Source of the DNA: Thuidium tamariscinum
Taxonomy: Eukaryota; Streptophyta; Bryopsida; Hypnales; Thuidiaceae
Direction: 5' to 3'
DNA: 64,000 nt
Assembly: GCA_947034885.2 (NCBI GenBank)
Contig: OX344750.2
Span: 11,278,053-11,342,052, forward strand
Position 1 is the stretch's first letter, and every line of letters starts with the position of its first letter. Positions 1 through 64,000 of this stretch are shown in pieces. Made by a program: the position numbers and the translations under genes. The notes beneath the pieces are model-generated. The model searched no databases. It worked only from the letters and a program-made list of their open reading frames with translations, and was not told the origin of the DNA.

Positions 1-1367
1 GTATATAGTGACTCTTTTCATTTGTAACAAAAAATTCATATTGATATTACAAATTTTTCAAAATTGAGAATAATCAGAATATTCTAATTCACCAAAAAAA
101 ATTTATGGAAAATTTGGGACACCCAAAAATTGGACAAGGGTGTCCTTTTGACACCCAAAATTTTGACCAGGGTGTCCCCTAGAAATTTGGCTAGGGTGTC
201 TAATTTATGCCCTGAGTGTGAGCTTCTAAGCCTCAAAGATGATGCACCTATAATGTAGTTGTTTATACTATAGAAACCTTTTATAATAAGAGTGTATTTA
301 TATTATAGGGCCCTATATTATAGGTATTAGGACTATAAACACCTTCTTAGCTGGAAGTATAAGTACTTATATACATATTAGGAGTTCACATGCTTGTGTT
401 CATGCTCATTTACTAGCATCGGTGCACTATTTTATGTTCAAGTTTTCATGAATTAGAATCCCATCTACATCAAAAGAAAGTGAAATAAGTTTTAGTCAAT
501 CACTCCATCCATGAAGTTCGCACTAATTTATGTTCAAATTTTTATAAGTTGTTTCAATTTTTTTGCCGTTGTTTACAGGTTATAGATTGAAATTTGTAGA
601 CATAATAATATTTGAATTGACATTTTCAAAATAAACATAATAAAGGACTAATGAGACCACATTGTTTTATTTTACACATGAAAACATAAGTGTTCATAAT
701 GGATTTGTGTATTGATATTTTTTTTCAAACATATTCTACGCATAGTCATACAATTTAAAGGTTAATTTTTTTAAAGTAGTAAATACTATTACACTACAAT
801 TTTTTCCAAATTCTACAAATAAAATATTATATATAAGAAACTAAGATACTAGGAATATAATAAGTACTCCTGTTTTTATCATAACAAATGTTTTATTCAC
901 AATTCTAAAGACTCAAAAATGCTCGTACAAACATGTTGTGCAATCACTAAATGAGAGGAGGTCCTAAAAGTGCTCAAGATCCAAGACCACCCACTTCTTC
1001 AAATGTAAGTTATTTAAACATGTTGTTTTTCTGTACCCTTGAGCAATGTGCAAACAATGTACATTTTAGGAGGTGGGCGATTTTAGGTCCCCATGCCATT
1101 TCAACTCCAATAAATCATAACTAATTTGACATAGTTCCACAAAGTTCCAAAGAACTTGGTTTACATGCTAATTGCACATATCTTTCAAGGACAATTGACC
1201 ATTGAAGGATTAAAAGTAAATAATAGGTAGGTAAAACTTCTTTGAAGTAGTTCTCAAAAATATTCCCTTAAAAGACAAGTGGAATTGATGTGTACCCCAT
1301 TTGGTTTTGTATTTCTTAAAGCTTTGTAGAATTAGTTATGAAATTTTGAAGTTGAAATGCCATAAGG
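1..1367. other. AT-rich intergenic stretch, no gene seen
   Basis: I see no open frame with coding character. At about 115-205 a short degenerate direct repeat built on GGGTGTCC/GACACCC occurs about five times, mixed with CAAAAATTTGG-like sequence. The rest is AT-rich and has no recognisable element ends. Confidence 0.5.
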
Positions 1368-1570
1368 CCCCGATCGGACAGCCACACTGATCGGACGGCC
1401 CTGACGAGGCGAGGCGAGGCGGACGGCCCCGATCGGACGGCCCCGACGAGGCGCGGCGGACGGATCGGACGGCCACTTCGAGGCGGATGGACCCGATCGG
1501 ACGGCCCCGACGAGGTTGCGGACGGGTCAGTCCGTCCGCAAGGTATAAGATGGGTGGACGGCCCGTCCGC
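1368..1570 (+). repeat. Left GC-rich GGACGG array
   Basis: A sharp GC-rich, CpG-rich island in AT-rich surroundings. It is built from degenerate copies of GATCGGACGGCCCCGACGAG, read about six times on this strand. The same words (GGACGGCCCCGATC) occur on the opposite strand in the right array near 9030-9125, so the two arrays are inverted relative to each other. The array runs directly into a TATA box and the 5' leader of the kinase-like gene. Open frames read through it are low-complexity artefacts. It may be a subterminal repeat of a mobile element, a promoter-proximal enhancer-like array, or both. Confidence 0.75.
1544..1550 (+). promoter_or_regulatory. TATA box of the kinase-like gene
   Basis: TATAAGA lies 222 bases before the ATG at 1766, just inside the GC-rich array. 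The context (GTCCGTCCGCAAGG before it, GGACGGC after it) resembles that of the TATA box of the opposing gene at 8743-8749. Confidence 0.55.
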
Positions 1571-1765
1571 AACCGCATTCCTATCTTCCCCCTTGTGTTT
1601 CACAAGAGAGAGCGGAGAGCTTGGTGGTTAATCCTCCATTGGCTCCTTTCTAAAGGAAGTTAGGAGTGGGATTTGGGGCCAAGTTGTTGCCCTTTTTTTG
1701 TACGTCTTTTCTGCTTTGTGCTTGAAATCAAGAGTTTTTAAACTCTTATCATTGATTTGATCACG

Positions 1766-3261
1766 ATGCCGAAAGGAAAGAAGGTAGCAAAGGCAAGACC
1801 TGTGGTGCTAGAGTCGCTAGACATTGAGGACATGCCCTCAGATGATTGCAAGGCATATCTCATCCGTATCATAGTGCAGTTTTATGAGGAGGAGAGCACT
1901 GCATCCCTTGATAGCAAGTACATCCGATATGAAGAGGAGTACATTGAGAAGTTCAAATCGGATATGACGAAGAGGATGACAGATGCTCTCTACGTTCCAG
2001 GATGGATTCATGAAACGGAGAAGAGGGGCTTTCAAAGGTTTCTGCAGAATAGGGTGCAAGATTCATTGTGGAATGCCAAAGTGGTATTGGCAAAGTACGG
2101 GAAGGAACATCGTGTGGATGATCCCACATTTGAAGAAGTCATTTTGAAGGCGGACTTGTTTGGACAACGATGTGCTCCGTTTACAAAGAATGCAAGGAAA
2201 CGGAAGGGACAAGGATCATTGGGTTGGTGGAACACGGATGAAGGAGCTGTAGAATTGCAACGTGGGCGGCGGCATCTTGTGGCATTGCCTATTACCGCAA
2301 GGGTGATTCCACAAGACAGTACGGTGTTGAAGGGGGGCTATGCAACAATCCAGAGGGTGCGAATTGAAGGATGTGCTGAGATACAAGCATCTTGGGAGTT
2401 TGCAGCGAAGGTATCGCATCAACAACGCATGAGGCCTCAACTCGCAAAGTTGGAACACCAGAACGAGTCAATGGCAGTGCGGATTCCACATGACGGAGTT
2501 ATACGATTTGCAGCTGTACATGCAACAAATAATGAAGGGTACATGTATTGGTGGAATGGCGGAACGTTGAGGCAAATGTTGAATATGGATAGGGACTATC
2601 CAGATGACATTCACATTCGATTGGCTTATTCCAAGCCATCACCCGAAGAGGTGAAGCGAGCATTCTTTCTAGGTCGCTGGAGAAAGAAACGTACGGAGCT
2701 CGCATGGGCATTGGTGCACATTTTGCATGCTTGCATCAAGCTGGGCATCTACACAACGATCTCTCGCCGGACAACATCATGTTTCACTTTCCAGATGATG
2801 AGTCACGTGTATATATTGGGGTTTGCGATTGGGGCATGACTACCGTACATAGTGATCCACCCAAATCCTTGTACACTTTCACATCTGAAAGTGAGAAGAA
2901 AGAAGCTTTACAAAGAAGATGGTGGGTGGATCCGTCTATTGTGTATGTGCATAGAAAAGATGCAGATGTGGAAACGATTCCACATTTATCACGTAAATCA
3001 GAGGAGTTTGCGGTTGGTAAACTAGCTCAACAGATCAACAGGCAATGCATGTCCAAGGAGTACGCGGCGCTTCATCGTGATAACAGAGGACATACAAAGT
3101 GGAGCCACCATCAGTTAGGACTTGTGTTTCATAATTATTTGGAATTTCTGTGTTCTACAGATGTAGAGAGGGCAGTAAGTTTGACTAAAATCGTCCAACG
3201 ATTTACTAGCCCAGGTTACAATTGGCCTATCCCAGATGAACATTTCCGCCATTCATATTAG
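1766..3261 (+). pseudogene. Protein-kinase-like gene, one frameshift
   Basis: The frame starts at ATG 1766 and carries an N-terminal region of about 180 residues that I do not recognise, then a protein kinase fold. Visible motifs (residue numbers for the two frames joined): a glycine loop KGGYATIQRV near 190, the beta-3 lysine in EFAAKVS (K215), a helix-C glutamate (about E230), the hinge WWNGGTL, the catalytic loop HNDLSPDN (D about 332, N about 337) and DWG in place of DFG (D about 355). The C-lobe ends at TAG 3261, giving about 498 residues. The frame breaks inside helix E near 2729-2735: LAWALVHILHA is in one frame and HQAGHLHNDLSPDN in the next. One missing base explains this. All catalytic residues remain, so decay would be recent, or the base is an assembly error. 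The HNDLSPDN and DWG variants resemble eukaryotic kinase families found in transposon-rich and fungal (FunK1-like) settings. The substrate is unknown. It converges with the gene at 7451-8530. Confidence 0.8.
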
Positions 3262-3813
3262 TATTTTAGTGTTATACATAGAAGTATAGAAGTATTGAAT
3301 AGATGTACCGGCAAGGAAATATATCCCTATGTACCTCAACTATGTCATAAAAAGATGTGTGCATCACAAATTTTCCCAAATATATGTGCAATTCACTTCT
3401 ATCTCACATTTGTTTTTGCATGTTTTGGTCTTTTGGAACCCCTCATGATGAGTTCACCCTTGAAGTATTTCTACGAGATTTGGTGTTTTTGAACCTGTCA
3501 TGATGAGTTGACCCTTGAAGCCTTGAAGTATTGGTTCTTTAGATTTTGATGTACTTGGAAAGTTTTGAATAATTCCATTTTGATTTGTAAGATGAATGTT
3601 ATGGCCTTATGGGACTTACTAATTTTTCTAAAATTTTGTGTACATCTTCCCCAAGACCCCAATTTGTGCACTAGAAGATCTTAGGGTTACATGTGTCACT
3701 TCTAGTTAAAAATTTTGAAGCATGACCCATGGTTAAAGCCATATCGATAACTCTATTGCTATATCAATTACATTTAAGAAAAAAATTGAACATTAATAAT
3801 TGAGAAATCCTTC
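3262..3813. other. 3' flank of the kinase-like gene
   Basis: AT-rich sequence after the kinase stop codon, probably including its 3' UTR. A short direct repeat (CATGATGAGTT with CCCTTGAAG) occurs at about 3444-3465 and 3498-3520. No other feature was seen. Confidence 0.4.
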
Positions 3814-3817
3814 TTAA

Positions 3818-4597
3818 CCCCTAAAGGACCAAGGCCTTTTTTCTGTCAAAAAACTCTCAAAATTGCCAATTCTGTTGCATTCATCCAAGAAAACAAAAAA
3901 CAAAAAATTTAAGAATCTAACCGTAGGATCTTGTACTTAACTTGGTTGAGATGAAGTGGTAAAAATTTCATGAAGTTTGACCGTATAGATTGGAAGATAT
4001 GAGCATTCAAGGTTGGAAATACAAGTTTTCTTGAACTGTGGTTTGCAATTTCAGATGACTTTGACTGGAATTTGTATTAAAAAATTGCACTATAGACTTT
4101 GAATTTATAATTTCTTGTGTTAAGAAATTGAGTTGAGAGTCTAGGCAAAAAATTTCACAGAAAAAACACTTGGTTTTCATTCTTTAAGAAATTGTTAAGT
4201 AGATGTAGGTCCAAGATTGAAAGAAAAACTAAATGGTTAATAACTCTAAGATGGGATCGAAATACAATAATCCCAATGGTGAGATTGTTTTAGAAAGTAA
4301 ACATAACCTTGTCCAACAAGTTGTTTTGAAAAATTCTGAAAACTACATTAAGAAATGAATCCTATAAGTTATTTTTTCAAGAAATTGTAAAGTTCGGCCC
4401 GCCAAATGAAAATTTGGCCTTTTTGTGGTATAACTTTTTCTCCCGGTCACCAATTGAAATCAAATTTACATTCCCATGAAGCTAATCAGTTTTCCTATCT
4501 TATGAGAAAGTTTCAAAAAGATTTATTAAAAATTGAGGTCTACGGACCCTGCCCGAACTCCAAATTGTCCCCCGAGGGGACAATGGTCCTTTAGGGG
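3818..4597. mobile_element. TTAA-flanked MITE, copy A (CCCCTAAAGG ends)
   Basis: The element starts CCCCTAAAGGACC and ends GGTCCTTTAGGGG, a perfect 13-base terminal inverted repeat. TTAA flanks both sides (3814-3817 and 4598-4601). A TTAA duplication with ends beginning CCC is the classical piggyBac-superfamily signature. The 780-bp body has no transposase, so it is non-autonomous. Part of the body matches copy B (6205-7170) in inverted orientation, for example the TGAAGTTTGACCGTA segment near 3973. Confidence 0.85.
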
Positions 4598-4601
4598 TTA
4601 A

Positions 4602-5095
4602 ATTGATTATAGATTTTTTTTTTTTTTTTTGAAACAAATGGATTGATAATAGATTGAATGTTCATAATGTTCATAAGGTTTCTTCTTTGAAATTCCTTCG
4701 AAATTGTGAAATACATTGGAAAAAAAAAAATTATTTATTTATTTCTTCAATAGATTGAACAGGACAGGTTTTAAAACTTTGGAACAATCTTCTACATTAA
4801 CCCCTAATTGCTCAAACGATCATTTTCCGAAAGTTCTTCTTTACTTTGGGAAAATTTACTAAACCCAAAAAAGAACTTTTTTGACCTTTTTTCTTCCCGG
4901 TTTTGAAAAAATTAGGTTTCATTTGAACATTGATATTGAAAACTAAGATCAGTACGATCAAACAAAAGGTATAGCCAAAAAAAGGAGAAATAGTACAAAG
5001 TGTCTAAAATTGCTTAGTGTTGAGGAACGTACTATTTGGAAGAAGTACTAAGGCTCTCATTGATAAACACTATTTATTTTTCAACAAAGCAATAA
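4602..5095. other. AT-rich filler, no gene seen
   Basis: It contains homopolymer T and A runs near 4615-4630 and 4720-4730. No open frame or element ends were recognised. Confidence 0.4.
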
Positions 5096-5099
5096 GAAC

Positions 5100-5960
5100 C
5101 ACAGTTTTGACCAAAGTAAAAAAATTTCAAACCCTAAGAATGGAAATTGTATTTTTGGTGAATTTTTGAAGTTATATCTTCAGAAATCATTTAAAGAGAA
5201 TGTATGAATATTTTTTAATTTTGACCATATGGGTACTTTCTACTTTTGTGCTTTACATTGTCTTCTTTGATGCTAACTTCAAAAATGTTGTAAATCTTAT
5301 ATTTCATAACGCATTTGTATTTTGTCTTAATACGTTGGGCTTGTAGAGGTTGAATTTCTGGCATTTCTTTATAAATCAATGAAAAATAGAATTTTGACCT
5401 ATGAAAAAGAATTTCAAACCCTAAAAATAGGAATTGTATTTTTGGTGAGTTTTTGAAGTTCTATCTTGAAAATTCATTTGAAGAGAATCTATAATTATTT
5501 TTTGATTTTGATCATATGGGTACTTTCTACTTTTTGTGTTGTACATTGTCTTCTTTGATGCTAACTTCAAAAATGTTGTAAATCTTATATTTCATGACAC
5601 ATTCGTATTTTGTCTTAGTACCTTGTGCTGTTTGAGGTTGAATATTTTGCATTTCTTTATAAGTCAATAAAAAACAGAATTTAGACCAATCAAAAAGAAT
5701 TTCAAACCATAAAAATAGAAATAGAATTATTGGTGAGTTATTGAAAATTTATATTCAACATTCATTTAAAAATAATCTGAATTTTTTTTTACTTCGACTA
5801 GATGGATAGTGTCTATTTTTTGTGCTTTACATTATCTTCTCATTCTTCTTTGATACTAACTTCAAAACAATCGTAATGTTTATATTTTATAACACATTTG
5901 TGTTTTGTCCTAACCCGTTGGGGTTATAGGGGTTCAAAATGCATCGGCCTTTTGAACTTG
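5100..5960 (+). repeat. Three tandem copies of a ~288-bp unit
   Basis: The unit, marked by TTTCAAACCCTAA and GGGTACTTTCTAC, recurs with CAAACC(C/A)TAA at about 5128, 5415 and 5703, a period of 287-288 bases. The third copy is the most diverged. It is non-coding and lies between the two convergent genes. Confidence 0.75.
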
Positions 5961-6204
5961 TTCATTATTTTTTTTTAAAAACAATGTGAAGATCTACTAA
6001 AGTACTAATTCCATGAGTCTGAGGAGTCCTATATATTCAAGGACTTTTGAAGGTTTGGGGTATTGAAGTATTGAAGAAGTACACTTCAACTAAGTTTGTG
6101 GCAACAAATTTTGGGCCTTTTTTCTGTATGGAAAAATTGATTGGGTTTTTGCCTTTTTGGTAATATAATTTTATTTCAATTGTATTTTGAGAGAAAATTT
6201 ATTC

Positions 6205-7170
6205 CCCCTAAGGCCCAATGTAGGCAATAGAAAGAAAAACATGAATGATTTTTAAAATTCCTTTTTTTTTTAAAATAGCATTTTTTTCTACGTAGAGAAA
6301 CTTAATTTATTTTCATTGGATAAGACGCTGTGACGGCTATGAATCTTCTTGTTTTTCAAGCAAATCACAGTAAACTTTTGAAAAGGAGATGCATTACATC
6401 CATTTTAATAGTTGAATAGAGAATTGCATAAGGTTTAGTTCTTTTTTTTCAAAACGGTTTCACCATTGGAATTAATGTGTTTCAATTTGATGCAAGACCT
6501 ATCACCAATTTAGTTTTTGTGTACATTTGAAGCTTTGATTCATCCTATTCGGACTAAAACTGAAAAAGTTATGGACAATCTTGTTTTTTGGGCAATCTAC
6601 GCATCTTCTTCAGAAAACAACTTGTACAATTCATTTTTGAATGCAATTTTAAATTTTTACCAATTTTTTTTTTTAAAGCTTAAGTTTGTTTTCAACCCTA
6701 AACCCACCATTGGGATTATGATTTTTTAATTCAATATAAGGGCTATTAAGAATTCAGTATTTTGTTCAACTTTGGACCTACTTCTACTTAACAATTTTTT
6801 TTTATGTGAAAATCAAGTTCAGGCATTGTAAAATTTTTATCCCCAACTCTCAACTCAAATGTTCAAGAGAAAAAATTTTGACCTCATGGTGTGTAGTGCA
6901 AAACAAATCCAGAAATGGCCATGAAAGTCACGTGAAATTGCAAGACGTAGTTGAAAAAAACTTTTTTTTCCAACTTTGAATGCTCATATCTTCCAATCCG
7001 TACGGTCAAACTTCATGAAATTTTTACCACATGTTGTTAGAGAAGTGAAGTACAAGATTGTACGGTTAGATTCTAAGAAAAAAAGTGTTTTTAGGTTTCT
7101 TGAGTGATTGCAGCAGAAATGGCAGTTTTCAGTGGTTTCATAGCCAGAAAATGCCTTGGTAACTTAGGGG
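6205..7170. mobile_element. TTAA-type MITE, copy B (decayed left end)
   Basis: The right end (CTTAGGGG then TTAA at 7171-7174) matches the family terminus. The left end is CCCCTAAGGCCCAATG at 6205, where the flanking TTAA is no longer intact. The body matches copy A in reverse, for example AAACTTCATGAAATTTTTACC near 7010, and AGGTCC/GGACCT with TACTTCTACTTAACAATT near 6775-6795. Short open frames inside it (6517-6729) are not genes. Confidence 0.6.
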
Positions 7171-7450
7171 TTAATTTGTTTTTGGGGCAAACATAATGAA
7201 CACACAAACTCACAGCTTTGTAAATAAGGAGGCAGCATAGAAGCTTCACAAAGAAAATGGGACATAATTGAATCGGAATTTACAAATAGGCGTACTCAAA
7301 ATTTGTATTCAAAAAATGGCGAACATCCTCATATCGTCCTTATGCCAATCTGTATCCTATGGCAAGAACATACAAAAATCGATTGCTAATTACTATATTT
7401 CTATTTTAAAGCAAGCATTGTTTCGCTACAATCTTCCAAATTTTTTTCCC

Positions 7451-8530
7451 TCACTCAGATTCCGAATCGGTGTCATCTTTGCGAGTTGGGCCAGTTGAAC
7501 CAGATCCAAAAGTCCCGAGAAATGGTCCACCACCCCACATGTCTCCAGATCCACTTGATGCACCTCCATGCCCATAATTTCCATAGTAAGGTCCTCCAAA
7601 AGTTGGAGGAGGAATTGAATCATCACGCTGAGATCCCCTGTGCCGTGTATCATTATAAGAACTACTTCCAGAGAATCCAAGATAGTACTGAGAACTACCT
7701 TGGTTGGAACCATAATCATGTGTGGTTCCTTGGCTGCCTTGGTAGTTGCCATAGCCACCTCGAGGGTCATTACTGTAGTGTGGATCAGTTTGGCGATTTT
7801 GTGTCCCATAAACACCATGGTCATGTTGATACGATCCATGATGCCCATGTGGTCGACCACGATCCTCGAGACTTCGTTGCATTGCATCTCGCATTTCTTG
7901 CTGGTATTGGATGTCTTCGCGTTTTTGTCTACGCCCAGGTATCTCTCCAAATGACACAGGCGTTGAAGCATCCTTCTCCTCCTCCTCCTCCTCCTCCGAC
8001 CAATCATCCTCAACATCCGGCAATACAACCGGTGCATATCCAAGTTGGCCTCGGTTAGACCACTCTGGCATACAATCACTTATACCAATCCAACTCGTAT
8101 AAATAACAGCATCAGTACGATGCAGTTGGTAGACATTTTTGCCGTAAATTGTGCGCCAATCCACATCTTTGTGGAGCACAATCTCAGCCCAGACCATGGC
8201 CATGTTGGAGTAGTTCATCACATTTGGTTTGGAGTCACGTATTTTAGCTGACCGTGTGACTTCCTCATACCGGTGGACAAAGTGCTTGCTTAGGCACGTC
8301 GAAATTTGTCCCTCCCAACGACGAACTTGCTGTTCAGCATGTTCTCTTGACCACATTTTTGAGAGGTGCGTCATTTTGACGTACTTCTTGCATGTTGTGC
8401 AGTCCCAAGATTTCTTCGGCTCCTCCTCCCATCCAGGTTCTGCTACACACAAAGGGTTTGCCCAATCCTCCCAATTCATGTCTTGGGATTTGCCCTTGGA
8501 ACTGGATTTTGGTTTATTGTTGCGAGGCAT
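7451..8530 (-). CDS. Unrecognised acidic, Gly/Ser-rich protein
   Basis: An intact 359-residue frame starting at ATG 8530. Residues 1-15 are basic. A Trp-rich region (20-75) carries C44-x2-C47-x7-H55-x8-H64, a possible zinc-binding site. Residues 75-170 look globular (many W, Y, V, I). A run of seven Glu lies at about 179-185. Residues 200-350 are rich in G, S, Q, Y and H (prion-like low complexity). The tail ends in an acidic DSESE stretch with possible phosphorylation sites. I recognise no family and see no transposase DDE/D motif. The architecture would suit a DNA- or RNA-binding protein, in the way small accessory proteins bind subterminal repeats in CACTA-type elements; this is analogy only. 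It has its own TATA box and faces the kinase-like gene, whose substrate it could be. Codon-like composition and the long uninterrupted frame support a real gene. Confidence 0.75.
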   Translation of the reverse strand: MPRNNKPKSSSKGKSQDMNWEDWANPLCVAEPGWEEEPKKSWDCTTCKKYVKMTHLSKMWSREHAEQQVRRWEGQISTCLSKHFVHRYEEVTRSAKIRDSKPNVMNYSNMAMVWAEIVLHKDVDWRTIYGKNVYQLHRTDAVIYTSWIGISDCMPEWSNRGQLGYAPVVLPDVEDDWSEEEEEEEKDASTPVSFGEIPGRRQKREDIQYQQEMRDAMQRSLEDRGRPHGHHGSYQHDHGVYGTQNRQTDPHYSNDPRGGYGNYQGSQGTTHDYGSNQGSSQYYLGFSGSSSYNDTRHRGSQRDDSIPPPTFGGPYYGNYGHGGASSGSGDMWGGGPFLGTFGSGSTGPTRKDDTDSESE

Positions 8531-8730
8531 GGTAATAAAATTACCCCACAGTTCAAAATTAGGGTGATGGGAATTTCGGGGCCCGCAAAAGCAAATAATA
8601 ATTAAAACTCAATACTATGAAAGTATTCAAGTTTTAATCACAACCATCTCACCAAGTTGAAAGGGGCTCACAGAGCTCGAGGCACTGGATTACCCACTTC
8701 GGAAGGCGGACGATTGTGCCTCAATGAGCC

Positions 8731-9290
8731 GTCCGCGATGCTACTTATACTCACGGACGGCGGGCGACATCCCATCAAAATCCGACGGCATTCAGCGCGG
8801 ACGGACTCACGGAAGATCGTGCGGCCAAGATTGATCGCCAGTCGGATTCGGCGGTGCGGACGGACTACGAACGGAGTATGGACGGACTTCGGATGGGCTG
8901 ACGGACTGCGGACGGGCGGATACAGTACGGACGACTTGCGGACGGCCTGCGGACGCTCTCCGCACCATCCGCCCGTCCGCAGTCCGCCTGCAACCCGTCC
9001 GCGCGTCCGCAAGCCGGCTGCAATCCGTCCGCGCGATCGGGGCCGTCGGATCGGGGCCGTCCGCGCGTCCGCAAGCCGGCTGCAACCCGTCCACGCGATC
9101 AGGGCCGTCGAATCGGGGCCGTCCGCGCGTCCACAACCCGTCCGCGCGACCGCACTCTGTGCGTCCGAAATGCCGTCCGCGGAAGTGTCTGGTCGTCCGT
9201 CTGCTGGACGTACGCAAACAGAATTTCAAATGTCAATGGACGTCCGTGGGTTAGCGTCTACATCCCGTGGACGTCCGGACGTCCCGTCAT
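8731..9290 (-). repeat. Right GC-rich GGACGG array, inverted to the left one
   Basis: About 560 bases of GC- and CpG-rich repeats. GGACGG-type words face right between about 8750 and 8955, and CCGTCC-type words dominate from 8968 to 9190. A perfect 18-base inverted repeat pairs 8903-8920 with 8968-8985 across a 47-base loop. A 62-base tandem unit, marked by GCGCGTCCGCAAGCCGGC, occurs at 9001 and 9063 and partly at 9125. Read on the minus strand it contains GGACGGCCCCGAT as in the left array. Long open frames across it are composition artefacts. Confidence 0.75.
8743..8749 (-). promoter_or_regulatory. TATA box of the 7451-8530 gene
   Basis: On the minus strand GAGTATAAGTAGC lies about 213 bases before ATG 8530. 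The spacing and the flanking CCGTCCG (before) and GGACGGC (after) words mirror the left promoter at 1544. Confidence 0.5.
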
Positions 9291-9299
9291 CCCTGCAAA

Positions 9300-11102
9300 T
9301 GAGATGTTGAACTGTAATAATAAAACTTTTTAATCAACTTGTTGTTTGGTCTTTTTGTTGTTTATTAAATTAGATATGATGTTCTAATTTGGTTTTGAAG
9401 AGTCAAATGGCTACTTAATCTAAGTAAATGCAAAAAGGGCCTCATTGTAGATAATTTGAATAGGGCAAATTGACAAGATTAAAAGAATGGCTAATAGGTT
9501 AGGTGACTTTCAAAATCAAACTTTAGACAACTCATCTTCTACATAGCATTTGGCTTAGTAGCAAGGTCGAGTTGCTTTCAATTTATACAAAAGTTTAATT
9601 TGCTTATATGGCCCATTGACAATCTTGTATTAGTGCATTTTTTCAATCAAATTCTAATTTTCAAATTGATGTATTGTGATTGTGTAAAATCTAATTGCCT
9701 ATTGTAGGTTACTGGTTGTGAATTTGTATATATTGTATATATGTGAAAATCGAGGATATTTGTAGAATTTGTTAGATTGTCAATTAGATGATAATAACAC
9801 CATTTAATCTAGGGAGGTCCAAGAGAGCACTACTATAGATGGTCTTTCTAAGTAGTTGAGAGGCAAATTGATTAGGCAAATCAAGTTGTAATCTTGTGAA
9901 ATGGAGAGGCCACAAGGGTTGATGGAGAAATCATTGAGTAGATGACTAAATCAAGAGAATTATTTTGTCTAGTTGCTAAATAGATAAGTTGTTGATTTTG
10001 TTGAATCAATTGAAGAAGAAATTATGTCGAATATATTAAATGACTATTTTCATATATAAACTTGTTTGTGTTGATTTTGTCAATTTATAGTTGTCTAAAT
10101 TGTAATTAAGTAATTAATTTGGAATTTGTCTTCAACAAATTTTAGGATCAAACGGTTTATAGAAGTTAGAAAATGGGTAGGGCTATAGAATATGTTATTT
10201 TTGGCAATTTGATAAACTAGTAATAAATTGATACATATTGTTATTGGAAGAGAAACTACCTGCTATAAACTAGTTTAATTTGCTTGTAGTACTGTCAATA
10301 AAATTCATGAATGTGTCTAGTTGATCAGCAATTTACAAATCAAGGTGATTAGAAGAAAGGGTTGTCCTTTTTGGCGTCAAAATTGAAGTGACTTTCATGC
10401 CATTAATAATAACTTTTGGGGCATTGTGAACTCAATTTTTTTCAGTTTTTATGCCAATTTGACTTTCAAAGTGTAAATAGAGCTTAGAGTTAGTTCCGTT
10501 TCCATTTCCTTGTCAATTAGATTTATAGATATTAAATGAGACCTAAAAGGGTGTAAATAGACGGATTTGGAAGGAACTAAATAAAAAACTGGAAAGTCAA
10601 GTTGTCAAGGCACCTCACGGTGAAGAATTGTCTTTCCTTTTTTGGAACTATATATCCAAATGTTTAGTTGTTTTGTCTTCAGTGCATACATGTAGTATGA
10701 CTTACAATGGATTCGCTTTCAAATTGTCAAATATTCTAAGCTTTACCATTATGCAAATTGTGTATGTTTAGTGATTTTGAGCTGTGACAGCAGGTGGCTG
10801 TGAGCTCTTTGCTTTCTTGTCTATTTGTTCAATTGGTTTATGTGTGTGTATCTCAGTTGGAGGGTGTGATTGTCAAATTGTCAAAATCGAGTTACAGTTT
10901 TAATTGTGTTCAAAATTCCTTTCAATGTCTAGTAGTTTGTCAGTGATAAATTATAGTCAAATCGACTGAGGACAGTAGGTGGCTGTTACATAGTAATTGA
11001 CTAAATTGCTAAGAGAGGATGGTGTGTAAGTGAAATTTAATCAAATTGATATAGCTGGTCTATGGATGCTCTTGGAGTTCTTTGTAATGGAGTCCATTCG
11101 AC
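9300..11102. other. AT-rich DNA with recurring AATTGACT-like motifs
   Basis: No gene seen. Short words related to CAAATTGACTAAGT recur on this strand, for example CAAATTGACAAG near 9466 and CAAATCGACTGAGGACAG near 10960. The same texture continues after the MITE block at 13119-13877 and 14833-15480. GACAGTAGGTGGCTGT (about 10972) and GACAGCAGGTGGCTGT (about 10787) form a local direct repeat. Confidence 0.4.
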
Positions 11103-11105
11103 TAA

Positions 11106-11513
11106 GAGCATCCCATTGGCCGCAAGATTTGACGCAGACTCTAGGAGTGGGCGTACTCAACTACTGTGCTTGCCCCACGGGAAGCACTGGCAAGGCAAGA
11201 AAGTGGTCAACCACAGGTAAATACAGCGAGGAGATGGCCAAATGGTGAAGCCAATCCATGGCTCGCTATGTCAGGTGACACAGCCTCCAAGATTGGAATG
11301 CGACTTTTTTCCACATAGACTACTTGCTCCTTGAACACTAGTCCTTGACAACGTGGCGCACACACATTTTGAATTCCATGTTGAGTTCCCTTCCCTGCAT
11401 GTAGTGGCTGCCATCCAGTGGGTCTGAGAAGGTGCCAATGGCCGGCTAAAGAAATGGAGCACGCCAAGCATCCCTGCTTGTGCCTGATGTATGTGTAGCT
11501 TGTGGGGATGTTC
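11106..11513. mobile_element. TAA-flanked MITE L1 (GAGCATCCC ends)
   Basis: It starts GAGCATCCCATTGGC and ends GGGGATGTTC, with TAA on both sides (11103-11105, 11514-11516). The TAA target duplication and these ends fit PIF/Harbinger-type (Tourist-like) MITEs of plants. No coding capacity. Confidence 0.65.
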
Positions 11514-11516
11514 TAA

Positions 11517-12651
11517 GAGCATCCCCACGCCCGCACGCCAAAGGGCTGGAAAATGATAATGGGTCATTGTAAGAAAGGGCGTCCATTTCTGTAGCATTTT
11601 GGATTATTTTGGATGTTTGTTTTCTTCTGGGAGTACTATTTAATTTAAAAAACAATTTTAAAAAAATGTAAAATGCATATATCTTAAAGAAGAAGGTACC
11701 CTATAAAGGAAAAGATTTGGAAAATTCTTTAAGTGGGAAAATTAGAAAAGTGCCAAAACTCATGAAAATGGTCATATTTAGATTTTAATTTGTAAAAAAT
11801 AGGAAAAATTAATTTTCTTAAATCTAAAAATGTTCCATTTGATTAGAGTTTATGGTGATGAGATTTTACCAAAAAATTTATCTTAGTACCATCATCAATG
11901 TTCAGAAATTGCATGTAATGGGAGTGCTATTTGTACCCATGTGGAGGACATAAAATAGTGTATTTTTAGATTTCCTTTGGTAGGAATATGCTTTCCTACT
12001 ATACAAATGCACCATTAAAATTTCATCTTTAGATAATTAAATTAGAGGACTCCGAACGTAGTAAAAACCCCTCAACCTCAATTTGTGACAAATTAAGAAA
12101 AATTATTTTTAAATATAATTTTTTTTTAATTTTTGAAAAATAAAGGTTGTGAAAACCACAAAGTTAGAGAGGTCCACTAATTATTTCATATTTTTATATC
12201 TTTAGATTCAAAAGTTATAGTAGAAAAGAATGATGTCACTCCAATTGTGACGAAGAATAGAACCAACGTTTCTTGCAATCATCCTAATGTAGCATGTTTG
12301 CCCTATGAAACTGCCCCATGCTAGGCATTCCAAACAAAAAATTTAGCCAGCAAATACTTCAAAGTAACAATGGCACTGAACTTTTGTGTTTGTTCCTTGT
12401 GGCTCACTATACCTTGATTTACTCAATTTTGGCACTCTCAGGGAATGTTCATCCATTCGGAGCTTGGAGGCCCAACACTTGGCCTAACATCTTTCACCGG
12501 GCTTCATAAAAGTAGTTCTTTGGCTTGGGAGACATGTTTAGTGAGTGAATTAAGAGTGTAGGTATGGGGCATGAAGCACCTTTACAAGCCACCAGCCCAT
12601 ATCAAACCCCATTTGGCACCCCTACTTGAGGGTTTTGGCATGGGGATGCTC
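11517..12651. mobile_element. TAA-flanked MITE L2, with a foldback inserted
   Basis: It starts GAGCATCCCCACGCCC and ends GGCATGGGGATGCTC. It shares the TAA at 11514-11516 with L1 and the TAA at 12652-12654 with L3. Its 1135 bases include an inserted foldback-family copy (about 11561-12284), which explains its size relative to its neighbours. Confidence 0.65.
11561..12284. mobile_element. Foldback family copy M1 inside L2
   Basis: It begins GGGTCATTGTAAGAAA and ends TTTCTTGCAATCATCC. It shares interior words (AATTCTTTAAGTGGGAAAA, AAAAACCCCTCAA, TTTGTGACAAATTAA) with the foldback copies at 20.9, 23.2 and 41.7 kb. Non-coding. Confidence 0.6.
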
Positions 12652-12654
12652 TAA

Positions 12655-13115
12655 GAGCATCCCCATGCCAACACGCTACACAGGCAAAACACGCTCATTG
12701 GACGGGCCAAGGTAGTGGGAGAGCCCCATGCCAGACTCGCTAAATGGAAAAAAACAAATGTCAACTCCATACTTCGATGGGGGCACGGCTAAATTGTGTG
12801 TGCAAAGCATCGCACACTATGTAATCTAATTTAGTTTTCAAGGTACTATTTGCAGATCAGTTCTCGATCCTTGGGTTAGTAAATGTAAAAAGGTGAGTAT
12901 TGTGTGCAAAGTCACTCATAAGATGCACCTCATTAGTAGAATGAAGCTTTTCTTGTTTTGGATACTTGTGCTAAATTGATAAACTCCTGTCTTGGCTTCT
13001 CAATTAAAGTTTCAGGAATGGGGCAAGGGAGAACCACAAGGCTCGAGCTAATTGATTGAGCACTCCAAATCAGGCTTTGGCGCCCCTCTTTGCCGTGTAT
13101 GGCATGGGGATGCTC
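12655..13115. mobile_element. TAA-flanked MITE L3
   Basis: It starts GAGCATCCCCATGCCAACAC and ends GGCATGGGGATGCTC, with a near-perfect terminal inverted repeat of about 15 bases. TAA lies at 12652-12654 and 13116-13118. It is third in a row with L1 and L2. Confidence 0.75.
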
Positions 13116-13118
13116 TAA

Positions 13119-13877
13119 GCATGGAAATTGGCAGTACTTCTATCAAAGCTAGTAAGTACATTCTAATTGACTAAGTAAGTTTGTAGATAATTAGGAAGAT
13201 CATGTGGTGTGTTTGGACAAATTGACTGAGTGGGTTGCTCGTTCTTTTTCCTAAATGGTTGTAAGCTTATGTCAATTGGTCAGATTAATTTTATAATTAT
13301 TTAGGATTTGTATGTGTGTAATTACAGTCTAATTGATTAATACATGATGCTTAAATAATATAAGCAAGTTTTATAAATGTATTGTATCTATGTCAAATTG
13401 GTAGTTGGATTAATAAGAGTTTGTGTAAGTTGTGTTGATTTATTTTATTAATAATTGCTGGTTGAATGGATGTGAGTTACTATTGAGTCAATTCTGAATG
13501 CTTAAATTATCCAACTGTTAATTAGTATTATGGATAAATTTAATTGAGTCTAATTCACTGTACTTGTATTGAATCTGTGTCAAATTGACTGAACCATGCT
13601 TGTATCCAACTAACTTGTTTGGAAATTATGTAGTCTAATGGTCTAAGTGCATGCTGTTTTGTGAAGTGTCATGTGGTATGCATATATTGTTCAATGTCTA
13701 ATTGTTTAACCAACATGGTATTGAAGTCCAATTGCCTGAGTAGTTGGATTCACTAATTGTTGAATTGGAATAGTGTTTACAATTTTATTGATTGGGTAAT
13801 GTCAATTTGATTATAACAATAATTGTGTTTATAGGAGATTATGAATTTTTTTATGAAAAATTAGGATTTGAATATTG
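13119..13877. other. AT-rich DNA with dense AATTGACT motifs
   Basis: No gene. Variants of CAAATTGACTGAGT occur about every 60-70 bases, for example at 13164, 13218, 13581 and near 13729. See the finding on this motif. Confidence 0.4.
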
Positions 13878-13881
13878 TTAA

Positions 13882-14828
13882 CCCCTAAAGCCCTGAATAG
13901 CGTTTTTTGAGATTATAAATTTTTTGGGCAGCTCACTACGGATGGAGTTTTTTTTAATTTTATTTCAAATTTTGATACAATGTGTGCCCAAGGAGTAGCT
14001 TTAAGGCCCAACAATTTTCATAACTTTTGACTTCACGGTTAAAAAGTTATGGCAGGATATGTTTTTTTCTTTACTAGGCGGGCAACCCAGGCAGCTGAAA
14101 AAACTTCTTCAAAAAAACTTTTTTCTTAAAAGTGAAATTTCAAATTGGTTCTTTAGATTTATACAGACATGTGAAGCTTTGAATCAATCCATTCCAATCA
14201 ATGAGTCAAAAGTTATGAAGATTTTGAGTTTGGGGTAGTTTGCGGCCAGTTATAGAATCTCTACAGTACAAAAAAAGTTTGAAATTCTTCATTTAATTCA
14301 ATTTTTCATATTTTGGGAAAAAAATAAAAACAAAAGGTGTAGATTGTTTATTACAACATTTTAACCATTGGGATTGAAAATTTTCAATTCCATGAATAAA
14401 ATGTTCACAATTTAGTATTTTGGCTCATTTTTTACTTCTTACTACTTACTTATTTTTTCCTATATGTTGTACAATTCCAAATGGTTTGAAATTCTTTGAG
14501 AATGTAGACAATTTGCATTGAAGTATGAATTCAAAAAGTAACCACCATTTTGAATTTTTTTTCACACAAATGTGACCTTGTGAAGTGCAGCTACCCGGAT
14601 TTTTGCAGGGATAAAAAAAACAATTTTTGTCAATTCAAATGCTTATATCTTGCAATCTACACGGTGGAAATTTCTAAAAAAATTTCTACATGTTTACAAA
14701 CCACCTTACTACAAGATCCTACAGTTACATGAGTCAAAAATGTGTTTTAAGAAAAAAAATTACACTTGTATTAGAAATGGTAGTTTTGGAGCATTTTTGG
14801 TGAAAACATTGTCAAAAACCTTTAAGTG
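13882..14828. mobile_element. TTAA-flanked MITE, copy C
   Basis: TTAA (13878-13881) is followed by CCCCTAAAGCCC. The right end is ACCTTTAAGTG followed by TTAA (14829-14832), a decayed form of CCTTTAGGGG. The body closely matches copies D and E near 50-51 kb (for example CTCACTACGGATGGAGTTTT and TTACAACATTTTAACCATTG). Non-coding. Confidence 0.75.
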
Positions 14829-14832
14829 TTAA

Positions 14833-16059
14833 ATGGTAAGTATATTAAATTGTCTTAAAGAACTCCAGTCTTGCATTGTAAAGACTAATTGATTGAGCAA
14901 GAGGTGGAATTAAATTGTATTATCATATGTTGAATTGACACATTGCAACTTGAATATTGAGTATATAAATTGTTTGCGATTGTGTTAATGTCAAATTGAC
15001 TATGTAGTAATACTAAGATGAGTTAATTTATGGAAGTTGTTTAATAAATTTTATTTATCAACTGGATGCTATGTCTTAAATGATTTTATTAATGAATTTT
15101 GCAAAGGTCTAGTGGATAGAATAATATATGTTTGAATTGATCTAAGTCTATTTGATAGTAATTACACTGATTATGTCTAAATGAACAACCATAGAAAATC
15201 TGATCAAATTGACTGTTATATAAGACAAGTTGGAAATTAGAATTACCAGTAGCAGTCAAGTTAACTCTCAAGCATATCTAGTAGGTAGGATTCCCTTGGT
15301 GGTGTGATAGTGGTCAATTTGACTAAGTAGTTCTAGAGTAGGTGGCAAATTGAATTATAGAAAGTTGATATAGAACTTAAAGAGTCAATAGTTTTATGGT
15401 GTAGTTGTAAGATTAAGTCAATGGCTAATTGACATGATTTAATCAAATGGAACTGCTGAGACTATTTCACATGCTAAATAGGATTAACTTGGCAACATAA
15501 AGAAATAAAATACAAGGAAAGAATTTGAATTCCTTATATTTGAAATTAAATTACAAAATTAAAATTAAATTAAGAGTGATAAAATTGCCATGTGAAAGAG
15601 CAAAAAGACGATTTAAATTATAAATAAATATCTAAATAATTATATATATTGCATTAAGTGGCTAGAGCATGCATAAGACAAATTGATTATCCCTGACAAG
15701 TTGGCAAAGAATATTGATATGAGCCACCCACTAGACAGGATTGTAATGCCATACATATAGTTTATATTATAGTATTGGATTTGTATTTGTAGACAATTTG
15801 ACATTAGAGATTTTCCTTCGGTTTATTTTACTTAAAACAAAACCAAAAATGACGTAAATAAGTGTCCAACTTACGATTATTGTGACCTTAGTCATACAAA
15901 CAATAGCCTTATTGACCTTTTTATGGAAATACTCCCCTAATTAGTTGTCTTGACATTTTTGTTAAGTAAGCAAAATCTACATCATAGGCATGAAGCCATT
16001 TTACTTGAGATTTTTATTAAAGATGGCCACCTTAATAGTAATAAGATTCCTTATTTTTC
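14833..16059. other. AT-rich DNA, no gene seen
   Basis: It holds more AATTGACT-type motifs (about 14990, 15203, 15313). A segment at 15650-15790 (CATGCATAAG, ACAAATTGAT, AGGATTG) recurs in diverged form at 17750-17880. The remainder has no recognisable content. Confidence 0.35.
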
Positions 16060-16643
16060 AAAAAAATTCAAAAAACATTTTCTAATTAAATTTTAATTTA
16101 GCTATAATTTGTTACACTTTGCGATTTAGGGTTTTTTAGTACTGTGGAGTATCCAAAATTAGTGATGTAGACTTGAAATTTATGTGGTCTACTCCCACAC
16201 TAGAGATTCATGTGTCCACCCATGTGTCCACCAAAAAGAATTAAAAAAAAACATTATTTTATATCCTCTACATTCAAGCAAATAGGGACCTCTTGCACAT
16301 GCAATTCTGAACATTGAAAATGGTTTCAAAATCATTCTTTTGGTGAAATCTCATCACCATCAATCCTTCCCAAATTGCCAATTTTTACTTTAAAAAATGT
16401 ATTTTCCTATTTTTTACAAACTAAAATGTAAAAGTACTTATTTTCATGAGATTTTGTACTTTTCTAGTTCACCTACTTAGAGAATTTTTCTTTACTTTTC
16501 CTTCATAGCATACCTTTTTTTTAAAGTAATATACGTTGGACATTTTTTCATTTAAAAAATATATATTTTTCTATTTTAAAAGTATATCTGGAAGAAAATG
16601 AGTACTATAGCAAAACAAGACAAAAAATAGGAGGCCTTTCTTG
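16060..16643. mobile_element. Foldback family copy M2, partial
   Basis: It shares GTTACACTTTGCGATTTAGG, the CTTAGAGAATTTTTC segment (in reverse) and a terminal TTTCTTGCATCAAT with other copies of the family. The left boundary is not clear and the copy looks truncated or rearranged. Confidence 0.45.
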
Positions 16644-19600
16644 CATCAATAGAATCCATTTGATACATTGTGTGTATTTGAAGAAGCAATTAGGTGTAGT
16701 CTAGTTGACAGTGAAGGTGGAAAATTTGTGAAGTGTAAGTCAAATTGTTTGTTTGAATAGTGATGACCTAATTGATATTGATTTGTGAATGAATGGTGTG
16801 ATTCTCTAATGTATTGATTTTATAGTTGTATTGTATTGAATTGGTAAGTGTTGCAATTTGCATGGTATATTTAAAGTATAGTAGTTTGATGTTATCCTTA
16901 AATATTAGTGAGCCAAGTTGGTAGCACTAAGATATAAGAAGTGCAGAGTTTATTAGGTCAAATTAATTGCATAGGATATTGGCATTGTGAATGATGCAGT
17001 GAATTGTATGATTATTGAAGGTTGATTGGGCAATTGGATTTGAAAGTATATGAGATGTAAATTAGGTTTTAATTATAAATTATTTAAGAATAAAAGAATG
17101 TTTATTCTTAATTGAGCAATTCTTTACACTTATGTGTGCATATGGTAATTACCGAGTTGTCAATTAAGCAAATTAAAAACATTTGGTTGGGTTGGATGTT
17201 CAAACTAGTAGAGATGATGACCAATTAAATATTTAAGTCAATTTGTGTATACTAGAGTATAGTAATTGTAGACTTAGTTTCTTTAAGGCATACATTGTAA
17301 ATGTGAATGTGGGCTATGTGTTTGATTAAACTTGAGAGGATTTGTTGGGATGCTTTGGGTTTGTTAGTGTGTTGATTTGTCCAAATTCTCTTGTAGTCAT
17401 GTAGTTTAATAGAATATTAATGAAATTAAGTAGTCTGTTTATACAAATGCAAACAAATATATAGAGCCAATTTCTCAAGCAAATTATATCTGAAGAGCAA
17501 AACTAAACAAATTGTTGCCTTTAGAGCAAGAAGATTGAGGATACAAGCAATTAGATAAGAATGAACTCTTACTGTTCATTCCTTGCATTTTGACCCCACT
17601 TGCCAAATGGAACTAGTTGTGATTTAGCATCAGCATTAATTAGCAATTAGGCCAGCTAAAATTATAGAATATTGAACAAATTGTCATAGTAAAATAATGT
17701 AAGAGTAATTAAAGAATTCTTATTAATATTTATCATTATATTTACATAAATATATGCATAAGTCCTAAATCATGCATCCCACAAATTGACAAACCAAAAC
17801 TATTTGCCAAGAATATTTACCTACCCTAGATGGATCCTAGGTAGGATTGGAATTGCAACATGGTGTCAAATATCATCTTTAATGGACAACTCTAGTGTGA
17901 AAAATGGAAACAAAGAGTGAATTGGCTTATAAATATGTTTTAAATTTGAAACCTACTAGAAAAGTGACCTTAGACACTATAATGATAGGCAAATTGACCT
18001 TATTCTAAAGAATCTTTACACTAGTAGATCTAAATTTTTGAATTATGATAGAAAAAACTCTAATTTATATGAACCTATCTTTACGCAAATCATTAATGAG
18101 ATCATCCTCTAGAAGGCGTGGTCTCTTATTGCATGTATATGGAGTTTCACTCTTGCAAGCCTAATTCAAAGACCAATTTTCTCTAATGGTGAAAGCCCTC
18201 AATTCATCATTTAGGCTCACTATTCTTTTTTTTCAATTTCTTGCAAAACTAATTAGATAAAAAAATACAAAAAATCCTAAAAAAAAAGTAGAACTTAAAT
18301 AGGCATGCTACACACATGATCCCTATAGTTATCATCTAGGCCTCCAAATTTTCTTTCTTTATTACTTTTTGCTCAATTTTATTAGTATTTTGAATGAAAA
18401 TGACAATAAAAAAGTGTTTACATCCTATTCTAAAGAAGTCCCTACAAATAAAATGTATTCATCCTAAAAGTCCGAGAAATACATTAAACACTTCCATTTC
18501 TATCTTTCAATGTACAAACTAGGTGTTAGTGTTAGGTTAAATAGGAATTTTGAGTGAGTTAGGCTTGATGATTGTAATACCTAATACAAGTAAAAAAAAC
18601 CCAGTAAGACCTCTTAGTGGAAGTCTTAGACAAATAATTGATAAGAGTTTGAAAGTCAAAGTGAGAATTGTCTCCCCGAGTCCTAAAAACTTAGTTAAAT
18701 TGACCTCGTGGAGGTTATTAATCTAATTGCAAGAATTGAGAAAAACATACTTTTATACTTTGTAGATAAAATCCAATGGACACGGAGAATTGTAATTGTA
18801 GCTTAAACAGAGGTGTTTCTAGCTTAAAAATATACCAAGTGCACAATGGGGCAATCAAGTGACAAAGATTTCTTAATACAAAAATGATTCTTCCCTCCAA
18901 AAGTGGAAGTTTCATGTGAAACTTTGCACATGGGCATTAGAAGCTTCCTAAAAGTTGTCCAAAAAATTTCATAATTTTTTGAATTGCAAAAAATGGCTCC
19001 ATGGAAAGTCAATTACTTTTATAGACGTTTGGAAATTCATATAAACTTCCTTGGTAATGGTAAAATAACACTAAAAATTAGAATAGTGTATTTTAGTATA
19101 AATAAAGGCCCTACCAAATTTTAAAACATTTCAACATTGACAAATACTAAAACCAATAGCAATAACGACTTTTAATAGAATTACAAAAAAAATTGCAAAT
19201 TAACTAGCACACCAAGAGTATACAATGTTTGAATGAGGTCAACTTCAACTCTTTTCTTACATTATAAAACCTACCAGACAACCCCACCCAGTCAAAACCT
19301 TGAGAACAAGTAAATTTCAATAGTTGAATTTTCTACCTTTTTCACTAGTTTGCAAATCGTTAGTTTTTGCTTGCCAAATAACCTTGAAGTAGGGGTTAAA
19401 GGCTCAATCCATTTGGTAATTAGAGCGTTTTTCTAAAATTCAAAATGATTATAGCCATAAGATAGATTTTTGATAGTTGATTTTATTCTTTTTATAAGTA
19501 GTTTGTTAAGCAATTTGAGGGGGAGGAGACCCTGGAAATGTATAAAAGTCTTCCCCTCTTTTCACTTTGCATCTTTTTTCTTGCATTCTTATTTAAGCCA

Positions 19601-20861
19601 TATTTGGCCACATTGTTGAGATTTTTGCAATTTGTCAAAATTCTTTGTTGTCTTATAATTTGAAGTTTTTATGCCATCATCTCATGTCTTTTGTGTGTTT
19701 TAGAACTCTTTCTTACAAAGAATGTGGGGGTCCTTTAGGGACTAGCTTGTTTGCCATTGTGTTTTGAGTCTTTAATTACTAACTATTTTGAATTGTTTTC
19801 TTTGAATTTTGAATCCCTACTATTAACCATTTTTACCTAAGCTCCTTGAGTGGGTATCACAATTCTTGTTGTAGAACATCCCCCTAGAGCCTTGATGTTC
19901 AAAAATGTTGATTTAACTAAGTCTTTGTCATTTTGTTTTCAAAATTGAGGTCAATCCTTCTTAACTAGACATCAAAAGTGAATTTTTGTCCAACACTAAC
20001 CAATCCTTTTTTATTTTGCTTTCAAAATTTGGACTTAAATTTTCTAGACGGCTAAATTTTGTTCCTAATTACTATTTTTCTTGTTGGTTTTGTATTAAAA
20101 GGTTCCCATACAAAGACCCAAGGGTTGGATTTAAAATACCTAATTTGCGGCAAATAACCATCAAGTTTGGTAATTGTCTAAAAAAATTGAAAATATTAAT
20201 CTGAACTATGAGGCAAAAAATACCAATCTAATATAGTGAAGTTGGAATAACTGATAATATTGGGACAGCTTGTGAATTAGCACAAAGGTTGGTAGGTCGG
20301 TACAAAGGCCCTATCTCTTGATTGACTAGCATATAGTTAAATTAGTTAACCAAACCATCATTGGATGAGCAAAACTTGCATACATTCTGAAAACAAATTA
20401 GAAGGGGATGATACCCTTGGATCCCAAATCATTTAAGGTTTTGATTAAAAACTAGCATAGGATGTGATTTTTGCTACAAATTTGTGTTTGCATTGAGAAG
20501 AGTGAACAAAGCCAAAATTAACCCAAGGATTGATTTTATCATAATTTTCAAATACTAGAAGGGAAAAAAACAAAAAATCTACTACAAGATGTATTTCTGG
20601 ACAATTTGCAAGGACTGAGAGTAGTGAGATTAACACATCAGCCCATGAAAGCTTGATTAACTTAGAAAGAATGTCGCACATGTTTAGTGTCCGATGAATG
20701 ACAATAAATTCTTCTATGTAGGATAGAACTACAACTATTCATTCTTAGAATTAGGGGTGGAAAGTAGAAATCTTCTACAATAGATTAATTTCAAATGAAT
20801 TCATTTGAATTTTATTATACCAATGATTCCTACGATTTTAGAATAGATGATATCTACGAAG
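16644..20861. other. Long AT-rich stretch without a gene
   Basis: No convincing coding frame. A TATAAAAG box occurs at 19541-19548 just before a pyrimidine-rich tract, but no gene follows it. A diverged repeat of 15650-15790 lies at 17750-17880. At 19391-19399 AGGGGTTAA resembles a lone end of the TTAA family, but no partner end was found. Confidence 0.35.
19541..19548 (+). promoter_or_regulatory. Orphan TATA box
   Basis: TATAAAAG lies after a GGGGGAGGAGACC stretch and before TCTTCCCCTCTTTTC. It could belong to a decayed promoter or LTR. No associated open frame was seen. Confidence 0.25.
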
Positions 20862-21934
20862 GGGTCATTGCACGAAACACTTGTACTATTTTTGTCACAC
20901 AATACATGATGTATAGTTTTTTGGCCATCACTTTTGTGTTTTGACTCCAAATGACTCAAAATTTATAGGTAAAATATTTATAACTATTATATATCTTGTA
21001 TATTTTTTGAATATTTTTCAAAAATGTTTTACTATTTTTAATCAGCCCCGATGTTTTGTTACACTTTGTAGTTTAGGGGTTTTTAGTACTATTTTGAACC
21101 CAAGAAAACGAATTTTGAGGTGAAATTTGGAGAAGATGATCTCATAATATACTTATAGCTATTGACAACAGGAATTTTCAAAATAGTTAATTTTATATGG
21201 TATAGAAGTCCACAAAGAGACCTTTGTACTGCTTGCTTTTTGAAACATATGAAACATTATTTTGGTGTTTTTTTTGTTCAAATCTCATAACCAAAAAGTC
21301 TTATAAAATGATATAATTTTACTTGTTTTAAAAAATAATAATAATATTTTTTATTAATTAAAACATTGAAGTATCTACTTTCTTCACTAGAATTCTATGT
21401 CTAGAATTCCAATGAAGAAAATACAACTTAGACATTTTAATTTTCAAAAAATAGAAAAAATGAATTTAATCAAATATAAAAAAAATTCATTTTAGAATAC
21501 TTATTGGTGGTGATATTTGAAAAAAAGAACCCACCAAAATAAGGTTTCATATATTTCAAAAAGCAAGCAGTATAAAGGTCTCTTTGTAGACTTCTATACA
21601 ACATTAAATTAACTATTTTGAAAATTCCTTTAGTCAATAGCTATAAATATATTATGAAATCATCTTCTCCAAATTTCACCTCAAAATTCTTTTTCTTGGG
21701 TTCAAAATAGTACTAAAAACCCCTAAACTACAAAGTGTGACAAATTAACAAAATTGATTTTTAAATATGAAATGAATTTTTAAAATTTCTGAAAAATAAG
21801 GATATCAATTGAAATCAAGATATCTAGAAACATATTTTTGTTTTTTGCATTGAGTCTATAATTCAAAAGTTAGAGCCTTGCGTAAGAGGTAAAAAAAGCA
21901 CAACAAATAGTACAGGTGTTTCATACAATCGCCC
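20862..21934. mobile_element. Foldback element M3, arms about 430 bp
   Basis: A large inverted repeat. The left arm (20862 to about 21310) and the right arm (about 21490-21934, reversed) match through TTTAGTACTATTTTGAACCC, GAATTTTGAGGTGAAATTTG, AGACCTTTGTACTGCTTGC and the outer ends GTCATTGCACGAAACAC / GTTTCATACAATCGCCC. The centre is AT-rich and non-coding. The long arms fit foldback or MULE-like non-autonomous elements. I could not fix the target duplication. Confidence 0.75.
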
Positions 21935-22127
21935 AAAGATCCTTTGTATTCTACTAGGGTTAACTTGTCATTGTTCTTGAAGAAAAAATTTGTCTTTTGT
22001 CAATATTAGAACTAGTTATTCCAACAACAAATGTACTTGATTAAGTTGAAATAAAAAACAAAAAAGGAAAGTCCAAAGAGGCTAATATGAGGCTAGTTTT
22101 GGTTTTGGACTTGTTTGGACTATAAAA

Positions 22128-22533
22128 GTATCTCCATGCTAGACCCTTCAAACAGGGGTGCCGAGTGGGGTCTAGTGTAGGTTGCCAACTTACAAGGGTC
22201 CTTCATAATCTCACCTATCCATGCATACACTGCAAATGCACCCATTAAGCATGTCTCCTGAGGTAAGGGACCACTTTTATGAGATTATTAGGCGAGGTGG
22301 GGGGCCTCAGAGCTATGAATGGCTAAACATTTTTTTAGAATGTGTCATAATTGAACAATACAAGGGATAATAAGGCACACAAAAGACCCCCAATAATTCA
22401 ATGCCCTTCTTAATTTGGATTGTTTAATGGGTGATTTTTTGGCTTGGCGTGCCTAGCATGGGGTAGTGCCACAACCCTAACATGCCATAGTGACTTGTTT
22501 GTGGTCTTTACAGTACAAGCATGGGGATGCTCC
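22128..22533. mobile_element. MITE L4, diverged GAGCATCC family
   Basis: The left end is GTATCTCCATGCTAGACCC and the right end GCATGGGGATGCTCC. Interior words (TAACATGCC, TAGCATGGGGTAG) are shared with L5 next to it. The flanking TAA is eroded. Confidence 0.5.
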
Positions 22534-22609
22534 AAAGATTGCATGAAGATTTGAATTTAGGCTGTCAAATATTAGACATGGCAGTTTGCACCCTATGTCT
22601 AAATATTGC

Positions 22610-23072
22610 ATGAAAGCATTCCCATACTAAAACCCTCAAGCAAAAGCGCCAAGTGCCAATTAAGAAGGGGCTGATATGGGTTACTCACTTATCAAGGTTC
22701 TTCATTTTTTAAGTCCCCCATGTTTGCATTGCAATGCTAATCACCATGCACATCTCCCAAGGTATTTTAACAAGGGACCACCCATGTCAATCCAAGTGGA
22801 GGGCCTCAATAGGATTTAGCTTCAACAAGTGAAGGTGAGTAGGGCTCAAATGAGCTACTAATGGCAAGATATTCCCTTGAAATGTGCCATAAATGCATAG
22901 TAAAAGGGATGGTGAGGCACGCTCAAGTCCCCCCCAATCTTTTAGTGCCTTTCCTAATTTTTAACGTGGTTGGGATATGTTTTTGACTTGGCGTATTTAG
23001 CATGTAGTAATGCTACAACCCTAACATGTTACATTAACATGTATATGGCTTTTGAGAAGTAAGTATGGAAAT
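22610..23072. mobile_element. MITE L5, diverged GAGCATCC family
   Basis: The left end is AAGCATTCCCATACTAAAACC-like (22612 onward) and the right end is GTATGGAAATGCTC near 23063. The interior (ACCCTAACATG, CACCATGCACATCTCC) matches L4. Non-coding. Confidence 0.5.
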
Positions 23073-23160
23073 GCTCTTACTATGCCTAGTCAAAAACCAT
23101 TTGCCTCAAAACTTGAGCCTCAAATTAGATAGCTCTCAATGCACATTAATTTCAAGATTA

Positions 23161-23950
23161 GGGTCATTGCAAGAAACACTTGTCAATTTTTTTGCGTTTT
23201 GCAACAGTACTCATGACTTTTTCAGGAATACTATAAAATTAGAAAAATAATTAAAAAATAATTAAAAAATAATTAAAAAAATACAAATAATGTATACACC
23301 TCTAAAATGAAGGTTTTCACTGAAGGAAATTGATAGGAAAATTCTCTAAGTAGGAGAACTTGAAAAGTGCTAAATCTCAAGAAAATAGGTACTTTGATTC
23401 AAAAATTAGAGAAAAATAGTAAAAATAATAATTTTCAAAAAATAAAAAGAGACCATTTGCAACAACTTTATGGAGATGGTCATTCACCAAAAAACCCACC
23501 AAAAAACCTACCAAAATCATATTTTATATGTTTCAAAATACAAGTTGAAAAAAACTCATTTTGTAGACCTCCACACCACATAAAATTAACTATTTTTGAA
23601 AACCCTTTCGTGAAAAGATAGAATTCTACTAGAATACCATTTCATCCAAATTTCATCTCAAAATCATTAAAAAAAAGTATTCCATATTACTAAAAACTCC
23701 TAAACTACAAAGTGTGACATTCAATTGGGATCTATTTTTGGATAGTAAAATATTTTTGAAAATTATGAAAAAATTAAGGAAGGTGTATAATAGTTATGGG
23801 TACCTTCCCCATAAATCTTGAGTCATTTGGAGCCAAACACAAAAGTTATAGCCAAAAAACAGATCAACATGCAACGTGTGACACAAAATAATACAAGCCG
23901 ACCCATAAGAATTTTTTGCAATGACCCATAAGAATTCTTGCAATGACCCA
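23161..23950. mobile_element. Foldback family copy M4
   Basis: It starts GGGTCATTGCAAGAAACAC and ends TTCTTGCAATGACCC. The end is locally repeated: GCAATGACCCATAAGAATT occurs twice and partly a third time. The interior matches M7 (TTCTCTAAGTAGGAGAACTT). Just inside the left end is an AATTAAAAAAT triplet at about 23252-23280. Confidence 0.6.
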
Positions 23951-24605
23951 TAAGAATTTTGATTGATTATCACAGGTTCAAATATCATCCAAAGGCGGTC
24001 ATTGCTAGTCACTGTAGTAACATTTTTTTAAGTGTCATGAGCCCAAATGTATTGGCCTTTTTCTCCTTCAATTTGTGGCTTCCAACCTTAAAACTTTGCA
24101 TCGGGCTTTGCATGCAAGTTTAAGATGCATGAGCAACTATTTATTGAAAGTGAAACCCAAATTTGTAATTTGAGTTGCATGCAATGTCACTGCAAATCTC
24201 AAGAATTAAGAAAAGTTGCACTTTTTTTTTGCAAAATAGTTTGTGATTAAGCATTATGATGTTACGATGCTTTGCAAGATTCTTCAATGCAACAATGTTG
24301 TTGAATCATAATGAAAGCACTTTTATAAATCAATAGTGAACTTGACTACAGTAGGACTAATTTCTACCTAGGTCAATTTTTAAATTGTGAACTAGCCTTG
24401 AAAATATCTTAGTGATGCTATAAGGTTGGGGCGGTGAGGAATTAACAGAATTGAGTTTTAAAATTGAGTGAGCAAGAAGGTGCATAGAGCAGCTACTAGC
24501 TAGGAAGGCACACCAATTGAACTAGAGGCCAATTGAAGTTCCAAACTCAGAAAACCAAAATTCAACCCTCACTAAAGGTCAACTCAGTGATACAAATTTG
24601 CCATA
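23951..24605. other. AT-rich DNA, no gene seen
   Basis: No coding frame and no element ends were recognised here. Confidence 0.35.
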
Positions 24606-25065
24606 CGAGTGATTGCAAGAAACACTTGGACTATTTTCACTTCCACATTTTTAGTGACTATTTTTTGACTATAATTTTTGTATTCAAACTCCAAATGACT
24701 CTAAATTTATACTAAATTTATAGAAATATACTCATAAATATCATATATCTTATATATTTTTTGAAGATTTTTCAAAAATATTTAACTATTTTTAATCAGC
24801 TTCCAATGTTTTGTCACACTTTCCAATTTAGGTGTTTTTAGTACTATTTTGAACTTAATAAAACGAATTTTGAGGTGAAATTTAGAGAGGAAGGTTTCTT
24901 AATATACTTGTAGCTATTGACCAAAGGAATTTTAAAAATAGTTAATTTTATGTGGTGTAGAAGTCTACAAAGAAACCTTTGCATTGCTAACTTTTTGAAA
25001 TGTATGAAACACTATTTTGGTGTTTCTTTTGTTCAAATCTCATCACCAAAAATTCTTTTCAAATG
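24606..25065. mobile_element. Foldback family copy M5, left arm only
   Basis: It begins GTGATTGCAAGAAACACTTG and follows the left arm of M3 through AAACGAATTTTGAGGTGAAA and CAAATCTCATCACCAAAAA. The right arm is absent and the MITE N1 follows about 45 bases later. Confidence 0.6.
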
Positions 25066-25110
25066 AGAATAAAGTACAAAGACCATAAAGATGGAAATAA
25101 AGTACAAAAA

Positions 25111-25399
25111 CATTTGAGGAGATTTGAAGCCTTTGGAAGATTGTGAGTTCCCTTTTGACTATGGGAACGTAGAAACTACCATGGGAATGCAAAAATTACT
25201 GTGGAAACGCAGATCTGATGTGGTTGAGAGAGTGCCGCGTCATCAATTTTTTTGTGAGTTTTTTTTAGAATATTTTTTCACATTTCAGTACCAAAAATTT
25301 ATTTAGTAATTTTTGGTTGACAACAAACAACAGTTTCGGGAATAGTTTTGGGAATAATCTTGAAAGAAGCATTTAGAGGCCTCAAATCCCCCCTTATAC
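25111..25399. mobile_element. MITE N1 (GAGGCCTC-type ends)
   Basis: The left end is CATTTGAGGAGATTTGAAGC and the right end is GAGGCCTCAAATCCCCCC, near-inverted copies. The interior GGGAATGC and GTGGTTGAGA words recur in N2-N4. No clear target duplication. Confidence 0.55.
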
Positions 25400-26540
25400 G
25401 CCATTGAGGCAAGGTTTCCATATTGACAAACCTACAACATAGATAAGATTATAAAATTTAATTTAATTTAATTTTAAAGAATTTAGGACTATATTCAAAG
25501 AAATTAATTATAAACTTGACAATTGAACTTTGAGTGTCACTTATTTTAGTGTTAAAAGAAGAAAAAAGACAACCTCTTAATACAAGTGGGATGGTAGGAA
25601 GTAGAACAAACCATATAGGATACATAAATTATGATGAGTACAAATTTAAATTACTCAACCACTCAAAGTTAAATTAAAAAATTGTTCTATAGTAAATGTA
25701 GAATATCAAACTTCATTTTATCATGTTAAGATAGGCTTGTCTCTATCAAAATCACATTTTATAAAACAATGTGAATCGTCTCTTTTAATAATTCAAAAGT
25801 ATTCATTGTTTATGACTTCGTCTTTTTTGCACAAAATTTCAAGGATGAATAATCACACTTTTGTCTTCTATGCAGGAATTCTCTATCGTCCATTGAAAAT
25901 TTAGTGTTTACAACATCATTATAGGATTAAATATAGTAGAATCATTTTTTTTCTTAAAATTAACTAACAAAAAATAGGAAACCAAACCAAGTTTCATTCC
26001 CAAAAATTTGTTTGACTTTTTGAGTCTTAAATCAATAGTTTTAGAGAAATTTTAGAAAAGAAGTTTTAAAATTGTCCAATCCATCTCTGAAATTTGTCTA
26101 TAAACTTTGATTAGAGACTCAAAATGTCGAATGATTTTTTGGAGATGAAATTTGGTTTAATTTCTCACCTTTTCATAGTTCAAAGTTTTTTGAAAAATTA
26201 TTCTACTATGCCTAAATGAAGTTTAAATTCTACTTAAAGTATGTTTAACAAATTGCCAAATCAATATACAAAAATTTAATTTTAATTTTAAATCAACACA
26301 AATTAGTTCATCATATAATGATTATGGCCCTTTTGTCTTGTAGTGCATTTTCCATGATCAATTGAAGTTTCCTCCTTCAAATTCAATGGCACCTCAAGAT
26401 ATCTTTATTTTTAAAGACATATATCACTCATAAACATTCCAAGTGATTTGCATCACAACTTTTATAAAAGCTATAAATGTTATATATAAAAATTTCAAAT
26501 TTCAACTTCAAAGTCAAAATACTCCACCATCTATGATGCT
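25400..26540. other. AT-rich DNA with a dispersed repeat
   Basis: GCAAGGTTTCCATATTGACA near 25411 recurs as GCAAGGTTTCCATGTCAACA near 28079, and AAAATTATTCTACTATGC near 26195 recurs near 28340 and, reversed, near 29690. No gene was seen. Confidence 0.35.
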
Positions 26541-26544
26541 TTAA

Positions 26545-27440
26545 CTCCTAAAGGACTAACATGGTTTTGACAATGGAGGTTTTCAATCAATTCTATCACT
26601 TTGATATTTTTTTACACACAGAAGTAATTAAATTTTTTTTATTTTTCACCGTACAAAAGTAAAGATTATTATATCTAGTATGCATGGAATTAATTGTAGA
26701 ATATTATAACAATTTTATTGATCAACTTCATAGGCAAAAAATGCAGTTTTTGGAGAATTTTTTTTATAAAAAGATGAATAAAGATTTTTTAACCTCCTAG
26801 AAAAATTCATTTGGATTCCAAAGCAAATTTAGTATTTTTATATTAAAAATTTTGAAAAATAAAAAACTCACTCAAATTTGTACACATTTTTCAAACATGA
26901 AGTCTTGAAAGTCAAATCTAAGCAAATTGGATCCTACAAAATTCTTTAAAATTTATGTATGGATAAATTTTTGAAATTCAACAACTAATGTTATTATCAT
27001 ATTTTTTGGAACATCTCAAAAAAATTTGAAATCATTTTAATTATTTTGTATTGTTAATTATACTAGATTGAACCTTTTATTTTTAAAATTGTTAAAAACA
27101 AAAAATTGAATTTTTTTTTCAAAAGTTTCTTTTGTGTGGATTATAGAATAGAAACGTATAAGAAAATGGGTTTTTTTCCATCTCTACTATTCTTTTCATG
27201 AAAAAACATTATTTTTGCTCCCTTTTCCTACTAGACTAAATTCTCGACTACATTTCTTAAATGAATTTTTAACTACTTCTCACATTCAAAATGAGAAAAT
27301 CGAAAAATGCAAAAAGTATGTAAACGTTTTTTTCTATAAGTACTTGGTTTACAAAATATTGAGATTTGTTTCACCCTTCAAAGAAATTGCCATTGAAAAC
27401 TCTAAAGAGGACACATTCTGTCCTCTTAGTCCTTTAGGGA
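26545..27440. mobile_element. TTAA-flanked MITE, copy J
   Basis: It starts CTCCTAAAGGACTAA and ends TTAGTCCTTTAGGGA, so 14 of 15 terminal bases pair. TTAA lies at 26541-26544 and 27441-27444. The body of 896 bases differs from copies A-E. The open frame at 27215-27499 crosses the element end and is not a gene. Confidence 0.85.
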
Positions 27441-27444
27441 TTAA

Positions 27445-30252
27445 AGTTGAAATACAAAATTTTAGCAATAACTGTATTCTACCATCCTTCGAAACTTAAT
27501 CTCCTTCTTTGTAGGTTCAAATTAAGTATTCTATAATTTTTTAGGAAGACAAAAACTTTACATACAACCATGCCAATTTTCAAAACCACTCTTTTTCTAC
27601 AGAAACTATGATATATATTCAAAATTTCTATTCAAGAATTCAAAGGCAACTAACCACCTATTACTTTAAAAGGTATAAGTTTCACATAAATAGATTAAAT
27701 GATTCAAATAAATTTTAGATTTACAAAATCAAAATAAATCTTTCTAAAATTTCATGACTAATTTCACTGTACAACATGTACAATTACTCTTCAAACTTAT
27801 GGCAATTTCAAAAACTTTATAGTTCAAAACAATTATGAGGGAATATAGAAGGCCCCCTCTCCTTTATCACTACAAAATTCAACAATGTTTAAACCAACAT
27901 GAAAATGAACTAATAGATGTTGGTTAGGACAAATGATTAGGACATTTTTATTTGGACAATAATCAAGACATTTTTATTTGGACATTTTTATTTGATTTTT
28001 GTTCATGATTTGGTCAAATTCTTTTGTTTGAAAAATCTACATCATAGATTGCCATACATGCAAAAAATGTCACACATGCAAGGTTTCCATGTCAACAAAC
28101 TCATCACATGGATTATGGATGGATAGGATTGTAAAGTTAAATTTTGATTAAATTAAATTTACATTAAAATGAAAATGAAAATTTAATGAAAATGAAACTA
28201 AATTAAAGTTAAACTAAATTTTTTATATATTTTTAAACAACCTCTCTAAAATTTGTTCAAAACATTTGAGTGGATACTCTAAATTTCAAAAGGACATTTG
28301 AAAATGAAATTTAACTTTATTTCCCAGCTTTTAAAAAGAAAAATTATTCTACTATGCTAACCAATAGTGATATAAAACCATTGTGGAACCAATAATATGG
28401 TAGCTCAAAGTAAAACCCATATTTTATAAGCACAAGTTTTGCAAATGGACATAGCAGATCAAAGTAACCCCCATATTCCATAAGCACATACTTTCAATAA
28501 CTATTAATGTGTACATACATATACCATTTAATAAACAAAGTTTATATGAGGTGGCAACTCATTCAATTAGTTGGCTAAGAATTCATAAATTTCATTTATA
28601 AAGCATTATATTTTAATTGGAAAATAAATTTTTATTTAATGCTAATGGTAATTTCAGCCCTCAAAAAAAATTTAATAATATTAAAAGCTTGTACCCAGTT
28701 CAACCATTTAAATATCATTATTTAAATTGTCATTTAATAAATTTTACATTCCAAGTTAGTGAATTATATAGGAGAAATAGATAGTGGTATTTAATGAATT
28801 ACTAATAATATCAATGTATATGTTTTCAAAGCATGACTAGAATTCATCAAACCATCACATAATTTAATTAACTTGAGGTTAAATACAACTTGTAGGCATA
28901 AATGTTAAGTGTGACATCAAAGTAAAATAAGGCAAAATAAATTGTTAAATACATCCCATCTCCATTTACAAGTAACTATAATCTTATAAATATGTAATAG
29001 TGAGATAAGGTTACATCTATTTCACTACCAAGGCATATGAGTTCTTTTCAATAGTATTGAATTATTAAAATTCAACAACAAGATTTTGACTATATTACTA
29101 TTTTGTATTTTAAGTCTTAAAGAAATTTTTTTTTTGCATGTCAAGTATCATGTATTAAGAATAAAAAAAATAAAATTTGGTACATCCATGATAGGGCAAT
29201 ATCTTATCACTACATGGGAAATGGGCCCTAATCTACAAAATTTTTGAAAGAATAGTGTCTGATATTACAGCCACATGTTCAAAATGACAATTATAACTTG
29301 TGAAATTTTGCTTTTGTCAATGTAATCAATATTGCAATGTCTGTCAAATTCTTGTCAATTTCTTAGTCAATTTTGACAAATAAGGTTAATGTCCTCCTTG
29401 AAATCCAACAAATTTTTATACACAATTTTTATTTTAAATACAAAATGACATAATTGTCATTTACTAACTTTATAAGGATTTATACCTCATTGCAATTTTT
29501 AACCATTCACTATCAACACCTTAACATTATTTGTCTTCAAGGGATAGAAGCTCCCTCTATATATGTAGAGTGGTTGGAGGTTGGCCAACCCATATGGGAT
29601 ATATGAACTTTTGAAGTTGTAAGAGCTCATAGTTAACTTAAAAACCTGTAATTTTGTATTAAAATTAAGATTTTAAACCTCATTTAAGCATAGTAGAATG
29701 TATTTAAAAATAAAATTGAACTAAGACTAGTTAAGATATAAATTGGAGTTTCAAGTCCAAATTTTGTTTTGATATTTCAAGTTTCCGATCAAAAGTTATG
29801 AACAGATTTCAAGGAGGAAGTTTCAAAAAATATAACAAGAATAATTTCAAACACCTCTTTGAAATGTCATAACTTTTGATTGGAAGCTTGAAATGTCAAA
29901 AGAATTTTTGAATGCAAAACTTGGGTTTATTTTCTAACTAATTTTAGTTCAATTTTTTTTAAAACAGATTTTTCTAGGCTTAAATGAGGTTTGAAGTCCT
30001 ACTTTCAACACAGTTCCTATTTCTAACTTAACTCATTAATTAAAGTGTCCGAAACATGTACTCCTAATCTACAGTAGAGTTGACAGAATTCTGTCAAAAT
30101 TATTGTCAAATAGGATGCAGTTTCCCTCGTAGTGTATATATTTTCAAGTTTTTTTTTTGTTTAAATCATATAACACACATATTGAAAACAAATCTTGTTT
30201 TTTTGAAAACAGAAGTACTAGATTTTTCCTAAATTTTATGAGTTTTGTATAA
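27445..30252. other. AT-rich DNA, no gene seen
   Basis: It contains the dispersed repeat noted near 28079 and 29690, and TTATTTGGACA repeated near 27950-27990. Nothing with coding character was found. Confidence 0.35.
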
Positions 30253-31292
30253 GATGATTACAGGAAACACTTCACATTTTTGTCTCAAAAAAGAAGTTTT
30301 TGGCTATAAGATTGGCTACAATACGCGATACTACTAATACTATATGTCAACATTGCACTTATAAATTTAACCATTGGATCAAGGTGCTTGCAAATCTGAA
30401 CCATCTGTCAATACTATGTAGTATTGTAGACTACTACAAAGTCATTAGGAGGAATTGAAGGCCTCTATGATTGCGGGTTTCTACAGTCTGGGAATGCCAA
30501 AACTACCGCAGCAACCCTAAAATGCAGGATTTTAATGTGACTGAGACCATGCCAAGTCAACCAAATATATATTTTTTGGACCTTTTTTTATATTTCAGGA
30601 CCTCCAAAATATTATTATTATTATTATTATTTAATTTTTTGGGTAATTGTTAATTGATAGCAGCCAACAATTTCCTACACTGTTTTGGGAACAAACCCTG
30701 AAACGGCCCTATAGAGGCCTCCAATCCCTCTTAATGACTACAAAAGTCATTGGTAGCAGAAAATAGCATAAAAGAGATCTATCAACTCTTTCATTTTTAG
30801 CAATTCAAAAAATTTTCAAAAAGTTATTTTTAAGGAAAATCCATTTTTTTAGATAAGATTATATTTACATTGCAATAAAAAATTCCTTTAGGAAATTTTT
30901 TCTCTCTTCATAGCTTTGTACCTAGGAAGGTCACTTTGACCCCATGAGTGCAATAGACATGTTACTAATTTCATAAAAACTCATCATCGCCCCTTGTAAT
31001 GTTAGTAAACCTTCATCATGTTCAATTTGTGGCTTCAAATTTGGATTTTTGAGTCAAAAATAGGATAAAAACCTTCCAAAATGGCCAAAGTAGATACCCA
31101 ATCAGGGGTAGGTTAAAAACAGTAAAATAAAATTTTAAATTATGAAAAATTACTCAACATCTAAAACTTTTGAATGCACATTCATTCCAAATTTCAAGCC
31201 AAATGGATAATATATGCAAAAATTATGCACAAAAAACTACTTGTTGGAGGTTTTGGGGACAAAAAATAAAACATGTGTTTCTTGCAATCACC
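30253..31292. mobile_element. Foldback family copy M6, diverged
   Basis: The outer ends GATGATTACAGGAAACAC and GTGTTTCTTGCAATCACC pair. The interior is strongly diverged and interrupted by the MITE N2. Confidence 0.5.
30443..30736. mobile_element. MITE N2 with an imperfect 10-11 bp flanking duplication
   Basis: The ends CATTAGGAGGAATTGAAGGC and GCCTCCAATCCCTCTTAATG are inverted copies. ACTACAAAGT (left) and ACTACAAAAGT (right) flank it as an imperfect duplication, which points to a Mutator-like origin. It includes an (ATT)n run near 30608. It lies inside M6. Confidence 0.65.
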
Positions 31293-34200
31293 TTGTAACA
31301 CTCTCCTAAGTACTAGCATGTTTATTCTCATAAGAAACTCAAACTTTACTAGTATAGTGCAAAAATTCCTATAATATTGTAAAAAATAGTAAGAAAGGAA
31401 GGTCAAATTTTTGAAAAGAGTTTTGAAAACTACATGAGGTTGTAGGCCTCACTTGTGCCCATTCTAAAAACACCAACAAGCAAATGTTATGTTAGTGAGG
31501 TGCATCAAGTGTCTTAAGCCCACATACATGTGTTATTACCTTCACATGAAAATTAACAAAACTTAAAAAGTAAACTACAACAAATGCTTGCCCATAATTC
31601 TTTCGGTAAAACAAGTTAAACAAATTTGATCTATAGAAGCACATTATAATACAACCATGTATTCAACTTTTGTGTTGACAATAAGTCTCCCTAGTACTTC
31701 CCATATTTTTGCAAATGTGAGAGTAACACTCATACAACAACAAACCTTTTTATTAAACATGAGTGAGGGTAACAAAACCTCGTAAACTAAGTGCTAAAGC
31801 AAATCATTACTCTATAAAGTTTCAAGGATTATATTCACTCAGTAGTTACTTCCAAATTGAAAGTATGGATTGTTGCTTCATATTTTAAGTGCAATTTGCT
31901 TCATTCATTGTGATGTTAAATCCGGACCATTGTAGCCAAGTATGAAATTAAAGATGATTCTTGAATTAATACAGTCAATTAACAAACACTTAAAGTTATT
32001 GATTATTTTTGTACTAATATAATGATCTTACATTTGTACATTATAAGCTCACTGCACTTTGAAATTTGAAATCTTAAGGCATTTGCTACCTAAATTCAAA
32101 GCACGTAATTAATACGTCAGTGTGCTACAATCTTCTTAAAAATAGTTGAAATTACTAATAAAGTCACAAAATATAACAGGGTTTATTCAAGTTTGATAAA
32201 TAAACTTGCATTATGCATTCTTAAACCATTTTTGTTATTAAATTATAATGTTGAGATATAAAATTTAGGAAATGTAAAAAAAAAAATTCAAAATTTTAAA
32301 AATGATTATTATTATTGAGGTGGCACCTTCTCGACCACGTAGAATTCTTGTAATTTTGCATTCTTGTGGTAGTTTTTGCTTTACCAGACTGCGGGAACTT
32401 GTAGTCTTCTAAAAGTAACAAAATTCCTTTAATGTATATGCCTTTCACTTTTTTCATTTGTTAAAGTTAATATGCAATGAGTAGTTGTTGTTTATTCTTA
32501 AAATGAATCTTTTTTTAATAAACATCATTCAATCTTCATAAAACTTTGCAATACATTACAAAAATCTTTATAATTAAGGGTATCCCCTAAATAATTGAAT
32601 TTAATATTCATGGCTTTTTTGAAATTTTTCAATAAGAGCATCACATGCTTATTTTAGTTAAAAATGTTCATCTTAAGAATTCAAAAAACAAAGGCCTTTA
32701 TACTATCATCCCAAGCATTTTATCTTGAAGAAGATTCATCAACTTTACTATTTGAATTCAAGTGTATTTTACTTTATTTTTTAATACTAATACTTTTAAC
32801 TACTAATTTCTTTTCAAAATCTTTTTTTTTTTTAATGTTTTTTAGAATGTTCAATATTTTTTATTATATACATCACTCTTTGGAGTTGTACATACCTTTG
32901 AAGTAATTTCACAATGACATCTTTCTATTTGCATATGTGTGTTAACTATTTAAAAGTAAAAATCATCAATGAGCCTCATTTTTTTGGTATAGTCTTTAAA
33001 AAATTTAAGTTTTATTTTTATTTTTTGAATATGAGTAGACAATATCTGAAGGGATTTTTAGAATTCAAAAATGAAAAAACTTCAATTAATGTTTACATTT
33101 GAAATTTCATAGTTGTAATTATCATATGAGTTACTTCTACTACAAAATTTGCACCGCTGGATACAAGCATGCTTGAGGTACCCTATAAATGATGTCACAC
33201 AATCAAATTCATTAAAATTCATTTTTTTAATACAAATTAAAATACAATTCTTGTTGTAGAAATATAATTTTAATACAAATTTACTTACTTCAAATAGAAT
33301 ATAATATAAAACCATCAAAAAAATTTACCATTAATAGATTAATGTTGTTAAATTGATTCCTGTAAGTCATTTCAAGACTCTATCACAATGTCCATTTTTC
33401 ATTTAAGAATCAAAAAGGAATCTCAAAACTTATTAGAAAGTGTATTCAAATCACTTTCTTGGTTTATGATATTTTGATAACCAATTGTAGTAATTTATAA
33501 TATGATATGAGATGTTTAACTATTTATGATTATTTTTCAAATCATCTTATATATTACAAGGAAGGGCTATATCTGAAAGGAATTCAAAATTGAATTTTTT
33601 TTTTAATATCATATTTGAAATATGAAAAGTAAGTTGTAAAGTATTAAATAGGTCAAATACCATAGTAAAATTCTTATATATATACGTTTGTATTCTATAT
33701 TGATATGAAATTAGCTGCTAAATCCGAATAAATATAAAAATTAAAAATTAAAAATTACATTTTTTTTAATTCTTGAAAATAATTTGACTATATATTTTAT
33801 AACAAAAACTAATCTCATTTTTATTTGTAAATTAGGCTAATTGCAATTATTTCATTTTTGATTCCTTGATTCCTGAGTAGGGTACCCAAGCATGCTTGTA
33901 CCCCACTATACGAGCTTCCTCATAAAAAAGTTGAGCTTACATGATTGTCAAAACAACCTCATGTAGAGTGGCAATAACATGATAATTTTCAATATCAAAT
34001 TGGTGTTTTAATTACAAATTGAATGTATCAACCATGAAATTGTTATTATGATATTTGAAGAATGGTTTAAGGATTTAAATGGTGTCACATTGTATATGCA
34101 TATACTGTGTACAAATTTATATTTGTTGTTGAAGTAGCAGGGTTTTTTGAGAGCCTAAACCTATATTAGACAACTATTTGGCATTAATTTGCTTATTTTT

Positions 34201-35015
34201 AAATTTAAAGACATTTTGAAATTTAAGTTTGTGTTTGAAGTTGTTTAAACAAAAGTTGAAGTTTCTTTAACCTTTTTTGAGGGTTTCTTAAAGGATTAAA
34301 AGTTCATGTAAAGAATAAAGATAGAATTATGGGGTAAGAAGAAGGTTAATGAATGAATTTAAGTTCACGTGGCATTTTGTAGACAAACTAATTTTTTAAT
34401 TTTAAGCTTATTTAGCATTCTAGTGGAAATGCAATCTAATTGTCAACATATTTTTACTACTTTGAGACAAATTGTATTAATTGTTAATGTACAATCAAAT
34501 AGGGACATAAAGTGATTAGATTGTAAACAATTTAAGTAGTCTTAGATATAAAAAAAAGGAAAATAGAATCATGTTTTTTCAATATGAATAGGTGTCACCT
34601 CCTAGGAGGATATAAGCTAGTTGTCTTCTCATTTGGAAGCTCTCAGTTGGAGCACTATTGGTTGAAGACGGGAGAATCTAGTGTTTTTGTGTGTGTTTGT
34701 CTTGTGTGTATTGTATTAATTGATGAATTAAAGTGTATAAAGTTGTAGGATGTAATTTGGCTACAAATTGTCTCATTAAATTAGATATTTAACTTCTAAA
34801 TCCCTAGTGAACAAACCTTTGTTACAATACTACAATAAAATTGACATTCCTATTGGGGTTGTTAATTTTTGCTTCGACACATTTTAAAAGATAAAATTCA
34901 CTTGTTTAGGTGTTTGGTTTGGAGGATGAGGTGGACGGTCTTCTTCCTTCTCCTCATGGTTAGCTTGCAAGAACTGCAATTTTAAAAAGTTAGTGCACAA
35001 TGTACAAAAAGAATT
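31293..35015. other. AT-rich DNA, no gene seen
   Basis: No coding frame stands out. A 12-base perfect palindrome CCTCCTAGGAGG (34598-34609) sits directly before TATAAG (34611), followed by a less AT-rich segment to about 34690 that may be a promoter or LTR remnant. Confidence 0.35.
34598..34616 (+). promoter_or_regulatory. Palindrome plus TATA, orphan
   Basis: CCTCCTAGGAGG followed by ATATAAGC. The sequence downstream (CTCTCAGTTGGAGCACTATT) is less AT-rich than its surroundings. No gene is attached. Confidence 0.25.
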
Positions 35016-35366
35016 CATAAGAGGATTTTTGGGCCCCCAGAAGACCGTTTCAGGGGTGTTCCTTGAAATTGTTCTCACTGCTGCAGACCAACCCCTTACT
35101 CGTTTGAATTTTTGAATTTTGAAAAAAAAAATTCAAAAAAAAAATTCAAAAAACTTTAGAATGTACTAAAGAGCAAAAAAATGATTTCAAAAATGATTTA
35201 AAAATAATTAATAATTAATTAAAATTGGTCAAAATTTAGTATTTTCTAACGTGGCAGTTGCTCGACCACATCAGCATCGCGTTCCCAACGTTCCCAGTGC
35301 ATTCCTAGTGCGTTCCCAGTGTTTGGGAACTCACAGTCTTGTACAGCAACTAAAAATCCTCTTATG
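35016..35366. mobile_element. MITE N3
   Basis: It begins CATAAGAGGATTTTTGG and ends CTAAAAATCCTCTTATG (inverted match). The interior GCGTTCCCAACGTTCCCAGT and CTCGACCACATCAGC match the N family in reverse orientation. An open frame on the minus strand inside it is not a gene. Confidence 0.6.
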
Positions 35367-38300
35367 ATCAATGAAACTTTGAGAGATTGTTCATCTTGTT
35401 TTTGTAATTCAAAAATCCTATTACTCACTTAATTTGAAGTTTTTTAACAAAATTTATATTTGAAGAAGTGAGAGAGGGATAATTGTTATAAAGAGTAAGG
35501 ACATAACTTTTAAAGGGTTATAACTATGTAATAAGGATGTATTTTTTATGACAATTAATGAGGATGCGTATTCAATTGTTAAATTCTCAAAGAGTTATCA
35601 TTCATTTGGTTTAAAGTAAGGGTTAAAAAGTGAAAAACTTTAACTAGCTGTAAAAATTAAACAATATTTTAATATTCATTGAGATGTGAAGGGATTGTAG
35701 ATATTCATGTTAGTTTTTAAGAAAAATATTAAACTTTATTTTAAAATTAATATGTGAAAATTATAAACCTAAAAGCAGAGTGGTGATGAGCTGCCTTTAA
35801 GTTGAAAAGAATGAACTTTGACCAATTGTAGAAGTTGGATAGTATTTTAATTTGAATTGAAATATAAAGAGTTTGTAAATATTTTTGTTATCATTGGAAA
35901 AAGGTATCAAATTCTTAATTTAAAATTTAAAAGAGGTTCTGGCACTCATATTAGTGTTGAATACTTTTTTAAAAGGAGTTTATGTAGTTTATGTGGTTTA
36001 TATGTAACTTCTATCATTTTTGTTTAAATATGTAATATTTTATTTAGCCTATATAGCACATTATGTGATTATATGAACATGCTATATTTTATATAGCCTT
36101 CATGTCATTATATGAAACTAATGAAAGTTTTATGAACATTTATATGTATAAAGCATTTAAACATAAGATCCTTCATTTTCAAGGTCAAATTTAGTTGTAG
36201 TTAAAATCCCTACATTTTTTTAAGGTAAGACTTCTCTATTTGACAATGATAATTAATATTATTATATGATTAAGTATATAAAAAGACATGCAATTACCAA
36301 TGATGGTTACATAAAAGAACTAGTTAATTCTTTGAATAAAATGTATAATGTAAAAATTACATTGCAACTATTGTTAAATGTATCTTCAAGCTTTTTTTAA
36401 TAAAATGATGTTCTTCATAAAACTCTATTTTTTTCTTCCTAATTGACAATTGTTAAGTCCTATGTCTTTTGTTTAAAAATTTAGAAGTGCTTACAAATTC
36501 TATTTTGTTATGCAAAAGGTTAAAGAAGAAATAAATAAAAATAGTTTATTCTCTTATAAATCTCAAAGGGTTTTATAATTAGGATGAAAATATATAGAGA
36601 GAGAAAATTACTGGAGGGTTAAAAAAATATTCAATTAAAATTTAACTTCTCACATAACTTAAATAGAAGTTTATGTTGCCCTTGAGGTAGGATAATGGGT
36701 TTAGGGTTTTTTTCTTCTATCTTCATATTAGTTTATTTAGAAAGCCATGTATTTAAAATTTAATAGCAATTTATATAATCTTATTTAGAGTTTGGTTGAA
36801 AAAATTATAAGTGATGATGAAAAAAATTTGCTTTAAATAAAGAATCAAAACTTTAAGGTCTTGTAAGAATTTGGTTAGAATTCTTTTTATTTTGAATTTT
36901 GAGTTATTTTTTCAATAAGATTATTAGCTTATTATGAAGTGTAGTAAAAAATTACTCAGGAAACAAAACCCAAGGAATCTCGTAGTGGTGGTTCTTTCAT
37001 TTGAAAAAAGTTAAATAGTCTATTGTTTTGTATTTAAAGTCACTTTTATGTAGGATTATCACTCATTCATATAAATGAAAGATTAAAACTAAAAGAATTA
37101 GTTTTCTAAAGGTTTTTCATGTCTTAACTTATCTTAATTTTTGTCTCATTCTTATGAAAACTAACCCTTGACTTATTGTCATAGTCTTATATTAAAATTC
37201 TAATGTCAAATTGTCAAGGTGTGTCAAATAGTCAAGGTGTATCAAATAGTCTTGGCTCCTGTTCTATCGACTTAATCAAATTCACAATTTTTGTATATAT
37301 ATTGGTGTGAAAATACATCTTTGTAACTTTTTAATTTTTTTAAAAATTGGTATGTGTCAAATAGTCCAATAACTATCTTTATTAGCCTAATTTCTTTAAT
37401 TGCAAAACTCAAATACTGTTTTATTAATTTGGCCAATACCACAATGGTTAGTATTGATTCATTTATTTGATTGATTATATATTTAATCAAATAGTCTTAG
37501 TAACTTGTCTTTAAAGTTTCATTAACAAGTTCATTGGTTTAAAGCTCAAGAGTTAGCTATTACAATTGCATAACCAAATCAATTACACATTAATTTAATT
37601 CAACAATATTAATTTCTTTGGCACAAACTAATTGACTAGTTTATTATAATCAAAGATATTATATTCAAAACTTCCTTTCAAGGCTTTTTAAATTGACTGA
37701 ACTACAATAACAACCAAAAAGATACTCAGTCAATTAAACAAATGACTTTAACATACATATTCAGTTTCTTGTTGAATATTTTAATTTGGTATTAATACTT
37801 ATTAATGTTAGTTCACATTCAGACCATTAGACCTGATTAACTCTTGTGGTATTTTGACATTTCATACATCAAATATAACTAACTATTAATTTCAAAGCCT
37901 CACCCAATCCTTGGCTTCTTAATTGGGAGGTTAACAAACTATTTGACTTCTTAAAACAAACATTCTTGATATATTCTATAAGTTAAGGGAAGTCGATCTT
38001 GGTTTTCAACATTGACAAATTGTCTTTATATTTTTAAATTTCTAAGCTTTAGACTTAATCCATATGACTATTAGACTGATAACATAAAAATATAATATTG
38101 CTAATCACTGGCTTAACAAAATTTTCCTTCTCCATCTATTTGACTAAAAATACCAATCATTGGTTATTTAAACATTAAATAAAAATTTATACGTTATTTA
38201 GAAAACAGTGCAAAGATGATAACAAGAATATATTCTTTAACAATATTGACCAATTAACTAACTATTGTCAGAAACTTCACTTATAGTCTATTTGTTTTTC

Positions 38301-39799
38301 AAGTTGCATATTAGCAGCTCTGGCTCCTCAGCTTCTACTTCATGGCTTAAACTCCATTTGAAAACTTCAAATATAAGCAATTTGACTACTAACGATTACC
38401 AAAAACAATCACTGGTTTTGTTTAAAAAATTAAAAAACTCTATATATATACCTCACACAACTCTCTTAGCTGGTTTATTAGATAACAAACTAAAGCGTAG
38501 TCTCACCAATCACTAACTTAACTTCACCTCAACATAATATATTCTATCTATTTGACTTGTAAACCAAACTTGTACAATGTCAATTTGTTCAATAAATAAA
38601 TCATAGATTGAATGCAACCACAAACTTAACACCAATTAGCCCTCTCTGACTAATTGATCAAACACCAAAACCTGCCAATCCCTGACAAAAACAAAGACAG
38701 AAGTACAAAAAGATCGCTAATCATTAACTCAAAAATTTGCAACACAAAAATGAATAAACGAATTGACAAAAATTGTATTGATTTGAAGGATTGTACAAGT
38801 ACAACAAAGGTGAGAAATCACTGCATAACGCCGAAAGAGAGAGAGAAAACAATGTTGATTAGCCTTTTTATTCTTAGCCGCAACTAACCTTGAACTAATC
38901 GCTAGTCTATTGATCTAACCACCCTAATTCCTCCTTAACCGGCTGTTTACTAGTCTCTTTCATATCCATATGTCTATTTGTCTTTAATCCCAAGTGTTGT
39001 ACTTCAGCTTTTGATTAACTTTACTAAGTTCATTTGTCTTAATCTTTTAAAAACTTCAAAATTATTCAATAATCCTATCTACATGAAGGTAGAGCACACT
39101 TAATTTGGAATTGCTATAAAAAAATTATAAGTATGAGAATGAAGAAGTGAAGAATTGTCAAACAAGGCTTTGTTGGTCGTGTGACTTTAAATAAGTGTTC
39201 ATTGATTCACTTTTGGTAAATACACAAGCATAAGTTTTAAGTTCTTATTTCAATTAGTTTTCTTATACTAAATAGGTGTTTAAATATCATCCATTGTGCT
39301 TTACAAACAATGAATTTATTTTAAATGTCTTTAAAAAAGAAAAAACTCATTTCTACACCTATTTTCATTCTTAAATCTTATCTTTATTCAATTATATCCC
39401 TACATTGTGGTTAATATGTTCTTCAAATGTTTAACATTGATTCATTAACTCATTTGAAGAACATGTACTTAACTTGATTTATTGACAGTTGATTTTTGTA
39501 GAGTTTAGATTTGAATGCACCTATGTGATAGTTTTAGTGGTTTAAAGAGCCAACACTTTGAAAAATCATAGAAATTATATACGACATTCAAAAAATTTAT
39601 TGTTTTTAATACTCATGATTTTCATTCACTAATATTGTAATAAAAATTAAAAAAGTGCCTCTATTTATACCAAATTTTTATAATGATAGTTTTAGGTGCT
39701 TTCACCTTATGTACACAAACTCACAAAAGAGCCAACTAAATTTAATCTTATTGCCAAAAGTAAAAAAAAGCGGCTCAACCAACAAGGCCATTGTCTACT
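35367..39799. other. AT-rich DNA; motif-rich at 37.2-39.0 kb
   Basis: No gene seen. Between about 37200 and 39050, words such as TCAAATAGTC, CTAATTGACTAG and TATTTGACTA recur on both strands, with a local triplet GTCAAGGTGT/GTCAAATAGTC at 37205-37255. Short open frames near 38265 and 38654 lack coding character. A short (GA)n run lies near 38830. Confidence 0.35.
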
Positions 39800-40101
39800 G
39801 GATAAGATTTGATGCCTTCAAAAGAGTGTGGGTTTCCAAACTCCAGGAATGGAGAAATTGACTTGGGAACATTGAAACTATCATAAGAATGTAAAAACTG
39901 TAGAATCCAACATGGTTGAGACTATGTCACGCCATTAGTTTGTTTGTTTAAAAATTTGTTTTTTGACTTTTTTTTGCATTTCAGGACCAAATTTTTTTTT
40001 TTTTTTTTAAATTACTAGACTGATAGTAGTCAACAGTTTTAGAAATCATTTGGAGAATAGATCCAAAATGACCCTCCCAAGGCCTCAAATCTCATTTAAT
40101 G
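39800..40101. mobile_element. MITE N4
   Basis: It starts GGATAAGATTTGATGCC and ends GGCCTCAAATCTCATTTAATG, roughly inverted. The interior GACTATGTCACGCCATTAG and a T-rich segment near 39985 align with N1 and N2. Confidence 0.5.
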
Positions 40102-41682
40102 CAGTTTTTTCTTAATGAAAGTAGTAATAGTCTAAGTTTAACAATTATAAATTGTAGAGACTTCTCATGTCAATTTCAAAAACATAAAATTTAACGCAAT
40201 TCAATCTTTCTAGTAAAAGATATGGTTGAACAAAGTTTAACATTTGAAAGGGCTATGTAAACTTCATTCACTTCTTTACTTTGATTACTGATTTCAATTG
40301 AACTCCTAATTTATTGTCACAATTATTTGAACATGCAAGTATAGATAAATATATGTAATTGAGGTTTCAAAAGAGGTATACTTTTTGAAGGCATTTGAGT
40401 AGCAAAAATTGATTCTTATAAGCAAAGCTCACACTTTCACAAATGTAAAAAGTTTGTAAAAGCTTTTAAGTAAGTACCTTTGTTAAAGAGAGCTTCTTAA
40501 TCAATTTTCAACTATGCTTAAGCTTATGGAAGCTCATAAAAGCTTGTAGAAGAAACTTAGGATTCTTAAATTTAAATAGAAGTTTAAGCTGAGCATTTCT
40601 TTGGTTAGTCTTGACAACTCCCTTTGATGTCTAATTCATAGTTTTTTGTCATAGCAATTTACTCCAAACCTTATTTTGTGAATATATTTTTTTGAATATA
40701 TTTTACGTTTTCAATAAATACACAACCTTGTGTTTTCATTGAGAGATTTGTCTAAATTACTTTTATTCTTGTCTTGAGACTATATCTAACACATACTATT
40801 GTACCCTACTAGCACACTTGTCAATAAATATTTTTTTAAATGATGCTTACTTTTTTGAAAATTATTCTTTTATCTTGCCTAATGTTTAGAAATTTCATTT
40901 AATGAACAAATAACCTCTTAATTACTTTAAAATCATTAAATGAAGTTTTTAAGCTTAGTTCAATGCCTATACTTTGTTCAATTTGAAATGGTTACATTAA
41001 ATAGCATAAATTAAAGTTTAATCTTCTTGAACATTGCCTCCTTACTTTAAATAAACATTTTTCACTAATGTCATGAACCGGCTTGTAAGGTACACTAGTC
41101 ATATGAGAATTTAGATAAGTGTTTAATTTTTGCATCAAATTTTTTTGTGTTAATTTAGAATTTTTTAGAGAGAATATTATCTATAATTCTATTTTTATCA
41201 TTTATTTATATTCAAATATTGGTGAGTATTATTGAAACTATTTTTTCTTGGTTGGTGTTTGAGGTATAGTTTGAGAAATTGTATGGTCTTTTATATGGAG
41301 TTAGAATAAGAAAAAAAAACATCTTGATGTTAAAGAATTGTATACAATAGGCATGATTATAGTTTTATATTCTTAGTAGGTGGTGTTTTTTAGAGTAATG
41401 AGCAATTGCTAGTATATCATGTTGGTCATTACATTAGATTGATGTCTAAATAAGATCAAATTTTTTGAAGCATAAATGAAAAAGATCATTTTATATTATA
41501 TAGATTGTTGTGAGTTTACCTTCAAGAATAGTTTGTAGGCCTAGAACGGCTAGAAGTCTTTTAGGTACTTGTGTTTTTTTATTAGAGTTGTATAATCTAT
41601 ATATTGTAGTTTTTACTATTAAATGTTTTGATTTTGGTGGTAGTGCTTGTGGTAGTATGATAGAACCTTTAGTGAAATAGGT
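40102..41682. other. AT-rich DNA, no gene seen
   Basis: Nothing recognisable beyond short local direct repeats such as AAAGCTTGTA/AAAGCTTTTA near 40445-40545. Confidence 0.3.
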
Positions 41683-42717
41683 GGGTGATTGCAAGGAACA
41701 ATTGTACTATTTGTTGTGTCTTCATGAACTAGGGGAGGACACTTCCCGTTTTTTAATAACCTACGTGCGGCGGAATATAGGGTACATTTAAATAATCTTA
41801 GGTAAAATTTATAAGAAATTTACATATAAAATAGGGGACATTAAAAAGGCATAGTGTTTTAAAAATAAAATAGGGATGATAATATGGCTGACTTTTTCAC
41901 TTTATGGTAAAATAGGGGCTCTTTTAATGTTGCGAAGTAATGATTACAAGTAATTGATAGCCCCCCTAAAAATACCCCGCCACCGCACGTGGGTCCCCCA
42001 AATATACAAGAAGTGTCCTCCCCGGGTTCATGAATTATTTGGGAGTACTTTAAAACTATAATTTTTTTTTAATAAATTCAAAAAAATGTGACTCGTGTAA
42101 ATGCTTTTAAAATGAAGGTACTAGTGGAAGGAATTGAATAGAAAAATTCTCTAAATAGGAAAACTTGAAAAGTGCCAAACCTCAAGAAAATAGGTACTTT
42201 GATATTTAAATTAGTTTAAAATAGTTAAAATAAATGAATTACAAAAAATAAAACCTTCCATTTGTAACAATGCTATAGAAATGGTCATTCACCAAAAAAA
42301 CCCCACCAAAATAAGATTTTATATGTTTCAAAATACAAGCAGAAAGAAGCTCACTTTGTAGACTTCTACACCACAAAAATTAATTATTTTTAAAATTCCT
42401 TCATCAATTAGCTACAATTATATTAGAAGACCACTTCATCCAAATTTCACCTCAAAATTTGTCTTATAGGTACTTAATAGTTCTAAAAACATTCAAATTG
42501 GTAATTGTGACATTCAATTGCGGTCTATTTTTTGATAGTATACTATTTTTGAAAATTATGAAAAAATTTAGGTAAGGTGTATGACAATTATGAGTACTGT
42601 ACCTTTTCTATAAATCTTGAGTCATTTATATCCAAAATGCAAAATTTATGGCCAAAAACCATATCAACATATACAATGTGACACAAAAATGGTACAAGTG
42701 TTTCTTGCAATCATCCA
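41683..42717. mobile_element. Foldback family copy M7, split by a hAT-like MITE
   Basis: The ends GGGTGATTGCAAGGAACAA and GTTTCTTGCAATCATCC pair. The interior matches M4 closely (AATTCTCTAAATAGGAAAACTT, split here by base differences). The hAT-like MITE at 41729-42026 interrupts it shortly after the left end. Confidence 0.65.
41729..42026. mobile_element. hAT-like MITE with 8-bp duplication
   Basis: It starts CTAGGGGAGGACACTTC and ends GAAGTGTCCTCCCCGGG, with 15 of 17 terminal bases paired. TTCATGAA flanks both sides (41721-41728 and 42027-42034). An 8-base duplication and AGGGG-type ends are typical of hAT elements. Subterminal CGTGCGGCGG/CCACCGCACG words are also inverted. 298 bases, no coding capacity. 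Confidence 0.85.
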
Positions 42718-44815
42718 AGTGCAATTTTTAGAATCTTTGACTACAAGCATACAATGGAACAATTAAATTTGAGATATATCATATATTGGAGGGTTGAATG
42801 GTCGAATAAGAAAAGAATTTCATTCCTTATTTCTATGCATTGTTGAATGTGGTGGTGTAAGTGATATCAAGGTCATGTAAGATTTGGAAATTTTCAAGAA
42901 ACAAAAGAATTTACATATTTGAGTGTTTATTCTTTAAATAATTTCCATAGAATCTCAATTCAATTTCAAAGCAAGTAATTGACTTATACAAGTCCTTGAA
43001 ACACATATAAATTGCTTGAAAGAATTGAAAAATGAACTGTGCATGTCCAAAAAGATATTAAATTTTTTTTATTGAATTTTCAAAGTAAAAATCTTACAAT
43101 CAATGAAGTTTTTCATTTGAATTTTTCACTTCAATGAGCTTCAATAAACTCAATTTAAGTATATGTGTGTATTTACATACATACATACACATGGACACAT
43201 ACACACATATACACACATACATATACACAAATACATGCATACATACATTGTTATGGATAAATTAAAACTAATCAAAAATAGAAAATATTTATTTTTACTT
43301 TACTATGGCATGTGTAAAAAATGCAAAAGCCTAATATGAACTTCTAAATCATTTAGAGAATAATGTAAAAATTAAAAATTATTTTAAAATCTATAATTCA
43401 TTAAAGCATAAATCATTGTATTTAAATATTTAAATATTTTTATTTGAAAATTTGAAAGTTCATATATTTGATATTTACCAGCTCTCATTACTTATTATTT
43501 GGAAGTATAATTAAAGTTTTGAATAAAATAACTATTCTACACAAAATAGATATTTTTGTACTAAAATACTAATATTAATAATATAAAGGATCATCTCAAA
43601 TGTGGTAATGCTATAAAAAGATCCATGTACCATTAATGATTAATTTATTAATATTAATAATTTGCGATTAACTAATTAAAATTTATGTATAAAATTTTCT
43701 AATGTTGAAGTTTTAAAATCTATAACTTTTGGGATCTATAAAGTTCATACAATCTAAAATAGTTCAGTTTTTATAATTTTAATCTACTAAAATTAGAAAA
43801 TTTATTATTGATAAATAAATAAAAAGTTGAAGTTGTTACATTTAAATTTCTAAAATTTGAAAAATTTGAAAACTAATGAATTGATTTACCTTATTAGTGT
43901 ATTTGTAAATAATATTTTTAAATTTTATTAAATTTTAAGAAATGAATTAATCTTTATTACTAAATATTTACTCTGCATTATTAAGCAACTATCAACATCA
44001 TAAACAATATTTAAAAATTTGACAACTTGACGGATTGATTTTTTCTTTTTAATCAATTACAATCACATTTTTCTACAAAACAAGAAAAACTACCTATTGA
44101 GAGACAATGCATACTCTTAAGATTTGAAATAAATAAATAAAAATTTACATTTGATTTCATATGAGCAACATGTCATATTGTACTTGGACAAGATGATTGC
44201 TTATGCTATCATAATACTAGTTCTAAAGAAGGTTTGAATATGTTTTGATCAAATTTTACGTAACTCAAAGAATGTAACAATATAAATTGTGTACTTTATT
44301 TTTGGATTGGACACTGAGACAAAGATTTTCTAACAATTAGTTTTCATATTATTATTTTTTATTTAATTCCACCCTACAATCCACCTAGACACCCACCTCT
44401 ATTGGACTTGGTTAATTTATCCCTTCTTCCATTTCTTGTATTCTCTAGAATGAGTTTGGTGAGCAATTGATAATGATTAATGACATGTCCACATGTATTT
44501 CATATGTATTTCTTGTCCATATCAATATTCCATATGTATATTCTATATTCATATTTGTATCTCAGAATATTAGTATTACACAATATCCATATCAACAATT
44601 TTTTAATTATTACTATTTTCATGTTAGTATTTTTTTTCATCAATCTGTTATATGTTCAAGATCAATGGTGTTGGAGAAGGAGGAATTTTTATTTATGAGA
44701 TCAACAACCCTCGATTCTTAAAAGGAAGAGACAAATGGGTTAAATGCAATATTAAAGGAGGTTTGAAGCCTAAGATAAGTTTTCAATTGATCACTATTCA
44801 CACCATTTTCATTGC
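42718..44815. other. AT-rich DNA with a CA/TA microsatellite
   Basis: The only structure seen is the degenerate (ACAT)n/(ACAC)n tract at about 43168-43250. Overlapping frames near 44467-44721 are unconvincing. Confidence 0.35.
43168..43250. repeat. Degenerate ACATAC/ACACAT microsatellite
   Basis: About 80 bases of CATACATACACATGGACA-like units grading into ACACATACACAC. Confidence 0.7.
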
Positions 44816-44819
44816 TTAA

Positions 44820-46167
44820 CCCCTAAACAACGGGCGGGTCACTGTGGGGGAGCAGTGGGTTGTGAAAAAAGTCTACATGAGCGAAGACCACATGAGAAAG
44901 CCACTATTTTTGAATATAGAATTTAGCCCACAATTCAAATTTGAGTTGGGCAATGGAACCTTCAACGCATGTTGAGATAATCTAGTCTTGCTCAAAAATA
45001 TAAATACACTAAACTCAACTCAACTCAACTCAAATTCCTAATTAAAAATCTAATTTCAATCTTTCCATCCTAATATAGTAAAAATTGCACTGAATATAGA
45101 ATTGGGACTTAAAGTTCTGGAATTGCATTCAAAAGTCACCATTTCAAGAATTCAATGAAGTAAATTCTACACATTGCAAAAGATTCATAATTGCACAATT
45201 TAAAGAGATACACTTTGGATTATCAATAAAACAATGTAGGGGATTAATCTAAGGGTTTGGGACAAAATACAAATATGTTATAAAATATGAGTTCAGTACT
45301 TTTTTTTTGGCTTACATTAAAAGAAGAAAATTTCAAGCATCAAAAGTTGAAAACATTCATTTGATCCACTTATAAATTTGCTTAAAATAAAACTTGAAGT
45401 TTCAACTTCAAAGATTCACCAAATATGCAATTTCTATAATTAGCATTTGAATATTTTAAGATTGGTCAAAATTGTAATTCCACTAGATTTGTGAAAAAGG
45501 ACATAAATTCAATCATGGTATCATCAAGAGTTTCTCCAAATAATAAATTTTACAACATTAGGAAAGTAATTGATACTTTTTAATTTTCACATTTACGACC
45601 AAAATATCTACTATCAAAAAAAATATTAGGAAATTTTTCTAGTTTGCACCAAACAATGAAAATTGTAAAAAAATTCCATCAAAAAGCACCTTAAAAAGTT
45701 AGGCTTGAAACATAAAATGGTTGCATCACCTCTTAAAAAGTTAAAAGATCCCCATTAGCATCCAAATGACTAAAACAATCTCTATAGAATTTGTAATTGG
45801 AAGCCTATGTGATTTTACACAAACCATCTACAATGTATCCATTTAAATAAAGGTAAAATGAATATTTAATCTATGATAGAATTTTTTTTAATCCAATAAA
45901 TGTAACTAAATTCATTGAGCAAATAGTCCATAGTGGGTTCTCACCTTTTGAAAGCATGATTTATCAATGCAATATTGGAAAAATTCACTAAAAATACTTA
46001 TATCTTTTGATTTCTATAAATATAAAATTTGAGACTATTTTTGTTTGAAGCAAATCAAGAATCTCTCAAAATAGATGGAACAAAATTTGGACTTGAAAAT
46101 TTGACATTTGAAATATAGCCCTATAGAAACAAACTAATAGACAAAAAAGTACTACAAAAAACTATTG
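44820..46167. mobile_element. TTAA-type element F, right end not found
   Basis: TTAA (44816-44819) is followed by CCCCTAAACAACGGGCGGG, which resembles the left end of element I (55333). No matching right terminus was found before element G, so the copy is probably truncated and the end given is only the limit of the search. An (ACTCA)n run lies near 45015-45035. Confidence 0.4.
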
Positions 46168-46171
46168 TTAA

Positions 46172-46695
46172 TTCCTTAAGGACCAAGGGATAGTCCACAT
46201 TTCAGAAATTGTGAAGATCTAATATAAAATACAACCTAGAACCAAAATTTAATAATGATTTTTAAACAAGAATTGTAAAATGTGATTTGTAGATCACATC
46301 CAATATCTATAATTTATAAAAAATAAAATTTAAATAAAATTTGAAGCCAAAAATTGAAAATTCCTTCCAAAATTGATTATAGATTGAATATTTGTCAATT
46401 TTAGAATTATATTCCTTTGCATTAAAATGTTAAGTTCCAATCATGATAATTTTCAAAAAATTCATTTTGCTTTGCAACTCAAGTGTTTTTTGAAAGGTTG
46501 TTTTTTGAAGTCAAACCTACCAATACTTTTTGAATTATAAGATATTTACAAAACAAATTCTATATTGTACAAGTGCTACTAAACTAACAAAAAAGTTTTA
46601 AGAAAATTGATGGATGAAAAATTATATTGTTGTATGCTTTGAATGTTGTTACATTCATCTATTGTCCAAAATTTGAAAGCCTCATCTTTCAAGTG
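46172..46695. mobile_element. TTAA-flanked MITE G
   Basis: TTAA (46168-46171), then TTCCTTAAGGACCAAGG; the right end is CTTTCAAGTG then TTAA (46696-46699). The body matches element H (58919-59496), for example TTGAAGCCAAAAATTGAAAA. Confidence 0.6.
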
Positions 46696-46747
46696 TTAAT
46701 CATGAAAATCTATAAAAACAACCTGATAAATTTTCAAGATTTGTTAT

Positions 46748-46791
46748 AATACATATACATATACATATACATATATATATATATATATATA
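46748..46791. repeat. ATACAT / AT microsatellite
   Basis: ATACATATACATATACAT grading into a run of AT dinucleotides. Confidence 0.8.
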
Positions 46792-48058
46792 ATCAACATT
46801 TTTTTCTAAATTTTTTTTCTATTATAACTTATTACAGTACATTATAATTCTATCTTTCACCTTATTCTAGAGGGCTTTATTTCTTTTGGCTAAAGTCCTA
46901 ATCCAAAATTTTTATCTTTTTTAGAAGTGATTGTGATTTGTGCTTCTAATTTTTACCACTTAAAGGTAGTAATATATTTGGTGAGTTGTTTTCAATGCTT
47001 TGTACATGAGCTCCAATTCAAATGCAAGCAATCATGGCAACCCTATAGTGTAGGTGGAAATCTAAAAAATACTCCCAAGTTCCAAATCCCATTCCAAATG
47101 CAACATAAATTGGTCCTTATTTTTTACCAACCTTGCCAATTTCCTTTGTAAATCTGGTAAATTGATGAGATGTAAAGAATTTATTGGGTATAAATTGAAG
47201 ATTTTCTTGGAGCATTGGTACTAATTTCCTACCACATGGGCATAGGACTATAGGTAGGTAGACTTTGTTTACCTCTTAAGCTCCATGATTACAATTTTTC
47301 TAGCATTATATCCTAACATGCCACCTAATTTGCAATATGCAATGTATTTAGAGCTTGATCCTTTACTACAAAGAAAGCAAGAAAACTCAGAATTCAACGG
47401 AAAAAAATTAGCTCAAGAAGAAAACACAAGAATCAGTGGAGAAGTTAGGTGAGACTTGTCTATCTCCATTTCATCTACTTATTTTGTCATCTCACTTTTT
47501 GCCCATTTTGCCTTAAAAACTCATCCAAATCCATTTATTTTAGTCACAAATCATTGCCTTGATGCCAACAAAGATAATGTGTCAATCCTTTATTGGTGAA
47601 TACTTAAGTGCTACCAAATACATAGAATGGCGATTATAGGGCATTCTTAGGACAATTATGACTCCAATTATAAATGATCTTACAATTTTAAGGCATACAA
47701 CTTTAAATATTCATAGAAATTACAATTTTAACCAAACCATTATAATTCCATTTGGATTTGATTCATGGATAAGCACACACCCTACTTTTGGCAAATTGCA
47801 AATCAAAGTGGTAGTAGATTTTTCTACCTTGGTTGAACCAAGGCTCTTTGCAAATTTTAGCATGCACCTATATGCAAGTGGGAAAAACAACTACCTATGG
47901 TGGTTGAAATTTTATTAGCTTTATTATGGTGAAGGAGATTGGGCTCTTGGAACCATCTTATGGCATCTCTGTCACATACTCAAAGCTATAAGGTAGGCGA
48001 AATCAATACCAATTGTTGACCTAATACCACCCAAATGTAACGCCATCATTGATTCTAC

Positions 48059-48149
48059 AATGAGAATCTATTATAGTAATACATGTCTTAACTTCATTGA
48101 TTGTGAAGTTAAGGCATGTACTACTATAGACCTATAGTAGATTTTCATT
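48059..48149. repeat. Short hairpin, about 35-bp stem
   Basis: The left arm (AATGAGAATCTATTATAG, then TACATGTCTTAACTTCA) pairs with the right arm (TGAAGTTAAGGCATGTA, then CTATAGTAGATTTTCATT) across a loop of about 6 bases. The right arm carries an extra segment of about 8 bases. It could be a tiny MITE or a small-RNA precursor. Confidence 0.55.
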
Positions 48150-49654
48150 CTAAAATCAATAAGGGTCCTACATTTGAGTGGTATTGGCTCAATGGCTAGT
48201 AATCTAGTATTGGGTTTGCCTACCTTAGTGGTGATGCTTTTTGAATTGATTGTATTTTCTTGGCACCATAATGCCAAATCATTCTTTTTTAAAATAAATT
48301 TCTACTTTTCACCAAATAAAGTAATTTTTGTCCATCAAATTTTTCTCATTATTTATAATATAGATGAAATCATCAATTTGGATGGTAAAGTATTTGAATA
48401 TGATTAAAAAGCATTTTTTGATTCAAAAGATGGATGGATGTAAAAATACAATGCTTCACTAAATTTTAACTCAAGTTTCTTGACTATATTTTCACCCAAA
48501 ATGTTCCAGAACTACCATTTCTAGTATGAGTACCAAATTTTATAGAGAAAAATATTTTGAGGCATATGTAACTATAGTTCTTATAGTATACTGACTTGAC
48601 ATTATGTCAAAAGAAATTTAGGAATTTCCATTGTGAAGATTGCAAAATATGAGTTTTTGAATTCATATAGACCCTTTTTTGGCCCTGCAAAAGTTTGAGC
48701 AATTACACCTCACAAGCTCACATTTGTTTGAAAATTTTCAAAATGATGGTGCTTCTTTGGATTCATTCTTAAAGTCAAGTTGACTACATCCTTGAAATTT
48801 TTTAGATTACTAGAATTGTACAACATATACAAAAAAGATAGTTTAGAGAAAGAAATAGAGAATGATTCAAAATATTATATTGTTAAGAATTTAGATATAG
48901 AATTAAAAATGCCAATAAAAATAATTTTCATGTTGTAATAAACAAGCTATATACTATGATTTTATTATTTTCAAAAATATTTAAAATTGAGTAAAATATA
49001 GGGCTTTGAAGTTTATTTTAGAGCATTTTAGAACATTTTAGAAAATCCAAAATTTCCTAAAAAAAAACTCCTCATAACTTTTGACTCATTGATGAAGATG
49101 GAATGATTAAGAGCTTTTTACAAACATATAAATTTAGAAAATCAATTTCAAATTTTTATTTTTAAAAAAATGATTTTGAAAATCTACCTGAATTGCCTAT
49201 TTATGAAAAAAGTTACATGTTAGGCCATAACTTTTGACTCATATTTTCAAATGTCCTAAATTTTAGTGTGTATCAAAGACATTCCTTGTCTACACCTTGC
49301 ATTCAAGTTTGAATCCAAAATATGAAAATCTCCAATCACATGTACTTGCCTAAAATTGCTTTGTTTCCAAATTTAGCAACGTAATCCTTTAAGTAATTAC
49401 CATCTTGTCATTTTTAGCAAAAGAAAAAAGAAAAAAGTGGTTAAAATTATTATGGTAGTCAACCAATATCTAATTAAATAAAAGGTAATAGAAATTTTGC
49501 AAATCTTAAATACAACATGATAAATTCTTTAATAAGTGATGAATTGATGTCATGTGAGAGTTTAAAAAAAAAATTAAACCCATAAAAGATCATTGTATTT
49601 ATAGGCCCAAATTACTTTAAAATACTTTTCTACAAAGTGAGGTTAAAATATTAA

Positions 49655-51536
49655 CCCCTAAAGGACCAAACCACGTTTTTTTTGGCAACATAGCAATTTT
49701 GGGTAGCTCACTACGGATGAAGTTTTTTTTTTCTTTGAAATTTTCACACATGTGCCCGAGTAGCTTTAGGGCCCAACAATTTTCATAACTTTTGACTTCA
49801 TGGTTAAGAAGTTATGGCATGATATGTTGTTTCCTTTGATTGGTGGGCAACAAAAAAAAACTTCTTTAAAAATTATTTTTTTAAGAAATTAAAATTTGAA
49901 ATTAGTTTCTCTGATTTTTATCTAAATAAAAAGATTTCAATCATTCCATTTTGATTAATGAGTCAAAAGTTATGAGGATTTTTAGTTTGAGGTAGTTTGT
50001 AGCTAGTTGTAGAATCTCTACACTACAAAAAAAGTTTGAAATTCTTTATTTAATTCAATTTTTAATTTTTTTGAAAATAAAAATAAAAATAGGGTGTATA
50101 TTGCTTAACAGAACATTACAACCATTGGAATTGTCTTCTGTTAACTCTATAAATAAATTGTTAATAATTTAGTATTTTGGCTCATTTTCTACTTCTTTCT
50201 ACTTACTATTTTTTTCCTATATGTTGTACAATTCCAAATGATCTGAAAATTTTCAAGCATGTAGCCAACTTCACTTGAAAGATGAATCCAAAGAGTTACA
50301 ATCATTTTTGACATTTTTCCATACAAATATGGTCTTCTGAAGTGCAATTGCCTAGATTTTTGCAGTGGTATAAGAATGATATTTGTCACTTCAAACACTA
50401 ATATCTTGCAATCTACATGGCGAAATTTTTTGAAATTTTTCCCACATCTTCTTAGACTTTTATTATAAAAGACCCTACCATTATTTGTCCAGAAATGATT
50501 TTTTCTTAAATTTTGGTAGTTGTTTAACCCCTAAAGGACCAAACTGTGTTTTTTTGGCAACATAGCAATTTCGGGCAACTCACTACAAATGGAGTTTTTA
50601 TTCTTTTTCTTTGAAATTTTCACACAATATGCGCCTGAGGAGTAGCTTTAAGGTCCAATAAGTTTCATTACATTTGACTACATAGTCAAAAAGTTATTGC
50701 ATGATATGTGATTTCCTTTGATCTCTGGGCAACTTGGGCAGATAAAAAAAACTTCTTTAAAAATAATTTTTTTTTAAAATGAAAAATTGAAATATTTTAT
50801 TTAGAATTTTGTGTATGCAGGAATCTTTGAATCATTCCATTTGGATTAGTGAGTCAAAAGTTATGAGGAGGTTTAGTTTGAGGTAGTTTGTGGCTAGTTA
50901 CAAAATTCCTACACTACAAAAAAAAGTTTGAAATCCTTTATTTAATACGATTTTTAACATTTTTGGCTAAAAATAATTGAAATAGGTGAAGATTGTTTAT
51001 TACAACATTTTAACCATTGGGATCAAAAAATTTCAATTCCATGAATAAATTGTTTACAATTTAGTGTTTTGGCTCATTTTCTACTTCTTTGTACTTGTTA
51101 TTTTTTTCTTCTATGTTTTACAACTCCAAATGATTTGAAATTTTTTTTGCATATAGCCAACTTGCCTTTAAGAATGAATCCAGAGAGTAACCACCAATTT
51201 GAACTTTTTTTCATACAAATGTAACCTTGTGAAGTACAGCTGCCCGGATTTCCACAGTGGTAAAAAAAGGATTTTTGTCACTTCAAACACTAATATCTTG
51301 CAATCTACACGGCGAAAATTGGTGAAATTTTTTCCACATCTATTTAAACTTGTGCTCTAAAAGATCCTATGGTTACTTTTGTCTAAAAATGTTTTTTTCT
51401 TAAAATTTGGTAGTTGTCTAAAAAAATGACAGTTTTGAAGCGGTTTTGGTGAAAACATAGTCAAAAACCTTTAGGGGTTAAAAAATGACAATTTTGAAGC
51501 GGATTTGGTGAAAACATAGTCAAAAACCTTTAGGGG
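49655..51536. mobile_element. TTAA-type MITE D, interrupted by E
   Basis: TTAA (49651-49654), then CCCCTAAAGGACCAAACC. The body to 50523 matches copies C and E. It is cut by E and resumes at 51482 with AATGACAATTTTGAAGCGG, ending in ACCTTTAGGGG at about 51536. The outer right flank reads TAAT rather than TTAA, a small decay. Confidence 0.75.
50528..51477. mobile_element. TTAA-flanked MITE E, nested inside D
   Basis: It starts CCCCTAAAGGACCAAACTG and ends AAAACCTTTAGGGG. TTAA lies at 50524-50527 and 51478-51481. Removing E and one TTAA rejoins D at a place where E itself reads GTAGTTGTCTAAAAAAATGA, so the insertion site inside D is fixed almost to the base. 950 bases, no coding capacity. Confidence 0.85.
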
Positions 51537-51539
51537 TAA

Positions 51540-52512
51540 TTCATCAATATTTATCTTTTAACAATTTCAATTATAGGAACCTTTAGTTAACTTGCTCAAG
51601 TACGTTTTTCCAAAAAATTTGAACAAATGTCTTCACCAATTGCAAGTTCAATGTGCTAAAACTTCAAAATGTATGCTTTTCTAGCCCTTTTAGAAGGTGA
51701 AGTTTTGTCTTTCAGCATTCTACGAGAAAAACCTGTATGTCCTATAACTTATGCATTTTATTCAATATGTTGAAAAATGAATTGAAAACATATGTAAATA
51801 TTATAACCAAAAAAGATTTTGAGTTCAATTTGTAAAAAATTATAAAGTGAAAGGTCATTAAATGAAAGATAAAACTATGTGCTAACAACTTTTAGAAAAA
51901 TTTGAGAATTGTTAATTTGACAATGGTATAAATGTTCTTATAAATAATTAGTACATTTTATATGTATTTTTATTTGAAAATCTTCAAAATTGAAAACAAA
52001 AATGACTTTATATGTTTTATCTACTTGCATCGCTTGCAAAATTAATTAAAACTCTTCATAATTTTTACCTCATTATTTGGAGTTATATGGTTAATTTTTT
52101 GGGGTATAGGTATCAATTTTTACAATTAAAAAAGAAATTATATTTATAGAAGATATTTTTTGGTGCCTAGTTTGACATTGAAAGTGAAAAAAAGAAAAAC
52201 ATTCTAACTTTTGCAATATTTGTTGGAATGACACAAAACAAAGCTTCACACATAGATTTTAATGAGTAGCATCCTCCAATAGGATTCCTGCAAAAACTCC
52301 AAATTATAAAGTTTTCAAACAAGTTGTTTCATAAATCCCTATTTAAGACCTTGGGTCTTTCATAAATCATTCACTTGCAACTTCTAAGAAAAATGGAGAA
52401 AGAAAAGAGATTGATTGGCTCTTGCAATTAATAATACTCTTTTTCTTTAATTCATTCAATGATTAAAGAGGTCAATTCAAGGACCATCTCATGTCCATTT
52501 TACAACCATTTA
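51540..52512. other. AT-rich DNA, no gene seen
   Basis: No open frame or element ends were found. Confidence 0.35.
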
Positions 52513-52668
52513 AGGTAAATCATCCCATTACAAACCAAATGAGAGCACACCCATTGCGGGTCAAATTGTATTGGTGGTGTACATTTAAGAACTTGAATGT
52601 ACACCACCACTAAAATCTGACCCACGATGGGTCTACTCCCATTTATTTTGTAATGGGATAATTCACCC
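52513..52668. repeat. Long near-perfect hairpin, 65-75-bp stem
   Basis: The left arm (ATCCCATTACAAA ... TGGTGGTGTACATT) and right arm (AATGTACACCACCA ... TTTTGTAATGGGAT) pair over 65 bases with about 11 mismatches by eye, around a loop of about 8 bases (52587-52594). Pairing continues outward for about 10 more bases. It could be a snap-back MITE or a young plant microRNA-type precursor. It lies close to the probable transcript end of the 54-kb gene. Confidence 0.75.
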
Positions 52669-52719
52669 TTTATAGGACCATCCTTAATGCTCGAACTGTT
52701 TTCAAGCCCTCTCCTGTAG

Positions 52720-54227
52720 TGTTTTTATGTTTTTTCTGCACCCTTGGAGCGAGTTGGGGGGACCAACAAGGAGGTCAGTCGGTTTACTCCGATCTCACGG
52801 AGAGAGCATGATGTGCAGGAGCCTTCAAGGCAAGCTGGGTCATAAACGTGAGGATTGTTTAGTTTGTGTTTTATTGCTGCTCCTAGGCCGCTAAGTTAGT
52901 GGCTGGGTTTTGTTTCATCTTTTCTTTTAGTAAAGGTTCCTTTACTGATGTCATAAATAAAATTAAGAAAATGTGAGGATTCACAATTTCACATGGCAAG
53001 AATTCCACAGTAACAATGCCGAAAAGGACATAAAATCATTTAACGGGCAAAACCACCACGACAGTCAGCGGATGACAGTACATTCGTTCAGAGACAACTG
53101 AACTGCCTGCCCAGCGGAAGATTCACATTCATTCTAAGCTTAATGATTCTGCCATACACGGCACCTGGTCGAAGACTACAAACAGTGTTTTTCCCCAAGC
53201 TGACTAAGCAAATTCTGACTGCGATCAACCTGGAGCAGACTGAGCATGACGGGCGCACCGTTCAAGAAAAATCATGTGCCAGATCTCAACAGTAGTACTT
53301 CCGATAATTCTGATAAAAAGCAACTGCACAAAAAGATACTAAATCTGGAGACTCTGGACCTGCCGAGTCAGTGAAGACAAAAGCAATTGCAAAAAACCAG
53401 AACAGTTTCAAGGTTGCTCGCTGCACCTCTCACTAGGCAATGATAAGGTCGTCAGGATTCCGAGTAAGTTAATCCGACATTCACTGAACACAAGGAAACT
53501 TGACTTCCATCAAACAATCAAAGACAGTCAAGCATCATGTGGCCCACAAATAATTGAAAATGAACACGAAACCATTAACGTTTCCGGTTTGGCACATGCA
53601 AAAGTTGCACGCACACAGATTTCATGCGAGTAGAGCAATAAAAGACAAAAAAAAAAGTTTCGTGTAAAAGGCAGGTCACAGTGTGTAAGCGAACGTAATG
53701 TTTTTGGCAAGGAGGACATAATGTACATTTCTTCTTGGACCGTGCATGAGAGAGAAAGATCTCAAAATTGGCATGAAATCGGTGGCGACGCATGGTGCTT
53801 GCTCACACCCAGCTAGCAAGTTAGTGACTCCTCAATCAGTCTCCCTGTAACCTCTGCAATCACAGCAGCATAATATTAACGAATGGCAGCGAATTCTGTC
53901 CCACGTATAAGTATTCCTACGAGCCTGCAATCACAGCAAGCTCGGATCAATACGTGCGTTCTTAACCCTAATTCTTTCCTCCGTCCGTCAGTCAGATGGA
54001 TCATCACCGCACGAGATGTGCACACAAGAGAACACCAGTGACTAAAGATCGTCTTATCACTTGCATGTCTTAACTCTGAAGCTCGTTCAGCTGCTTTTCC
54101 AGGCATCAATCCCCACCAAACATCTAGCATCGATTGACCGCCCAAACAGATCATCATAAGAGTAAGGAGATTAAAAAATCGTCCGCTCCAGAGCATTCAT
54201 ATAAACGCGACCGCGCCCGATCCCCTC
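52720..54227 (-). other. Probable 3' UTR / downstream region of the NTPase gene
   Basis: Less AT-rich, non-repetitive and without a convincing open frame, unlike the DNA to its left. On the minus strand an AATAAA signal occurs at about 52872-52877. The simplest reading is a long 3' UTR, possibly spliced, of the gene at 54228-55046. A separate non-coding gene cannot be excluded. Confidence 0.4.
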
Positions 54228-55046
54228 TCACAGCAAAAACTCCGAGGACATCTTCCTCCGCTTCTCCGCTGGTTCCTCCTCGCCCACCAGATGATGCTGA
54301 TGATCGGTCGAAGACAAGATATCCGTCGCCAAGATTTTCAGCAACGACTCCGAGGAGCCCGTGGTCCCCGCCTGCAACTCCATCGCGGCCCCCGCACTCG
54401 CCGCACTCCCAACAATATTCTGCAACAAATCCTCTACTTGCAACGCCGCCGCATCCCGATTGGATTTCGTTAGGGTTAGAATCGCAGTATCCGGTCGCTT
54501 CTTGATCGCCTCCACAAAAGGCAGGTCATGTCCGAACCGACAAGCAGGGAGTGACCCGAACACCGCCACTTGTGGCGAAGCCAGCAACGCCATGAGCGAC
54601 TCCTTGAAGTCATTGCTCTGGAGCTCCATCCGCCCCACTTCGTCCACCACGTGCAGCTTAATAGCTTTGCTCGGCGTCAACAACGGCAACACCGTCTTCT
54701 CGAAAGCCTCCAATGCGAAATAGTATTTCCCCACCTTCGGACCACACCCCCGCCGCAACCGGGAGAGAGGCGCCCGCTCGCCAGCAAAAGTCTCCACGTC
54801 TAACCCTATCTTCTCTCCCGTCTTGGGATTGCGAGCTTCTAGAGTGTAGAACCCCGCCACAGCATCTTTAGGCAGCTTCTTCACGGCATTCAAGACAAGA
54901 GAAGTCTTGCCAACTCCGGGTTGCCCTGTGACAAACACATTGATGGCAGAAGAAGAAGGGGGCGGCTCGATCGCGGTCAGGTCCGCGTCCACCTCGGTAC
55001 CAACCATGATCACGGGGACCAGGAACAAGTGCACAACACCATCCAA
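54228..55046 (-). CDS. THEP1/NTPCR-type nucleoside-triphosphatase
   Basis: An intronless 272-residue frame. Residues 31-44 carry the Walker A motif GQPGVGKTS after the beta strand INVFVT, and the Walker B motif is VVDEVGRMEL. Between them are the family hallmarks GFYTLEARNPKTGEKIGLDV and VGKYYFALEAFE. Later come GSLPACRF, LPFVEAIKKRPDTAIL and TKSNRD. These match the cancer-related NTPase (NTPCR/THEP1) family, AAA-like enzymes that hydrolyse NTPs to NDPs; their cellular role is poorly known. The family core is about 190 residues. Here there is an added C-terminal tail of about 50 residues, low in complexity and ending near a basic EKRRKM cluster (possible nuclear signal). Two starts are possible: ATG 55046 or ATG 55007 (MVGTEV). 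The second gives a more typical N-terminus. The gene stands alone, with a CT-rich leader upstream. Confidence 0.9.
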   Translation of the reverse strand: MDGVVHLFLVPVIMVGTEVDADLTAIEPPPSSSAINVFVTGQPGVGKTSLVLNAVKKLPKDAVAGFYTLEARNPKTGEKIGLDVETFAGERAPLSRLRRGCGPKVGKYYFALEAFEKTVLPLLTPSKAIKLHVVDEVGRMELQSNDFKESLMALLASPQVAVFGSLPACRFGHDLPFVEAIKKRPDTAILTLTKSNRDAAALQVEDLLQNIVGSAASAGAAMELQAGTTGSSESLLKILATDILSSTDHQHHLVGEEEPAEKRRKMSSEFLL

Positions 55047-55078
55047 AACGGAGCCACGAGGTCAGAGGGAGGGATGCG

Positions 55079-55105
55079 AGGAGAGACAGAGAGAGAGAGA
55101 AAGAC
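55079..55105 (-). promoter_or_regulatory. CT-rich leader of the NTPase gene
   Basis: A (CT)n-type tract on the minus strand about 35-60 bases before ATG 55046. Such pyrimidine stretches are common in plant 5' UTRs and core promoters. No clear TATA box was seen upstream. Confidence 0.4.
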
Positions 55106-55332
55106 AATTGTGAAGAGGACGAGAGGCAATTGGGCGAGCTCGAGACAGAGGGCGGGGACAGAATGAAGCAAGCTTGCGAGAGAGACGAGGTGATTAGAGA
55201 GTGGGACGGGGGGGAAGCTTCGGAGCTGGCCTGTCATGCTAACAGGCCATTCAGGCGTGACTATCATCCGACTAGAGCAGTTGAGGACCAAGGCTAGAAA
55301 CATGATAATAGTCAAAAATAATTTTTTTTAAA

Positions 55333-55554
55333 CCCCTAAACGATGAGCCGGTGGCCGTGGAATTGAGGAATTTTGATACTATGGGAATCATTGGTTCAAA
55401 AAAAATCTAAAAACACATGTTGGAAGTCAAAGCACTGTAGAAAATCTTCCTTTTCCACCCCTAATTCCGAGGATGAATGATTGCAATTTTGTCCTACATA
55501 GAAAGATTCCCTAAAGTTCATCGACCAGAAAATGGCTTCGGCGTCGTTTAAGGG
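55333..55554. mobile_element. TTAA-flanked MITE I (CCCCTAAACG ends)
   Basis: It starts CCCCTAAACGATGAGCC and ends GGCGTCGTTTAAGGG, followed by TTAA (55555-55558). On the left TTAA sits one base out (55328-55331). 222 bases. Together with F it forms a subfamily whose ends read TAAACG/TAAACAACG rather than TAAAGGACC. Confidence 0.7.
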
Positions 55555-55558
55555 TTAA

Positions 55559-58500
55559 ATGGGCTATTTCATGAGAAATGGTACGGAAAAGTGGTTACAA
55601 ACTATAAGATATATGGAGTTTGTTAGTTTGCTTGAATTTCACATTTTCAAAATTTTCATTGTGATATTAAAAGAAAATGGAATCTATTTTTCTTAGAATC
55701 AAATAAAGCAATTGAAGGTCATTGCTAGAAATTTGATATTTGCAATGAAAAGGGGGGGTCTCATAGTCTAGAAAAGTGGTTTTAGAAATCTAGAATGTAA
55801 ATTTCTCAAACATTGCAGCAATGCAAAATCTAAAACAATCATGAATTTCTCAAATGGGCTAGCTATCTCATAGCAACTTGCAACATAACATTCTGATGTG
55901 CAATGAAATTTTGAATATTTTTCTCAATATCTTTCTACAAATAGTATACCAAATTCTAAACTCATTTCTCAAATTAAATATTTTTTTTATAAAGAAAATT
56001 TAAAAAGAATTTAGTTAAGAAGATTGTCTTTTTAGTCAACCATTCAAAAATTTCATGTTTAAGAAAATTAATGTCCTAAAATTTTTTCATTTATTTTCCA
56101 ACTCATTTTTTTACCAAATTTGCAATGACAATGTCTATTGTACTATAGACAAATCTTTTTAAATTCAATGATGGTTTTATGATTTGTTTTTTATAATTCT
56201 TATATGGAAGTTGGAAATTGATTATGAATTACTCAACTTTTCATGCTTGAATTGAATATACATTTCAATCCAATTAGTCTAGAATGATAGGCCCTAATCT
56301 ATTGATTATTAAATACTCATTTATACTTAAAGAGGGGACCAAAGGAAAAATATAATATGAAGCCAATAGATTGGATTCAATTTCATTAAATGATCTATAT
56401 AAGAGTGTTTTTTTTGAAGATTTGATCATTCTTTTAGAAGGATGAAAAGTTGTTTGGGCAAGGCATCATCCTTAATGTTATTCATTGTCATCTAAATTAT
56501 GGACTTTGAAGTACTTAAGGGCTAGAGTAAGTATGTTGAATTTCCATCTTATTATTAAAACTATCCCATCTATATTCTTATCTAAAACGTAATCTTTTAA
56601 ACATGAGATTCCAATGTCAATTTTGTATTAGCCTATATCAACACTTTGATTTTTCTTGGTTTATTGATACAATGCTTATTATAAATTGCAAGCTAAGAAA
56701 ATTTATAATCCTTTCTCACTTGCCAACAAGATTTGATATAATTTTGGAAGATTGAAAAACATAACTAGTAGATGTTTAATATTTGGATACTCTATAAGTA
56801 TATTTACATTATCAAATTTTTTTTATTAGATTTCAAAATCTAGAAATAAAAAGATATTTAAGTATCTCTATACCATTTAATATTCTAATAGAAAATATAT
56901 TTTTTTCTATTAATGTACTTATTAGATCAATGAATTGATCAATGAAACTTCTAAATTATTTAGTGGTAAAGTGTATCATAAAGTTAAAGTGCAATAAAGA
57001 CCCGGCTTTTGGTCAAAATAAATGTTGAGGATTAAGCATGAAATTAGAATTTTGGTCAATTTTTCACTTTAATTCGAGCATGAACCTTGAGATGAAAATT
57101 TGGTCATAATTTAATAGAATTTTATGTGAAAATGAAGCTTTGCCATTATTTTGAAGGTTATTGAACCTATTATATTATATAAATTTGTAACATTTAATTT
57201 TATAATTTGAAGGAGCCTTACATCTTCAAAACAATTGAAGAACTTTGTTTGTTTTGAAAGAAATAGAGAAATAACTTCCAAAATTTATTATTTAAAAGAT
57301 GAAATTAGACTTGCTTATCAAGATTCATACGTGTGGACAATATAGAACCATCAATCTATTTTTGATACAAAAATCATTTGTATGGATAACATATAACCAT
57401 TAATCCATTTTGAATAACAAGATGAAAGTTACAAGAGAGGTTGGGTTTTGTAAAATTGCATGGAGTATTCTTTTCAAAAATAGAGATTTATTCCTAAATA
57501 CCCCAAGGTCTTTTTGAGCTTCTTGGATTTGTTCAATACTAAACAAGGGACTAATTTTTGATAATTTTTATCAATTTTTAAGAAATGTAACCATGTGAAT
57601 TCAAATTAGTCATCTTATGTATCATACAAGAAAACAAAAACACAATAATGTCACTTGTTGATTGAAAGTTTATCATATTTTACCAAGAGATGTTATGACT
57701 TTGAACATGATTTGAAGTCTTTTATTCCTCTTGTTGCTAGTCAAATTTGAAATTGAGGTTAAAGGATGTAACATGCATAGCCTTAATCAATTTATGACTT
57801 TTAAAAATCTATTCTACTAACATTGCTTTTAGTGAATTTTGGATGTGATTTTTTCACAAGATTGAGTGAGTTTGAAGCTCACCTTTAGAACCTCCAAGCA
57901 CTAAGAAATCAAGATTTGTAATGAATATTCTTTAAAGTCCTTTAAAATCTATTTTAAGCATCAAAAATTTGATTTGAAGAACATTGGTTTTGTGTGCCTG
58001 TGTGTGTAATTTTACTTAAATAGTACATTATTTTACTTCAAAGTTGGGTCGACACCAAAATATAGTGTCACAACTATGTAGAAGTTAATTAAAGTGACCT
58101 TATTTTTTGCTCTCACATATTTTTTTTTATGGATTTTATACTATACACCCTTTAGGACAAATGACATACAAATTTATATAGAGTATTATTTAAACACTAG
58201 AAAAATTGAATATGAATCCATTTATATACAACGAAATCAAAATTTCTACTACTAAAGTGTAATAATAATTGCCTTAAAGATTTAAATACTTGAAAATCTC
58301 TAATTTCTTCTCAATAGTTGTAAGTTGGACTTCAATTCTGAAACAAACATCTAGCAAACTTTCTAATTTGAGGATTCACATCAAGCAAATTCACATATTT
58401 TAGATGGATAGTTTCCAATTTGACATACTCCAAAGCCTTTACTACCACAACATTGGTTTCTTAAGGCATATAATTAAAGTAGATATAAATTACTATTTGA

Positions 58501-58914
58501 GGTCCATTTATTCTTGGTTTTTAGGTGAGATTGCTATGAATATAGCTACAACTATATAAGCAACAAAGTACAAATCAAAGCCTAACTTCGAAAATTTGAT
58601 ATACCCAATTCCATCTAAGATAAAACTATTATATTGTGCTATTAAATTATGTATTGAAATGCAACAACAAACTTGGAAAGTTGTAAAAAATATGGTTATG
58701 TAGTCTAGTCCAAAAATAAATAATATTCTTGTAAACATTACCATTGCAAAAAAAGAATTTGATCTCTGTTTGGATATGAACCAAAAAAATTATTTTTTAT
58801 ACAACTATCCTCCTTTGATGACGAAGTCAATTTTTCTTGTATGGTTCATAAGTGCAATTTTATATGACCAAGTGCATAGATGACAAATTATATATTGCTT
58901 TAGTATATTCATTT
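55559..58914. other. AT-rich DNA, no gene seen
   Basis: No coding frame or repeat with clear ends. ATGGATAACATATAACCATTAATCC-like words occur twice near 57340-57410 as a short direct repeat. Confidence 0.35.
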
Positions 58915-58918
58915 TTAA

Positions 58919-59496
58919 CCTTTAATTCATTAAATAAATTATCATGGCAATTTCTAAAATTTTAAAGGTATATTATAAAATGCAACTTCAAAGTAGAATT
59001 TAATGATGAATCTTAAATCATAATTATAAATTTTGATCCGTGTATCATATCTATATAGATATATCAATTTGCAAACAAGTCATTGTTTTTCAGTCAAATT
59101 TGAAGCCAAAAATTGAAAATTCCTCCCATAATTGATTGTAAATTGAGTGTTTGTAATTTCATAAGAATTTTTATCTTTTAAGTTCTAAATTTAAAGTTTT
59201 AATCATAGTAATTTTTGTAGATTTTTCTTTTTCTTTTTCTTTTTCATTCAAGTTATTTAGGAGGGGTCATTATTGAAATTGAAAAATGTTATTTTTTGAG
59301 GTCAAACCTACTTGTATTCTTAGAATTATAGAATATTTGCAAAACAAAATCCTTAGAATCTATTTTGTACAAATGTTGGAGAATTAATACAAGAATCTTT
59401 AAAAAAATGGATGGATGAAAAAAGGCATTTTTGTTTGCTTTAGATGTGTTTGTATTCATTTATTACTCAAAATTTATATATTTGATCTTTCAAGGG
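58919..59496. mobile_element. TTAA-flanked MITE H, sister of G
   Basis: TTAA (58915-58918), then CCTTTAATTCATT; the right end is GATCTTTCAAGGG then TTAA (59497-59500). The body aligns with G over its length (for example TTGAAGCCAAAAATTGAAAA near 59100). The left terminus is decayed. A (TTTTTC)n run lies near 59222-59245. Confidence 0.6.
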
Positions 59497-59500
59497 TTAA

Positions 59501-59946
59501 TTGCTACAAAGTTCATATATTGTTGTCTAACTAGACGTCTTGTCCAAATAATTTTTCATTCATCCAAAGCAATGTAGATAACCTTCATTTATGACTTCAT
59601 TTGATGGAATTTGGGTGAAAAATATAATGACAAAAAGATACACAGTAAACTAAAACAATTCAAATGTTAAAACAATTTAAAGTTTGAAACACTTCAAAAA
59701 GTAATTAAATTTTTAAAAGGATTAATAGTTTCTCCGGAGACCAGCTGTGGACTAGGTGATTGAAGAATCATATCCTCTGCCACTCACCTTCGAAAGCATT
59801 CACGTCCACGTTTTGCAATGGCATTTTGAGACCCCATCTCCGCAGTTTTGAATACTCAAATTGTTACTGAAGAAGAAGAACAAAGACAAGTGAGATGGCA
59901 GAGACAGCCATGGACTGAAGCAGAAGCGAAGACATAGATCTCCTTG
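59501..59946. other. Transition to gene-like DNA
   Basis: The first half is AT-rich. From about 59735 the base composition becomes gene-like (AGACCAGCTGTGGACTAGG onward), probably the 5' flank or leader of the next unit. Confidence 0.35.
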
Positions 59947-60108
59947 ATGAACCCAATTGCTGCAAAACTTTTCTTTGCTCATGTTTCCGAAGAATTGAGT
60001 GGTGGCCGAATTTGCGTTTGGCTGGATGAGCAGAATCGCGAAGGAGCTGTTTTCAAAGCTTCTGGTACTGCTTTACTCTTAGATGGTTGCTTCCAGCTTG
60101 AATCTTAG
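59947..60108 (+). CDS. Short open frame or first exon, unrecognised
   Basis: A 53-codon frame beginning MNPIAAKLFFAHVSEELSGG, with a balanced, protein-like composition. It ends in TAG directly before GTTCGC. It could be a short gene or the first exon of a spliced gene covering 59.9-61.5 kb. I recognise no domain. It has gene-like codon use, unlike the AT-rich DNA to the left. Confidence 0.4.
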   Translation: MNPIAAKLFFAHVSEELSGGRICVWLDEQNREGAVFKASGTALLLDGCFQLES

Positions 60109-60232
60109 GTTCGCTGGGTTTCTTCGAGGTCTTGATCTTCTGTATGAGGCTGACTTTGGCTATTTTTCTTATCTCTGTACGCTCTTCTACACACTTCTCC
60201 AGTTCGCCACTAGTGTAGCCTCTTTTGTTGTG

Positions 60233-60570
60233 GAGAATGTGGGAACCCTATATTTTTTGGGGGGGCACAATTGTGTTCTGAAATTCATGGAATGATTTCA
60301 GAAGCAGTCAATCGAGGTACGACACTGCAAGGTGTGGAAGATCAATGAATTACACTGTGATTTGTGAAAGAATGAATTTCTATCAGTTCCTCACCTCATC
60401 AGTTATTATTGAGAATGTGGAAACCCTACGTTTTTTCTCATGGCACAATTTCGTTATGAAATTCATGGAATGATTTCAGAAGCAGTCATTTGAAGTACGA
60501 GACTGGGTGGGGTGGAAGATTAATGGATAGTGTGACTTGTAGAAGAAGGAATTTGTATCAGTTTCCCCAC
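60233..60570 (+). repeat. Tandem duplication, period 178
   Basis: GAGAATGTGG-AACCCTA, AAATTCATGGAATGATTTCA and AGAAGCAGTCA occur in the same order at 60233-60390 and 60411-60570. This is an imperfect direct duplication of about 160-178 bases within the gene-like stretch, probably intronic or UTR. Confidence 0.75.
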
Positions 60571-60789
60571 TTCGATGTTTAAATCCAGTGCTCCGAAGAC
60601 CTTACGAGGTCTTACTCTTTTTATTTTTAAGGATCTTTGTGCCGGAGCCTTGTTGTTCGCTCAGAGCTAATAAGGACTTTGGTGTAGCTTTGAGTAGCAC
60701 ATTTGAATTTTCAAAGTTGTGGATGCGTATCGCAAAACCCTAAGGTAGAATTGTAGTAGTTTTGAAGATCCTAGTGTACATTGAAATCA

Positions 60790-60966
60790 ATGATGAAGGA
60801 AATCAACCCTAGGGAAACAATTTTTCTTGAGATTTGGATTGGACCTATTAGCGCCCATTCTGATCTTATTACAAACCCTAGGGTTTGTGATTTGTGGTCT
60901 GTGGTTTATGAGGACCGCAAGGTTTTGCTACAGGAGCTACATGAGCAATCTGACGATGAGCTTTGA
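60790..60966 (+). CDS. Possible exon, unrecognised
   Basis: An open frame beginning MKEINPRETIFLEIWIGPIS with protein-like composition, ending at TGA 60966. Inside it lies a palindromic double telobox, CAAACCCTAGGGTTTG (60872-60887); telobox motifs are common near plant genes for growth and translation. It may be an exon of the same unit as 59947-60108 and 61165-61488, or chance. No family assigned. Confidence 0.3.
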   Translation: MMKEINPRETIFLEIWIGPISAHSDLITNPRVCDLWSVVYEDRKVLLQELHEQSDDEL

Positions 60967-61164
60967 ATTTGCAGGCAAGGAGGGTGTAACATAAACTATC
61001 AACGTCAACTAATTTTGTAGAATTCAAGGGAGAAGTTGTGAATTAGAATCTGAAGATGCTTTTAAGGGACCGCCCAAAACGAAGTTCGAAGCGTCTCTAT
61101 GAAGTGCCAGTACTACACAGACAACATGTAGAACAGACATACCTCTCTTCAGCAGAAGAGAACG

Positions 61165-61488
61165 TTGCCTTGCCGTAAGCCTTTCCATCAAACAAGCCTT
61201 GTAATTTTTCATGGTGCAGCTCTTGGATGTAGCTTTGTTGCCAGGAGACTGGAAGATGACGTTCGGTTCTATGCTTGCAGCGATGTTGCATACAAGGAGA
61301 CTCAAACCCTAGAAATCCGAGGCGTGCATCGCACTTTGAAAACGGCTTGGGATGAGAGACCACCATGGATGCGAACAGTGTACTCTGGTAAAGAGGGTGA
61401 GTTTCCCGAACTAATGGTTCTCTCAAAATTTGTTCAGCTATGGGAGGAGGATTTACATGCCATTTCGGATGGTGCTTTGTCAGGGTAG
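61165..61488 (+). CDS. Probable C-terminal exon, unrecognised
   Basis: An open frame of up to 107 codons. The last 75 or so residues look strongly protein-like: they include YACSDVAYKETQTLEIRGVH, AWDERPPWMRTVYSG and GEFPELMVLSKFVQLWEEDL, ending at TAG 61488. The start is uncertain, because an exon beginning after a TTCAG at about 61150 is as likely as ATG 61165. I cannot place it in a family. It ends about 260 bases before the TATA box of the next gene, so it looks like the 3' end of a separate upstream gene. Confidence 0.45.
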   Translation: MPCRKPFHQTSLVIFHGAALGCSFVARRLEDDVRFYACSDVAYKETQTLEIRGVHRTLKTAWDERPPWMRTVYSGKEGEFPELMVLSKFVQLWEEDLHAISDGALSG

Positions 61489-61747
61489 TTGTACTTTACA
61501 GTATCTGGAGGAGGAAACTTAACATCCTTTAAGGCTTCCTTCCTCCAGACCTGATGCTGTGAAGACTCCGCAGATGAAGATCCCTGATCCTGACTTCATG
61601 GTGCTTTTTGGACCCGCTTGAAAATCGCAAACCCTGTGGAGCAAAGCAAGTAGGGCTTGTGAACGCATTTCAAGGACACATATAACTGGATGGAACATGC
61701 AGGCTCTAATAAAAAAATTATGACAAAAGGAATCCTCTTGGGGTTTG

Positions 61748-61755
61748 TATAAATA
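61748..61755 (+). promoter_or_regulatory. TATA box of the CREST-type gene
   Basis: A perfect TATAAATA about 55-65 bases before the first usable ATG (61811), in the gap between two genes. Confidence 0.6.
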
Positions 61756-61810
61756 CACTAGGATTCTCTATACTTTGGTCAGGATTTCGTCGCCTTTGAT
61801 ACAATGTAGA

Positions 61811-63529
61811 ATGCCTGGATTGCGCGACGGATCATCTCCTCATCTCCTGTCCAGTCTGCCATAAGAGATCGGAGACAGATTCTATTACAAATTTCTGATT
61901 ATTTCCAACTTTTGCAACAGGAGATAACACCGTGTTGGAGACTGTCGTCAATGTTGCCACGTCCATTCCTTTCGTCGCCATTGGCCTACGAGTCCCTCGG
62001 TACGTTTTGAGAGTTTTGCACCAATTCTGAACTCTGTCCAAATTCTCAGACTCCTTATTTCCGTACATTTGGTAGAGATGTGTTTAATGTTTGACCCGAT
62101 TCCAAAGCTTTCCTTTCGTGTGCTCTTTAAAATAGTAATGGAACGTTGACATCCGTTGCTGCACTCTATCACTTTTCAAGAATGTTATGTATCCTGTTGG
62201 TGCTCTCGAGAGCACAATATTTCAAGAAGTTAGATATTTGAATGCGTAAGTGGACAAGCTAGAAATAGAAACATAACAATTGGCAGCTAATAATCAAGAA
62301 TAGTACGGAGTAACCAACAAATCAATTTGTTTCCTTAAAAAATAGGGTACGACTTTCTTATTTCTATTGGTACTTTTTATTTCCTTAAAGCTTCCTAAAT
62401 GATTTCTTTCATTCGTTAAGATATCGAAGCAACCTCCTCTGACTACTTGGGCACTTCGGGGTGAAGATTGATGGGCAAGATTATCTACAAGACAAGCAGA
62501 AGTTTGCCCTTCTATATGGAATTTTGTGTCGTGGTTGTGTCTTTTAAAAGTGGTTCCTAATGTTGCACAGACTCCGGTTATTCAAATACTTGAGATCTTT
62601 TACAGGAAGAGTTTCTCGACTACAATGTATTCCAATTCATTGATTGGGGTAGGCATGGCTTCAACCTTGTATCACACGTCCCGTGGTGAGGCTCGGAAAG
62701 GTACAAGATGGGGGGATTATGCGATGATTGCCACTTCGTCTATGGTAAACCTCCGATGTAGCTTCTCCCCTCGTAATTGAGCTGTCATTTCAAAAAGTGT
62801 AGCTTTAAATTACACATAGTATATGGTTATCCGTTTTGCAATTTGCATGCTCATAATAACTAGACCACCAGAAATTCAATTCCAGAACCTCTTCATCCAA
62901 AGTGCTGAAGGAGTGTATATTCTATGGTGGCAGTGCATGTCATCGGCTGTGCAGCAGCAGGACAGCAAGCACTCTAAGGCTTTGATGCTTGCTTCTGTCA
63001 TGATGCTCCCATTCCAGCCCCTGCTTGTTGCTGCCATACACACAGGTCTTTCGGAGGTAATGTTTCAATTCCTAAAACAAGTTCATTGTATTCGTAAATT
63101 TTACCCAGTCGAATAATATGTATTTCATAATGGACACAAGATCCAGATTCAAAACAATCTACTAGAAAGAGCCACTCAAGACTGTTGAAAGTCATGGGAA
63201 TGGGTTCATATTGTAGCCATTGAAAATGTTCTTATTCTAATTTTTTGGCACGCATAATGCAGAAAATCACCAACCTTTTGCGACTACTTCCTTTGCATTT
63301 TTCATTAGAATGTAACCTTTTCACATTTTTTGTGTAGGCTACGTTTGCTAGGAAGGTGATTGAGAATCCAAAGCTTCGAGGGGCACATGCTCTGCACACA
63401 GCATCCTCCCTGGTTGGCGGCGCACTGTTTATTGCAGACGACGTCTTCCCAGACGCACCATACATTCATGCTGCTTGGCATCTTGCAGCAGCTGTCGGTG
63501 TAATGACAATCAACACTCTCATTGATTAA
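61811..63529 (+). CDS. CREST-superfamily membrane protein, spliced
   Basis: Supported coding exons: 61921-61999, 62606-62744, 62934-63056 and 63338-63529. Each has AG before it and GT after it (the last ends in TAA), and all phases agree. The joined product has hydrophobic segments at VVNVATSIPFVAIGL, SLIGVGMASTLY, LMLASVMMLPFQPLLVAAI, LVGGALFIADD and AAWHLAAAVGVMTIN. The residues S-T-L-Y-H (S-x3-H), the D of RWGDYAMI and H-A-A-W-H (H-x3-H) match the metal-binding signature of the CREST superfamily (alkaline ceramidases, PAQR receptors, Per1). A membrane-bound, metal-dependent lipid hydrolase role is therefore likely; the substrate is unknown. Exon 1 is uncertain: ATG 61811 to 61853 fits the phase but uses a weak donor (GTCTGC) and a 67-base intron. 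With it the product is about 191 residues. TTAAAGGTAGGG after the stop suggests a possible 3' UTR intron. Confidence 0.8.
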
Positions 63530-64000
63530 AGGTAGGGACACTCAAAATCGCCCCTTTTTCTGTTAAGCGTAATTCCTACTATAAGACTGGTTCCATGGGG
63601 TCTGTTTTAGGTGGTGCTTCCTGAATGCTTTGGAGATTGAAGACTTACTGTATAAGGTGTGGAACTCCCTTTCATTATAAACAGAAATTTTAGGATAGTT
63701 GAGGGTGTCTCATTCACCTGTACATGTACCATAGCCTCCTTGAAGGGATGTGCATTCAAGATCATTCCTTTTTGCAACTGATCATAGTTTCTATGACTAT
63801 GCAATTGAAATGTTTTATCGGTTCTTATTGTTAATTGAAAGAGGATTACAATGCATTTTAACATGCATTATTTGCAGTCTGAACAAGTAATGAATTTTTA
63901 ATGTTCTGAATATAGTTGTACCATAAATCGATTTCTTGCTCAGATGGTTTTTTCTTGCATCCTCATAATACACATCTTCATTGTAGGCAAATTTCTAGGT
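63530..64000 (+). other. 3' UTR and downstream region of the CREST-type gene
   Basis: A donor-like AAAG|GTAGGG at 63531 and an acceptor-like TGTTTTAG before 63612 would remove about 80 bases from the 3' UTR. The rest is AT-rich with no further gene before the window ends. Confidence 0.4.

Follow-up and report, generated by a model that had tools for sequence, protein, structure and literature searches.

A kinase-like gene and its convergent neighbour in the moss Thuidium tamariscinum probably belong to a 22-kb, four-gene hAT-superfamily transposon

In the genome of the moss Thuidium tamariscinum, a kinase-like gene and a gene for an acidic, glycine-rich protein converge between two CpG-rich arrays of a short GGACG motif, which raises the question of what kind of unit they form. 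The window analyzed here is a 64,000-nt stretch of contig OX344750.2 (positions 11,278,053 to 11,342,052). A preliminary description had placed the unit at window positions 1368 to 9300 and proposed that it is mobile or selfish. The unit is very probably part of a 22-kb DNA transposon of the hAT superfamily with four genes, denoted here T, A, B and C.

The anatomy seen at first was largely reproduced. Gene A (1766..3261, plus strand) encodes a divergent protein kinase with GGYAT, EFAAK, HNDLSPDN and CDWG motifs, and gene B (7451..8530, minus strand, running from 8530 to 7451) encodes 359 aa with a conserved domain at approximately residues 15-130 and a disordered, Gly-rich acidic tail. Each gene is preceded by a GGACG array, located at 1368..1572 for A (GC 0.72, CpG observed/expected (o/e) 1.30) and at 8690..9295 (start approximate) for B (GC 0.65, CpG o/e 1.47), where it constitutes both the right subterminal region of the element and the promoter region of B. 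Both arrays differ sharply from their surroundings (GC 0.30 and CpG o/e 0.37 in 9297-64000), and they are mutually inverted, sharing a 28-nt unit with 96% complementarity. The TATAAG boxes lie at 1544..1549 on the plus strand, 222 bp before the ATG of A as previously stated, and at 8744..8749 on the minus strand, 219 rather than 213 bp before the ATG of B.

Alignment of copies delimited a 22,006-bp element at G000:C2:11265342-11287347, i.e., window -12710 to 9295 (base 0 being the base before window position 1), of which the right-hand 9.3 kb (1..9295) lie within the window and 12,711 bases to its left. Homology among copies stops at these two points, and a terminal inverted repeat (TIR) and a target-site duplication (TSD) are found there; hence, the right bound first proposed shifts to 9295, whereas 1368 is no end. 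The TIRs are 11 bp long (CAGGGWTGACG); those of the window copy, CAGGGTTGACG on the left and CAGGGATGACG on the right (9285..9295, minus strand), differ by one mismatch. The 8-bp TSD CAAATGAG occupies 9296..9303, and the identical 8 bases precede the left end. Six copies were tried and both ends were read in five, yielding four perfect TSDs (window, CAAATGAG; L009, AACACACT; L010, AGCACACT; L012, CACTTGAC) and one with 7 of 8 matching bases (L013); in the sixth, L011, the left end was looked for and not reached. Thus, the exact ends and duplications that could not be defined from one sequence were both found by aligning copies. The five insertion sites, with sharp ends, TIRs and differing 8-bp duplications, are spread over three contigs. 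The flanks of L009, which both carry the common 8 bp, match the genome only at the L009 site, and a genome search with the joined flanks found no paralogous empty site, only these two flanks themselves.

The preliminary description had recognized no transposase. One is encoded by gene T, just left of the window and within the same TIR-TSD element: its product matches DUF659 (PF04937; 120.3 bits, Pfam cut-off 34.7) and, at the C terminus, Dimer_Tnp_hAT (PF05699; 37.9 bits, cut-off 21.4). The N terminus shows a CxxC...H pattern without a Pfam zf-BED match. Most of the 75 homologs of T carry precomputed PF04937 and/or PF05699 annotations. All three copies of T that were read (window, L009, L013) are interrupted by stops, and 26 of the 45 transposase matches in a genome search are free of them. 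Judged by its transposase domains, 8-bp TSD, short TIR and subterminal motif repeats, the element is a member of the hAT superfamily.

About 80 copies of the element exist in this genome, and its genes travel together. In family 1, to which the window copy belongs, 79 of the 81 close B copies have an A no more than 40 kb away on the other strand (median gap 4.7 kb; about 1.8 expected by chance), which settles in the affirmative whether the two genes co-occur elsewhere and, together with the TIRs and TSDs, bears out the proposed mobility. For A and B alike, only two of 81 genes are unpaired. Both A and C are near 73 of the 81 B copies, and A, B and C accompany 40 of the 45 transposases scored. 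Some copies differ by only 0.1%, which suggests recent movement. A, B, C and a transposase piece (35% identical) also occur, in another gene order, in a second family with 55-60% identity to family 1 in A and B; among the matches listed, which do not include locus L025's own A, pairing was seen for 13 of 33 A genes and 13 of 32 B genes of this family. In other species, both transposase P0114 and the B relative P0005 are recorded on a contig of 17,649 bp, and both transposase P0124 and the kinase P0070 on a contig of 27,639 bp.

In the window copy, gene A is broken over two frames (1766-2839 and 2704-3261), but one continuous frame of 495-498 codons occurs in 10 of the 16 other family-1 copies read. 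The HND and DWG motifs are invariant or nearly so across 26 relatives. A fold model of one of these, P0056 (pLDDT 84.9), matches protein kinases with E values of about 1e-7, including the ULK1 and FGFR kinases. Based on this modeled fold, the catalytic Asp and the metal-binding DxG, A belongs to the protein kinase superfamily, with a Pfam Pkinase match below the cut-off only; a sequence search of solved structures with A gave no match (E up to 0.001).

The conserved domain of B, about 115 aa long, had no convincing match among known folds (Foldseek, VIA-align), which in itself does not show a new fold, and none among solved structures searched by sequence (E up to 1). An identity as zf-C3HC (NuBaID) was rejected on a score below the cut-off; in family 2, another residue takes the place of the first Cys in the CxxC pair of B. 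Relatives of B were not found in viral contigs, nor were those of A in viral contigs or genome_contigs, which fits a eukaryotic family. Within family 1, dN/dS is 0.24 for A and 0.47 for B, and between families, where dS is saturated, it is 0.19 and 0.21; together the values, from intact ORFs only, span 0.19-0.49 and suggest purifying selection on both genes. Several copies carry a broken A or B. Gene C encodes about 1,100 aa consisting of a B-like domain, a coiled coil with weak bZIP/HALZ matches below the cut-off, and a RING domain (zf-RING_11, 33.5 bits, cut-off 27; zf-RING_2, 32.7 bits, cut-off 27.3), which assigns it to the RING proteins and makes it a putative E3 ligase. A 1,194-codon open frame without a stop in the matched part is present in 18 of 94 C matches. 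No DNA-binding domain above the cut-off was found in B or C in the domain search.

There are 83 GGACG/CGTCC motifs in the 22-kb element vs 14 in 59,994 flanking bases. The arrays also make up both element ends, with 18 occurrences in the first 250 bp and 30 in the last ~755 bp, and each of T, C, A and B has one TATAA motif 166-263 bp before its ATG with GGACG motifs around it. Array length varies between copies, from 123 to 296 bp at A (9 of 17 copies, those in which anchors were found) and from 425 to 771 bp at B (16 of 17). Transition rates in the 17 copies are graded (CG 4.3%, CHG 2.2%, CHH 1.1%, A/T sites 0.7%), which reads as the mark of host methylation. The arrays retain a CpG o/e of 1.1-1.5, while the kinase block shows methylation-type decay.

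How might the four genes work together? From hAT biology, T would excise and reinsert the element by cut-and-paste, with the GGACG repeats of both its ends as recognition sites, comparable to AAACGG for the transposase of maize Ac. The anatomy further suggests that the arrays around the TATAAG boxes could make the four genes one regulon under the control of a protein of the element that binds the arrays (T, B or C). The target that A and C may modify or degrade would be the transposase or a silencing factor of the host, and the element would then be expressed although the host methylates it. B, together with A and C, would regulate the transposase or act against silencing by the host. The kinase and B may help the element transpose. 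Such a self-regulating regulon, in which the same array marks the ends and drives all four genes, and in which B and C, through a shared new array-binding domain, work with the kinase to keep the arrays active despite host methylation, is a tentative reading; it and the accessory-gene roles are much less certain than the four-gene transposon itself. We regard as equally tentative a version directed against the host, in which methylation is blocked by binding of B or C to the arrays, a silencing factor is degraded through the RING domain, and chromatin or transcription proteins are substrates of the kinase. The retained CpG and the variable array length would agree with it, as does the resemblance of dense same-motif arrays to the targets of VANC in the available part of PMC5735166; the lack of a VANC-like or above-cut-off DNA-binding domain among the domain matches of B and C speaks against it.

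Known hAT elements are mostly small, with a single gene. Starships, which use a tyrosine recombinase, resemble the moss element in large size and accessory genes, and VANDALs are Mutator-like. Giant eukaryotic transposons show the same likeness in the part of PMC6431247 at hand, in which the whole word 'hAT' is absent. A close counterpart of what we describe is maize Ac/Ds, with its 8-bp TSD, 11-bp TIR and hexamer subterminal repeats, the GGACGG arrays being the putative transposase sites here. According to the accessible text of PMC3260210, Ac transposase binds subterminal AAACGG, and Ac has one transcript and 4.6 kb, whereas the moss element has four genes in 22 kb and arrays also at each internal promoter. 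Accessory genes in DNA transposons are likewise described in the portion of PMC12730594 available: fungal hAT7, with a 7-bp TSD, carries a TET/JBP gene for a possible demethylating enzyme, and TET-bearing IS3EU families have an alpha-kinase beside the transposase. The moss element differs in its set of kinase, RING and B genes, its plant genome and its 8-bp TSD. The Arabidopsis VANDAL/VANC system shares dense short-motif arrays in noncoding regions and extra element-encoded proteins (PMC5735166, as far as its text was available), and VANC prevents methylation of VANDAL elements; no VANC-type match was found among the domain matches of A, B or C, and the moss transposase is of the hAT type. In the titles and abstract openings returned by literature searches, we recognized no description of such an element.

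A, B and C might instead be captured host genes, carried like Pack-hAT passengers without a function for the element. Most hAT elements require the transposase alone, a role of the three genes in transposition is hypothetical, and the broken A and B genes would fit as well. This alternative appears improbable in view of the same gene set in the diverged second family, the two gene pairs on same-size contigs in other species, the selection on A and B, the open C frames and the array promoter common to all four genes.

Far less likely still is the earlier suggestion of a unit in which a kinase and a partner protein replace a missing transposase, perhaps mobilized in trans, or of a CACTA relative. 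Within the window, the element indeed contains no transposase, but the hAT transposase of the same TIR-TSD element refutes this for full-length copies, although copies with broken transposases may move in trans. CACTA (En/Spm) elements have CACTA ends and a 3-bp TSD, unlike the moss element with its CAGGG ends and 8-bp duplications. Segmental duplication of host genes, which the length and gene content of the copies (T, C, A and B in 22 kb) might bring to mind, has next to no probability, being refuted by the TIRs and different 8-bp duplications at the five sites on three contigs and at odds with L009 flanks that occur nowhere else.

A 22-kb hAT family of about 80 copies with a kinase under apparent purifying selection and a RING gene suggests that a plant cut-and-paste transposon can maintain a multi-gene program, and it offers a direct system for accessory-gene roles in DNA transposons and their response to methylation. 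If the regulon is real, a hAT lineage would have reached this size and copy number by bringing along a transcription and anti-silencing system of its own. A further caution concerns moss annotations, where kinase and RING genes in many copies may belong to transposons rather than to the host; as an example, one cluster of relatives, labeled with a Ceratodon purpureus V-chromosome name, comprises 126 member sequences.

Within the window, there was no Rfam match at the gathering score and no tRNA. The AT-rich stretch between A and B (3814-7174) consists of TTAA-ended inverted-repeat insertions. The first (3814..4601) has an 18-nt perfect terminal inverted repeat, and its left arm recurs in every one of the 16 other family-1 copies read; the boundaries of the second (4797..7174) were placed by its end motif. 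A private insertion in the window copy was rejected, as the outer arms occur in all 16 of these copies, which points to an old insertion within the family; the part at ~4540-5614 aligns weakly or not at all in eight of them (L015-L019, L021-L023). The arms as a 3'-end module of the two genes were likewise rejected, with similar TTAA-ended motifs occurring elsewhere in the window, and we take them to be ordinary nested repeats. Inside the second lies a 288-bp tandem unit in 2.6 copies (5086-5840).

The kinase-like gene A and its convergent neighbour B occupy the right 9.3 kb of a 22,006-bp hAT transposon that extends from window -12710 to 9295 (negative positions lie left of window position 1). 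Both genes, both GC-rich arrays with their inverted relation and the TATA boxes, from which the preliminary description had proposed a mobile unit at 1368..9300, are real in the sequence, and aligning genomic copies, as it had suggested, revealed exact ends and 8-bp duplications. We searched the genome (363 Mb, 19 contigs) and compared the window with 20 loci taken around other B copies. Sixteen of them (L009-L024) were colinear with the window across both genes and the arms of the AT-rich stretch between them; the centre of this stretch (about 4540-5614) was weakly or not alignable in eight of the 16. A 288-bp tandem repeat of 2.6 copies lies at 5086-5840, inside a nested AT-rich repeat. Homology ended on the right between 9266 and 9308 in 15 of 16 copies, the L024 stretch ending short of that point, and the end motif CGTCATCC(C/T)TG was present in 14 of 15, with a variant in L011. 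Two further leftward fetches and alignment placed the left limit outside the window, at -12710.

Both ends were read in the window copy, L009, L010, L012 and L013, and the right end only in L011. The window copy reads CAAATGAG and then CAGGGTTGACG across its left boundary at -12710, and CGTCATCCCTG and then CAAATGAG across its right boundary at 9295. The 8-bp duplication is likewise perfect at L009 (AACACACT), L010 (AGCACACT) and L012 (CACTTGAC), and matches at 7 of 8 bases at L013. The joined L009 flanks matched the genome solely at their own two locations, overlapping by the 8 bp. L009 is 22,024 bp long, and lengths of 21,979, 21,720 and 22,090 bp were derived from end coordinates for L010, L012 and L013.

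Within this family, the gene order is T-, C-, A+, B-. A domain search identified gene T by its DUF659 and hAT dimerisation domains (L032:6602-9649 of the leftward stretch, minus strand); with its N-terminal part included, it starts at window -8132. Gene C (window -2435 to -5754, L029:2246-5565, minus strand) is one gene, recovered from the window copy as several pieces, and consists of an N terminus that resembles B, with a 36% match to a B copy, followed by a coiled coil and a RING finger scoring above Pfam cut-offs. Open frames reach 1,194 codons in other copies, and the protein from the presumed ATG would comprise ~1,100 residues. Gene A is frame-broken in the window copy and forms a single frame of 495-498 codons in 10 of the 16 other copies read; a complete B of 357-359 aa is present in 15 of 17, window copy counted. 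For P0056, a relative of A with HND for HRD and DWG for DFG, the predicted fold is a protein kinase (pLDDT 84.9), with ULK1 and FGFR kinases as best PDB matches (E about 1e-7). The B model combines a confident domain of ~115 residues with a disordered tail and had no convincing match among PDB structures.

Each of the four genes has one TATAAG box within 420 bp upstream of its ATG, at distances of 263 (T), 166 (C), 222 (A) and 219 bp (B), with GGACG/CGTCC motifs around or upstream of it. These motifs number 83 in the element vs 14 in 59,994 flanking bases, and CpG o/e is 1.12-1.47 in the five arrays, whose lengths differ from copy to copy, vs 0.37 outside. From this promoter layout, motif enrichment and array CpG, we infer that T, C, A and B may constitute one regulon and that the arrays are candidate shared end-recognition motifs, a role for which the AAACGG repeats of Ac, as described in PMC3260210, offer an analogue.

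Co-occurrence of A and B elsewhere, on which the preliminary description had made its proposal depend, was borne out: among the matches listed, 79 of 81 close B copies lie within 40 kb of an A copy on the other strand, with a median gap of 4,702 bp, and the reverse count, close A copies with a B partner, is likewise 79 of 81. Randomly redrawn B positions gave a mean of 1.8 B with A, a single contig size being assumed. The genome-wide counts are lower bounds, only the best candidates being scored: at least 113 B (81 at 89-100% identity, 32 at 55-59%), 114 A (81 at 70-100%, 33 at 57-60%), 94 C (80 at 89-100%, 14 at 55-64%) and 45 T (91-100%). Among the matches listed, B lies on the same strand for 73 of 80 close C and 42 of 45 T; A and C are both near 73 of 81 close B, all of A, C and T near 41 of 81, and A, B and C all within 40 kb of 40 of 45 T. 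Distant copies were paired in 13 of 33 (A) and 13 of 32 (B) among the matches listed, which are incomplete, since the A of L025, seen directly, was absent from them. Ten of the 14 distant C matches listed lie on contig C11, which might be low-recombination or sex-linked and hold an older, more broken group.

A second, diverged family has a different gene order: L025 and its neighbours carry, from the CAGGGCTG end, A (-), B (-) and C (+), each with an array upstream as in the first family. A transposase piece in this neighbourhood (L041) is 35% identical, and C identity is 50% for the B-like portion, 51% for the RING portion and 22% for the coiled coil between them. At L027, B is present and no A lies within the fetched stretch.

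The closest copies (L019/L023) diverge by 0.1% across a kinase block of about 1,959 bp, and the median pair by 3.5%. Transitions among copies were highest at CG and second highest at CHG sites, as expected under plant methylation. Among the transposase matches listed, 26 of 45 are stop-free, 23 of these having at least 1,090 aa of open frame; the three transposases read directly are each interrupted by stops. Nei-Gojobori dN/dS, lowered by the dropping of broken copies, was 0.47 for B (n=15) and 0.24 for A (n=10) within the first family, 0.40 (n=4) and 0.49 (n=2) within the second, and 0.21 and 0.19 between families, where dS (1.2 and 1.9) is saturated.

Database searches returned 55 relatives of B, 58 of A and at least 75 of T. 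Named sources include the mosses Ceratodon purpureus for A (P0081, P0093) and Physcomitrium patens for T (P0174), many other named T relatives coming from flowering plants; the A relative P0061 has a Bacilli metagenome-assembled genome as its listed source and probably reflects contamination by plant DNA. Judging by the moss names, the host is probably itself a moss. P0114 (T) and P0005 (B) are each listed on one 17,649-bp contig with the same source label, and P0124 (T) and P0070 (A) on one of 27,639 bp, and we take each pair to share a contig. One cluster of the C. purpureus kinases has a V-chromosome name and 126 member sequences; P0093 and P0081 perhaps represent a transposon of this type in a second moss.

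DNA transposons carrying accessory genes are already known: fungal hAT7 transposons carry TET/JBP genes and IS3EU transposons an alpha-kinase (PMC12730594), and VANDALs carry VANC (PMC5735166). The whole word 'hAT' is absent from the accessible text of a 2019 review of giant transposons (PMC6431247).

Left of the element, at window -17744 to -14697 (L032:256-3303), a set of open frames, among them one bearing a SWIM zinc finger, resembles a distinct Mutator-type transposase gene. Inverted motifs ending in TTAA (like TTAACCCCTAAAGG ... CCTTTAGGGGTTAA) occur at 13878-14832, 26541-27444 and 49651-51540 and resemble repeats nested in the element; judging by their ends, we take them to be piggyBac-like small repeats. 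A 259-aa open frame in a GC-richer stretch (54228-55007) matches the THEP1-like NTPase_1 and probably represents a host gene. GC climbs to 0.35-0.45 towards the right edge of the window (59501-64000).
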